The position numbers and the translations under genes are program-made. A DNA stretch of 40,861 nucleotides from Acidobacteriota bacterium (GTDB taxonomy: Bacteria; Acidobacteriota; Blastocatellia; UBA7656): positions 1-40,861 of the forward strand of contig JBBPIG010000038.1 of NCBI GenBank assembly GCA_038040445.1, given 5' to 3'. Below are positions 1-40,861 of the stretch, one piece after another. Below the pieces are notes generated by a model. The model saw nothing but the letters and a program-made list of their open reading frames with translations. It ran no database searches and was not told where the DNA came from. Position 1 is the first letter of the stretch; each line of letters starts with the position of its first letter.

Positions 1-2
1 AG

Positions 3-221
3 TACGGATTCAAGTGCAGTTTCAATCCGACGTTTTCGACGGCGCAAAGCAAGGAATGGATCTCAAAGGGCTACTACGGTCTGGATCAAGGTCCGATAGT
101 TTTGATGATTGAGAACTATCGCTCAGGATTTCTTTGGCGCCTGATGCGTGGCTGTCCTTACATCATCGACGGGCTTCGCCGCGCAGGTTTCACCGGCGGC
201 TGGCTGCGCGACGTTGAATAG
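3..221 (+). CDS. C-terminal fragment of a glucoamylase-family protein
   Basis: The window opens inside a gene; frame 3 stays open for 72 codons and ends in TAG at 219-221. The peptide carries YYGLDQGPIVLMIENYR and later GFTGGW. These resemble the C-terminal end of the glucoamylase (glycoamylase-like) family, (alpha/alpha)6-barrel enzymes acting on glucans or oligosaccharides. Only the last part of the catalytic domain is present, so substrate, localisation and length cannot be judged. The next gene starts 79 bases downstream on the same strand and has no evident functional link. Confidence 0.7.
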   Translation, partial: YGFKCSFNPTFSTAQSKEWISKGYYGLDQGPIVLMIENYRSGFLWRLMRGCPYIIDGLRRAGFTGGWLRDVE

Positions 222-300
222 GCCAAGTCATATCCGGCCCGGATCGGTGGCATCAAAGGGACGGCCACGCTAAGATGCTCTCGTTTTTGAAGGCGCTTCG

Positions 301-549
301 ATGACAAAAGCAAAGAAGAAGAAAAAGAGCCCGCTTGAGGCCGTCGCTCCTCGCGGTGTTAGACGGTTCTTTGGTGAGTTGGGTCCCGGTTTGATTACGG
401 GCGCGGCTGACGACGACCCTTCCGGCATTTCGACATACTCAGTGACGGGCGCTTCGTTCGGATACGCGCCGCTCTGGACCGCGCTCTTCTCATTTCCCGC
501 GCCGATCTTGGCGGGATGGCTGAAGCCACCAGCATGGTTACCGGCATAA
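301..549 (+). pseudogene. N-terminal fragment of a broken NRAMP-family metal transporter
   Basis: The first ~65 residues are a typical NRAMP start: a basic cytoplasmic tail, then GPGLITGAADDDPSGISTYS, which contains the DPSG/DPGN-type metal-binding segment of transmembrane helix 1, then the start of helix 2 (LWTALFSFP). After FSFP the frame runs into unrelated residues and stops at 549. The next NRAMP segment (ADLGGMAEAT) appears immediately in another frame from about base 498. About 50 residues that normally lie between these blocks are missing. NRAMP proteins are proton-coupled Mn2+/Fe2+ importers of the inner membrane; this fragment alone cannot form one. Confidence 0.75.
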
Positions 550-1454
550 GTCATTTCATCTGGACGCCTGTCTACGCAGTGCTGGTCGTCTCGCTGCTCT
601 TCTGGACCTCCTATAGTCTCATAGCCAAAGTTTTCAAGTGGCTCACGCTAGTCCTATTCGCCTACATCATCGCAGCGTTTCTCGCACATCCTGACTGGCG
701 AGCCGTTTTACTGTCCACCTTCGTTCCCCATATCCAGTGGTCGAGCAATTATCTGGCAGCGTTTGTCGGGATCCTGGGAACTACTATATCCCCTTACCTT
801 TTCTTCTGGCAGGCCTCGCAGGAGGTGGAAGAAGAGAGAAAGATGGGTAAGCGCACAGTTCGCGAGCGTGAAGGCGCGACTGTTGAATCTCTTCGCAAAT
901 CGAGAACAGACGTGCTCACAGGAATGTTTTTCTCAAACCTGGTGATGTACTTCATCATTCTGACCACCGCCGCGACCTTGCATGCTCATGGTCAAACCAG
1001 CATCGAGACTGCGCAGCAGGCGGCCGAGGCCCTCAAGCCGGTTGCCGGCAACTTCGCTTACATGCTTTTCACGTTGGGATTGATAGGCACGGGAATGCTA
1101 GGCGTGCCCGTACTGGCGGGCGCGGCGGCTTACGCCATTGCCGAAGCGCGCGTGTGGCGCGGAACGCTCGAAGACAAGCCGCGACTAGCAAAGAAGTTTT
1201 ACTCAGTCGTGGCTGTGTCGATGCTGCTGGGGTTATCTCTAAACTATGTCGGAATCCACGCGGTGAAGATGTTGTTCCTGGCGGCGGTTTTGAACGGCGT
1301 CCTCGCGCCGCCGTTGATCGTCCTGCTTGTGCTTTTGACCAGCAACAAAAAGGTGATGGGCAAGAGAGTCAATCCTCCCGTGCTCAAGTGGCTAGGCTGG
1401 GCTACGGCGGCGATCATGTCGGCGGCAGCGATGGGGATGTTCGCAACGATGTGA
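516..1454 (+). pseudogene. C-terminal portion of the broken NRAMP-family metal transporter
   Basis: This 312-residue frame holds most of the NRAMP core, roughly helices 4 to 11. It includes MAEAT near its start, where the family has its helix-3/4 junction, and the helix-6 stretch GVPVLAGAAAYAIAEA. The ATG at 516 lies inside the original gene and shows no convincing Shine-Dalgarno, so it is an internal codon, not a native start. With 301-549 it makes one gene damaged by an internal deletion that also shifted the frame near 497-500. A truncated product lacking helix 1 would lose the DPSG metal ligands. Functional transport is therefore unlikely. Confidence 0.75.
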
Positions 1455-1814
1455 TCTCCGATGTACGCGAGCTACGTTCATTTCACCGTTCAGTTGCTAC
1501 CAGCCATTGTCGAAATAATCCCACCTTGCCCGTAGAAGCCGCTTATGTGGGTCAACCCCGACTCTTTCGCGTGGGCGGGAGAATCTGAGCTTTAGTCAGC
1601 CCACCGAGAGAGGATGAGGCGATAGTCCTGAGAGCCGGCTTTCTTTCAAGTCGGTATCTAGCCGATTATCACTTCTTCGGCGCTTTAGCGATGCAAGTCT
1701 TCTCAGATTCTTTCGCCTGCACCTTTGCTGTCCTGTCTCGCCTTACTTGGACTTAATCCCGTCGCGCGTTTTGCTACTGCCCTCAAGCAGCCCCTTCAGT
1801 TGCAGCGAAACTGT
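1455..1814. other. Intergenic stretch with no recognised gene
   Basis: 360 bases between the NRAMP remnant and a tiny minus-strand gene. Open frames here run through from neighbouring genes or look non-coding. No RNA gene, convincing terminator or repeat was recognised. Confidence 0.4.
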
Positions 1815-1901
1815 TTAGGTCCTCCAACGACGGTAGCCAAAGCCCCCGCCAAAGAGCAGAACCAGAACCACGATAACAATCAGTATTGTCATGGTACTCA
1901 T
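1815..1901 (-). CDS. 28-residue single-pass membrane peptide, copy A
   Basis: The minus strand reads ATG at 1901 to TAA at 1815 and gives a 28-residue peptide: MSTMT, a hydrophobic run rich in Ile, Val and Leu, then LLFGGGFGYRRW. AAGGAG lies 7 bases upstream of the ATG, which supports real translation. The layout is a short N-terminus, one membrane helix, a Gly triplet and a basic C-terminus that should stay in the cytoplasm. A clear homologue lies at 4496-4582 on the other strand, with near-identical start and LLFGGG segments. It resembles very small hydrophobic proteins often annotated as DUF3309-like, but I cannot confirm that family. Function is unknown. Confidence 0.6.
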   Translation of the reverse strand: MSTMTILIVIVVLVLLFGGGFGYRRWRT

Positions 1902-1983
1902 ACTCACTCCTTCCAGCCTGGGCGCTACACCACCCGGCCTATCTAGCTCGTCTCAAATTCCGGATTCTCTTGCCTAGAATAAG

Positions 1984-2181
1984 CTAGCGTAGTTGAAGCA
2001 CGACGCCTGGCTTATTGATGTTGACATCAATTTCATGTTTTGCAGGTCCGCGCCTGAAGACGCCGGCGAAATAAAGGACGGCAGTCGCCGCGATCAATAC
2101 CAACACAACGGCCAACACGATCAACGCACCGCTGGCGCCGCCGCCATCGGAATGAACTACTTCTACGACTCTATCTGTCAT
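1984..2181 (-). CDS. Small single-pass membrane protein of unknown function
   Basis: 65 residues starting MTDRVVEVVHSDGGG. A Gly/Ser-rich link leads into one strong hydrophobic helix (about residues 17-41, ALIVLAVVLVLIAATAVLYF) and a basic, polar tail. The chosen ATG at 2181 has GGAGG about 8 bases upstream; the frame is open further upstream but without a ribosome site. It is the first gene of a minus-strand pair, 82 bases before the 28-residue peptide at 1815-1901, so the two may be co-transcribed. I recognise no family. The charge pattern suggests an inner-membrane protein with the C-terminus in the cytoplasm. Confidence 0.55.
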   Translation of the reverse strand: MTDRVVEVVHSDGGGASGALIVLAVVLVLIAATAVLYFAGVFRRGPAKHEIDVNINKPGVVLQLR

Positions 2182-2850
2182 CGTTCTAGCCTCCGTTCGT
2201 GGTAAGTACAATACTCCTATCTCGAATCCATCACCGTTCAATTTGGACAACCGTGGAAATAAGAGGTCCGAACGAGTGGCTTTCTGATGAGGATTAGTCA
2301 GTGGACGAAATAGAGGATTATGCCGTGACAAACCTTCTGAGTTGCTCAAACCGCTTAAGAATCAAACTCACATATGTCACCGGCTCAATGCCGCGACAGA
2401 AGCCATAGTTCACGACCGGGTCCTCTGAATACTGCACTTTTGACTCCTGCAAAAGCCAATACGCGACATCCTCCCAGGCTTTGCAGATCTTAGAGAACCG
2501 AGTACCTGGAGAAAAAAACAGAAACGAAAAAGAGCCAAGAATGGCGACTCCGGAATTCAGACGGGTTGTTTGCTTCGGCGCTACCACCTGCGATTTGGCC
2601 TACTCCCTTCCTTTCCTCCACACTGACCCTAATCCGTCGATAAGGGTTGATGAGGATGGAGATTGGCGTGGCTCGCGTGGAGATTAGCTAGTTGAACGAA
2701 TTGACGGTCGTGATCAACCAGTTTTTGGGGACCCATCGGTTTATGTATCTCCTTTTGAGCCACAGTCGTGTTTCGCGGGCACACTGCTGGCTCCAAACCA
2801 TCTTGTGCGGTTGAATCAAATGTGAGTAGCATTTGTTGCCACCATCTAGC
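2182..2850. other. Intergenic stretch left of the transposase
   Basis: 669 bases between a small membrane-protein gene and the transposase stop codon. A minus-strand frame at 2318-2587 exists but has no recognisable domain or ribosome site. The left end of the insertion sequence should lie here, but no terminal inverted repeat matching the right flank could be identified by eye. Confidence 0.35.
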
Positions 2851-4185
2851 TCACGCAGTAGCCGGTATGATCGCCTTCATTGCTGCTGCCCAGTACTCAG
2901 CCAGCCTCTCCTTAGTCGTGGCCAATCGCAACACCATCTTCCGCGCGTGATGGAGTACCTGTCCCGCCGTGTTGAATATCAAGAACCTCAACCGCTTCGG
3001 TCGCGCAGTCAACAACTCGGGCGGCAAGGCTAACCGCTTGAGCGCCGTCAAAACGTTATTCGTTATAACCACCATCCTCAGCCAAGCCCCATTCGCTCCG
3101 AACCTTCCACAAGGCATCACTGCTGCTCCGAGTTCGTTCTTGATCACGTCGTGGATCGCTTCGATCGTGCCTGCTTTCTGACGATGCCAGTCGATCAGTT
3201 TCTCAAGCTTCCAGTCCCATATGTTAGTGACGATCGCAAAGTGCTTGACCGAACTCCCATCTCCAAACAACTCTCCCTGGCGCAAGCGCATTCGGATAGT
3301 CACGTAACGCAGAGGCTTGCTGTGTTTGTTTTCGGCTTCGTGGTTGGATACAAACACCACCTCCGCGCATTCGCGTATCATCGATGGGTCCCGGCTGTTG
3401 AGCCGCTCCCAGCTTTTCTCTTCAACCGTCGAGCATATCGCCTCGCGCAACGCCGGGTTCATGCGCGCGCTGATCGCAAAGCCAATGAACCCGGGCGGGC
3501 CGTCATGGCGTTCTTCGTTCCTCAGCCAACCGATCAATTCCTTTTCCTGGCAGGCCGAGTCGCCTCGGTAGTAAAACGTCTCCACTGTTGCCGGCAGAGC
3601 AGCAAATGCTCGCTTAGCTACTGTCAGCGGCTTCATGATTGCCGGCACGTTTCCGTCTCTGAACTCGTCGGCTATGATCAGATCCACCTCAGCCCAAACC
3701 GCCAGCATCGGCTGGTATCCACGCTCGCCTTCGTAGGTCGGTTGCGCTTCCTGTTTGCTACTCTGGATGATCGTCGAGTCCTGATCAATTGTTGCGATCT
3801 TCTGGTCCGCACATCTTTGACCCACCGCCCGAACCAGGTCTCGATTGACTTCGGCAAGGCCGCGCAGCGCCTGGCTCTCGCCAGGAGTGTATGCAATCTC
3901 GCCTGGCAGCAGTTGCTGCTGTGCCTGCTTGATTTCCTGTTCGTCGTGAAACTCATACAGAAACTTCCGCGCCGCTGCTGACGATGGAAGCTCGTGACCG
4001 ATTAACTCTGCCAGCCCTTTATCCTCTCGCAAGTAGTCGAAGTCATCCAAACAGTCGTCTCCTGCTGCGTTGAGTATCACGAAGCTTTCAACGAACGTCG
4101 CCTCGTCGAAGCCCCGCTGACGCTGTTTTATCTTCACATTACGACTGACGCTTGTCGGCAACCCCAGCGCCCGGCACATTTGCAC
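2851..4185 (-). CDS. IS1380-family DDE transposase
   Basis: 444 residues from a GTG at 4185. The DDE residues are visible: Asp134/Asp136 in ATIDQDST, Asp209 in YYRGDSA, and a probable Glu342 in GTIEAIHDVIKNELGA. Between the first two lies the family block RGYQPMLAVWAE. The enzyme cuts and joins element ends during transposition. The frame continues upstream of the GTG for about 35 codons with family-like sequence (EPAKETWTARGGIPLVVQM) but offers no ATG, GTG or TTG before a stop at 4291. The true start is thus missing or non-standard, which hints at a damaged 5' end. The C-terminus looks complete, with TGA at 2851. Confidence 0.85.
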   Translation of the reverse strand: MQMCRALGLPTSVSRNVKIKQRQRGFDEATFVESFVILNAAGDDCLDDFDYLREDKGLAELIGHELPSSAAARKFLYEFHDEQEIKQAQQQLLPGEIAYTPGESQALRGLAEVNRDLVRAVGQRCADQKIATIDQDSTIIQSSKQEAQPTYEGERGYQPMLAVWAEVDLIIADEFRDGNVPAIMKPLTVAKRAFAALPATVETFYYRGDSACQEKELIGWLRNEERHDGPPGFIGFAISARMNPALREAICSTVEEKSWERLNSRDPSMIRECAEVVFVSNHEAENKHSKPLRYVTIRMRLRQGELFGDGSSVKHFAIVTNIWDWKLEKLIDWHRQKAGTIEAIHDVIKNELGAAVMPCGRFGANGAWLRMVVITNNVLTALKRLALPPELLTARPKRLRFLIFNTAGQVLHHARKMVLRLATTKERLAEYWAAAMKAIIPATA

Positions 4186-4290
4186 TACCAGCGGTATGCC
4201 GCCTCGTGCGGTCCAAGTTTCTTTAGCTGGTTCAACGTCGAGTTCTGAAAGGCAATGGTAGTTCTGTCGGAGATGGTTTGTTCTGTTTTC
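2851..4290 (-). mobile_element. IS1380-family insertion sequence, ends unresolved
   Basis: Defined only by its transposase and the in-frame coding sequence upstream of the annotated start, which runs to the stop codon at 4291-4293. Terminal inverted repeats and target-site duplication were looked for in 2700-2850 and 4230-4400 and not found, so these limits are coding limits, not true ends. The element may be decayed. Confidence 0.6.
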
Positions 4291-4495
4291 TCATCACCTG
4301 CAATTTAGCATGGCGATGCACCCAACGGGTGAAATCTATGTCGATCCACGTATTATTTCTTCCAAAGCCGCTTCACTCCATCGCTGTCGGCTCTTCCGCA
4401 TACTTCAACTGTCATCCGCCCACTACCCTCACGCCCCTTATCGACGGATCAGGGACTGATGGACGACAGTGCGGAACTGTGGTAGGGTAGCGATC

Positions 4496-4582
4496 ATGAG
4501 CACCACGACAATAATAATTGTTATCCTCGTACTGCTCCTGCTCTTTGGCGGCGGCTACGGCTACTCCCGCCGTGGGCGATAG
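4496..4582 (+). CDS. 28-residue single-pass membrane peptide, copy B
   Basis: ATG at 4496 to TAG at 4580-4582 encodes MSTTT, an Ile/Val/Leu helix, then LLFGGGYGYSRRGR. It is a close relative of the peptide at 1815-1901, alike in length, start, LLFGGG motif and basic tail, but on the opposite strand and on the other side of the transposase. Upstream AGGG is a weak ribosome site. Conservation of the peptide between the two copies is the main evidence that it is coding. Function is unknown. Confidence 0.5.
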   Translation: MSTTTIIIVILVLLLLFGGGYGYSRRGR

Positions 4583-5158
4583 GAGCGACCGGGGGTATTA
4601 GGCTGCAAGTAGCTCCTTCAACTACCCGACATGATCTGCGCATCCCGCTTCAATCGTTGGCGTGACCCTCAAGCTCTGATGCACCGTGCAAAAGTTGTAG
4701 TAGGCGAAGTGTAGCGCATTTTCGTCTTCCTTTCTCCCACAACTGCATTATGTCAGTGGCAGGCTCTTGATTGCATCCGACTATCTTTTTCCAACAACGC
4801 ATTATGACCTCATCAAACAAAGTCCCATTCCTTGACCCAACATAAACATCTGCGGTATTTTTAGCGGCAAATCTTAGGCGCCTCACCGTCTATTAGTATC
4901 GAGGGACCTCACCTCCCGCGAAAAAGCGAGTCTCAAACATCGCGATTGCCTTGCTGAGTGGGATTGTTCGTTCTTTGCCGAGCAATGGGTTGGGTAGGTC
5001 TAGTTCATTTCTTCTTTAGGACCCTTGAAGCCATCACGGTCGTTGAGTCACTCGTGCTCAATAAGCCAGGCATGGCTTTAGGACGCGGGACCTACTTTCC
5101 ACCACTCCATATCTTTTGCTGACGACGATGGGTTTAACGCTTTCACCAGGGGGAATCT
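4583..5158. other. Gene-poor stretch containing a repeat copy
   Basis: 576 bases before the sigma-factor gene. A minus-strand frame at 4650-4886 encodes 78 residues with no recognised domain and overlaps the dispersed repeat at 4850-4962, so I do not call it. The sigma-factor promoter should lie in 4963-5150, but no convincing -35/-10 pair was seen. Confidence 0.4.
4850..4962 (-). repeat. Dispersed 112-bp repeat, copy 1
   Basis: About 113 bases matching 24463-24574 at roughly 90% identity with one single-base indel. On the minus strand it starts with the end of a reading frame (QQGNRDV then TGA; copy 2 has QQGIRNV). A hairpin-like GGGAGGTGAGGTCCC follows, then a nearly invariant stretch ending TACCGCAG. 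Here the upstream part of the small frame is lost, because a stop interrupts it before any start codon. Orientation is the same in both copies. Nature unknown. Confidence 0.75.
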
Positions 5159-5908
5159 ATGCCGTCTGACGTAACAGTCAACGACGTTATCCTGCAACCT
5201 TTCTTGATGGCTCAGGACTCTGCCGAGTCGCAGCGCGAACTCATGATTTTATTGTCGGAATACGCGGAAGGGCGCATAAGGGGCATTATTATGGCTCACC
5301 TCCGTTCCTACCCAAACAGTCAAGAGCATAGTGCAGATTTTGAGGATCTATACAGCGAGACGAAAACAAGATTGCTCACCTACTTGTATGAACTGAAGGA
5401 GGGCCTGCGAACTACTCCGTGCGAGGATTTCCGTGGGTACGCTGCGGCGATCACTCACAATACTTGCCACGACCACTTCCGCCAGTTGTACCCAACACGC
5501 ACTCGGCTCCATAAAAAGATTCGTGATTTGCTTCAAGCTCATCCGGATTTTGCATTGTGGAAAACTGAAGACCAGAACAAAGGTGAGTGGCTATGCGGGT
5601 TTCACTACTGGCGAGGTCGAACCAGTTCATCTGATTCGACCGCATGGCTACGACAGTTCTATGAGAATCCCGAGACTCTGACGGAGGCTCTTGCATCTCA
5701 AGGTGACATTCAAGGCATGGAGATCGACGCTCTGCTCGCGTCGATCTTCACGAAGGTCGGAGAACCGCTCAGCTTAACCGATCTGGTCAACATCGTATCG
5801 GATATCCGAGGCATTAAGGATGTGGCAGTTGCTTCCTTCGACGCGAATGGGGCCAGCTTGAGTTTGCGACTTCAAGATTCAAAGCTTCGCGTCGATTCGG
5901 TGCTCTAA
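5159..5908 (+). CDS. Sigma-70 family factor, N-terminal part with region 2
   Basis: 249 residues. About residues 20-120 resemble the sigma region-2 part of Acidobacteria-type sigma-70 proteins: a helical segment, FEDLYSETKTRLLTYLYELK, then FRGYAAAITHNTCHDHFR, the place where region 2.3/2.4 contacts the -10 element. The middle (about 120-249) is a family-specific linker. AGGGGGA lies 6-8 bases before the ATG. The frame ends in TAA at 5906-5908, and the next ATG, in the same frame, follows at once and carries region 4. Homologues as I know them are one chain of about 350-400 residues. This is therefore half of a split or nonsense-mutated sigma factor. Confidence 0.7.
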   Translation: MPSDVTVNDVILQPFLMAQDSAESQRELMILLSEYAEGRIRGIIMAHLRSYPNSQEHSADFEDLYSETKTRLLTYLYELKEGLRTTPCEDFRGYAAAITHNTCHDHFRQLYPTRTRLHKKIRDLLQAHPDFALWKTEDQNKGEWLCGFHYWRGRTSSSDSTAWLRQFYENPETLTEALASQGDIQGMEIDALLASIFTKVGEPLSLTDLVNIVSDIRGIKDVAVASFDANGASLSLRLQDSKLRVDSVL

Positions 5909-6250
5909 ATGCGGGAGCCCTTGACGCGAATCTGGCAGGGCCTGCAAGAGCTCCCCCACGATCAGTTGCGAGCCTATTTGCTATATGCGCGGGATAGCTC
6001 AGGGGAAGATCTGATCAACTTGTTCCTGGCAGCCGAGATCGCAACAGAGGTGGAGATAGCGGTGCTGTTGCGAATGAGGATGGATCAGTTTCGAGATCTC
6101 AGGTTGACGAGGCTACCGCTCGACAACGAAGCCATCAGTAAAGAACTTGGGGTCACGCTCGAACGCGTCTACAAGCTCCGTTTCAAGGCTGGTAAGCGGT
6201 TGAAATCGCTACTAGCTGAAATAATCGCGCAAAAGAAATGGCCGAAGTAG
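5909..6250 (+). CDS. Sigma-70 family factor, C-terminal part with region 4
   Basis: 113 residues in the same frame as 5159-5908, separated only by the TAA. The first half (LTRIWQGLQELPHDQLRAYL) matches the start of the C-terminal domain of this sigma family. The second half (NEAISKELGVTLERVYKLRFK, about residues 73-93) is a helix-turn-helix like region 4, which binds the -35 element. No Shine-Dalgarno precedes the ATG. If expressed, it would need termination-reinitiation at TAAATG or stop-codon readthrough. Region 4 alone would not be expected to direct transcription; it might associate with its partner half or with an anti-sigma protein. Followed 63 bases later by the anti-sigma-like gene. 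Confidence 0.65.
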   Translation: MREPLTRIWQGLQELPHDQLRAYLLYARDSSGEDLINLFLAAEIATEVEIAVLLRMRMDQFRDLRLTRLPLDNEAISKELGVTLERVYKLRFKAGKRLKSLLAEIIAQKKWPK

Positions 6251-6313
6251 GAAGAATTCCCCTCCGCCACCGTCTCATTATAGAGCACGGTACGTGGTCG
6301 TTTGTGAAGCGCT

Positions 6314-7591
6314 ATGACGGTTTATATGGATACACACCTGTCAACTAAAGAGATAAGGGACTACCTCCGTCGCAGGCTGACCCGGGACGATTTCGACAGA
6401 GTGGGTGAGCATGTGCACAGTTGCGCGTCTTGCTATCAAGACTTTCTGGCCGAACTACAAAAGCGGTTTCCTATTGAGATCGACCTGGATGAGCTTGCCG
6501 GGTTGAAAGGCTGGCATCTTGAGGGCGAAGAGTTGGCGGCCTACGTTGAGGGCCGGATGGATGAGCTTAACTTTGAATGTGCCAGTTTGCATCTCGAGGA
6601 GTGCGGCTCGTGCATGGAGACGGCATCAGCCGCTTTCGAATATCGCTTGGAGAATCCTCGTGTGAGAATGGGCGCGCGCCGGAAGGAACCATCGACGTGG
6701 AGCAGATACCTTCCCAGCGTCCAGTCAATCTCCTCGCCTCGCTTGCAACTGGCCGCCGCTGCTGTACTGCTACTTGGCTTGGCGCTCATCATATGGGCCG
6801 TGCTGCAACCGAGGTCTGAGAAACCTCAGCTTGCGGGAGTTCCTCCGCCAGAGACGCGTTCGACTGATCCCTCCCCCCATCCAACTCCGATGCCGATTCA
6901 ACCGGGTCCAGGCGTAGGCTCCGACATCGATCATAAGATTGACGAAGCGGCGCCATGGCAGACGGCTGCCAATTCACACGAGCACGGAGGCGGACGCCAG
7001 GAGGATGAGATCGAGCGAGCGCTGTTAGCCAAGAATCTGACAATGCCGCCTGCGATCGAGATGCTTGACAGGACGCCGGCGATAGCGATTCGCGGGAATC
7101 GCGCTTCCATTCAATCCTTCACCATCGCTCGGCCGTTCACGACTTTGATAAATAATGATCGCCCGACCTTCTCCTGGACCACCTTAAACGGAGCCACAAG
7201 CTACAAGGTGTCGGTTTATGACGCTGACCTCCACCTTGTTGAAACGAGTGAGCCGCTCGAAGAAACTCAGTGGTCGATGCCTGATCTACTCGAAGCCGGA
7301 ATCGTTTACACCTGGACGGTGACTGCTCTAAAGGATGGGCAAGAGATTATCGCGCCGGCGTCACCCGCTCGCGCAGAGTTCAAGATACTTGGAAAGCCCG
7401 AGCTGCGTAAGCTGAATCGCATGGTCAGTAGAACTACATCGCACGCGGCCCGTGGAGTTCTCTATGCAGAAGCCGGATTGCTGGACGAGGCTGAGAAAGA
7501 ATTCCAGGCCTACCTCGTCGCTCACCCACACGACGATCGCGTGAAGAACTTGCTTCAAACAGTCAGATCGTGGCGTGGCATACAGCCGTAG
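6314..7591 (+). CDS. Membrane anti-sigma-like protein, two zinc-finger motifs
   Basis: 425 residues. Two zinc-binding motifs of the anti-sigma type lie in the N-terminal half: His33-x3-Cys37-x2-Cys40 and His93-x3-Cys97-x2-Cys100. One membrane helix follows at about 144-164, then a Pro-rich linker. About 275-360 looks like a fibronectin-III-like beta domain (RPTFSWTTLNGATSYKVSVY), and the last ~45 residues resemble a TPR unit. Expected topology: zinc fingers in the cytoplasm binding the sigma factor, beta and TPR part outside. It directly follows the split sigma gene, the usual order for a sigma and its regulator. The start may be 6314 or the ATG at 6326; neither has a strong ribosome site. 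Confidence 0.75.
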   Translation: MTVYMDTHLSTKEIRDYLRRRLTRDDFDRVGEHVHSCASCYQDFLAELQKRFPIEIDLDELAGLKGWHLEGEELAAYVEGRMDELNFECASLHLEECGSCMETASAAFEYRLENPRVRMGARRKEPSTWSRYLPSVQSISSPRLQLAAAAVLLLGLALIIWAVLQPRSEKPQLAGVPPPETRSTDPSPHPTPMPIQPGPGVGSDIDHKIDEAAPWQTAANSHEHGGGRQEDEIERALLAKNLTMPPAIEMLDRTPAIAIRGNRASIQSFTIARPFTTLINNDRPTFSWTTLNGATSYKVSVYDADLHLVETSEPLEETQWSMPDLLEAGIVYTWTVTALKDGQEIIAPASPARAEFKILGKPELRKLNRMVSRTTSHAARGVLYAEAGLLDEAEKEFQAYLVAHPHDDRVKNLLQTVRSWRGIQP

Positions 7592-7884
7592 TTTGCCGCC
7601 ATCGCCTCCCACAACAAAACTCGCCGACCATTAACTGAAGCCGCGCTTTTGATATGACAGCCACGGCCCAGCCAAGAGACTACAGCCAGATGCGTCTCGC
7701 ACCGTGGATTCCGCGTGGTGAGTTTCGCGTTGACGAGTCAATGCGTAGCTACGCTATAACTGCAAGGACCCCAAGTAGTTTGATTAATAAGCGCGCTATC
7801 GTACTTCTCTAAGGGCCTCTGCTATTCTTGCTATGGTTACGACGGTCGCGAGGCCGCGATTCAAAGCCCAGAGTACTGAAGCTC

Positions 7885-10800
7885 ATGCCCAAGAAAGTAG
7901 CTCCACCAAAGCCTACAAGCGGCGGCGGTTTCGTCTTCGAGGATGACGTTGTCGCTTATTTTTTTTCGTGCCTTCTAGGCGGTCAGCCACCACTTTCCCC
8001 GGACCTCGGGCTGCTCGCGCGCCTAGACTTTCAAGCAAGAGCCGATGGTTGGTTGCTCGATGATATATTGCTTACTTTGACTCCGCACGGTGTGACAAGG
8101 CGTTGTCCGTTTTCAGTGAAGAGCAACAGACAGTTCACCTCACAATCCGCTCCCAGAGAATTCGTAGTAACTGCTTGGGAACAACTTCTGCACGCGGGAA
8201 CAGCGGTCTTTGATGTCGAGTGTGACTGGCTCGGAATCATTACGGCTCCATTACCGACCCCGTTGTCCGATTCGATTCAGCACCTCGTAGGGGCCGCAAG
8301 CAAACAAGATTCGAAGCTGTTGGCGCATCGGGCGAGTGTTCCGGGATTCATGTCCAAGATGGAAGCGAAGCTTTTTTCAAGCTTTGAATGTCCCGTTGAA
8401 TTCAAGGAGAAGTACCCCGAGGACTGCACAAACACCGGCGAACTTCTAAAGCGTCTTATACACCTTGAATTTGACTTTGAGCGACAGCCTTCAACTCGTC
8501 ACCAAGATGCCGTAAGGAATTGTCGTGATGTCCTCAAAAGCAATTCGCTGGATGAAGCAATACTCCTGTGGGAGGAGCTTCGAAGAATTGGGCAGGGTCA
8601 TCGAACCAGAGCAGGGTTCATCGACTTCAAAGGAATTGTCGACCTGGTCCGATATAAGTTCCGACTCAAGAACTTCCCGGAGCATCAAGTTGATTGGGAG
8701 CGCCTGTCAGAGCTGACGCAGATCAACCTTACGGTCATACCGGACAAAATCGGGAATATCGTTTCGATCTCGAGGTCAGCTGATCGCTACCGACTGAGTG
8801 AGCAACTCGCACGGCGGAAGGCTGTGGTAATTCGTGGTCCGTCTGGTTGCGGGAAAACAGTGTTAACAAAACTTTGGGCTGAAGAAGCCGGGTCTCAAGC
8901 CAAAGTACTGTGGTGGGAAGCCAAGAGTTTTGAGACGAGCGACTTCACTAACTTTGAGACACACTTGGGACTGAGGAATCCCCTGCGGGATGTGCTCCGA
9001 TGTACCACCGACTCCGATGCATCACTCGTGATTGATGGCATCGACCGCGTGTTTTCAGAGCAGGCGTTTCGTAACTTCGCCGTCCTGCTCCAGTACGTTG
9101 AAGCCGGCCTAGAAACAAGCCCATGGCGACTTCTCCTAACTGTTCAGCCCGAAGAGTGGGACAGAATTCAAATACAGCTTGCGGCCGTGAATGTCTCCAC
9201 ATCTGGCTGGCAGATTCTGGACTTGAGCGAGCCTCCTGAATTAGATCTTGCTCCAGTCTGGAAAGCGTTTCCATCACTTGGACAATTACGTCTACAGCGG
9301 CATTTGAAGGGACTCCTGCTGAAGCCGAAAGTTCTGGATTTGCTCGCTACACACCTACATATCGCGCCCTTGGACACAAGTAAATGGGTCGGGGAGTCAA
9401 ACCTTATCAAGTGGTTCTGGGAGACAGAAGTCCTGAATAAGCCTGATGGAGCCACGCGCGCCGGCTTTCTAAAACTGCTGGCTGAAAAACAGGGAGATGA
9501 TCTACGCGCCCAAACTTCAAGCGGGACCTTTCCTATCGCTGATCAGACTTCGGTCTCTGGACTCGTCCGAGACCGAATTTGCCGAATGCGTGACGAGCAG
9601 CTTTCTTTTGATCACGATTTGTACGGCGACTGGGCAAGGCAACGGATACTCCTCTCCTATGCCGACTCCTTATCGGAGTATCTATCACATCGCATGACTT
9701 CGCCGTTATGGCACCGGGCGCTCAGGCTTTACAGCTTGCATCTCCTTGAACTGGAACCAAACCTAACGCGTTGGCGAAATCTCCTGAATAGCTTCGCTTC
9801 TGATGACGGCAAGGGCACTCTTGAACAAGACTTGATTCTCGAATCTACGATCTTCGCCGCTAATCCAGAGTCAATCTTGGAGCGCCTGTGGGCTGACCTG
9901 GCAAACGACAGCGGGGTGCTTCTCCGTAGACTGCTAAGACGATTTCATCATACCGCTACACTTGCCAATCCGATGGTGCTCGTAGTGTCAAAGATGATCG
10001 ACGATTACTCAGATACGGACGCGGCTCTGACTAATCGGATCCCGTATTGGCCCTACTGGTTGCCAATGCTGCGCTTCCTCCACAATCATTTAGGCCAGGT
10101 GATCGATATGGCGATTAAGCCCGTGTCGGACTTAGTGAATACTTGGCTGCGTCTTGGAGCCGAAAACTGGCCGCTCCGCGTGGAGGCGGCTGAGATTGCA
10201 TTAGCGGCGGGCGAGCATATCAATCGATTCAAACGGCAGGATGGCATTGTAATAGTCGAAGACAAAATCGATGAAGCAATTTACCGGGCAGTGTTGGCAG
10301 GTGCAACCGATCTTACTGAACGAGTCACGAATTTCGCGTTAGAGGCAAGTTGTCGGGTTCGAGCCAGGGTTGAGGAAGACGATGAATGGCGTTCCGACTC
10401 AAACGCACTCGGCATCCCAGATCCAACGCCTCATTTCGGAGCGACAAGGAAGACTGATGCATGGCCGGACGGCCCCACGGACCGAGTCGACCGCGCGTTT
10501 CACAATGTCTGCTTGGAATCCGATTCTCTTCTTCCTTTAATCAACGCCAATCCCGATGCCGCACGAGAAGTGATTCTTGCCAACCTCATTGAGGAGCCGG
10601 AAGAGTATTACGAACACAATCGCCATCCCCAAAGCTTCAACCTTGATGGATTTCAGTACCTTCCTGGCTGGCACCCTCCGTTCTACACTCGGGGGCCTTT
10701 TCTTCAATTCCTGAGAGCCCAACCTAAGGAAGGATTGGAAACGATATTGCGGTTAGTAAACTTTGCGACGGAGCGTTGGTCCCAAGAGCGAAATACTGAA

Positions 10801-13107
10801 AGATACTCCGCGCCTTTTGTGGTCGTACCGCTGCCAGAAGGTGTCCAAGAATGGGCGGGAGACGGACATGTCTACTATTGGTATCGAGACAGCGGAAGAT
10901 GCCCGCACTCGGTCGTTTCAGCGCTCATGGCTTTGGAAAGGTGGTTCTATGAAGAAACAGAGAAAAAGAAGAATCTTGTTCCCTTTGTTGAAACCATCAT
11001 TCGTTGTTCCAAGTCCGTCGCATTCGCCGGATTGCTCAGTGCCGTTGGTCGGAACGAGCCTTCGCTTTTTAGCGGAATTCTACAACCATTATTCGCTATC
11101 CCTGAGTTTCATGTTTGGGAATTCCAGTACGGCGCACAACAGGCGGACTACTACTCGATGATCAGTTGGACATTTCAGAGCAGCTTTCTCGTCAAAGCAG
11201 CTTCAGAGTGGCATAGCATGCCTCACCGACAAACGACGCTCCACGATTGGGCAAGGTGGTTCTACCTAAATGCGTCCGAAACGAGGCCTTTTTTTGATCA
11301 AGCACGCACGAACTGGTTAGAGCGGCTTAGAAACAGCACGCGCCAAGACTGGCTTGCACATCATCTCGAATGGCTCATTCCAAGGTTTGAAATAGGCAAC
11401 TATAAAATCGAGGAGAGATCAGATGCCCGAACAGAATGGATTTACGAGGCGCCAAAGGAATTTCAGGACAAGCATCGCGACGAATCCGAGAAGGCGGCAC
11501 GTCAACTTCAGTTGATGGAATTCCCCGTACGGTGCAAGGCGATTCTAGAAGGCGGGAAACCTCTGCCAGCGGATTCGATAGAAGACTTCTGGAATGAGAT
11601 TCAGCGCATCTCGAAGCTCTTCCGTGGTGATAGCCCTGATGAATCTGTTCGTAGAATAGATGATGCTGTCTGCGGGGGTATTGCTGTACTCCTTGAGTAT
11701 CATAGCGACTGGTTGAAGCGCTACCCCGATCACAAAGAGTTTTGTACCCAACGGCTGATTGAATCAACTCGCAATCCACCGCCGAGTAGAGAATTTGATT
11801 CTGACGTTAGTGCCTATGATTGGGCATGGCATAGTTTCTGTGCAAGAGCGGTTCCCATTCTATGGTCAGAGAATCCTGATGAGCCCATTGTGCGCGAGAG
11901 CGTTGTTTCGCTAGCCCTAAATAGCCACTACAAGACTGTAGCGACCCTTTGTCAGTCGGCCGCCAAACGGCGGGTGCTGCTGGGAGATCACTTTAGTCAA
12001 TTGCAAAACTTTCTCGTGTTTTGGTCTTCTGTGAGGTGGGAGATAGGCCGTTACCGTCACCCCGAGCAACCGGAGTTTGATGAAGCTGAGTGGCTAGAGC
12101 GTGAGACCCAATCCTTCATCAAAGGGACCACTAAGATACTACTTCGCGGATGGAGTCATTCGTTTTTGCAACAAGAGGAAGAGGCCAAACATAGAAGGTC
12201 AGGGCGACGCAAAAGGTACAGGCAATTCCCCAAGATCGATTTAGCCATAATCCAATCAATTTTTTCATGGCTACCTGCGCTTAGCGAGGCACACAATGAG
12301 ACCGAACGTTCGGAATGGGTTGCCCTTTGGAAAGAAATGCTCGATGTGTTCCTCTGGACAATGAGCTCCGGAGTTGAGGACGAGAATGAGATAGACGGTA
12401 CGCCGCACGAGTGGGATCGTTGGGTTCTCGGTAGGGTTGCATGGATTGTTCAACAGCTCAACGAAGATGAGCATCCAGAAGACTTCTGGCGGCCTATTCT
12501 CAGTCTTGGTAGCCCCGGCCACTACTGGGTAGAACATTTTCTGACAGATTGGTTCAGTGTTGCATTGCGCGCCGGCCCCATGCCAGACCAGGGACTTATC
12601 CAGTGGAAAGCGATGATTGACTTCGCCCTTTACTCGCCGGACTGGGACCTCGCGTCACCGAGGCCCAACTACTACATAAGTGAAATCTGGTGCCATCTGA
12701 TGGGCTTCGACCACATAGTTCGCAGCCTTTGGAATGAAGACCAAAGAGGCACGGTTGACGCACTGGAACCTGACTATTGCCGGTGGGCCTCGGTTTTTCT
12801 ACTCGTTCCTCGCTGCCTAACAGGCTTTTCGGTATTCTTGATGAGCAGTGCTGCGGATGGAATCTTGCTTGAAGCGCTTAGGTGGATTGAGGCGAGCATT
12901 GTAAATGCAAGCAGAGATTTCTTCAACGAACGCGATGTTCAGGAATGCCTCGTCCAGCTCCTTGATCATTCTTGGCATACTCACAACACGGCTTTGCGGC
13001 AGCAACCTGATACCTTCAAGGCGTTCATGAGTGTTCTGAAAAAAATGGCTGACCTACAGAATCCCACCGCACTTGAAATTCAACAAAGAGTTGTTTCAAC
13101 CGTATAG
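7885..13107 (+). CDS. Giant STAND-type ATPase with nuclease-like N-terminus, candidate defence protein
   Basis: 1740 residues from ATG 7885; TTG 7828 would add 19 poorly conserved-looking residues. The N-terminus may be a PD-(D/E)XK-like nuclease: Glu19 in GGGFVFEDD, Asp59-Asp60 in GWLLDD, and Ser77-x-Lys79 in FSVKSN, spaced as in DUF4297/Cap4-like nucleases. A P-loop ATPase follows: Walker A GPSGCGKT at 318-325, Walker B LVIDGID at 381-387, then a sensor-like LLLTVQ. FDHDLYGDWARQRIL occurs after the ATPase, as in many bacterial STAND proteins. The remaining ~1100 residues are Trp-rich and probably helical, the usual place for a sensor. The layout effector-STAND-sensor resembles Avs antiphage proteins, but I cannot assign a named Avs type. 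It is a single large gene 293 bases after the anti-sigma gene. Confidence 0.7.
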   Translation: MPKKVAPPKPTSGGGFVFEDDVVAYFFSCLLGGQPPLSPDLGLLARLDFQARADGWLLDDILLTLTPHGVTRRCPFSVKSNRQFTSQSAPREFVVTAWEQLLHAGTAVFDVECDWLGIITAPLPTPLSDSIQHLVGAASKQDSKLLAHRASVPGFMSKMEAKLFSSFECPVEFKEKYPEDCTNTGELLKRLIHLEFDFERQPSTRHQDAVRNCRDVLKSNSLDEAILLWEELRRIGQGHRTRAGFIDFKGIVDLVRYKFRLKNFPEHQVDWERLSELTQINLTVIPDKIGNIVSISRSADRYRLSEQLARRKAVVIRGPSGCGKTVLTKLWAEEAGSQAKVLWWEAKSFETSDFTNFETHLGLRNPLRDVLRCTTDSDASLVIDGIDRVFSEQAFRNFAVLLQYVEAGLETSPWRLLLTVQPEEWDRIQIQLAAVNVSTSGWQILDLSEPPELDLAPVWKAFPSLGQLRLQRHLKGLLLKPKVLDLLATHLHIAPLDTSKWVGESNLIKWFWETEVLNKPDGATRAGFLKLLAEKQGDDLRAQTSSGTFPIADQTSVSGLVRDRICRMRDEQLSFDHDLYGDWARQRILLSYADSLSEYLSHRMTSPLWHRALRLYSLHLLELEPNLTRWRNLLNSFASDDGKGTLEQDLILESTIFAANPESILERLWADLANDSGVLLRRLLRRFHHTATLANPMVLVVSKMIDDYSDTDAALTNRIPYWPYWLPMLRFLHNHLGQVIDMAIKPVSDLVNTWLRLGAENWPLRVEAAEIALAAGEHINRFKRQDGIVIVEDKIDEAIYRAVLAGATDLTERVTNFALEASCRVRARVEEDDEWRSDSNALGIPDPTPHFGATRKTDAWPDGPTDRVDRAFHNVCLESDSLLPLINANPDAAREVILANLIEEPEEYYEHNRHPQSFNLDGFQYLPGWHPPFYTRGPFLQFLRAQPKEGLETILRLVNFATERWSQERNTERYSAPFVVVPLPEGVQEWAGDGHVYYWYRDSGRCPHSVVSALMALERWFYEETEKKKNLVPFVETIIRCSKSVAFAGLLSAVGRNEPSLFSGILQPLFAIPEFHVWEFQYGAQQADYYSMISWTFQSSFLVKAASEWHSMPHRQTTLHDWARWFYLNASETRPFFDQARTNWLERLRNSTRQDWLAHHLEWLIPRFEIGNYKIEERSDARTEWIYEAPKEFQDKHRDESEKAARQLQLMEFPVRCKAILEGGKPLPADSIEDFWNEIQRISKLFRGDSPDESVRRIDDAVCGGIAVLLEYHSDWLKRYPDHKEFCTQRLIESTRNPPPSREFDSDVSAYDWAWHSFCARAVPILWSENPDEPIVRESVVSLALNSHYKTVATLCQSAAKRRVLLGDHFSQLQNFLVFWSSVRWEIGRYRHPEQPEFDEAEWLERETQSFIKGTTKILLRGWSHSFLQQEEEAKHRRSGRRKRYRQFPKIDLAIIQSIFSWLPALSEAHNETERSEWVALWKEMLDVFLWTMSSGVEDENEIDGTPHEWDRWVLGRVAWIVQQLNEDEHPEDFWRPILSLGSPGHYWVEHFLTDWFSVALRAGPMPDQGLIQWKAMIDFALYSPDWDLASPRPNYYISEIWCHLMGFDHIVRSLWNEDQRGTVDALEPDYCRWASVFLLVPRCLTGFSVFLMSSAADGILLEALRWIEASIVNASRDFFNERDVQECLVQLLDHSWHTHNTALRQQPDTFKAFMSVLKKMADLQNPTALEIQQRVVSTV

Positions 13108-13131
13108 GCATCCAGAGGCGCCCCAAAGAAC

Positions 13132-13869
13132 CTAGTTGCCACCGTCGCCTATCACAATGAATCCGGCCCAGTAATAAGGCTTCATTCTATATCGCGGATC
13201 GCTCATCATTATTAAGACAGCCTGCCGCCACGCTTCGGCTTTAGAAATCTTCCTGTCGCTTGATCCGGCGCCCACAACGTTCTTGTGAAAACCAAGCATC
13301 AGTTTCGTTGTGCTTTCGGAAGGAACTTGCCATTGGCTCGCGATCGTGGTCGGCACGCCGGCTACGAAGAGCGCCCAGGTCATTCCTATCATCCCTTCTC
13401 CATCGCCCACGCGCCCTCTTGCCGTATCGCATGCTGACAGCACTACCATTTCGGCTTTCAGATCCATCTTCATCAGCTCCCAAGCTTCGAGGAGACCATC
13501 CTCGCTCGAGTCGCCGCCGGACGCAAGGACGATGTAAGAATATAACGGGTTGCGATCATCGAATACTCCGTGAGTTGCGAAGTGAAGCACTCTGTACTTC
13601 CCCATCTCGGCCTTAACAGTGTCTTCTCGCGCCGCCGATCCAATGCGAACTACGCTTCCCTGCGCCCCGTACACCTCAGCCACAAGAGTCTGCGCCTCTC
13701 TCTCCGTTTCGGGAAGGGGAACAAGAGGCGCATTCCTTAACGTCTGCGCCCGCGCTAGGGCCTCACCACCAAAAGCGGGGTTTCCAATAGCGTAGAATTG
13801 CCCTGTTTGGACTCTCGATAACGAGGAATCGCCGTTTTGTTCCTTCTTGCTCAGAGGTACTGAACGCAA
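13132..13869 (-). CDS. CHAT peptidase domain, frameshifted C-terminal part of a TPR-CHAT protein
   Basis: 245 residues from a TTG that is probably not a real start. This is the CHAT (caspase-like) domain: catalytic His100 in HFATHG and Cys147 in LSACDTA, with the flanking blocks FYAIGNPAF and GVPTTIASQW. Both catalytic residues are present. The frame overlaps 13851-16088, which carries the TPR part and the first CHAT strands (DDTLWNLPFQAL) and stops just where this frame takes over. About a dozen residues normally joining the two blocks (a YAPS-like stretch) seem to be missing. A small deletion that also shifted the frame explains this. Without a ribosome site the domain is probably not made as a free protein. 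Confidence 0.75.
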   Translation of the reverse strand: MRSVPLSKKEQNGDSSLSRVQTGQFYAIGNPAFGGEALARAQTLRNAPLVPLPETEREAQTLVAEVYGAQGSVVRIGSAAREDTVKAEMGKYRVLHFATHGVFDDRNPLYSYIVLASGGDSSEDGLLEAWELMKMDLKAEMVVLSACDTARGRVGDGEGMIGMTWALFVAGVPTTIASQWQVPSESTTKLMLGFHKNVVGAGSSDRKISKAEAWRQAVLIMMSDPRYRMKPYYWAGFIVIGDGGN

Positions 13870-16088
13870 GCTATCAGGTACTTATCCCTGGCGTTTTGTA
13901 ACGCCTGGAAAGGAAGATTCCAGAGGGTATCATCAGGAACAATGCATACAGTACTCTTGTTGTTTAGATACGGTTCTGCTGGTTTGATTAATAGATCATA
14001 AAGCTCAAGACCGATCTGCCTGAAGCCCGGATGATTCGTGGACAATAGGTTCCGAAATCTCTCCACCATCGCAGATAACGCGCTCTTCTTAATATCTATA
14101 GAGTAGACGCCAACGTTTACTTTGCCCCAAGTTGTTGAATCCCTGGTCAATACAAACAAGAACGTGTGCTCGTCTGTTACGACGTATTCCAAAACTGTCG
14201 TTTTGTTATCTGATACGAGCTCGCCTGCATCTTCAATTGTAAATACAGGGAAGAGGCCCCGCTTAGCTTTCTCCTCCGGGTGTGCTGCGTACAGCCCTGC
14301 TTGGAATGCTTCATACGCATTACGGGCCTTCTGTAGTCGAGTCTCCAGTCCTTCTATTCGTTTTTCGTCTGGCTGCTGACGCATCCTCTCGCCGCGAATC
14401 TGAGTGTTAAGAGCGACCATTTCGCTGTACAGTTTCCGCTCTTCCGACCGCTCGCTTTGACTCAACGAGTTGTTAACGTTGATCCGACCGTTTCGAAAGA
14501 CATCGAGCAACACGCGCCCCTTCGCCCGCTCAGCGTACTTCAAGGCTTCTTCGACTTTGCCTTGCTGGACGAGCATCGAAACCATTTCGAGATAGGGAGA
14601 GATTCTATTTTCAAAGAAAAGTTGTTGCTCTTTCTCCGCACCTGCAACTTGATCTCGCATCTGCTCAACGGCTTCGATGCCCTGCGTGAAAGACTCGGTC
14701 GCGAGCGCGTTTTCGTTTTGCGCGCGATAAACTTTCCCTTTGAGAGTTAGAGTCAGGTAGTTCATCAGCGGCGACCGAAGCAGTCTTGCCAGATCAGCCG
14801 CGCTATTAGCCGCAGCGCTTGATCTTGCGTAGTCCCCCTGCGAATAGAACACCTGCCCTTTGCGCCAAAGGAGTTCCGTTGTGCGAATCTTGTCCCCTAT
14901 TGTTTGAGCAAGCGGCAATGCCTTATCAAGCCAAGCCGACGCTCTCGCATAATCGCCCTGCGCCTGATACACGGCTCCCAGGCCTTCCTGGGCAGCGATG
15001 ATTATTTCAACCGCGTCGATCTCCTCGGCCCTCTTCAGACTATTCTGCAATTCCTGTGATGCGGCTTCGTACTTTCCTTGCCTGTAATCTATTACTCCGA
15101 TGTTCAAGAGATTCCTTGCGATCTCCCGCCTGTTGTCTACTTGCATGAAGATCTTCAGGCTTTGATTCACGAATTCGGAAGCTTTCAAATAGTCGCCTTG
15201 TTCGATGTATAAGACACCCATGTCGTTAAGCACCGCCGCGGTTCTGCCCTTATCGATCAATGTCTTCGCTGTGTCCATCGCTTGAGACAAATAGTTGAGC
15301 GTTTGGATGTGGTTACCCATGACCTGGTACACATGACTGATATCCACCAAAGCATCCGCTATGTTGCCGGCAGACCGGAAACCGCCTTGTAGCAGTTCCC
15401 TCCACAAAGCGAGCGCCTTTTTGAAATTATCCAATGCGGCGTCGTAATCGCCTTTCCACTTGGCTACATGGCCAAGATTCGACCAGGCAAAGGCAATCCC
15501 GTATTTGTCGGGCAATGCACCCGCAGGATCATTAACGTTCTTCAGCGACGCCGCGAGTGATATGCTCTCCAATGAGTATTGCTCAGCCTTAACGTAGTCT
15601 GCCGCGTAAATGTGTAGCGTCCCAAGTTCACCCAGAATGTAGATAAGGTCTCTGCGCGAATTAACTTCCTCGAATGCTGCTTTGCTCTGGAGATATTCTT
15701 CTATCGCTATTTTGATTTTGTCTTGTTCAAAATGAACGCGTCCCATGTTGTAAAAGACGCGTGCGAGAAACTTCTTATCTTGTAGCTGCGTCGCCGCTGC
15801 CTTTGCGACGTTACAGAGGAACATCGATCTGGCTGAATCCCTTAGAGCGGAAGACATAGTCACGGCCTGCAGCAGCGAGTCGCACAGTCGCGCGGTGACA
15901 AGTTCCTTGTTACCTCTCAATAATGACAAAGCCGTTAGTTCATCACCTGTTTTCACGGACACCAACGCTGAGAGCAAATCGCCTTCGGTAGCGATCCGCA
16001 GAGTACTTGTTGACTGCGGGGATGACGGAATACTCACCTGAAGACTAACGAGGACTACAGAAAGAAAACGAACGGGCCTGAATAACAT
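13851..16088 (-). CDS. Exported TPR protein, N-terminal part of a broken TPR-CHAT protein
   Basis: 745 residues. Residues 1-24 form a signal peptide. From about 105 to 470 there are about nine tetratricopeptide units with the pattern A-x-x-x-LG-x-x-Y-x-x-x-GDY-x-x-A, a helical region at about 480-570 follows, and the chain ends at the start of a CHAT domain (WNLPFQALQNARDKYLI) before running into a frameshift. In intact homologues the TPR array recruits a substrate or partner and CHAT cleaves it. The signal peptide places this protein outside the cytoplasm. The small exported-peptide gene at 16196-16387 lies 107 bases upstream on the same strand. The ATG at 16088 has only a weak ribosome site. 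Confidence 0.8.
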   Translation of the reverse strand: MLFRPVRFLSVVLVSLQVSIPSSPQSTSTLRIATEGDLLSALVSVKTGDELTALSLLRGNKELVTARLCDSLLQAVTMSSALRDSARSMFLCNVAKAAATQLQDKKFLARVFYNMGRVHFEQDKIKIAIEEYLQSKAAFEEVNSRRDLIYILGELGTLHIYAADYVKAEQYSLESISLAASLKNVNDPAGALPDKYGIAFAWSNLGHVAKWKGDYDAALDNFKKALALWRELLQGGFRSAGNIADALVDISHVYQVMGNHIQTLNYLSQAMDTAKTLIDKGRTAAVLNDMGVLYIEQGDYLKASEFVNQSLKIFMQVDNRREIARNLLNIGVIDYRQGKYEAASQELQNSLKRAEEIDAVEIIIAAQEGLGAVYQAQGDYARASAWLDKALPLAQTIGDKIRTTELLWRKGQVFYSQGDYARSSAAANSAADLARLLRSPLMNYLTLTLKGKVYRAQNENALATESFTQGIEAVEQMRDQVAGAEKEQQLFFENRISPYLEMVSMLVQQGKVEEALKYAERAKGRVLLDVFRNGRINVNNSLSQSERSEERKLYSEMVALNTQIRGERMRQQPDEKRIEGLETRLQKARNAYEAFQAGLYAAHPEEKAKRGLFPVFTIEDAGELVSDNKTTVLEYVVTDEHTFLFVLTRDSTTWGKVNVGVYSIDIKKSALSAMVERFRNLLSTNHPGFRQIGLELYDLLIKPAEPYLNNKSTVCIVPDDTLWNLPFQALQNARDKYLIACVQYL

Positions 16089-16195
16089 GGTTGGTTTGCC
16101 CGGATAGAAACAGAGAACTTAGAGTCAACGGTAAGGGGAAAGCAATGCTCTCCCCTCACCCGAAGACATCATATTGTCTCGCACGGTTGGTGTGC

Positions 16196-16387
16196 TCACC
16201 ACAGCCGTAGCGCGGCGGCCAAGAGGGCAGCTATCTCTGCCAATGTTAGAGTCGAGCCTCCACTTGATTGTGAGCTAGATGTATTCTGCGGCCCACCCGT
16301 CTCGGCACGAGCGGTAGTCGACTGCAAGGCAAGCCCAACTGTCAAAATGATGGCCAGGCTGAGCAGCATGGATCTGACTTTCTTCAT
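16196..16387 (-). CDS. Small exported peptide upstream of the TPR-CHAT gene
   Basis: 63 residues. An N-terminal signal peptide (MKKVRSMLLSLAIILTVGLA, cleavage likely near ARAE at 28-30) is followed by a Ser/Thr/Gly-rich stretch and a short hydrophobic C-terminus ending in LRLW. AAGGAG sits 6 bases before the ATG, so translation is well supported. It precedes the exported TPR-CHAT gene on the same strand and may be co-transcribed. The mature peptide is only about 33 residues, with a C-terminal amphipathic or membrane-seeking helix. No family recognised. It could be a substrate, a signal or a lipid-binding peptide linked to the CHAT protein; this is inference from position only. Confidence 0.65.
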   Translation of the reverse strand: MKKVRSMLLSLAIILTVGLALQSTTARAETGGPQNTSSSQSSGGSTLTLAEIAALLAAALRLW

Positions 16388-16632
16388 GGCATCTCCTTAA
16401 GTGATTGGGATTTCAACGCCGCTTTGATAACGGCTTTCACATCGTGAGGGAACGTGGTCAATATTGTTTGCTGAGTCGTCAGCTAATAAATGAACGCGGC
16501 GCTGCAGAGGGTCTTCTGTTCTATGGCGGGGCTAGTAACTCTTAGAGATCCCTCACCCAACAACCGCGTGCTCGAATGATAAAGAACCAGTTCGTATGTC
16601 TTCCGATGCAAGGCTACTGCATCGATACCAAG

Positions 16633-18588
16633 TTATGGAGCCTGCTTCAGCAAATGTTCCTGCACAAATAATGCGATCGCGTAAAGTCTGAAATCCCGGT
16701 TCGCTTTCTTGCTCCAGTCATGACCTTCGTCTTTTGCAAGGAGATACCAGACTGGCGTCCCATTCTTCTTGGCGGCCGCGACCATTTGCTGCCCTTCCGT
16801 GGCCGGGACCCGCGGATCGTTCCTTCCTAGAATAATGAAGAGCGGCTTCTTAATTTTGTCGGCGTTATTTGCCGGCGCGGTTCGCTCTAAGAACTCTCGA
16901 ACCTTTGGATCGCGCTCGTCGCCAAACTCGACTCGCTGCAAATCTCGCCTCCAACCCGCTGTGTTCTCGTTAAAGGTCACGAGATTCGACGGCCCTGAAT
17001 CCGATATGGCGGCACGAATGCGTTCGCTGTAGTTCGTCGCTACAGACAGTGCCACGTAACCTCCATAGCTGCCACCTTGGACCATAACTCGATCCGCGTC
17101 GAGACCGCCCTGCTTCTTAATCCAATCAAACAGAGCACCGATATCCTTCCAGGCGTTCACCCGGAGGATGCCGTTGTCGAGTTTGTGAAAGCTCTTGCCG
17201 TAGCCCGAGGACCCACGCACGTTCGGGAAGATCAGCACAACTCCAAGCTCATTGAGGAAATAGTTGTTGTGATACCCGAACTCCGGTCGATACTGTTCTT
17301 CAGGACCTCCGTGAATATTGATAATTACAGGTCGCTTGCCCGTGAAGGTTGCAGGCGGGCGATAGAGGAATCCTGATATCATTTTGCCATCAAAGCTTTT
17401 CCAAGTGATTTGCTGTGGCTCGGGCAGCTTGTCGAAATCGATTCCACCAGTCGCAGCGCTGTACCAGTGGTCGATCTTACCTGTGTTCGCGTTGACTGAG
17501 TACACGTCATTCGGAGTAAGCCGTGATCTGAGATTGAATGCGAGGTCAACGGAGTTACTGTGCCATTGTAGATCTGAGATTACGCCTACCGGCAAAGAAG
17601 GGGCCGCCTTCTCCTTGCCAGCCTTCGTGTCAAGGATATGAAGTCGAGATACTCCATCCTCGTTAGACACGAACGCTAAACTTTTCCCGTCAGGCGCAAG
17701 CCTGAACTCCTCAACATCCCATTTGATATCGTCCGACAGATATTTGTACTGCCTTGTCGCGAGATCCAGATACGCAAGACGCCGAAACTCTGAATCATGA
17801 TCGGTAACGACATAGACTCCCTTCCCATCCTTGCTGAACTGCGGATAGTCGTAGTACTCATCCTCCTTTCCTTTCTTTGGGCTCAGGAGGGTCTTCTCTC
17901 CGGTTGCCACATCGACTATCCAAAGGGTGCTTACTGTGTTCGAAGCAAAGTTACAAAAGACAGCCTTATGGTCGTCGGCGGACCAGTCATAGGCTTTCAA
18001 ATAGTTTCCTTTGCCCTCCACCAGCAAGCGCACCGTTTTCGGATCGAGAGGGTTGATGATAGACAGGTCGACGCCGTTCCCGTTCGGTGGCGATGAGCTG
18101 TAGATTATTATGTCACCACGGTTGGACCAAACCGGCTCGGTGTTTCTTGACTTCCCATCTGTAATCAGCGTGCTTTTCCGGGTCGAGATGTCATAAAGGT
18201 AGAACTGAAAGAAGTCGTTGCCATTGGTGTCCTTGTTGTAGACAAGGTACTTGGCCTGTGGCTGGTGGTACACGTCGTACACGCCCGTCGGGATGAAGAA
18301 CGAAAGTTTCGGCGACACGCCGGGTGTGTCTCCGCGAAGAATCCACGTTTCGCTGCCAGCTAGGTTCTTGAACAGCAGTTCGCGTTTGGTAAGGTCCCAG
18401 CCTGCCACCCGGAAGCCCCATGCATTCGTGTATCGGTTGACTGTTTGCGCCAGGGACGTGGGTATCTTCGGAATGCCATCGACTACGAGACTATCGCCTG
18501 GCGCAATCTCACCGTTGTTGGCAGTCTGCGCGAGGCCTGAATTTGCCACCAGGACAACAATGCTCACAATACGCGCAAGTCTGATCAT
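16633..18588 (-). CDS. Exported S9-family prolyl oligopeptidase-type serine peptidase
   Basis: 651 residues from ATG 18588, chosen because it opens a clean signal peptide (residues 1-20, ending in GLAQ) and has GGAG about 12 bases upstream; the frame is open 30 codons further upstream. Residues 50-390 form a beta-propeller with repeated WS-x-D/G and S-x-D-GK patterns. Residues 400-650 are the alpha/beta-hydrolase domain with Ser507 in GGSYGGY, Asp591 in GRNDPRVP and His623 in DEGHDW, a complete catalytic triad. HGGP at 426-429 is the expected oxyanion region. The family cleaves short peptides, often after proline or with dipeptidyl specificity; specificity cannot be read here. It lies between the CHAT cluster and the integrative-element genes. 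Confidence 0.9.
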   Translation of the reverse strand: MIRLARIVSIVVLVANSGLAQTANNGEIAPGDSLVVDGIPKIPTSLAQTVNRYTNAWGFRVAGWDLTKRELLFKNLAGSETWILRGDTPGVSPKLSFFIPTGVYDVYHQPQAKYLVYNKDTNGNDFFQFYLYDISTRKSTLITDGKSRNTEPVWSNRGDIIIYSSSPPNGNGVDLSIINPLDPKTVRLLVEGKGNYLKAYDWSADDHKAVFCNFASNTVSTLWIVDVATGEKTLLSPKKGKEDEYYDYPQFSKDGKGVYVVTDHDSEFRRLAYLDLATRQYKYLSDDIKWDVEEFRLAPDGKSLAFVSNEDGVSRLHILDTKAGKEKAAPSLPVGVISDLQWHSNSVDLAFNLRSRLTPNDVYSVNANTGKIDHWYSAATGGIDFDKLPEPQQITWKSFDGKMISGFLYRPPATFTGKRPVIINIHGGPEEQYRPEFGYHNNYFLNELGVVLIFPNVRGSSGYGKSFHKLDNGILRVNAWKDIGALFDWIKKQGGLDADRVMVQGGSYGGYVALSVATNYSERIRAAISDSGPSNLVTFNENTAGWRRDLQRVEFGDERDPKVREFLERTAPANNADKIKKPLFIILGRNDPRVPATEGQQMVAAAKKNGTPVWYLLAKDEGHDWSKKANRDFRLYAIALFVQEHLLKQAP

Positions 18589-18843
18589 CTCGTTACTGAC
18601 TCCGTGAACGAGTTCTCGCCCGAACTTTCTCCCACGCGTATTAAAGACGGTGACCAATCCTATTTCTTCCAGCCTCAAGAATATTTTTCTTCGTACTGGG
18701 TTCTACCAGTAACCACCTGCTCCAAAGCCGGCATTCTGCCTCATGGAAATAATGCGAGCAGAGGATGAAGCATGGCAAATGGTTACTGGCCTGTGGCAGG
18801 TAGACTCCGTGACCGCGCCCCCCATGCTCCTTTTGATCAGCCA

Positions 18844-19962
18844 TCAAGACTTCTTTTGTTCCAGTCGCTCGTGCTTGCATTTTGCGGCGCCTTCCCGACC
18901 ATCCTTTTCGATGACCTTGAAGCCTTGGCCATTGCAGTCAGGGCACCGGCTTATATCGGATCGTTGCGGCTGCGGGGTGAGATAAAACTCTATGAGGGTA
19001 TCGGCTTCGCCTGTTCGATGGATGGTTCTGGCGAAACCTCCAGGGTTGACAATTCCCTGTCCTGTTTTCTGAAGGTGGTTTGCATATCGACGACATTCCT
19101 CTAGGGTGAATCTCGATACCACACCCACACAAGCCTGTGTTTGTGTGTGTTCTTCATGAATTGTTTCTTCTTTATATTCTATACTGCGACCGGATTCTGC
19201 ATGGCTTGCAATTCTTGCTTGGCTTGCAGAAATTGCAAGGCTTGCAGCTTTTGCAGGGGCCGACGCTGGAGTAACCCAGTATTCTATGCCCTGGTCTTTT
19301 CCTTTCCCTGAGATCATCGCTCCCCTTCGGACGAGGCCCTTGCTCTGCAACAAGTCTATGGCATCTGAGGTGCTCCTCGGACTCAGATTCGAGCGCCGGG
19401 CAAGTCTCGGTAGGCTTATCAAACAGTTAGGGCATCCTCTGCCCCACGATAATCTGTAGAGCTGGATATGAACGATCTGCTCTTTTGGTGAGAGCTGGCA
19501 ATAAAGGTGATCGACGACCTGATGATGTAACTTCGTGAAGCCCGCAATCTCAGGCAGCGAATCCATAAGGCTTGTCAGAGTACGCTGCGCCGGTAGGCGT
19601 GCAGCACTTGCAAGCCTAGCAGGATTTGCAAGGCTAGCATTTTGCAGACCAAACGTATCGGTTTTTGCAAGCCTTGCAGAATCTGCAAGGCTTACGAGGT
19701 CTGCATCTTTTGCTTCATCGGATAGGCTTGTTGAGCTTCCCTGGTTAACCTCCAGTTCCTCCTCTTGAGCAGTTGGGGAGGAACGGAGGCGGCCCAGTTT
19801 TTGAGCTTCTGGGCTTTCGTTGGGCGGTTGTTGAGGCCGTATGAGTTCCTCATGAGGGAGTCGCAGTAGAGGCGGTACAGAAAGACCAAGTTTCTTGGGG
19901 TGGGGCGTTCGGAGCGATGCTGGTTCCTTCTTCTGTTTTCGTTCTGGCATTCGCGGCCTCAC
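18844..19962 (-). CDS. Winged-helix replication- or partition-like protein with repeat-bearing linkers
   Basis: 372 residues starting at a GTG that overlaps the ParA stop codon (GTGA), so translation is coupled; ATG at 19950 is an alternative. About residues 155-232 form a winged helix-turn-helix (LARRSNLSPRSTSDAIDLLQ, then KGLVRRG). The C-terminus holds a small zinc-ribbon-like block, CPDCNGQGF ... CKH. Low-complexity linkers at about 90-123 and 235-258 have a six-residue period (ASLAxS/ARLAxx). They are encoded by 18-bp tandem DNA repeats (19201-19254 and 19567-19704). Position after ParA and near an integrase suggests a replication initiator or ParB-like partner. I do not recognise a specific family. 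Confidence 0.6.
   Translation of the reverse strand: MRPRMPERKQKKEPASLRTPHPKKLGLSVPPLLRLPHEELIRPQQPPNESPEAQKLGRLRSSPTAQEEELEVNQGSSTSLSDEAKDADLVSLADSARLAKTDTFGLQNASLANPARLASAARLPAQRTLTSLMDSLPEIAGFTKLHHQVVDHLYCQLSPKEQIVHIQLYRLSWGRGCPNCLISLPRLARRSNLSPRSTSDAIDLLQSKGLVRRGAMISGKGKDQGIEYWVTPASAPAKAASLAISASQARIASHAESGRSIEYKEETIHEEHTQTQACVGVVSRFTLEECRRYANHLQKTGQGIVNPGGFARTIHRTGEADTLIEFYLTPQPQRSDISRCPDCNGQGFKVIEKDGREGAAKCKHERLEQKKS
19201..19254 (-). repeat. Three tandem 18-bp iteron-like repeats
   Basis: Three contiguous 18-bp units at 19201, 19219 and 19237. Each reads NNGGCTTGCA, four variable bases, then TTGC on the plus strand. They lie inside the gene at 18844-19962, encode a six-residue repeat, and resemble plasmid iterons or a partition centromere. 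Confidence 0.75.
19567..19704 (-). repeat. Degenerate cluster of the same 18-bp repeats
   Basis: Units related to AAGGCTTGCA-N4-TTGC recur at 19594-19611, 19612-19629, 19630-19645 (two bases short), 19668-19685 and 19686-19703, with a partial unit near 19568. The spacing is 18 bases where intact. The cluster sits in the same gene as 19201-19254, about 340 bases away. Confidence 0.65.
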
Positions 19963-20774
19963 TTCACAGCGGCGAGTTTGTTTCTGCTCATCTCGAGACG
20001 GTCCAGTATTTCATCCGTCAAGCTCCAGAGCTGATCTGCCGCCCGGTGCTTCTCGGCATACATGACAGCCGGCAACTTTTGTGAGGGTGCTTCAGCGATT
20101 TTGGAATAATCGTGCAGGTTGGTATCGAATACATGGCTTACTAAAGCGATTGCCGCCTCAACGGCCGCTCGGGACTCGGCCGAAAGGTTCCGTTGTGGTT
20201 TGTAGAGGTTGATTACGGCGCCAAGCATTCCTAAGTCCGAGTTAACGTTCTTGCGGACCTGCTCGATCGTATAGGCAAGGTCGGCTAAGCCTTGGAGCCC
20301 CATGGCATCAGCAGCGCAGGGAACCAAAACGTAATGCGCCGAGTACAGAGCGGCAGTGAGTAGCTTGCCGAGCTGCGGGGGGCAATCGATAAACACAAGA
20401 TCGTAACCGGACGCGTGCTCTCTAATCTGTTTAGTCAGGCGGTGGGCAAGATAGTCCGGCTGCATTTCGAGTCTTGCAAGGCGTATATCCGCGGGGACCA
20501 GGTCGAGATTAGTAAGCGGACTCTCGACGATGGCATCATCGAGATCTCTCGGTTCCAGCTTTATGCCCGCCTGCGCCTCCGGTTCAATCAGAACGTGAGA
20601 GAGCGTGATGTTGTAGATGTCCGGTTCAACCCAACTCGCAGTCAAATTAGCTTGTGGATCGCAATCGATTACGAGCGTTTGATAGCCTCGAAGCGCGCAA
20701 CAAGCGGACAACTCCCTAGTAACCGTCGTCTTACCAACGCCGCCTTTCTGGTTCGCGACTGCAATGACTTTCAT
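19959..20774 (-). CDS. parA: ParA-family partition ATPase
   Basis: 271 residues with the deviant Walker A KGGVGKTT at 10-17, DCDPQANLT (switch I) at about 38-46 and the Walker B-like LVFIDCPPQ. This is the Soj/ParA type that segregates plasmids and chromosomes by ATP-dependent DNA binding. There is no N-terminal helix-turn-helix, so it is of the small, chromosome-like form. Its stop overlaps the start of the winged-helix gene at 18844-19962, and no ParB is present. Together with the integrase and excisionase genes upstream this marks a plasmid-like integrative element; the partner is likely the downstream winged-helix protein. Confidence 0.88.
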   Translation of the reverse strand: MKVIAVANQKGGVGKTTVTRELSACCALRGYQTLVIDCDPQANLTASWVEPDIYNITLSHVLIEPEAQAGIKLEPRDLDDAIVESPLTNLDLVPADIRLARLEMQPDYLAHRLTKQIREHASGYDLVFIDCPPQLGKLLTAALYSAHYVLVPCAADAMGLQGLADLAYTIEQVRKNVNSDLGMLGAVINLYKPQRNLSAESRAAVEAAIALVSHVFDTNLHDYSKIAEAPSQKLPAVMYAEKHRAADQLWSLTDEILDRLEMSRNKLAAVK

Positions 20775-20968
20775 CGTTCAGGCCTCTCTTGTCTTCAGCC
20801 CGCACAAGTCTTGCCCAACGCCGAGTTCTTGAGCGCGGCAATGTTCACGCTCGAAGAGTTCGAAGCTCTCTCGCAGACCGGTGCGCCACCGAGTCAGGTT
20901 AGCGAACCCTGCCTGCGCGCCGCTTTCGAGTCCTACGACGACGAAAATGAACAGACCTTATTCACTGG

Positions 20969-21169
20969 CTATCTGGATCTGTGGGCGCTGCTGCTGTCGC
21001 CGTTCAGAAACTCGTCAACAGCCTTCAGACTGAACAGAACTCGGCGACCTATGCGAACGGGTTTTAGTCGTCGCGATCGAACAAGCTTCCACAATGTTGT
21101 TCGTGAGATTTGAAGCGCTTCGCAGACTTCAGGAACTGAGTAGGTGAGCTTTGGAACGTTCGTAGCCAT
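20969..21169 (-). CDS. Excisionase-like helix-turn-helix protein
   Basis: 66 residues from ATG 21169 (MATNVPKLTYSVPEV); AAGGA lies about 12 bases upstream. Residues 10-55 match the small MerR/excisionase-type winged helix (SVPEVCEALQISRTTLWKLV, then VRIGRRVLFS). Such proteins bind element DNA and bias the integrase toward excision or act as regulators. It lies between the integrase and parA on the same strand, the usual order in integrative elements. An upstream extension to 21235 is possible but has no ribosome site. Confidence 0.8.
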   Translation of the reverse strand: MATNVPKLTYSVPEVCEALQISRTTLWKLVRSRRLKPVRIGRRVLFSLKAVDEFLNGDSSSAHRSR

Positions 21170-21413
21170 AAGAAAAGTCCTTTCGAAATTGTGATTGAAC
21201 TCTTTCCTATGGAAGGACGATGCGCAGATTCTCATGGTGCTTCTCGGTCTGCGCTTGTGTCAGCAAGTTAGCACATAGACATTCTGTCATCAAGAAAAAT
21301 CGCAACGACAAGAAATCGGAGCGAAGAACATCGCGAGCGCGCATTGAGAACTGAAGTCAAAGTTTGACGAAAAGGAGAGCCGCCCGCTCAGTACGACGGC
21401 AAAGGAAATGCTT

Positions 21414-22601
21414 CTAATGAACTGCTGTAGGCGCTGCCTCAGTCGGGGGACTATTGTACTCGTCCAACATCGCGGCAGCGCGCCTTGCGGTCTCCACATT
21501 CGCGTTCACGTAACGGAAGGTCGTATTCGCCTGCGTATGCCCCAGCATCCTGCCCACCTCCGCCAAGGGGAGTTGTTTGGACACCAACCGTGTGGCGTGA
21601 GTGTGCCGAAGATCGTGAAATCTCAAATCAGCGAGCCCTATTTTTTTCTTTAGTTTGTCGAACGCTGTCTTGACACTCGTTTTCACGTTGAACACCAAGG
21701 CGTCCGGCTCGGCACACTCCAAAAGTGGCAACAACTCTGATATCAACCGAGAAGTCATCGCGACCTGGCGTTCCCTCATGATTTTCGTATTGAAAGCCCG
21801 GATCGTAATCAATCCGTTTTCAAAATCAATATCAGACCATTTGAGCTTAAATATCTCACCACGTCGCATCCCCGTATCAAGGGCGCAGATCAATATGGCT
21901 CTCAAATGTGCTTTCGCCTCGACGCAGCCGGCCAAGAGTCGAGTTTCCTCCTCTCGGGTCAGTATCCGTTCTCTCGGCTTCTCGTCGCCAGGGTTAATGA
22001 GAGACCGGCCCATTTCAAAAGGGTTCTTTTGAAGCCAACCGTTTGAGACTGCCACATTCAAAATGCGCCGCAAGAATGACAACTCTCGATGTACTGTTGC
22101 AATTGACCGATCGCGCTCTTTGGGGCTGCCTTTCTCCTTAGTTCCTCTCGTGTTTCTTCCTATCACGACTGGGGTCTTCAGACGATTTGTTTTGTACTGC
22201 TCCAGGTCGCCGTGAGTGACGGCACGCACTCTCTTCCCGCCGAAGAACGCCTTTAGAGGTACCAGCCGTTTCTCTAAATCATACTTTGAACGCAGCCCGG
22301 CGATCTTGCGCCCGTCCCTGTACTCCGGTTCCACCAGATACGTCTTCTGGTAGTGATCCGCAAGTTGCACAAACGTCATCGCATGAGCATCAAACGCCTT
22401 ATTGTCACTGTCCAGCTTGGCGAGCATTTCACGCGCTTTGTCCCTTGCGCTTCCTTCGCTATTGTAGGCGGGCTTTCGTTCGATCCGTCGCTTCATGCCC
22501 GAATCATCGATATATTCGATCCGGGCGTACCAGACCTTATGCGTCTTCTTGCCTTTCTTGATCTTTCTCGCTAATGCGCAGCCTGTTCTATATCGTGGCA
22601 T
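21414..22601 (-). CDS. Tyrosine-type site-specific integrase
   Basis: 395 residues. The N-terminal ~75 residues form an arm-type DNA-binding region, about 75-185 the core-binding domain, and 210-370 the catalytic domain. Catalytic residues are all present: Arg246 in GMRRGE, Lys273, His329 and Arg332 in FHDLRHTHATRL, His355 in LGHT and Tyr364 in RYVN. Nothing suggests truncation. The gene starts about 140 bases from a 3' tRNA-Thr fragment (22741-22785), its probable attachment site, and reads away from it. It should catalyse integration into, and with the excisionase-like protein excision from, tRNA-Thr. Confidence 0.92.
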   Translation of the reverse strand: MPRYRTGCALARKIKKGKKTHKVWYARIEYIDDSGMKRRIERKPAYNSEGSARDKAREMLAKLDSDNKAFDAHAMTFVQLADHYQKTYLVEPEYRDGRKIAGLRSKYDLEKRLVPLKAFFGGKRVRAVTHGDLEQYKTNRLKTPVVIGRNTRGTKEKGSPKERDRSIATVHRELSFLRRILNVAVSNGWLQKNPFEMGRSLINPGDEKPRERILTREEETRLLAGCVEAKAHLRAILICALDTGMRRGEIFKLKWSDIDFENGLITIRAFNTKIMRERQVAMTSRLISELLPLLECAEPDALVFNVKTSVKTAFDKLKKKIGLADLRFHDLRHTHATRLVSKQLPLAEVGRMLGHTQANTTFRYVNANVETARRAAAMLDEYNSPPTEAAPTAVH

Positions 22602-22740
22602 CGTTCACCTTTTCATTCACCTATTCACTGCGATTCGAGGAGAACAATAGCAAACCTGGGAATAAGGAAACAAGTAGAAATACTGAGAAAGTTGACAGGT
22701 GCACAGTGGTGAATACACCGAGGAACGGTGGAGCGCTGTT

Positions 22741-22785
22741 TTCGTAAACCGGAGGTCAAGGGTTCGAGTCCCTTCGCTGGCTCCA
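22741..22785 (+). other. 3' fragment of tRNA-Thr(CGT): probable attachment-site scar
   Basis: 45 bases read as a tRNA from the anticodon loop to CCA: loop TTCGTAA (anticodon CGT at 22743-22745), 3' anticodon strand ACCGG, variable AGGTC, T arm AAGGG-TTCGAGT-CCCTT, acceptor strand CGCTGGC, discriminator T and encoded CCA. The 5' half is missing: no GCCAGCG and no D arm upstream, and the base-pairing breaks at the anticodon stem. This is what tyrosine integrases leave at the far end of an element. The intact tRNA is not in the window. Confidence 0.8.
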
Positions 22786-22906
22786 TATTTCTCGCTTTGG
22801 TCAGTTATTCGGTCAGTTAATCAATCGTCAAATCTTCCTCGCGCTTTCCTGCTCAGCGTTCAAAAAAGTTATTCGCGGACCTGGTTGTGGCGGCCGAAAG
22901 GCCCGT

Positions 22907-22935
22907 AAAAAAAGGAGGCCCAAGCTGAATGGGCC
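22907..22935 (-). terminator. Rho-independent terminator, minus strand
   Basis: On the minus strand GGCCC-ATTCAGCTT-GGGCC forms a 5-bp GC stem, followed by TCC and seven T residues. It lies 16 bases beyond the stop codon of the gene at 22951-23424 and would end its transcript. Confidence 0.75.
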
Positions 22936-22950
22936 GGAACCTACGCGCTT

Positions 22951-23424
22951 TCATTCCGCTAGTCTAGCGGACAATCGCTTCACACCCAACGACCAAGAAC
23001 TGCTCACGACCAAATCTGGCGCGACATCGAAATACTCACGCACCGGGGTCTTCGCAACCCGTGCGCGAACCACGTATGCATCAATGGCCTTGTCAGAGTT
23101 GCTGCCCCTGCGCCTCAAGACGGCGATCTGGCTCGTTCCCTCAGTTATGTACACGAGGATGTTCTCCAGCAATTCCTCGTGACCGGCCCAGTCGAGTGCC
23201 ATAGAGGTGACGACCAGACGTTCAGTAGTGCTTCCGGTTCGGAGCATTACCGCTCTACTTGGGTCAAGGCTCGCGCGCAGAGCTTCGGGCACGGGTGGTG
23301 CCTGAGAATCGACAAGGAGTGTGATAAATTGCGATGGATGTCTTGGCACAATGTGCGATCGGTACTTGTGAGCCATGAACGAGTTGTTCGTACAACGATG
23401 CTCGATCAACTCATGCTGTGACAA
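22951..23424 (-). CDS. C-terminal part of a two-frame protein of unknown function
   Basis: 157 residues. The nominal TTG start at 23424 overlaps the end of the frame at 23411-23920, and an in-frame ATG lies 16 codons later. The sequence continues naturally from the upstream frame (PNVVTA then QHELIEHRC), so the two are best seen as one gene with a frameshift at about 23411-23424. Visible blocks are TERLVVTSMALDWAGHEELL and ENILVYITEG, which recall the closing part of glutamine-amidotransferase-like folds used in large uncharacterised proteins. No catalytic residues can be named. A terminator follows at 22907-22935. Confidence 0.5.
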   Translation of the reverse strand: MSQHELIEHRCTNNSFMAHKYRSHIVPRHPSQFITLLVDSQAPPVPEALRASLDPSRAVMLRTGSTTERLVVTSMALDWAGHEELLENILVYITEGTSQIAVLRRRGSNSDKAIDAYVVRARVAKTPVREYFDVAPDLVVSSSWSLGVKRLSARLAE

Positions 23425-23920
23425 CGTTTGGATAGGAGAAAAGTGGATCGGACGGGACCGACTCGGTCATGAGGCCTTCCGCAGACGAGCTTTCAGGCCT
23501 ATCGTAGAGACCATACTCGTATCGTTCGGGGAGAAACCCTGTGATGCGGGCTTTCTCCCCGAACTTTTGACTTAGCTTCTTCTGGGAGCAGACCAGAATT
23601 CCTCGTCCAATGCGCAGGAACTCTTCTACAAGCGAAGCATTGGAACGCAGGGCCTGAAGCACCTCGATGTTGTTTGTGGCGTTGGTGGCGACAATCAAGC
23701 TGTCGAAGGTGGTTAAGTAGTTCTCGCCGTCGCGAAGAAACATGCGGTGGATATTGTACTTGTCGAAGGCGAAGAATCGGTAAGTGTCCAGTTTCTGGTC
23801 GCCAAGTGCAACTGGACGCTTGAGAACTCCAAGGGTGTCCGCGAAAGCGGAATGTGCGGCCTCATTCTCATTTACTAGGATGGCAATCCTAAACACTACT
23901 TCCCCCTGTCTGGAGTTCAC
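23411..23920 (-). CDS. N-terminal part of a two-frame protein, GATase-like fold suspected
   Basis: Up to 169 residues from GTG 23920. A GTG at 23896, preceded by AGGGGG, is the better-supported start and opens with VFRIAILVNENEAAH. Alternating beta strands and helices (FDSLIVATNA, then VEEFLRIGRGILVC) suggest an alpha/beta fold like the ThuA or class I glutamine-amidotransferase group, but no nucleophile motif is clear. The frame ends in TGA at 23411 inside what looks like continuous protein sequence, with the rest in another frame at 22951-23424. It is just outside the tRNA-Thr scar. Function unknown. Confidence 0.5.
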   Translation of the reverse strand: MNSRQGEVVFRIAILVNENEAAHSAFADTLGVLKRPVALGDQKLDTYRFFAFDKYNIHRMFLRDGENYLTTFDSLIVATNATNNIEVLQALRSNASLVEEFLRIGRGILVCSQKKLSQKFGEKARITGFLPERYEYGLYDRPESSSAEGLMTESVPSDPLFSYPNVVTA

Positions 23921-24462
23921 CCTGTCCGTAGACGGGTTAGCGGAGTCCCTTCATCGCGGGTGCGGGCATACGCTGGTGCGAATTGAGGAAGTAGGGACCG
24001 GTATGAAGGATACATTACGAGCCGGTTTGACATTCGAGTTTGAATTCCAAATCCCGGAATTCACATAAGTCACACAGCAGTACGTCCGCGCCGTCCGCAT
24101 GCAGGCCTGTTGCCTCTCGGCTGGGCCGAATGGCCCGAATGAATTAACAATCTCGCGACGCCGCAATCCTATATCCCAGACGGCGATCCTGCAACGTACA
24201 TGATACCGACAAAGACTACCGCGCGGACCGCATTGCGCATAACGCCTCATAAGCGAGCATTAGTGTCACCAGGAAATAGCTACGTAACTTAAGTCAAAAG
24301 GCAGGCAGGGCTACCTCCAAGAAGGATCTTCCGGTATTTCTCAGAAACACACGAGTAGCCATACTTATACTCACAATAGGCGGGAGTAGACTCTTTAATG
24401 TCTGCTCTCCGTTTGTACCCTCAAGCTTGTACCCTTGAGACTCGTTGACGCTTTCCCGAACA
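23921..24462. other. Intergenic stretch with no recognised gene
   Basis: 542 bases between the two-frame gene and repeat copy 2. No supported gene was found. A short tandem repeat of about 13 bases (TTGTACCC...) lies at about 24414-24441. Confidence 0.4.
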
Positions 24463-24574
24463 CTGCGGTATTTTTAGCGGCAAATCTTAGGCGCCTCACC
24501 GTCTAATAATATCGGGGACCTCACCTCCCGCGAGTAAGCGAGTCTCAAACATTGCGAATGCCTTGCTGCGCGGG
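24463..24574 (-). repeat. Dispersed 112-bp repeat, copy 2
   Basis: Matches 4850-4962 in the same orientation with about ten substitutions and one indel. On the minus strand it begins in the last codons of the small exported-peptide gene at 24545-24673 and runs about 80 bases past its stop, ending TACCGCAG. The non-coding part is the better conserved part. Confidence 0.75.
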
Positions 24575-24673
24575 CGAAGTCTGAGCAATCGCGTTGATCG
24601 CTGCGCTCGCCAGCATAACGGTTGTGAAGGAAAGCAATGTTAAGACTTTCAGCAACCGAGTCAACGATCTCAT
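24545..24673 (-). CDS. 42-residue exported peptide after the PAS-LuxR gene
   Basis: ATG at 24673 lies 7 bases after the TAG of the PAS-LuxR gene, so it is probably translated from the same mRNA. The peptide starts MRSLTRLLKVLTLLSFTTVM, has a signal-peptide core and an AIAQ cleavage-like site at about 29-31, leaving a mature tail of only about 11 residues (TSPAQQGIRNV). No strong ribosome site is seen. The last ten codons fall inside the dispersed repeat, and repeat copy 1 keeps the same reading (QQGNRDV then stop), which supports the frame. Function unknown. Confidence 0.45.
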   Translation of the reverse strand: MRSLTRLLKVLTLLSFTTVMLASAAINAIAQTSPAQQGIRNV

Positions 24674-24680
24674 ATCGAGA

Positions 24681-25358
24681 CTATATCAGCCCGGCGTGTT
24701 CAGCACGGCGAATTGCTTCCAGGCGAGTGTGGACGTCTAGCTTTCGCAGGATGTGTTGGATGTGATTGTTGACGGTGGTTCGGCTGATGTGAAGCTGCTC
24801 AGCTACGGCCGTTGTTGTAACGCCCTTAGCCAGGAGTCTGAGCACGCTGACTTCGCGATCAGAGAGTTCCGTTTCACGAGCGGGCGCCCGAGTTGAAGAG
24901 ATCAAAGTGGTAGCTAGCTCCGGGGCGAGCCCCGTGCCCGTGACGACAAAATCGCGTACGAGCAGCTCGAGCCGCTTGCGAACATCGATTTGACGAACGA
25001 TGTGTATTGAGTAAGGCAGCGTGGTGTTGGCTTCATCGGCGATCAGCACAGAGACATTGCACCATTGCCTGCCGCTTGCTGTCTGAATGTGAAGATCGAA
25101 GTTGCTGACTGGATGGTGATTGCGAACGGCCTGCTGGACGCTGCAGTCGGCTGAGCACACGGGACCGCATTCATCCATTCCCTGAATGATCTCGCCGCAC
25201 GTCTTGCCGATCGCATCGGCCGCGGTCAGGCCAAACATTGCTTCAGCCGCGATGTTCCAGGCGGCCATGTGGCCGACCCCGTCGACGGCAAAAGCCGCGT
25301 CCGAAGTGCTCTCCACCAGGTCTTTGATCTCGCGAAGCCGCATGAGCAACCTGACCAC
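24681..25358 (-). CDS. PAS-domain LuxR-type transcription regulator with clustered cysteines
   Basis: 225 residues from GTG 25358, or 220 from ATG 25343; AAGG lies upstream of the GTG. About residues 8-130 form a PAS sensor domain with an unusual cysteine group: Cys54, Cys64, Cys68 and Cys72 ([15 protein letters not shown], then DC). Residues 163-220 are a LuxR/GerE helix-turn-helix ([35 protein letters not shown]). No receiver domain is present, so the signal is read directly by PAS. The cysteines could bind a metal or Fe-S cluster or act as a thiol switch; this is inference. The gene diverges from the small exported protein at 25490 and lies about 750 bases from the respiratory cluster. Confidence 0.8.
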
Positions 25359-25489
25359 TTATTTGATGTGCCTTGATTATTGTTTAAAGGCCGGGAAAAG
25401 GCAATCATACTGCGCAATCGAGGCTTCGCAGGCAAAGGGAAAACTAACTGAGAAATACGTCCTCATCTTGTCGAACCCGGAGGAAGAAT

Positions 25490-25804
25490 ATGAAAGGTAG
25501 AATCGTCAATCTTAGAAAGCTGTTCCCGCTGGTCGCTGTGCTCGTCTGTGCGAGTGTTGCCAATCCTCAGGCGGATCGCCGTCTGCCCGACCTCACCATA
25601 CAAGCAGGAACTGTAACTGAGAAATCGCCAGTAGTGGATCTGAAAACCGCGGGTAAAGAGGTGGCTCCGGGAGTGTTTGAAGTGGACCCCGCTTCTATTC
25701 GCGGCAAGCGGCTCGGACTACCTCGTGGTGGCCAAGCCTTACGGGCAATCTGCATCGGACAATGGAGGAAGGGCGAATGCAAGGGGATCTACATCGAGTG
25801 GTAG
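25490..25804 (+). CDS. Small exported protein of unknown function
   Basis: 104 residues with a strong ribosome site, GGAGGAAGAAT before the ATG. Residues 1-27 form a signal peptide (KLFPLVAVLVCASVANPQA). The mature part is polar, with the segments DLTIQAGTVTEKSPVVDLKT and GVFEVDPASI and two cysteine-bearing stretches near the end (ICIGQW, GECKGIYIEW). No family recognised. It is divergent from the PAS-LuxR gene with 131 bases between, so it may be its target. The pattern fits a small periplasmic or surface protein. Confidence 0.55.
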   Translation: MKGRIVNLRKLFPLVAVLVCASVANPQADRRLPDLTIQAGTVTEKSPVVDLKTAGKEVAPGVFEVDPASIRGKRLGLPRGGQALRAICIGQWRKGECKGIYIEW

Positions 25805-26112
25805 CTACTACTCTGAGCTAACAACTCGCTCAACACGGATCGTTTACCTCGACGTTAGGCGCCGACCGTACGGGCCGGCGCGGATGGACGCTAGGCTGCT
25901 TTCTTTACGACTACTCTTACAATGCCACGACTTTGCGCGCCTCGAGCACGTACACATCAAGCCCGCCTCTTTACAATCCAATCATCAAAATGATTAGGCC
26001 TGATTATTGTCCTCCGAACGGAGACAAGTGATCATAAGGGACAAAGAAGTACGCTTGTAGAAACGGCTGGAAACTCGCGCTGGAAAATTCGGGCCGGAAA
26101 GTCGGGCTCAAG
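25805..26112. other. Leader region of the respiratory cluster
   Basis: 308 bases upstream of the Rrf2-type gene. No gene is supported, although a frame runs through it to 25997. Apart from the three GGAAA-containing repeats at 26066-26106 nothing was recognised. The promoter of the nar-act cluster probably lies here. Confidence 0.4.
26066..26106 (+). promoter_or_regulatory. Three GCYGGAAA direct repeats before the Rrf2-type gene
   Basis: GCTGGAAACTCGC, GCTGGAAAATTCGG and GCCGGAAAGTCGGG follow each other at 13-14 base spacing and end 6 bases before the ATG at 26113. They could be an operator for the Rrf2-type protein itself or a translational control site, since no Shine-Dalgarno is present. 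Function is inferred from position. Confidence 0.4.
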
Positions 26113-26550
26113 ATGATCTTCTCAAAGGCTACAGGTTATGGAATCCGCGCGCTGGCCTATCTGGCCAAGCACCCCCATACCGGGCTGTGTGGCCTTCAAG
26201 AGATCGCCGAACACGAGCACATTCCGCCGGTCTACTTGCGCAAGGTGCTCGGTGAGCTTCGCCGCCATCGGCTGTTGCGCTCGGTCAAGGGGATTCACGG
26301 AGGATACGAATTGGCGCGGCCGCCTCAGACCATAACGCTGTGGGAGGTATTTCGACTGTTGGAGCCGGACCCTTATCTGGATGCGTGCATATTGGGATGC
26401 GGCCCATGTGATCCTGAGTCATCGTGCGCGCTGCACGAAGACTGGCAGAAGCTGCGAAGCGGGTTGGTTGGGCTGATGCAAACCAAGACGATCTCCGAAG
26501 TAGCCGCCTCTGCTTCAACTCATCAGCAGGCTGGCGTTTCGGACACATAG
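26113..26550 (+). CDS. Rrf2-family transcription regulator with a cysteine motif
   Basis: 145 residues. Residues 1-75 form the winged helix of the family (MIFSKATGYGIRALAYLA; IPPVYLRKVLGELRRHRLL; SVKGIHGGYELARPP). Cys92, Cys96, Cys99 and Cys105 (CILGCGPCDPESSC) sit where NsrR, IscR and RsrR bind a [2Fe-2S] or [4Fe-4S] cluster, with one cysteine more than the usual three. Such proteins sense NO, redox state or Fe-S supply. It is the first gene of the nar-act cluster, 28 bases before the dihaem cytochrome, so control of nitrate or nitrite respiration is a reasonable inference. Confidence 0.85.
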   Translation: MIFSKATGYGIRALAYLAKHPHTGLCGLQEIAEHEHIPPVYLRKVLGELRRHRLLRSVKGIHGGYELARPPQTITLWEVFRLLEPDPYLDACILGCGPCDPESSCALHEDWQKLRSGLVGLMQTKTISEVAASASTHQQAGVSDT

Positions 26551-26578
26551 CGACGGAGACAAAAACCGGAGCGGACTT

Positions 26579-27466
26579 ATGTCAGACGCGAAGACTAGAT
26601 TCAAATTGGTGGTGTTAAGCACATTCGTTGTCGCATCGCTCGCCGTCGTATCGGCGCAGACACAAGCTCCGTCGCCCGCCGCTACGCTGTTCGAGAAGAG
26701 CTGCTATAGCTGCCACAACATCGGCGGCGGAGACAAGAAAGGCCCCGACCTCAAAGGCGTCACCTCGCGACGGACTCGCGAATGGCTGCACCAGTACATC
26801 GCCTCGCCCGCAAGTATGAATCGCAACGGCGATCCTGCGGCGGCCGAGCTGTTTAAGAAGTACGCTCCCGAAGTCATGCCTGATCAGGCGACGACCCCGG
26901 ACCAGATCGACGCGATCCTGGCGTTGATCGAGGATCTCTCGAAGAAGAACGAAACCTTCGTGCCCGCGGGCGCGAAACTCGCCAGGCCGATCGTTCCATC
27001 CGACATCGATGCCGGACTCGCGCTGTTCACCGGAAGCGCGCCACTTGAAAGTGAGGGCACTGCGTGCATCTCGTGTCACAACGTAAACGGAGTCGCCACA
27101 CTGGGCGGTGGAACGCTCGGCCCTGATTTGACTGCTGTCAACACGAAGTACAAAGACCCGGAGCTGATCGGGATTCTCCAGAATCCCAACTTCCCGACGA
27201 TGAAGAGCGTGTTCGGAACGCGCCCGCTTGCCGACGAAGAGATCGTCCGACTGTTCGCCTATTTTCAGAACGCCAAGCTGACTCAACCGGCAGCGCAGAT
27301 GAACCCGGGAATCGTCCGGCTCGATCCGTGGTTCGTGGTGGTTGGCTTCTTTCTGACGTTGCTCTCGGTGTGGTCGTTCAGTTTGATCTGGCGGAATCGG
27401 CTTCAGGGCGTGCGCGAGCCGATTGTAAGCGCGGCCGCAAAGAGTCACAAGAGGCATAAGAGATGA
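26579..27466 (+). CDS. Membrane-anchored dihaem cytochrome c, NarC-like subunit
   Basis: 295 residues. Signal peptide at about 1-27, two cytochrome c domains with haem sites Cys42-x2-Cys45-His46 (CYSCH) and Cys163-x2-Cys166-His167 (CISCH), and one C-terminal membrane helix at 251-271 followed by a basic tail. Met208 and nearby Met residues are possible axial ligands. Directly before narG, this is the place and architecture of NarC of Thermus nitrate reductase and of the cytochrome gene at the head of Nitrobacter nxr operons. It should pass electrons between periplasmic c-type cytochromes or quinols and the NarGHI complex. GGAG lies about 7 bases before the ATG. Confidence 0.85.
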   Translation: MSDAKTRFKLVVLSTFVVASLAVVSAQTQAPSPAATLFEKSCYSCHNIGGGDKKGPDLKGVTSRRTREWLHQYIASPASMNRNGDPAAAELFKKYAPEVMPDQATTPDQIDAILALIEDLSKKNETFVPAGAKLARPIVPSDIDAGLALFTGSAPLESEGTACISCHNVNGVATLGGGTLGPDLTAVNTKYKDPELIGILQNPNFPTMKSVFGTRPLADEEIVRLFAYFQNAKLTQPAAQMNPGIVRLDPWFVVVGFFLTLLSVWSFSLIWRNRLQGVREPIVSAAAKSHKRHKR

Positions 27467-27467
27467 A

Positions 27468-27560
27468 GGTTCAGGGTTCAGGGTTCAGGGTTCGTGGTTC
27501 AGGGTTCCGGGTTCGTGGTTCAACTCGGAACTCTGAACCCTGAACCCTGAACCGTTTTTT
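27468..27560 (+). terminator. Long hairpin with T-run between the dihaem cytochrome and narG
   Basis: A perfect 21-bp inverted repeat: three tandem GGTTCAG units at 27468-27488 and their complement at 27533-27553, followed by GTTTTTT. The loop contains further GGTTC units. It has the form of an intrinsic terminator or attenuator placed 13 bases before the narG start; it is also a REP-like repeat. Confidence 0.6.
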
Positions 27561-27572
27561 CCGGAGGAAACA

Positions 27573-30500
27573 GTGAACTGGATCAAAGACATAATCAGCC
27601 CTGAGACGCGCTCCTGGGAAGAGTTCTATCGCAACCGCTGGCAGCACGACAAAGTGATCCGCAGCACTCACGGCGTCAACTGCACCGGCGGATGCAGTTG
27701 GAACATTTACGTCAAGCAGGGCATCGTGACCTGGGAGATGCAAGCGCTCGACTACCCGCTGCTCGAGGACGGCCTGCCTCCATACGAACCGCGCGGCTGT
27801 CAGCGAGGCATTTCGTATTCGTGGTACCTCTACAGCCCGATTCGCGTGAAGTACCCGTACATTCGAGGCGCGCTGCTCGATCTGTGGCGCAAGGCCAAAG
27901 AAGAATTCGAAGATCCTGTCGACGCATGGGAGTCCATCGTCACCGACGACGAGTCACGCTCTCGCTATCAACGCGCTCGCGGCAAGGGCGGGTTCCGGCG
28001 CGGCAGTTGGGAAGAGATGCAAGAGATCATCGCCGCTTCGGTCATTTACACAATCAAGAAGCACGGCTCCGATCGTATCGTCGGCTTCTCTCCGATTCCC
28101 GCGATGTCTTTCTTGAGCTACGCCGCCGGCTCGAGATTCCTTCAACTGCTCGGCGGGGTGAACCTGAGCTTCTACGATTGGTACTGTGATCTTCCTCCCG
28201 CGTCGCCCGAAGTCTGGGGCGAGCAGACCGACGTCGCCGAAAGCGCCGATTGGTACAACTCGAAGTTTCTCGCGGTGATGGGATCGAACCTGAACATGAC
28301 CCGCACGCCGGATTGCCACTTCGCCGCCGAGTCGCGTCACAACGGAACGAAGATGGTGGTTCTCGCGCCGGACTTCAGCCAGGTGTCGAAGTACGCCGAC
28401 CAGTGGATTCCGCTTCACGCAGGGCAGGACGGGCCGTTTTGGATGGCGGTGAATCACGTCATCCTCAAAGAGTTTCACGTCGAGAAGAAGACGCCGTACT
28501 TTCTCGACTACGTCAAGCGATACAGCGATTCGCCATTTCTAGTGAAGCTCGAAAAGTTCGTAGTACCGCCTTCAGGCGGAAGTTCGTACGGCGGTCACAA
28601 ACAATCGGTTGAGTTCGAAGGTACAAACTTTCCGCCTGAAGGCGGTACTACAAACTCCTACAAGCCTGGCCGACTCCTTCGCGCGAACAAACTTGCGAAG
28701 TACAAAGACGAAGAGAACGGCGATTGGAAATTCCTCGTCTACGATTCGATTTCGAATCAAGCTCGAATGCCCGGCGGTTCCGTAGGTCATCGCTGGGGTC
28801 AGACCCAAGGCAAATGGAACCTCGAGTTCAAAGACCCGTCCGACGGCTCGGAGATCGATCCGCAGTTGAGCTTCATCGATAACCCTGACGTCGTCGTCGA
28901 AGTTTCGTTCCTCGAGTTTGGAGCGGATGAGACCTTCCGGCGATCAGTCCCCGCCAAGTGGATCGAGACCGAAGACGGCAAGGTCCTGGTCACGACGGTC
29001 TACGATCTATTGATGGCGCAGTTCGGTGTGAGCCGAGGACTCGCCGGCGACTATCCCGAAGACTACAACGATACGCGCCTCTCATACACCCCTGCCTGGC
29101 AGGAGCAGTGGACCGGCGTTTCAAAAGAGACCGTCATCAAGTTCGCGCGCGAGTGGGCTTCGACCGCGGCGAAGACCGAAGGCAAGTGCTCGGTCATCAT
29201 CGGCGCGGGGGTCAATCACTGGTATCACAACAATCTGATTTACCGCTCGGCGATCACGGCGCTGATGCTGTGCGGATGCGTGGGCAAGAACGGAGGAGGA
29301 TTAAACCACTACGTTGGTCAGGAGAAGCTTGCGCCGGTCGCGCCGTGGAGCAACATCGCATTCGCGCGCGACTGGGTTAACGCGGTGCGCTTGCAGAACG
29401 CGCCGTCGTGGCACTACGTCCACAGCGAACAGTGGCGCTACGAAGGCGAGTTCACCGACTATCACCCCGTCCCGCAAGATGGCCCGCAGAACGGCGACCG
29501 TAGCTTCGCAAGCGGGCACACAATCGACATGCAAGCCAAAGCGGTGCGATGCGGCTGGCTTCCTTTTTATCCGCAGTTCAACAAGCCGAATCCGCTGGTC
29601 GTTCAAGAGGCGGTCAAATCAGGCGCAAAGACCGATCAAGAGATCATCGACCACGTTGTTCGCCAGATTCAGCAGAAAAAGCTTCCGCTCTCGGTCGAGA
29701 AGCCAAGCTCGAAAGCGAACTGGCCTCGTGTGTGGTTCATCTGGCGCGGCAACGCGTTGATGGCCAGCGCTAAGGGTCACGAGTTTTTCCTGAAGCACTA
29801 TCTTGGAACTCATCACAACGACATCGCCGACGAGTGCGCCGAAGGAACGGTGAAGGATGTCGACATGAAGTCCGAAGCTCCGCAGGGAAAGATGGACCTC
29901 GTCGTCGATCTGAATTTCCGAATGGACACATCCGCGCTTTACTCGGACATCGTTCTGCCCGCCGCGACCTGGTACGAAAAGGCTGATCTGAACTCGACGG
30001 ACATGCACTCGTTTATTCATCCGCTGTCGGAAGCCGTGCCGCCGTGCTGGGAATCCAAGAGCGACTGGGACATCTTCCGCGGCCTCGCAAAGCGCGTCAG
30101 CGAGATGTCGGCAAAGCATCTCCCGGCTCCTATCAGAGACTTGGTCGCGACGCCGCTCGCGCATGACACCCCCGACGAGATGGCGCAGCCGGATATCAAA
30201 GACTGGGGCAAAGGCGAGTGCGAGCCGATACCCGGAAAGACGATGGGCCACTTCACTCTGGTCGAACGCGACTACGTGAACCTCTACAACCAGTTCATCT
30301 CGCTCGGCCCGCTGGCGAGAAAGAACGGCATGGGCGCTCACGGTGTGAAGTACGCGATCGAAGACTTCTACGACGAAGTAGTCGAGTCGCAACAGCACAC
30401 GATCGAACAGTGGAACGGCAACAAGTATCCTTCGCTCAAGCGCGCAGAAGACGCGGCGAACATGATTCTTCATTTCGCGCCCGAGACGAACGGCGAGCTT

Positions 30501-31301
30501 GCTTATCGCGCGTATCAATTCGTCGAGAAGAAAGTCGGCCGCCCGCTCGCCGATCTTGCGGAGAAGAGCCGCCACGCGCGCGCGACCTATCGTGACTTGC
30601 AGGCACAGCCGCGGCGGTTGTTGAACAGCCCGATGTGGTCCGGCCTCATGCACGATGGGCGAGCTTACTCGGCCTTCACTTACAACTACGAGCGGCTGGT
30701 GCCGTGGCGGACGCTCACGGGCCGGCAGCAGTTCTATCTAGATCACGAAGGCTACATCGCGTTCGGCGAGAACTTGCCGACTTACAAGCCTTCGCCGAAG
30801 CCCGCCGCTTATGGCGATCTGAAGAACAGCACCAAAGAAGGCAAGACGAAAGCGCTCAATTACCTGACGCCTCACGGCAAGTGGCACATTCACTCTACGT
30901 TTTCGGACAACCATCGCATGATGACGTTGTCGCGAGGCTGTGAGCCGGTGTGGATGAACGACGAGGACGCCGCTGACATAGACATCAGGGACAACGACTG
31001 GGTCGAGGTCTACAACGACAACGGCGTCGTCTGCACGCGAGCCGTTGTGAGCGCCCGAATTCCGAAAGGCGTGTGCATTCAATACCACTCGCCCGAAAGA
31101 ACGCTGTCGGTGCCGAAGTCGCCGATGCGCGGCAATCGTCGCGCAGGCGGACACAACAGCCTGACGCGAATCCGGTTGAAGCCGAACCTGATGGTCGGAG
31201 GGTACGGGCAATTCACTTATCACTTCAACTACTGGGGCCCGACCGGAGTGAACCGCGACACTTTTGTGCTGGTGCGCAAACTCGAGAAGGTGAGCTGGTA
31301 A
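27573..31301 (+). CDS. narG: Nitrate reductase alpha subunit (molybdopterin catalytic subunit)
   Basis: 1242 residues, close to the 1247 of E. coli NarG, from a GTG with GGAGG 8 bases upstream. It holds Mo-bisMGD and an Fe-S cluster and interconverts nitrate and nitrite. Cluster FS0 ligands are visible: His33, Cys37, Cys41 (HGVNCTGGC) and Cys76. [12 protein letters not shown] at 201-212 carries the Asp that ligates molybdenum in E. coli NarG, and GEQTD follows. No Tat signal is seen, so a cytoplasmic-facing enzyme is expected. Residues about 328-361 are encoded by an inserted palindromic repeat (28554-28656) and have no counterpart that I know in NarG. Nitrite oxidoreductases of the Nitrobacter type are close relatives, so direction of use is not fixed by sequence. 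Confidence 0.95.
28554..28656 (+). repeat. Palindromic REP-like repeat inside narG, read in frame
   Basis: Two 36-base arms, 28554-28589 and 28621-28656, are near-perfect inverted copies around a 31-base loop. Each arm has its own core CCGCCTTCAGGCGG. The same family stands between narJ and narI at 34269-34353. Here it adds about 34 codons to narG without a stop. Confidence 0.85.
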
Positions 31302-31307
31302 GAGGAA

Positions 31308-31512
31308 TGATCCACAGATGACACAGATCAACGCAGAAGGACAATAGCAAAGGAAGAAACGTGCTTGCGGTGTTCTTGAATGAGAAGGAAGGCAAGGACC
31401 ACGGACGAAGGCAGATGAAAACAGGTACCACGAGAAAGAGGTCGCCGGCGCTACGGCTTGTCCCCTTCCCCCATTTCTATCTGTGTTATCTGCGTTTATC
31501 TGTGGATGAGGC
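31308..31512. repeat. Degenerate CACAGAT repeats between narG and narH
   Basis: CCACAGATGACACAGATCAACGC-type sequence at 31311-31335 and its complement (ATCTGTGTTATCTGC, then TTTATCTGTGGAT) at 31480-31509 flank a 140-base spacer. Similar CACAGAT-type repeats are common between genes of many bacteria. No gene fits in the 226-base gap. Confidence 0.6.
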
Positions 31513-31527
31513 TCCAAGGAGATAAAG

Positions 31528-33021
31528 ATGGACGTTCGCTTACAGATTTCAATGGTGTTTCACCTTGACAAGTGTATCGGCTGCCACACGTGCTCGATCG
31601 CTTGCAAGAATGTTTGGACCGATCGCAAAGGCGCCGAGTACATGTGGTGGAACAACGTCGAAACCAAACCCGGCACCGGCTACCCGACCGCGTGGGAAGA
31701 TCAGACCAAGTACAAAGGCGGGTGGGAGCAGAAGAACGGGCAGCCCGATCTCAAGATGGGGGGCCGCGTCCTGCGAGTGCTGAACATCTTTCACAATCCG
31801 TACCTGCCCAAGCTCGACGATTACTACGAGCCGTGGACCTACAAGTACGAAGACCTGTTCAATGCGCCCGAAGGCGCCGATCAGCCGACTGCTCGTCCGA
31901 TCTCAATGGTCACCGGCAAGTACATGAACGTCGAAGCCGGGCCGAACTGGGATGATGATCTCGGCGGCTCGCCTATTTACGCCGCGAACGATCCAAATCT
32001 CGAAGCGCTCACCGAGGAGCAACGCGCCGAGCTGTTCGAGATCGAACGTCTGGTGTTCTTCTATCTGCCTCGCATCTGCAATCACTGCTTGAACGCGGCG
32101 TGCGTCGCGGCGTGCCCGTCAGGGGCGATCTACAAACGCGGCGAAGACGGCATCGTGCTAATCAATCAAGAGGTCTGCCGAGGTTGGCGCATGTGCGTGA
32201 CCGCTTGCCCGTACAAGAAGACTTTCTACAACTGGTCAACTGGCAAATCGGAAAAGTGCATCCTGTGCTTCCCGAGGCTCGAGACCGGCCAGGCGCCTGC
32301 ATGCTTCCACTCGTGCGTTGGAAGGATTCGTTATCTGGGCGCCCTGTTGTATGACGCCGACCGCTTGCTCGATGCGATGAAGGTCCCCGACGACAAACTG
32401 GTCGAAGCTCAGCGCGATTTGATCCTCGATCCATTCGATCGCGAAGTGATTGCCGAGGCTATGAAGAACGGGATCGATGAGGGCGCAATTGAAGCCGCCC
32501 AGCGCTCGCCGGTCTACCGGTACGTCAAGGAGTGGAACCTCGCGTTGCCGCTGCACGCCGAGTTCCGCACGCTGCCGATGCTCTTCTACGTGCCGCCTCT
32601 GTTGCCGGTGATGGCCAAGAGCGAGGACGGACTCTACGACGCTTCAAACAAAGAGCTGTTCAGCCCGATCGAGAAGTCGCGGCTCCCGATGGAGTACATG
32701 GCGAAGCTGTTCTCGGGCGGCAACGTGGACCTCGTGCAATATGCGCTGAAGAAGCAATACGCGATTCGACTATTCAAGCGCATGGAAACGGTCGGCGATA
32801 TAGACCATGCGACGGTGAAGCGCGCCCTCGAGCAAGTGAACACTTCCGAAGAAGAGGCGGAGCAAATATACCGGCTGACTTCGCTGGCCACGATGGACGA
32901 GAGGTACGTGATACCGCCTTCTCATCGCGAAGAAGCGATGCAAATGCTGAACGACGATACGTGGGCAGAGAAGGGCGAGGTCGGGTTGGGCTTTCGTGAG
33001 TTACCTGTAAGGGGCGCATAA
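31528..33021 (+). CDS. narH: Nitrate reductase beta subunit (Fe-S electron transfer)
   Basis: 497 residues with AAGGAG 7 bases before the ATG. All four cluster motifs are present: Cys16/19/22/26, Cys184/187/192/196, Cys217/223/227 with Trp220 in place of a cysteine (CRGWRMC), and Cys244/247/259/263. The tryptophan marks the [3Fe-4S] site, as in E. coli NarH. The subunit carries electrons between the haems of NarI and the molybdenum centre of NarG on the cytoplasmic face. It follows narG after a 226-base gap filled with repeats. Confidence 0.95.
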
Positions 33022-33029
33022 GCTCGATG

Positions 33030-33100
33030 TCCGACAAACTTCAGTTTGTCACTCGCTGATCGCCGACTTAAGGACTCGCGACAAACTGAAGTTTGTCGGA
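33030..33100 (+). repeat. Palindromic repeat between narH and the trihaem cytochrome
   Basis: Perfect 21-base inverted repeat, TCCGACAAACTTCAGTTTGTC at 33030-33050 (20 bases of core) and its complement at 33080-33100, with a 29-base loop. Each arm contains its own ACAAACT..AGTTTGT palindrome. A weak T-run (CTTTTCC) follows, so it may also weaken transcription. Confidence 0.8.
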
Positions 33101-33120
33101 CTTTTCCTGGGAGGGTAACG

Positions 33121-33648
33121 ATGATCAAGATACTTTCGCTGCTAGTCATAGCCTTATCGATCTCGTCTGCGGTTTTCTCAGCCGTGGGTCAGGATAAGCC
33201 TACGTCTGCGCAGGCGTCGCCGCCCGCGCGAAAGATCCCGGGCATCACAACTGAGGATGCCTTTCCCCGTGGCTGCGTGGACTGCCACACCAATCACCCT
33301 GAGATGAACCTGGACGCCAGAATCAGTTCGCTGATGAAGGGGTGGAATAACAAGGTGGAACCGGCGCTCCTTGCCAAGGCGCAAGCCACCGCCCCGACTG
33401 GCGTCACCTTGAAGGGTAAACACCCGGTCGCCGCTTTCGCACTCAAGAACATCCCCGCGGGCTGCCTGACGTGCCACAGTAAGAAGTCGACAACGGCGCC
33501 CCCCTTCGCGCAGATGCTGCACAAAATCCATCTGACCGGAGGGGAGGAAAACCACTTCCTGACGGTGAACCAGGGGGAATGTACGCACTGTCACAAGCTC
33601 AACGTGTCAACGGGGCTGTGGTCGCTGCCGAGCGCCCCCGAACCGTAA
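33121..33648 (+). CDS. Periplasmic trihaem cytochrome c inside the nar operon
   Basis: 175 residues from ATG 33121 with GGAGGG 6 bases upstream; an upstream frame extension runs through the repeat and is not used. Signal peptide at about 1-23. Three haem c sites: Cys52-Cys55-His56 (CVDCH), Cys115-Cys118-His119 (CLTCH) and Cys154-Cys157-His158 (CTHCH), plus extra His (HPEM, KGKHP, HKIH) that could serve as second axial ligands. No membrane helix follows the signal. It lies between narH and narJ and is probably a soluble periplasmic carrier linking the dihaem NarC-like subunit or alternative complex III with other partners. No specific family name is justified. Confidence 0.8.
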   Translation: MIKILSLLVIALSISSAVFSAVGQDKPTSAQASPPARKIPGITTEDAFPRGCVDCHTNHPEMNLDARISSLMKGWNNKVEPALLAKAQATAPTGVTLKGKHPVAAFALKNIPAGCLTCHSKKSTTAPPFAQMLHKIHLTGGEENHFLTVNQGECTHCHKLNVSTGLWSLPSAPEP

Positions 33649-33666
33649 CTGTTTCTTTGGAGCACT

Positions 33667-34257
33667 ATGAATCATCTCTACGAAATTCTTGCGAGCTCGC
33701 TCGAGTACCCTGGCGAAGATTGGAACACGCGTCTCGATCGTTGCAAACAATGGTTGACTATTCAGGAGCCCGACGTCGCGGTGCAGTTCATCAGGTTCCG
33801 CCGGAAGGTCAAGGATCTCTCGATCGACAAGCTGCAGGAACTGTACACGCAGACGTTCGATCTGAATCCGGTCTGCACGCTCGATATCGGCTATCACCTG
33901 TTCGGCGAGAACTACAAACGCGGCGAGTTGTTGGCGAAGCTTCGTGAGACGGAAGCGCCGTACGAACTGGGCCAGGCGAATCAGTTGCCCGACCACTTGC
34001 CCGTGCTGCTCCGGTTGCTCGCGAAGCTCGAGGATGAAGAACTGCGACTAGCGCTGATCGGTGAGATTCTGATTCCGGCGCTGGGCAAGATGCTTGAAGC
34101 CCTCAGCCAAACCGAGAATCCGTATCGGGACCTGATCGAGGTCATCAGCAATGCGCTAAAGAACGAAGTACCGGAAGGTAGCGCACGCTGCCAGCTTGCG
34201 CCGGGTGAAGAGATCCCCGAGCTTTATCGCATTTCGGCGAAGGCGCCGGCCCGGTGA
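33667..34257 (+). CDS. narJ: Nitrate reductase assembly chaperone
   Basis: 196 residues, all helical, of the TorD/DmsD/NarJ fold. The signature segment LYTQTFDLNPVCTLDIGYHL at about 59-78 is typical of NarJ. The protein binds the apo-NarG N-terminus and holds it until the molybdenum cofactor is inserted; it is not part of the final enzyme. TTGGAG lies 5 bases before the ATG. Its presence shows that the NarGH core is matured by the usual cytoplasmic route. Confidence 0.92.
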   Translation: MNHLYEILASSLEYPGEDWNTRLDRCKQWLTIQEPDVAVQFIRFRRKVKDLSIDKLQELYTQTFDLNPVCTLDIGYHLFGENYKRGELLAKLRETEAPYELGQANQLPDHLPVLLRLLAKLEDEELRLALIGEILIPALGKMLEALSQTENPYRDLIEVISNALKNEVPEGSARCQLAPGEEIPELYRISAKAPAR

Positions 34258-34268
34258 GGGTTAATGGA

Positions 34269-34353
34269 GTTCGTAGTTCGGCCTTCAGGCGGAAGTTCGT
34301 AGCGCAAATTCTCCGCCAGGTACGAACTTCCGCCTGAAGGCCGAACTACGAAC
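34269..34353 (+). repeat. Palindromic REP-like repeat between narJ and narI
   Basis: Perfect 33-base inverted repeat, arms 34269-34301 and 34321-34353, loop 19 bases. The arm core GCCTTCAGGC and the flanking GTTCGTAGT/AAGTTCGTA match the repeat inside narG at 28554-28656. It ends 13 bases before the narI start. Confidence 0.85.
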
Positions 34354-34366
34354 GTTGGGAGTGATG

Positions 34367-35143
34367 ATGCTTAACCTCGATAATCTACTCTTCGTCATGT
34401 TTCCCTACACCGTGATCATTCTCGCGGTCGTCGTCACGGCGCAGCGGTATTTCAAGAAGGGCTTCACCTACTCGAGCCTGTCGTCGCAGTTCCTCGAAGG
34501 CGGCGAGCTGTTCTACGGGTCGGTGCCATTTCACATCGGCATACTCGGAGTGTTGGCCGGCCACCTGATCGGCTTTGTGTTTCCAAAGAGTGTGCTGTTG
34601 TTCAACAGCGTTCCGCTGAGGCTGTATATCCTCGAAAGCACCGCGCTGCTGTTCGGACTGATGTGTCTGGTCGGCATCGTGAACCTGATCGTGCGCCGGC
34701 ATATCTCGGCTCGCGTTCGCGCAGTGACTTCGCTGATGGATGTGGTCGTGCTGCTTCTTCTTTTGATTCAAGTCGTGCTCGGTGTCTACACCGCGATCTT
34801 CTATCGCTGGGGTTCGGCGTGGTACGCGGCTTCGGCGGTGCCTTATCTGCGCTCGCTGTTCACGCTTCAACCTGACGTGGCGATGATCGCGCCGCTGCCC
34901 ATGGTGGTGAAGGCGCACTTCCTGAACGCGTGGGTGCTGGTGGCGGTTTTTGGTTTCTCGCGCTTGGTTCACATGCTCGTCGTGCCGATTCACTATCTGT
35001 GGCGCCCTTATCAGCTTGTGATCTGGAACTGGAACCGCAAACGCATTCGTGGCCAGGCTCCGCGACCGAGACCCGCTCCTGCCGAGGTGATAGTGCCGGC
35101 GAGCGAAAGGCCAGCCAAGAGCAGTCCGGCTTTCACGAGGTAA
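34367..35143 (+). CDS. narI: Nitrate reductase gamma subunit (dihaem cytochrome b)
   Basis: 258 residues from ATG 34367, which has GGGAG 5 bases upstream; ATG 34364 is equally in frame. Five membrane helices are visible (starts near residues 5, 45, 85, 120 and 180). Histidines fitting the two b haems lie in FHIGILGVLAGHLIGF and in RLVHMLVVPIHYL. NarI anchors NarGH to the inner membrane and exchanges electrons with quinol on the periplasmic side. The C-terminus is a long basic Pro-rich tail in the cytoplasm. ActA starts 4 bases after its stop, so nar and act genes are in one transcript. Confidence 0.93.
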   Translation: MLNLDNLLFVMFPYTVIILAVVVTAQRYFKKGFTYSSLSSQFLEGGELFYGSVPFHIGILGVLAGHLIGFVFPKSVLLFNSVPLRLYILESTALLFGLMCLVGIVNLIVRRHISARVRAVTSLMDVVVLLLLLIQVVLGVYTAIFYRWGSAWYAASAVPYLRSLFTLQPDVAMIAPLPMVVKAHFLNAWVLVAVFGFSRLVHMLVVPIHYLWRPYQLVIWNWNRKRIRGQAPRPRPAPAEVIVPASERPAKSSPAFTR

Positions 35144-35147
35144 GAGG

Positions 35148-35735
35148 ATGAGCTTAAGGACGGCAAAAATAATCTCACTGCTCGTGACCATAGCCGGCGC
35201 GATCGTGCTGCTGCAGGGCGCGACGTTCACTTGGCTCGGCAATCAGCAGGGCTACGAGCCGGCACAGCCGATTGCTTTTTCGCACAAGGTTCACGCGGGC
35301 GATATCCAGATTCAGTGTTTGTACTGTCACTCGGCCGCCGAGAAGTCCAAGGTCGCAGGCATCCCGGCCGCTTCGACGTGTATGAACTGCCACTTGCAGA
35401 TCAAGAAGGACTCGCCCGAGATTCAGAAGATCACGCAGGCGCTAGCGGACAACAGACCGATCGAGTGGGTGAGAGTGCATAGTCTGCCGGATCACGCGCG
35501 CTTCGATCACAGCCGCCACGCCGCGGCCGGTATCAAGTGCCAGCAATGCCACGGCGCGATCGAGACGATGGAGCGAGTCTCGCAGTTCGAGACGCTTTCG
35601 ATGGGAATGTGCGTGACGTGTCACAGGACTCATCGCGAGGTGACTTTGGATGAGAACGGCAAGCCGGTGATTTCACGCGAGGCGACGCCGAAGAGATTGA
35701 TGGCTTCGACTGATTGTTCGGTTTGTCACCACTGA
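35148..35735 (+). CDS. actA: Alternative complex III pentahaem cytochrome c subunit
   Basis: 195 residues: one membrane helix at about 8-28, then five haem c sites at Cys57 (CLYCH), Cys78 (CMNCH), Cys131 (CQQCH), Cys155 (CVTCH) and Cys190 (CSVCH). FSHKVHAGD and PIEWVRVHSLPD are ActA family signatures. In alternative complex III ActA takes electrons from the ActB Fe-S chain on the periplasmic side. It is four bases after narI and 111 before actB; the gap holds a REP-like repeat. Confidence 0.93.
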   Translation: MSLRTAKIISLLVTIAGAIVLLQGATFTWLGNQQGYEPAQPIAFSHKVHAGDIQIQCLYCHSAAEKSKVAGIPAASTCMNCHLQIKKDSPEIQKITQALADNRPIEWVRVHSLPDHARFDHSRHAAAGIKCQQCHGAIETMERVSQFETLSMGMCVTCHRTHREVTLDENGKPVISREATPKRLMASTDCSVCHH

Positions 35736-35743
35736 ACGCTGGC

Positions 35744-35835
35744 GGGCATGTAGGGGCGGCCCTCCGTGGCCGCCCCTCCTCGGCCGACCAGCGCAAGCCT
35801 CAGCATGGAGGGGCGGCCACAGAGTGCCGCCCTTA
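35744..35835 (+). repeat. GC-rich palindromic repeat between actA and actB
   Basis: Two imperfect inverted 29-base arms, 35751-35779 and 35807-35835 (four mismatches). The first 35 bases, 35744-35778, are identical to 40724-40758 behind actD. The core is GGGGCGGCC..GGCCGCCCC. It starts 8 bases after the actA stop. Confidence 0.85.
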
Positions 35836-35846
35836 CAAGGTCAAAA

Positions 35847-38786
35847 ATGAGCGGCGAAAAGCTTTGGAAGAGATTCCAGCAACAAGACGCGGACGACGTG
35901 CCGCAGCTCGTCAATATTGACTCATCGCGGTTGCCCCGCTCTGGAGTGTCAAGGCGAACCTTCATTGAAATGATCGGTTTCTCGGCTGCGGCGCTCGCAT
36001 TCACCAGTTGCCGCGCGCCCGAACAGAAGATCATTCCGTACCTGAAACAACCAGTCGAGTTCACTCCCGGCGTTGCGAGTTGGTTTGCTTCCACGTGCGC
36101 CGGCTGCAGCGCCGGTTGCGGAGTGTTGGTCAAAGTTCGCGACGGCCGGCCGATCAAGATCGAAGGCAATCCCGAACATCCGCTAAACGGCGGCGGTCTG
36201 TGCGCGGTGGCTCACGGAATGGTTTTCGGCCTTTACGATTCGGATCGCCTAAGGCAGCCGCTGATCGGCTCGAAGCCGGCTACGTGGGCGGACGTTGATC
36301 GTCAGATCATCGACATCCTCGCCGCGACACAGAAGACCGGCGAAAAAGTCCGCGTGCTCACCGGGACGATCACGAGTCCTACTTCGCGAGAAGCAATCGC
36401 AAAGTTTCTGAGTCAATTCAAGGATGGAAAACACATCGTCTACGAAGCGGTCTCCACCGCGGCCATACGAGAAGCTCACGCGCGCACTCACAAGGCCGCC
36501 GCGATGCCGCAATACCGATTCGACCGAGCGAAACTGGTCGTGAGCTTTGGCGCTGATTTCCTCGGAACGTGGATCGCGCCTACTCAGTTCACACGCGGGT
36601 ACTCGACCGCGCGCGACCTCCGCGAAGGACGCCGCGAGATGTTGCGCCACGTTCAGTTCGAATCATTGATGTCGCTGACCGGCAGCAATGCCGACACACG
36701 CGTGAAGGTTTCGCCTTTCGAAGAGATCGACGCGTTGCTGCTGCTGGCGAAGCTCATCGCCGCGAACGATGCAAGTAGCTCGGCATTCGCGACGATCGAT
36801 GACTCGCGCATCAGCCCGCGCGTGCGTGAAGCGGTTCAGCAAACTGCGAACGAACTCCTGAAGCTTCACGGCCAGTCTTTGGTTATCAGCGGCTCAAACG
36901 ATATCGATGTCCAATGCGTGGTCAATGCTATCAATCAAGCGCTGGGCAATTACGGTAGAACGCTCGACCTGAATGCGCCCAGCGAGCAGAAGCAAGGCGC
37001 CGATCAGGAGATGGTCGAGCTTGTGCGCGAGATGAACGCGGGCGAGGTCGGCGCGCTGATCATATCCGGAGTGAATCCGGCTTACGACTATTACGCCAGC
37101 GAAGAGTTCACGAACGCGCTTGCAAAGGTCCCGCTGAAGATCTCGTTGAATCCGACGCTTGATGAGACTTCGAGGCTGGTCGATTACGTTTGCCCACAGC
37201 ATCACTTCCTCGAAACGTGGGACGATGCCGAGCCGGTGCGCGGTGTCCTTAGCTTGAACCAGCCGACAATCGCTCCGCTGTTTCAGACGCGGGCCTATCA
37301 AGAGAGCCTGCTCAGATGGAGCGGCGACGGGCGTCCGTTCTACGACGTGCTTCGTCAGTCGTGGAATGAGAAGCTCTTCACGCAGCAAAAGACGCACGCG
37401 ACCTTTGATGGGTTCTGGGACCACTCGCTTCAAGACGGCTTTGCTGTATTGCAAACGCAGTCGGCGGAACAACCGTCCTTTGCCACAGATCAGATGGGCA
37501 AATCGGTCGAAAGATTGAGGGCGCGGTCTGCGGATTACGAGAGCAAGCTGGCAGCGTTGTTCTACGAGAAGATCGGGCTTCGCGACGGGACTCACGCGAA
37601 CAACCCGTGGCTGCACGAGCTGCCCGATCCGATCAGCAAGATCACCTGGGACAACTACGCGTGCGTTTCTCCGAAGCTCGCCGGGAAGCTTGAGCTTGAA
37701 GAAGGAACGATCGTTCGCATATCGAACCCGGCAACTACGATCGAGCTTCCAGTACACATTCAACCAGGACAGCACGACGACTGCGTCGCCATCGCGCTGG
37801 GCTACGGACGAACGAGCGCCGGCAAGGCGGGCAACAACATCGGCGTGAGCGCGTATCCGCTGGTCCGGTTCGATAACGGGACGTTTCAATACCAAACGGC
37901 GGGAATCACGCTCGAGAAGACCGCGGCCAAGGTTCAGCTTGCTTCTACCCAGCTTCATCAGACGCTCGGCGGGCGGCCGCTTATCAAACAGTTCACGCTC
38001 GACGATTACCTGAAAGAACACAAGGCCGAAGAACATCTCAAAGAGTCGAAGAGCATCTGGAAAGATTACCAATACGGCGAGCACAAGTGGGCGATGGTCG
38101 TTGACCTGAACGCCTGCATAGGTTGCTCGGCCTGCATCTTGAGCTGCCAAGCTGAAAACAACGTTCCCGTGGTCGGCAAAGACGAGGTTCGCCGCCAGCG
38201 CGAGATGCATTGGATAAGGCTCGACCGCTACACGCTCGGTTCGGATGACAACCCGACGGTCGCTTATCAACCGGTGTTGTGCAATCAATGCGACAACGCT
38301 TCGTGCGAGAGCGTGTGCCCGGTGCTCGCTACGGTGCACAGCAGCGAAGGCTTGAACATGCAGGTCTACAACCGCTGCGTCGGCACGCGCTACTGTGAGA
38401 ACAATTGCCCGTACAAGGTGCGGCGCTTCAACTGGTTTGAGAATCAACACGCCGATCCGATCGCGAATCTCGCGCTGAATCCTGACGTGACCGTACGCAG
38501 CCGAGGCGTTATGGAGAAGTGCACCTTCTGCGTGCAGCGAATCGAACAAGCCAAGATTCACGCGCGCAATGAGGGTCGCAGCATTCGCGACGGCGAGATT
38601 CAGACCGCGTGTCAGCAGAGCTGTCCGGCTCGCGCGATAACCTTCGGCGATCTTGTCGACGATGAGAGCAAGGTAGGCAAACTGAAGCACGACGAGCGCG
38701 ACTACCTTCTCCTTGAAGAGCTGAACCTTCGACCCCAAATCAGCTACCTGGCTAAAGTGCGAAACAGCGGGGAGGTTGAGGCATAA
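35847..38786 (+). CDS. actB: Alternative complex III molybdopterin-like and Fe-S fusion subunit
   Basis: 979 residues from ATG 35847, with AAGG upstream; an in-frame extension to 35766 would be encoded by the repeat and is rejected. A Tat-type signal SRRTFIEMIG at 35-44 is followed by AFTSC (Cys55), a possible lipobox. The N-terminal ~700 residues are the molybdopterin-oxidoreductase-like domain, with CAGCSAGCG near residue 89. The C-terminal part holds four ferredoxin motifs (CIGCSACILSC; CNQCDNASCESVC; CVGTRYCENNC; CTFC..CQQSC). In known complexes ActB carries one [3Fe-4S] and three [4Fe-4S] clusters and no molybdenum. It passes electrons from quinol oxidation toward ActA. Confidence 0.93.
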   Translation: MSGEKLWKRFQQQDADDVPQLVNIDSSRLPRSGVSRRTFIEMIGFSAAALAFTSCRAPEQKIIPYLKQPVEFTPGVASWFASTCAGCSAGCGVLVKVRDGRPIKIEGNPEHPLNGGGLCAVAHGMVFGLYDSDRLRQPLIGSKPATWADVDRQIIDILAATQKTGEKVRVLTGTITSPTSREAIAKFLSQFKDGKHIVYEAVSTAAIREAHARTHKAAAMPQYRFDRAKLVVSFGADFLGTWIAPTQFTRGYSTARDLREGRREMLRHVQFESLMSLTGSNADTRVKVSPFEEIDALLLLAKLIAANDASSSAFATIDDSRISPRVREAVQQTANELLKLHGQSLVISGSNDIDVQCVVNAINQALGNYGRTLDLNAPSEQKQGADQEMVELVREMNAGEVGALIISGVNPAYDYYASEEFTNALAKVPLKISLNPTLDETSRLVDYVCPQHHFLETWDDAEPVRGVLSLNQPTIAPLFQTRAYQESLLRWSGDGRPFYDVLRQSWNEKLFTQQKTHATFDGFWDHSLQDGFAVLQTQSAEQPSFATDQMGKSVERLRARSADYESKLAALFYEKIGLRDGTHANNPWLHELPDPISKITWDNYACVSPKLAGKLELEEGTIVRISNPATTIELPVHIQPGQHDDCVAIALGYGRTSAGKAGNNIGVSAYPLVRFDNGTFQYQTAGITLEKTAAKVQLASTQLHQTLGGRPLIKQFTLDDYLKEHKAEEHLKESKSIWKDYQYGEHKWAMVVDLNACIGCSACILSCQAENNVPVVGKDEVRRQREMHWIRLDRYTLGSDDNPTVAYQPVLCNQCDNASCESVCPVLATVHSSEGLNMQVYNRCVGTRYCENNCPYKVRRFNWFENQHADPIANLALNPDVTVRSRGVMEKCTFCVQRIEQAKIHARNEGRSIRDGEIQTACQQSCPARAITFGDLVDDESKVGKLKHDERDYLLLEELNLRPQISYLAKVRNSGEVEA

Positions 38787-38788
38787 CC

Positions 38789-40195
38789 ATGGCAGTCGCC
38801 ATCAAGCATTCCGATCACGGCGAGATGAAACTCGCACTAGAGCACCAGGCTGTCTCGAGCCTTCGTCAGCCCTTGATCGAAGGCGAGAAAAGCTACAGCG
38901 AGGTCACGACCGACATCTGCAAGCTGCTCGATAACAAGCCGGGCGCCGGCTGGTGGATCGCCTTCTCAGTTTCGTTCTGTTTGCTCATCGTGGGCGCAAT
39001 CGCGACTACCTACACCGTCACGACTGGCATCGGGACGTGGGGATTGAACAAGACAATCGGCTGGGCGTTTGACATAACCAACTTCGTATTCTGGATCGGG
39101 ATCGGTCACGCGGGCACGTTCATTTCGGCGGTTCTTTTCTTGTTCAATCAGAAGTGGCGCACGTCGGTTAATCGCTCGGCTGAAGCGATGACGCTGATAG
39201 CCGTGATGTGCGCGGGGTTGTTTCCGGTTATCCACATGGGAAGGCCGTGGTTGTTCTACTGGATTCTGCCCTATCCAAATGCGCGCGGGTCCTTGTGGGT
39301 GAACTTCCGTTCGCCGCTGGTGTGGGACTTCTTCGCGATCTCGACTTACTTCACGATCTCGCTGGTGTTTTGGTATCTCGGCCTCGTGCCTGATCTGGCG
39401 ACCGCGCGCGATCGAACAGTCTCGAAGTTCAAGCGAGGGCTGTATCGCATCTTCAGCCTTGGATGGAACGGGTCGAATCGAACGTGGTCCCGATACGAGA
39501 CGGTTTACCTGGTGCTGGCGGCACTGGCGACTCCGCTGGTGCTGTCAGTCCACAGCATCGTGAGCTTCGACTTCGCGACTTCGTTGATACCAGGATGGCA
39601 CTCGACGATCTTTCCGCCCTACTTCGTTGCGGGCGCGGTGTTTTCGGGATTCGCGATGGTGATGACGTTGATGATCCTGGTGCGCAAGCTCATGCACCTC
39701 GAACAATACATCACGGAGCGTCACCTCGAGAACATGTGCAAGGTGACTCTGCTGACAGGCTCGATCGTGACGATTGCGTATCTGACCGAAGTCTTTATTG
39801 GGTTCTACAGCGGCAATCCGAACGAGATGTTTGTGATCCTCAACCGAGGGCTCGGGCCGTACGCGTGGGCCTACTGGACGATGGTGACCTGCAATGCGAT
39901 CGTGCCGCAGTTGTTTTGGTTTAAGCGAGTTCGCACGACGATTCCGGTGATCTTTGTGCTGTCGATACTGGTCAACGTCGGAATGTGGTTCGAGCGTTTC
40001 GTGATCATTGTGACTTCGTTGCATCGGGATTTTCTGCCGTCGAGTTGGGCGATGTACACGCCTACAGTCACCGAGGTTGGGATTCTACTGGGCAGCTTCG
40101 GGCTGTTCTTCACGCTGTTCCTGCTCTTCTTGAGACTCTTCCCGGCGATCTCGATGAGCGAAGTGAAGGGGGTGCTCCATTATGCGCGACGATAA
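38789..40195 (+). CDS. actC: Alternative complex III membrane subunit, NrfD/PsrC type
   Basis: 468 residues with about ten membrane helices and a ~60-residue N-terminal cytoplasmic segment, typical of ActC. GHAGTFISAVLFL and FPVIHMGRPWLFYWILPYPN are NrfD-family signatures near the quinol site. It is the quinol-oxidising membrane subunit of alternative complex III. GAGG lies 8 bases before the ATG and overlaps the actB end; the 3' end overlaps actD by 14 bases. Confidence 0.93.
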   Translation: MAVAIKHSDHGEMKLALEHQAVSSLRQPLIEGEKSYSEVTTDICKLLDNKPGAGWWIAFSVSFCLLIVGAIATTYTVTTGIGTWGLNKTIGWAFDITNFVFWIGIGHAGTFISAVLFLFNQKWRTSVNRSAEAMTLIAVMCAGLFPVIHMGRPWLFYWILPYPNARGSLWVNFRSPLVWDFFAISTYFTISLVFWYLGLVPDLATARDRTVSKFKRGLYRIFSLGWNGSNRTWSRYETVYLVLAALATPLVLSVHSIVSFDFATSLIPGWHSTIFPPYFVAGAVFSGFAMVMTLMILVRKLMHLEQYITERHLENMCKVTLLTGSIVTIAYLTEVFIGFYSGNPNEMFVILNRGLGPYAWAYWTMVTCNAIVPQLFWFKRVRTTIPVIFVLSILVNVGMWFERFVIIVTSLHRDFLPSSWAMYTPTVTEVGILLGSFGLFFTLFLLFLRLFPAISMSEVKGVLHYARR

Positions 40196-40724
40196 AGCGC
40201 AAGCGAACAGCAGGTACACGGCAGCGGTGTTCAGAAACGAAGAAGAGCTGTTCTCTGCAGTCTTGGAAGCTCGCGCATCGGGCTTTGAGATCCACGACGT
40301 GTACACGCCGTTTCCGGTGCACGGCATGGATCAGGCCGCCGGGTTGAAGCGCTCGCGGTTGACGTGGATCGCACTGATAGCGGGAGCGATCGGGTTGATA
40401 TTCGGGCTTGGGTTGCAGGTGTGGACCTCGGCTTATGACTGGCCCCTGAACGTCGGAGGCAAGCCGTTCAATTCGTTTCCGCTGTTCATCCCGGTGACCT
40501 TTGAGTTGACGGTGTTGTTCTCAGGTCTGATCGCGATCGGCGTGTTGCTGGTGCGGAATCGACTCTGGCTGTTCAGCAAGCGATTGGTGTTCAGCCGCGT
40601 GACGGATGACCGTTTCGTGATCGTGTTGAAGCAGTCCGACGCCTCGTTCGACGTGAGCCGAGCTATGAAGCTGTTCGCCAAACACGGCGCGATCAAGGTA
40701 ATCGAGGGGGATCAGTTCGTTTAG
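40182..40724 (+). CDS. actD: Alternative complex III subunit ActD (DUF3341)
   Basis: 180 residues with the DUF3341 pattern: an N-terminal alpha/beta part (AAVFRNEEELFSAVLEARASG, then DVYTPFPVHGMD), two membrane helices at about 62-83 and 103-124, and a C-terminal cytoplasmic part (VTDDRFVIVL). ActD packs beside ActC in known structures. It overlaps actC by 14 bases, so translation is coupled. The actE and actF genes that normally follow lie beyond the window, if present. Confidence 0.9.
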   Translation: MRDDKAQANSRYTAAVFRNEEELFSAVLEARASGFEIHDVYTPFPVHGMDQAAGLKRSRLTWIALIAGAIGLIFGLGLQVWTSAYDWPLNVGGKPFNSFPLFIPVTFELTVLFSGLIAIGVLLVRNRLWLFSKRLVFSRVTDDRFVIVLKQSDASFDVSRAMKLFAKHGAIKVIEGDQFV

Positions 40725-40758
40725 GGCATGTAGGGGCGGCCCTCCGTGGCCGCCCCTC
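40724..40758 (+). repeat. GC-rich palindromic repeat behind actD
   Basis: 35 bases identical to 35744-35778, starting at the last base of the actD stop codon. Contains GGGGCGGCC..GGCCGCCCC. The second arm, if present, is not recognisable before the window ends. Confidence 0.8.
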
Positions 40759-40861
40759 GTTGGTTTAGTTTTTTGTTTTAACCGGAGAGCGGGGGCGCCA
40801 GGGGGGCGTGCCGACAAGGAGGTGTTGGGGTTGGTGTAGTAATAGCGGCGAATGTTTTGGG

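Follow-up and report, generated by a model that had tools for sequence, protein, structure and literature searches.

The window, the whole 40,861-bp contig C38 of a 6.75-Mb Acidobacteriota genome (72 contigs), raises the question of what an array of short repeats is doing inside a gene. The gene encodes a 372-aa winged-helix protein and overlaps parA, with which it forms a two-gene cassette (Table 1). Do the repeats serve as an origin, as a centromere, or do they merely encode a repeated peptide? The original prediction held that, with parA present and no parB, they may be the origin or the centromere and the encoded protein their DNA-binding partner. The window ParA matches PF13614 (E 1.6e-43), and the Walker ATPase of a type I ParABS system is thus present in the operon. 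The window contig has no ParB_N domain (PF02195), but ParB_N proteins are encoded elsewhere in the genome, on contigs C8 and C1 only. The tyrosine integrase about 1.5 kb from the window cassette suggests that the cassette lies in an integrated element; searching positions 16000-27500, which surround the integrase, for direct repeats that could be att sites returned nothing convincing, and no tRNA was found in the window.

Table 1. Positions of the cassette, its in-gene sites and its neighbors in the window
Feature	Position	Strand	Remark
372-aa winged-helix protein gene	18844..19962	-	proposed initiator / centromere-binding protein
C-terminal domain, CPDC...CKH zinc-ribbon-like motif	18847..19104	-	
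A-rich element with AC/GT inverted repeat	19118..19185		limits by eye; candidate unwinding element
C-side site array, three units, period 18	19198..19254		palindromes 19198-19210, 19234-19246 (exact)
Winged-helix domain coding segment	19270..19557	-	contains only two weak half-sites (2 mismatches)
N-side site array	about 19569..19732		palindromes 19609-19621, 19627-19639, 19666-19678 (exact)
parA, 271 aa, KGGVGKTT Walker A	19959..20774	-	4-nt overlap with winged-helix gene
Excisionase-like HTH_17 protein	20969..21235	-	context
Tyrosine integrase	21414..22601	-	context

The repeats had been described as three 18-bp units at 19201-19254, and their positions, exact period and shared motif all hold: the units at 19201-19218, 19219-19236 and 19237-19254 each read NNGGCTTGCA-N4-TTGC. 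Tandem Repeats Finder gave these C-side units a period of 18, 3.2 copies and 75% matches; thus, the units are evenly spaced but differ in sequence. A second cluster, placed at 19567-19704, is real and extends further, to the limits in Table 1. A 13-bp palindrome, TGCAAGSCTTGCA, accompanied by decayed copies, describes the unit better than a directional 18-bp iteron does, and half-sites occur in both orientations (23 within 2 mismatches in 19150-19760). The sites do lie inside the winged-helix gene next to parA, as proposed, but the palindromes flank the winged-helix coding segment on both sides. With at most 1 mismatch, the half-site GGCTTGCA occurs 13 times in the 1,119-bp gene and 47 times in the rest of the window; 300 first-order Markov simulations gave a mean of 1.69 and a maximum of 6 for the gene. 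Across the whole 6.7-Mb genome, TGCAAGSCTTGCA was found within 1 mismatch at 13 places, compared with 5 for a reversed control pattern. Five of the 13, both exact ones among them, fall in the winged-helix gene, and the other eight are scattered elsewhere. All but two of the 23 half-sites fall into just two codon phases, each belonging to one orientation, and therefore encode two different short peptides, not the single six-residue peptide repeat first suggested. In a structure model, both arrays correspond to segments predicted to be disordered that flank a confident winged helix (pLDDT below 50 across most of model residues 18-124 and 230-273, where model residue 1 is protein residue 6).

Searched against 396 genomes sampled from the phylum, the window protein had matches in 9, counting its own genome, and a winged-helix profile matched in 34 of 162 genomes of the class Blastocatellia (Acidobacteriota). 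The 64-gene set used below comprises 62 profile matches (60 of the 62 regions L047-L108, with L093 contributing twice, plus the window's own locus, L001) and two hand-added relatives of the window protein, L004 and L010; the larger regions around these two, L099 and L100, gave no profile match. Left out were L009, a 223-aa relative in which no repeats are evident, and, from the 77 rows that the profile search gave, 22 that were mostly weak. Counts over the 64 genes are not independent because the set holds near-duplicates (L060/L062, L049/L091, L050/L093, L104-L106 and L094-L096). L088 is counted but outlier-like, with no ATPase and no N-side; it was excluded from the analyses of 8-mer coverage, array-versus-domain similarity, A+T-stretch position and N-side/C-side sharing, and L051 and L010 were also excluded from the last of these. 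In a genome contig collection, the window protein gave 25 stretches matching a pattern and no relative; neither the window protein nor L003 had a match in a plasmid collection, and L048 had none in a phage collection. PADLOC returned only two marginal matches among the relatives (E 5e-4 and 7e-4).

Are the repeats kept as DNA or as peptide? Many different short peptide repeats lie beside the domain in the relatives (among them SLVNLTSL, NPVANSN, APHATLA, SQLTESQL, SDIMSYSD, PDSPAPDSP and SIERSIERS). As a null we used synonymous codon shuffles that keep the protein, 200 per winged-helix gene and 100 per control. Direct 9-mer repeats exceeded all 200 shuffles in 55/64 genes and inverted 9-mer repeats did so in 34/64, while local palindromes were in excess in 20/64. 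The controls behaved differently: the neighboring ATPase genes exceeded their 100 shuffles in 0/55 cases for direct and 2/55 for inverted repeats, and a sample of other flanking ORFs did so in 4/59 and 0/59. In 17/64 genes, identical DNA was read in different frames more than in any shuffle; 22 nt of L104 are read as both SIERSIERI and KLNVQLNV, and 28 nt of L062 as both RASSQRASSM and LSQLTESQLNL. At identical linker residues of 14 related pairs, codons agreed at 365/402 positions (91%) in sites versus 712/1049 (68%) outside when the sites were defined in one member of each pair, and at 387/426 versus 690/1025 when the other member defined them; the direction was the same in 13 of the 14 pairs. 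An earlier version of this test, with sites defined from both genes (351/370 versus 2050/3425), was biased and was replaced by the one-member definition, and expectation-maximization motif finding was too permissive for counting sites and was not used for counts. The expectation that the DNA repeats are better conserved than the peptide was therefore borne out, with repeats preserved in more than one reading frame and at synonymous positions too; the relatives show the reverse of a peptide repeat that persists after its DNA repeat has gone. On the strength of these sequence comparisons, the repeats are DNA-level sites rather than a peptide repeat.

Which protein would read these sites? Repeated 8-mers cover 22% of the N-side, 32% of the first 150 nt of the C-side and 5% of the remaining C-side, compared with 3% of the winged-helix segment, about 0.5% of the ATPase genes and flanks and 0.46% of the upstream flanks; the enrichment of the gene itself is by construction, but the distribution within it is not. 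They cover both sides of the domain in 59/61 genes. The N-side shares on average 14.3 9-mers with its own C-side and 0.94 with that of another gene; the own pairing was the higher in 60/61 genes and exceeded all 100 synonymous shuffles in 42/61. Array k-mers are common to pairs with at least 60% winged-helix identity: mean array similarity was 0.65 at identities of at least 80% (10 pairs), 0.42 at 60-80% (17 pairs), 0.08 at 45-60% and 0.03 below 45%. In this analysis, restricted to 48 genes with E up to 1e-15, the rank correlation was weak (0.158), and none of 999 Mantel permutations reached it. The closest ParA to that of the window, in L056 (79% identity), accompanies the palindrome TACAAG-N-CTTGTA, compared with TGCAAG-S-CTTGCA in the window. 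We also considered whether co-resident copies always differ, which holds only in part: among 74 pairs, three of the four most similar belong to one G274 trio with a single motif. Separately, one contig carries two cassettes about 6 kb apart with different repeats (L093:5680-7164 and 12829-13764), the second with repeats almost only on the N-side. Because the arrays are kept as DNA, are specific to the gene or close group and are common to close winged helices, sites for the gene's own protein are the natural reading. The encoded protein as DNA-binding partner is thus very probably right, and the array sites are predicted with high confidence to be its binding sites.

Beyond the C-side array, the gene carries an A-rich element. 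In the window it reaches 73% A+T over 45 nt, with its center 97 nt past the end of the winged helix and a mean of 48% for the gene, and the most A+T-rich 45-nt stretch falls 30-200 nt past the winged helix in 41/63 genes, where 15% would be expected if positions were uniform. Many genes with zinc-ribbon-like tails have a form resembling AATAAAGAAAAYACA-nTAAAAGAAAACACACAAACACAG, in many cases with a GT-rich stretch after it (21/64 by rule, of which L050 and L088 proved on inspection not to be the same element), and many with the other kind of tail have (GAT)n, an A-rich stretch and (ATC)n (17/64 by rule). A further 6/64 have only the A-rich core, and 20/64 have neither rule-based form. Over 120 pairs among 16 genes with the first form, codons at identical residues agreed at 692/796 positions in the element and at 2896/6588 elsewhere in the tail; in the 36 most diverged pairs the counts were 155/186 and 752/1828. 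Related elements are thus conserved as DNA in many relatives. Of ten genes tested for an RNA hairpin after the C-side array, only four had one that no more than 2 of 100 synonymous shuffles equaled in stability. The A-rich element is a candidate unwinding element.

Many relatives of the protein have an O-type domain. Phage_rep_O (PF04492) matched at E ≤ 0.01 in 22/27 and 13/24 rows of two alignments that have two genes in common, with a best E of 2e-8. The window protein itself had no Phage_rep_O match at E 0.01 in Pfam, matched O-like PHROG families (E 2.4e-4) and had PF13730 as its best Pfam family (E 2.2e-5, just under the curated cut-off). PF06970 (RepA_N) was absent from the Pfam matches at E ≤ 0.01 over the 51 rows of the two alignments, in which the two genes are counted twice. 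Residues 184-414 of L105 matched a DnaD-like loader in PHROG (E 3e-9), in the place where the window protein has its zinc-ribbon-like tail. Among fold matches of the winged-helix model, RepA_N initiators (4pql, Z 9.2, 3.0 A over 85 residues; 4pt7, Z 9.1) scored no better than generic regulators such as CRP, the centromere-binding winged helices of pNOB8 and TubR were among the weak matches, and Foldseek found no match reaching E 0.001 for either of two models.

By rule, an ATPase gene lies directly upstream in 55/62 cases: ParA in 31, a truncated ParA in 2 and an AAA+ protein in 22. The original prediction of parA as the partner is therefore right for the window, and a ParA is upstream in 33/62 genes overall, but an AAA+ ATPase takes its place in 22/62. 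Of the remaining seven, two (L051 and L064) start at the edge of a contig, three (L062, L078 and L097) have ATPase fragments on inspection, and L088 and L095 have no upstream ATPase. All 22 AAA+ proteins match PF13401 (AAA_22) and 5/22 match TniB; by profile, their nearest PDB entry is Orc1/Cdc6, with MuB also found, and a PHROG DNA transposition protein matches at E 4e-20. One member resembles the NCBIfam XrtA-associated ATPase (E 2e-42, under the model's cut-off). Both kinds of ATPase pair with both kinds of tail, and the N-terminal tails of the winged-helix proteins look, by eye, basic and different between the two ATPase classes. In one locus, a single 685-aa open frame joins ParA to the winged-helix protein (L097:4915-6969). 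A recurrent protein of about 275 aa with a stretch that looks ParB/KorB-like by eye is encoded near three cassettes (L058:2569-3411, L061:1786-2595 and L070:745-1569).

Where do the cassettes sit? Among 33 contigs tested for terminal overlap (14 including the window, 18 whole contigs and G274:C58 by both ends), two had a long exact overlap: G274:C31 (L096), with 87 bp, and G442:C18 (L129), with 123 bp. That of L079 was 15 nt only. The apparent circle of G274:C31 is 7,158 bp and has four large genes, encoding a WD40-like protein, a YhcG/DUF1016 PDDEXK nuclease, the winged-helix protein and ParA. The apparent 14,153-bp circle of G442:C18 carries an AAA-type cassette, IS110 and ISL3 transposases, a propeller histidine kinase with a LuxR-type regulator, a weakly helicase-like protein (AAA_11, E 6e-4; IGHMBP2-type, E 6e-4) and others. 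A scan of the two apparent circles recognized no other initiator family. On each circle the winged-helix gene contains the minimum of the detrended GC skew, though the skew amplitude lacks significance (117 and 1246 of 2000 block shuffles). DnaA boxes show no clear enrichment: their density is 0.28 per kb within the gene, compared with 0.17 in the upstream DNA and 0.29 immediately downstream. The cassette also occurs on two IMG/VR contigs, in one case adjoining phage tail genes; among the matches listed, few integrase genes lie on the same contig as a cassette. In ten inspected loci, several cassettes sit between ordinary-looking chromosomal genes, while a recombinase-like ORF was assigned by cluster in four loci (L061, L067, L068 and L074). 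Three genomes (L104-L106) have the same neighbors on one side, by eye ETF-QO-like and ThiD-like, which suggests long vertical residence. Chromosomal copies of the cassette may be integrated or silent.

The reading that we favor, with rather better than even confidence, is that the gene encodes an O/RepA_N-like initiator that carries the origin in its own sequence and is joined by a maintenance ATPase, the two forming a replicon cassette. An origin inside its own initiator gene, as originally predicted, is strengthened by the A-rich element, by the O-type domain in relatives and by the two apparently circular contigs; we regard origin function of the in-gene sites as fairly probable. That the same sites also serve ParA partition is a more tentative proposal. 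In the proposed mechanism, dimers of the protein would bind the arrays inside their own gene and melt the A-rich element, and the C-terminal domain would recruit a host helicase or primase, as is thought for lambda O and pSK41 Rep. ParA, or the AAA+ ATPase in 22/62 relatives, would then act in segregation or loading through the N-terminal tail of the protein, and the window cassette would reside in an element integrated through the neighboring integrase. Several observations stand against this reading. The window's partner is ParA, which points to partition, and for the cassettes between ordinary-looking chromosomal genes, extra active origins would be odd. Also on this side are the window protein's failure to match Phage_rep_O in Pfam, the weak fold matches, the unenriched DnaA boxes, the insignificant skew amplitude, the helicase-like protein on one circle, the 20/64 genes with neither form of the A-rich element, the hairpin result, the weak rank correlation and the single motif of the G274 trio. 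If the favored reading is right, it provides a recognizable plasmid replication and maintenance module for Acidobacteriota, a major soil phylum, and a natural experiment in protein-DNA coevolution, with dozens of winged helices that each have their likely binding sites in the same gene.

Precedents for an origin of this kind are at hand. In lambdoid phages, the origin is described as lying in the initiator gene, each iteron as an imperfect inverted repeat and an AT-rich tract as lying beside the iterons (PMC7466680). The cassette is similar, with multiple inverted-repeat sites in the gene, an adjoining AT-rich tract and an O-type domain in many relatives. Unlike lambda O, it has sites flanking the winged helix at either end, different C-terminal domains and an upstream ParA or MuB/ORC-like AAA+ protein with no P gene, and it occurs outside phages too. 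Plasmids of the pSK41 type are described as having Rep boxes centrally in rep, where the origin encodes a linker, along with a winged helix and a DnaD-like C-terminal domain, and the staphylococcal plasmid pPR9 as replicating through an initiator with a pfam13730 HTH (PMC5703833). The window protein shares PF13730 as its best Pfam family with the latter; it differs from RepA_N initiators in that the cassette has sites N-terminal of the domain as well, is coupled to an ATPase and lacks PF06970 in the two scanned alignments. Among the best-ranked literature matches, judged from titles and abstract openings and with most subscription journals outside the scope, such a cassette was undescribed.

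Could one protein do both? A single protein acting as initiator and centromere-binding protein, on one embedded array that is both origin and centromere, overlaps with the favored reading and draws on the evidence for replication and for partition alike. A precedent comes from Deinococcus, in which the cisII and cisMP repeats were reported to act jointly like an ori and like a parS (PMC7671480). This arrangement is economical but hypothetical, and we hold it as a possibility short of even odds. At about the same tentative level, one can picture a minimal two-gene replicon with a dual-role protein and a dual-role array, in which either ParA or a MuB/ORC-like AAA+ protein can fill the ATPase role and the specificities of site and protein codiversify like incompatibility types. 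Such an exchange, if true, would bear on whether these ATPases work by one principle.

The chief rival is partition alone, with the protein as a CTP-independent, ParT-like centromere-binding protein that has its parS array within its own gene, ParA or a MuB-like AAA+ ATPase as the motor that moves it, and replication left to something else. ParA lies directly upstream and overlaps in the window, an ATPase is upstream in most relatives, the tails are basic by eye, and pNOB8 and TubR appear among the weak fold matches; stand-alone chromosomal cassettes are also easier to understand as extra centromeres than as extra origins. SCP2 provides the precedent, since ParT is described with a ParA gene upstream, an 18-bp inverted-repeat parS in its coding sequence and an N-terminal peptide that activates ParA (PMC12260392). 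By analogy of layout, the cassette resembles ParATS in having ParA upstream of a helix-turn-helix gene with in-gene inverted repeats, but it has arrays where one 18-bp site is described for SCP2, and its ATPase can be AAA+. Against partition alone stand the O-type domain in many relatives, the A-rich element, the DnaD-like loader match of L105 and the two apparent circles, on which no other initiator family was recognized. AAA+ ATPases, moreover, are not known as partition motors. MuB, TniB, ORC-type and XrtA-associated ATPases resemble the alternative upstream gene, yet the cassette itself has no transposase or secretion gene and pairs its ATPase with an O-type protein. On balance, partition alone is possible but rather improbable.

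That the sites are only autoregulatory operators, through which the protein represses its own operon, would suit a winged-helix fold near repressors; however, the sites are many per gene and lie inside the second gene, with the upstream flanks hardly covered by repeated 8-mers, and we consider this unlikely. Ordinary low-complexity peptide repeats, with selection on the protein and the DNA repeat following, would account for linkers predicted to be disordered and for the phase of most repeated pairs (4437 in phase versus 1265 out of phase), but this explanation is already contradicted by the excess over synonymous shuffles, the inverted copies and the reading of identical DNA in different frames, and is very improbable. 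Rickettsia palindromic elements are selfish palindromic elements inserted in frame, and palindromes within coding sequence are what a similar origin would leave; with only eight further scattered places in the genome, arrays specific to a gene or close group and repeated 8-mers covering so little of the ATPase genes and flanks, this is the least credible explanation of all. Elsewhere in the window lie an open frame of 1,759 aa that contains a P-loop (GPSGCGKT; 7828-13107) and a 444-aa ORF that is transposase-like by eye (2851-4185).
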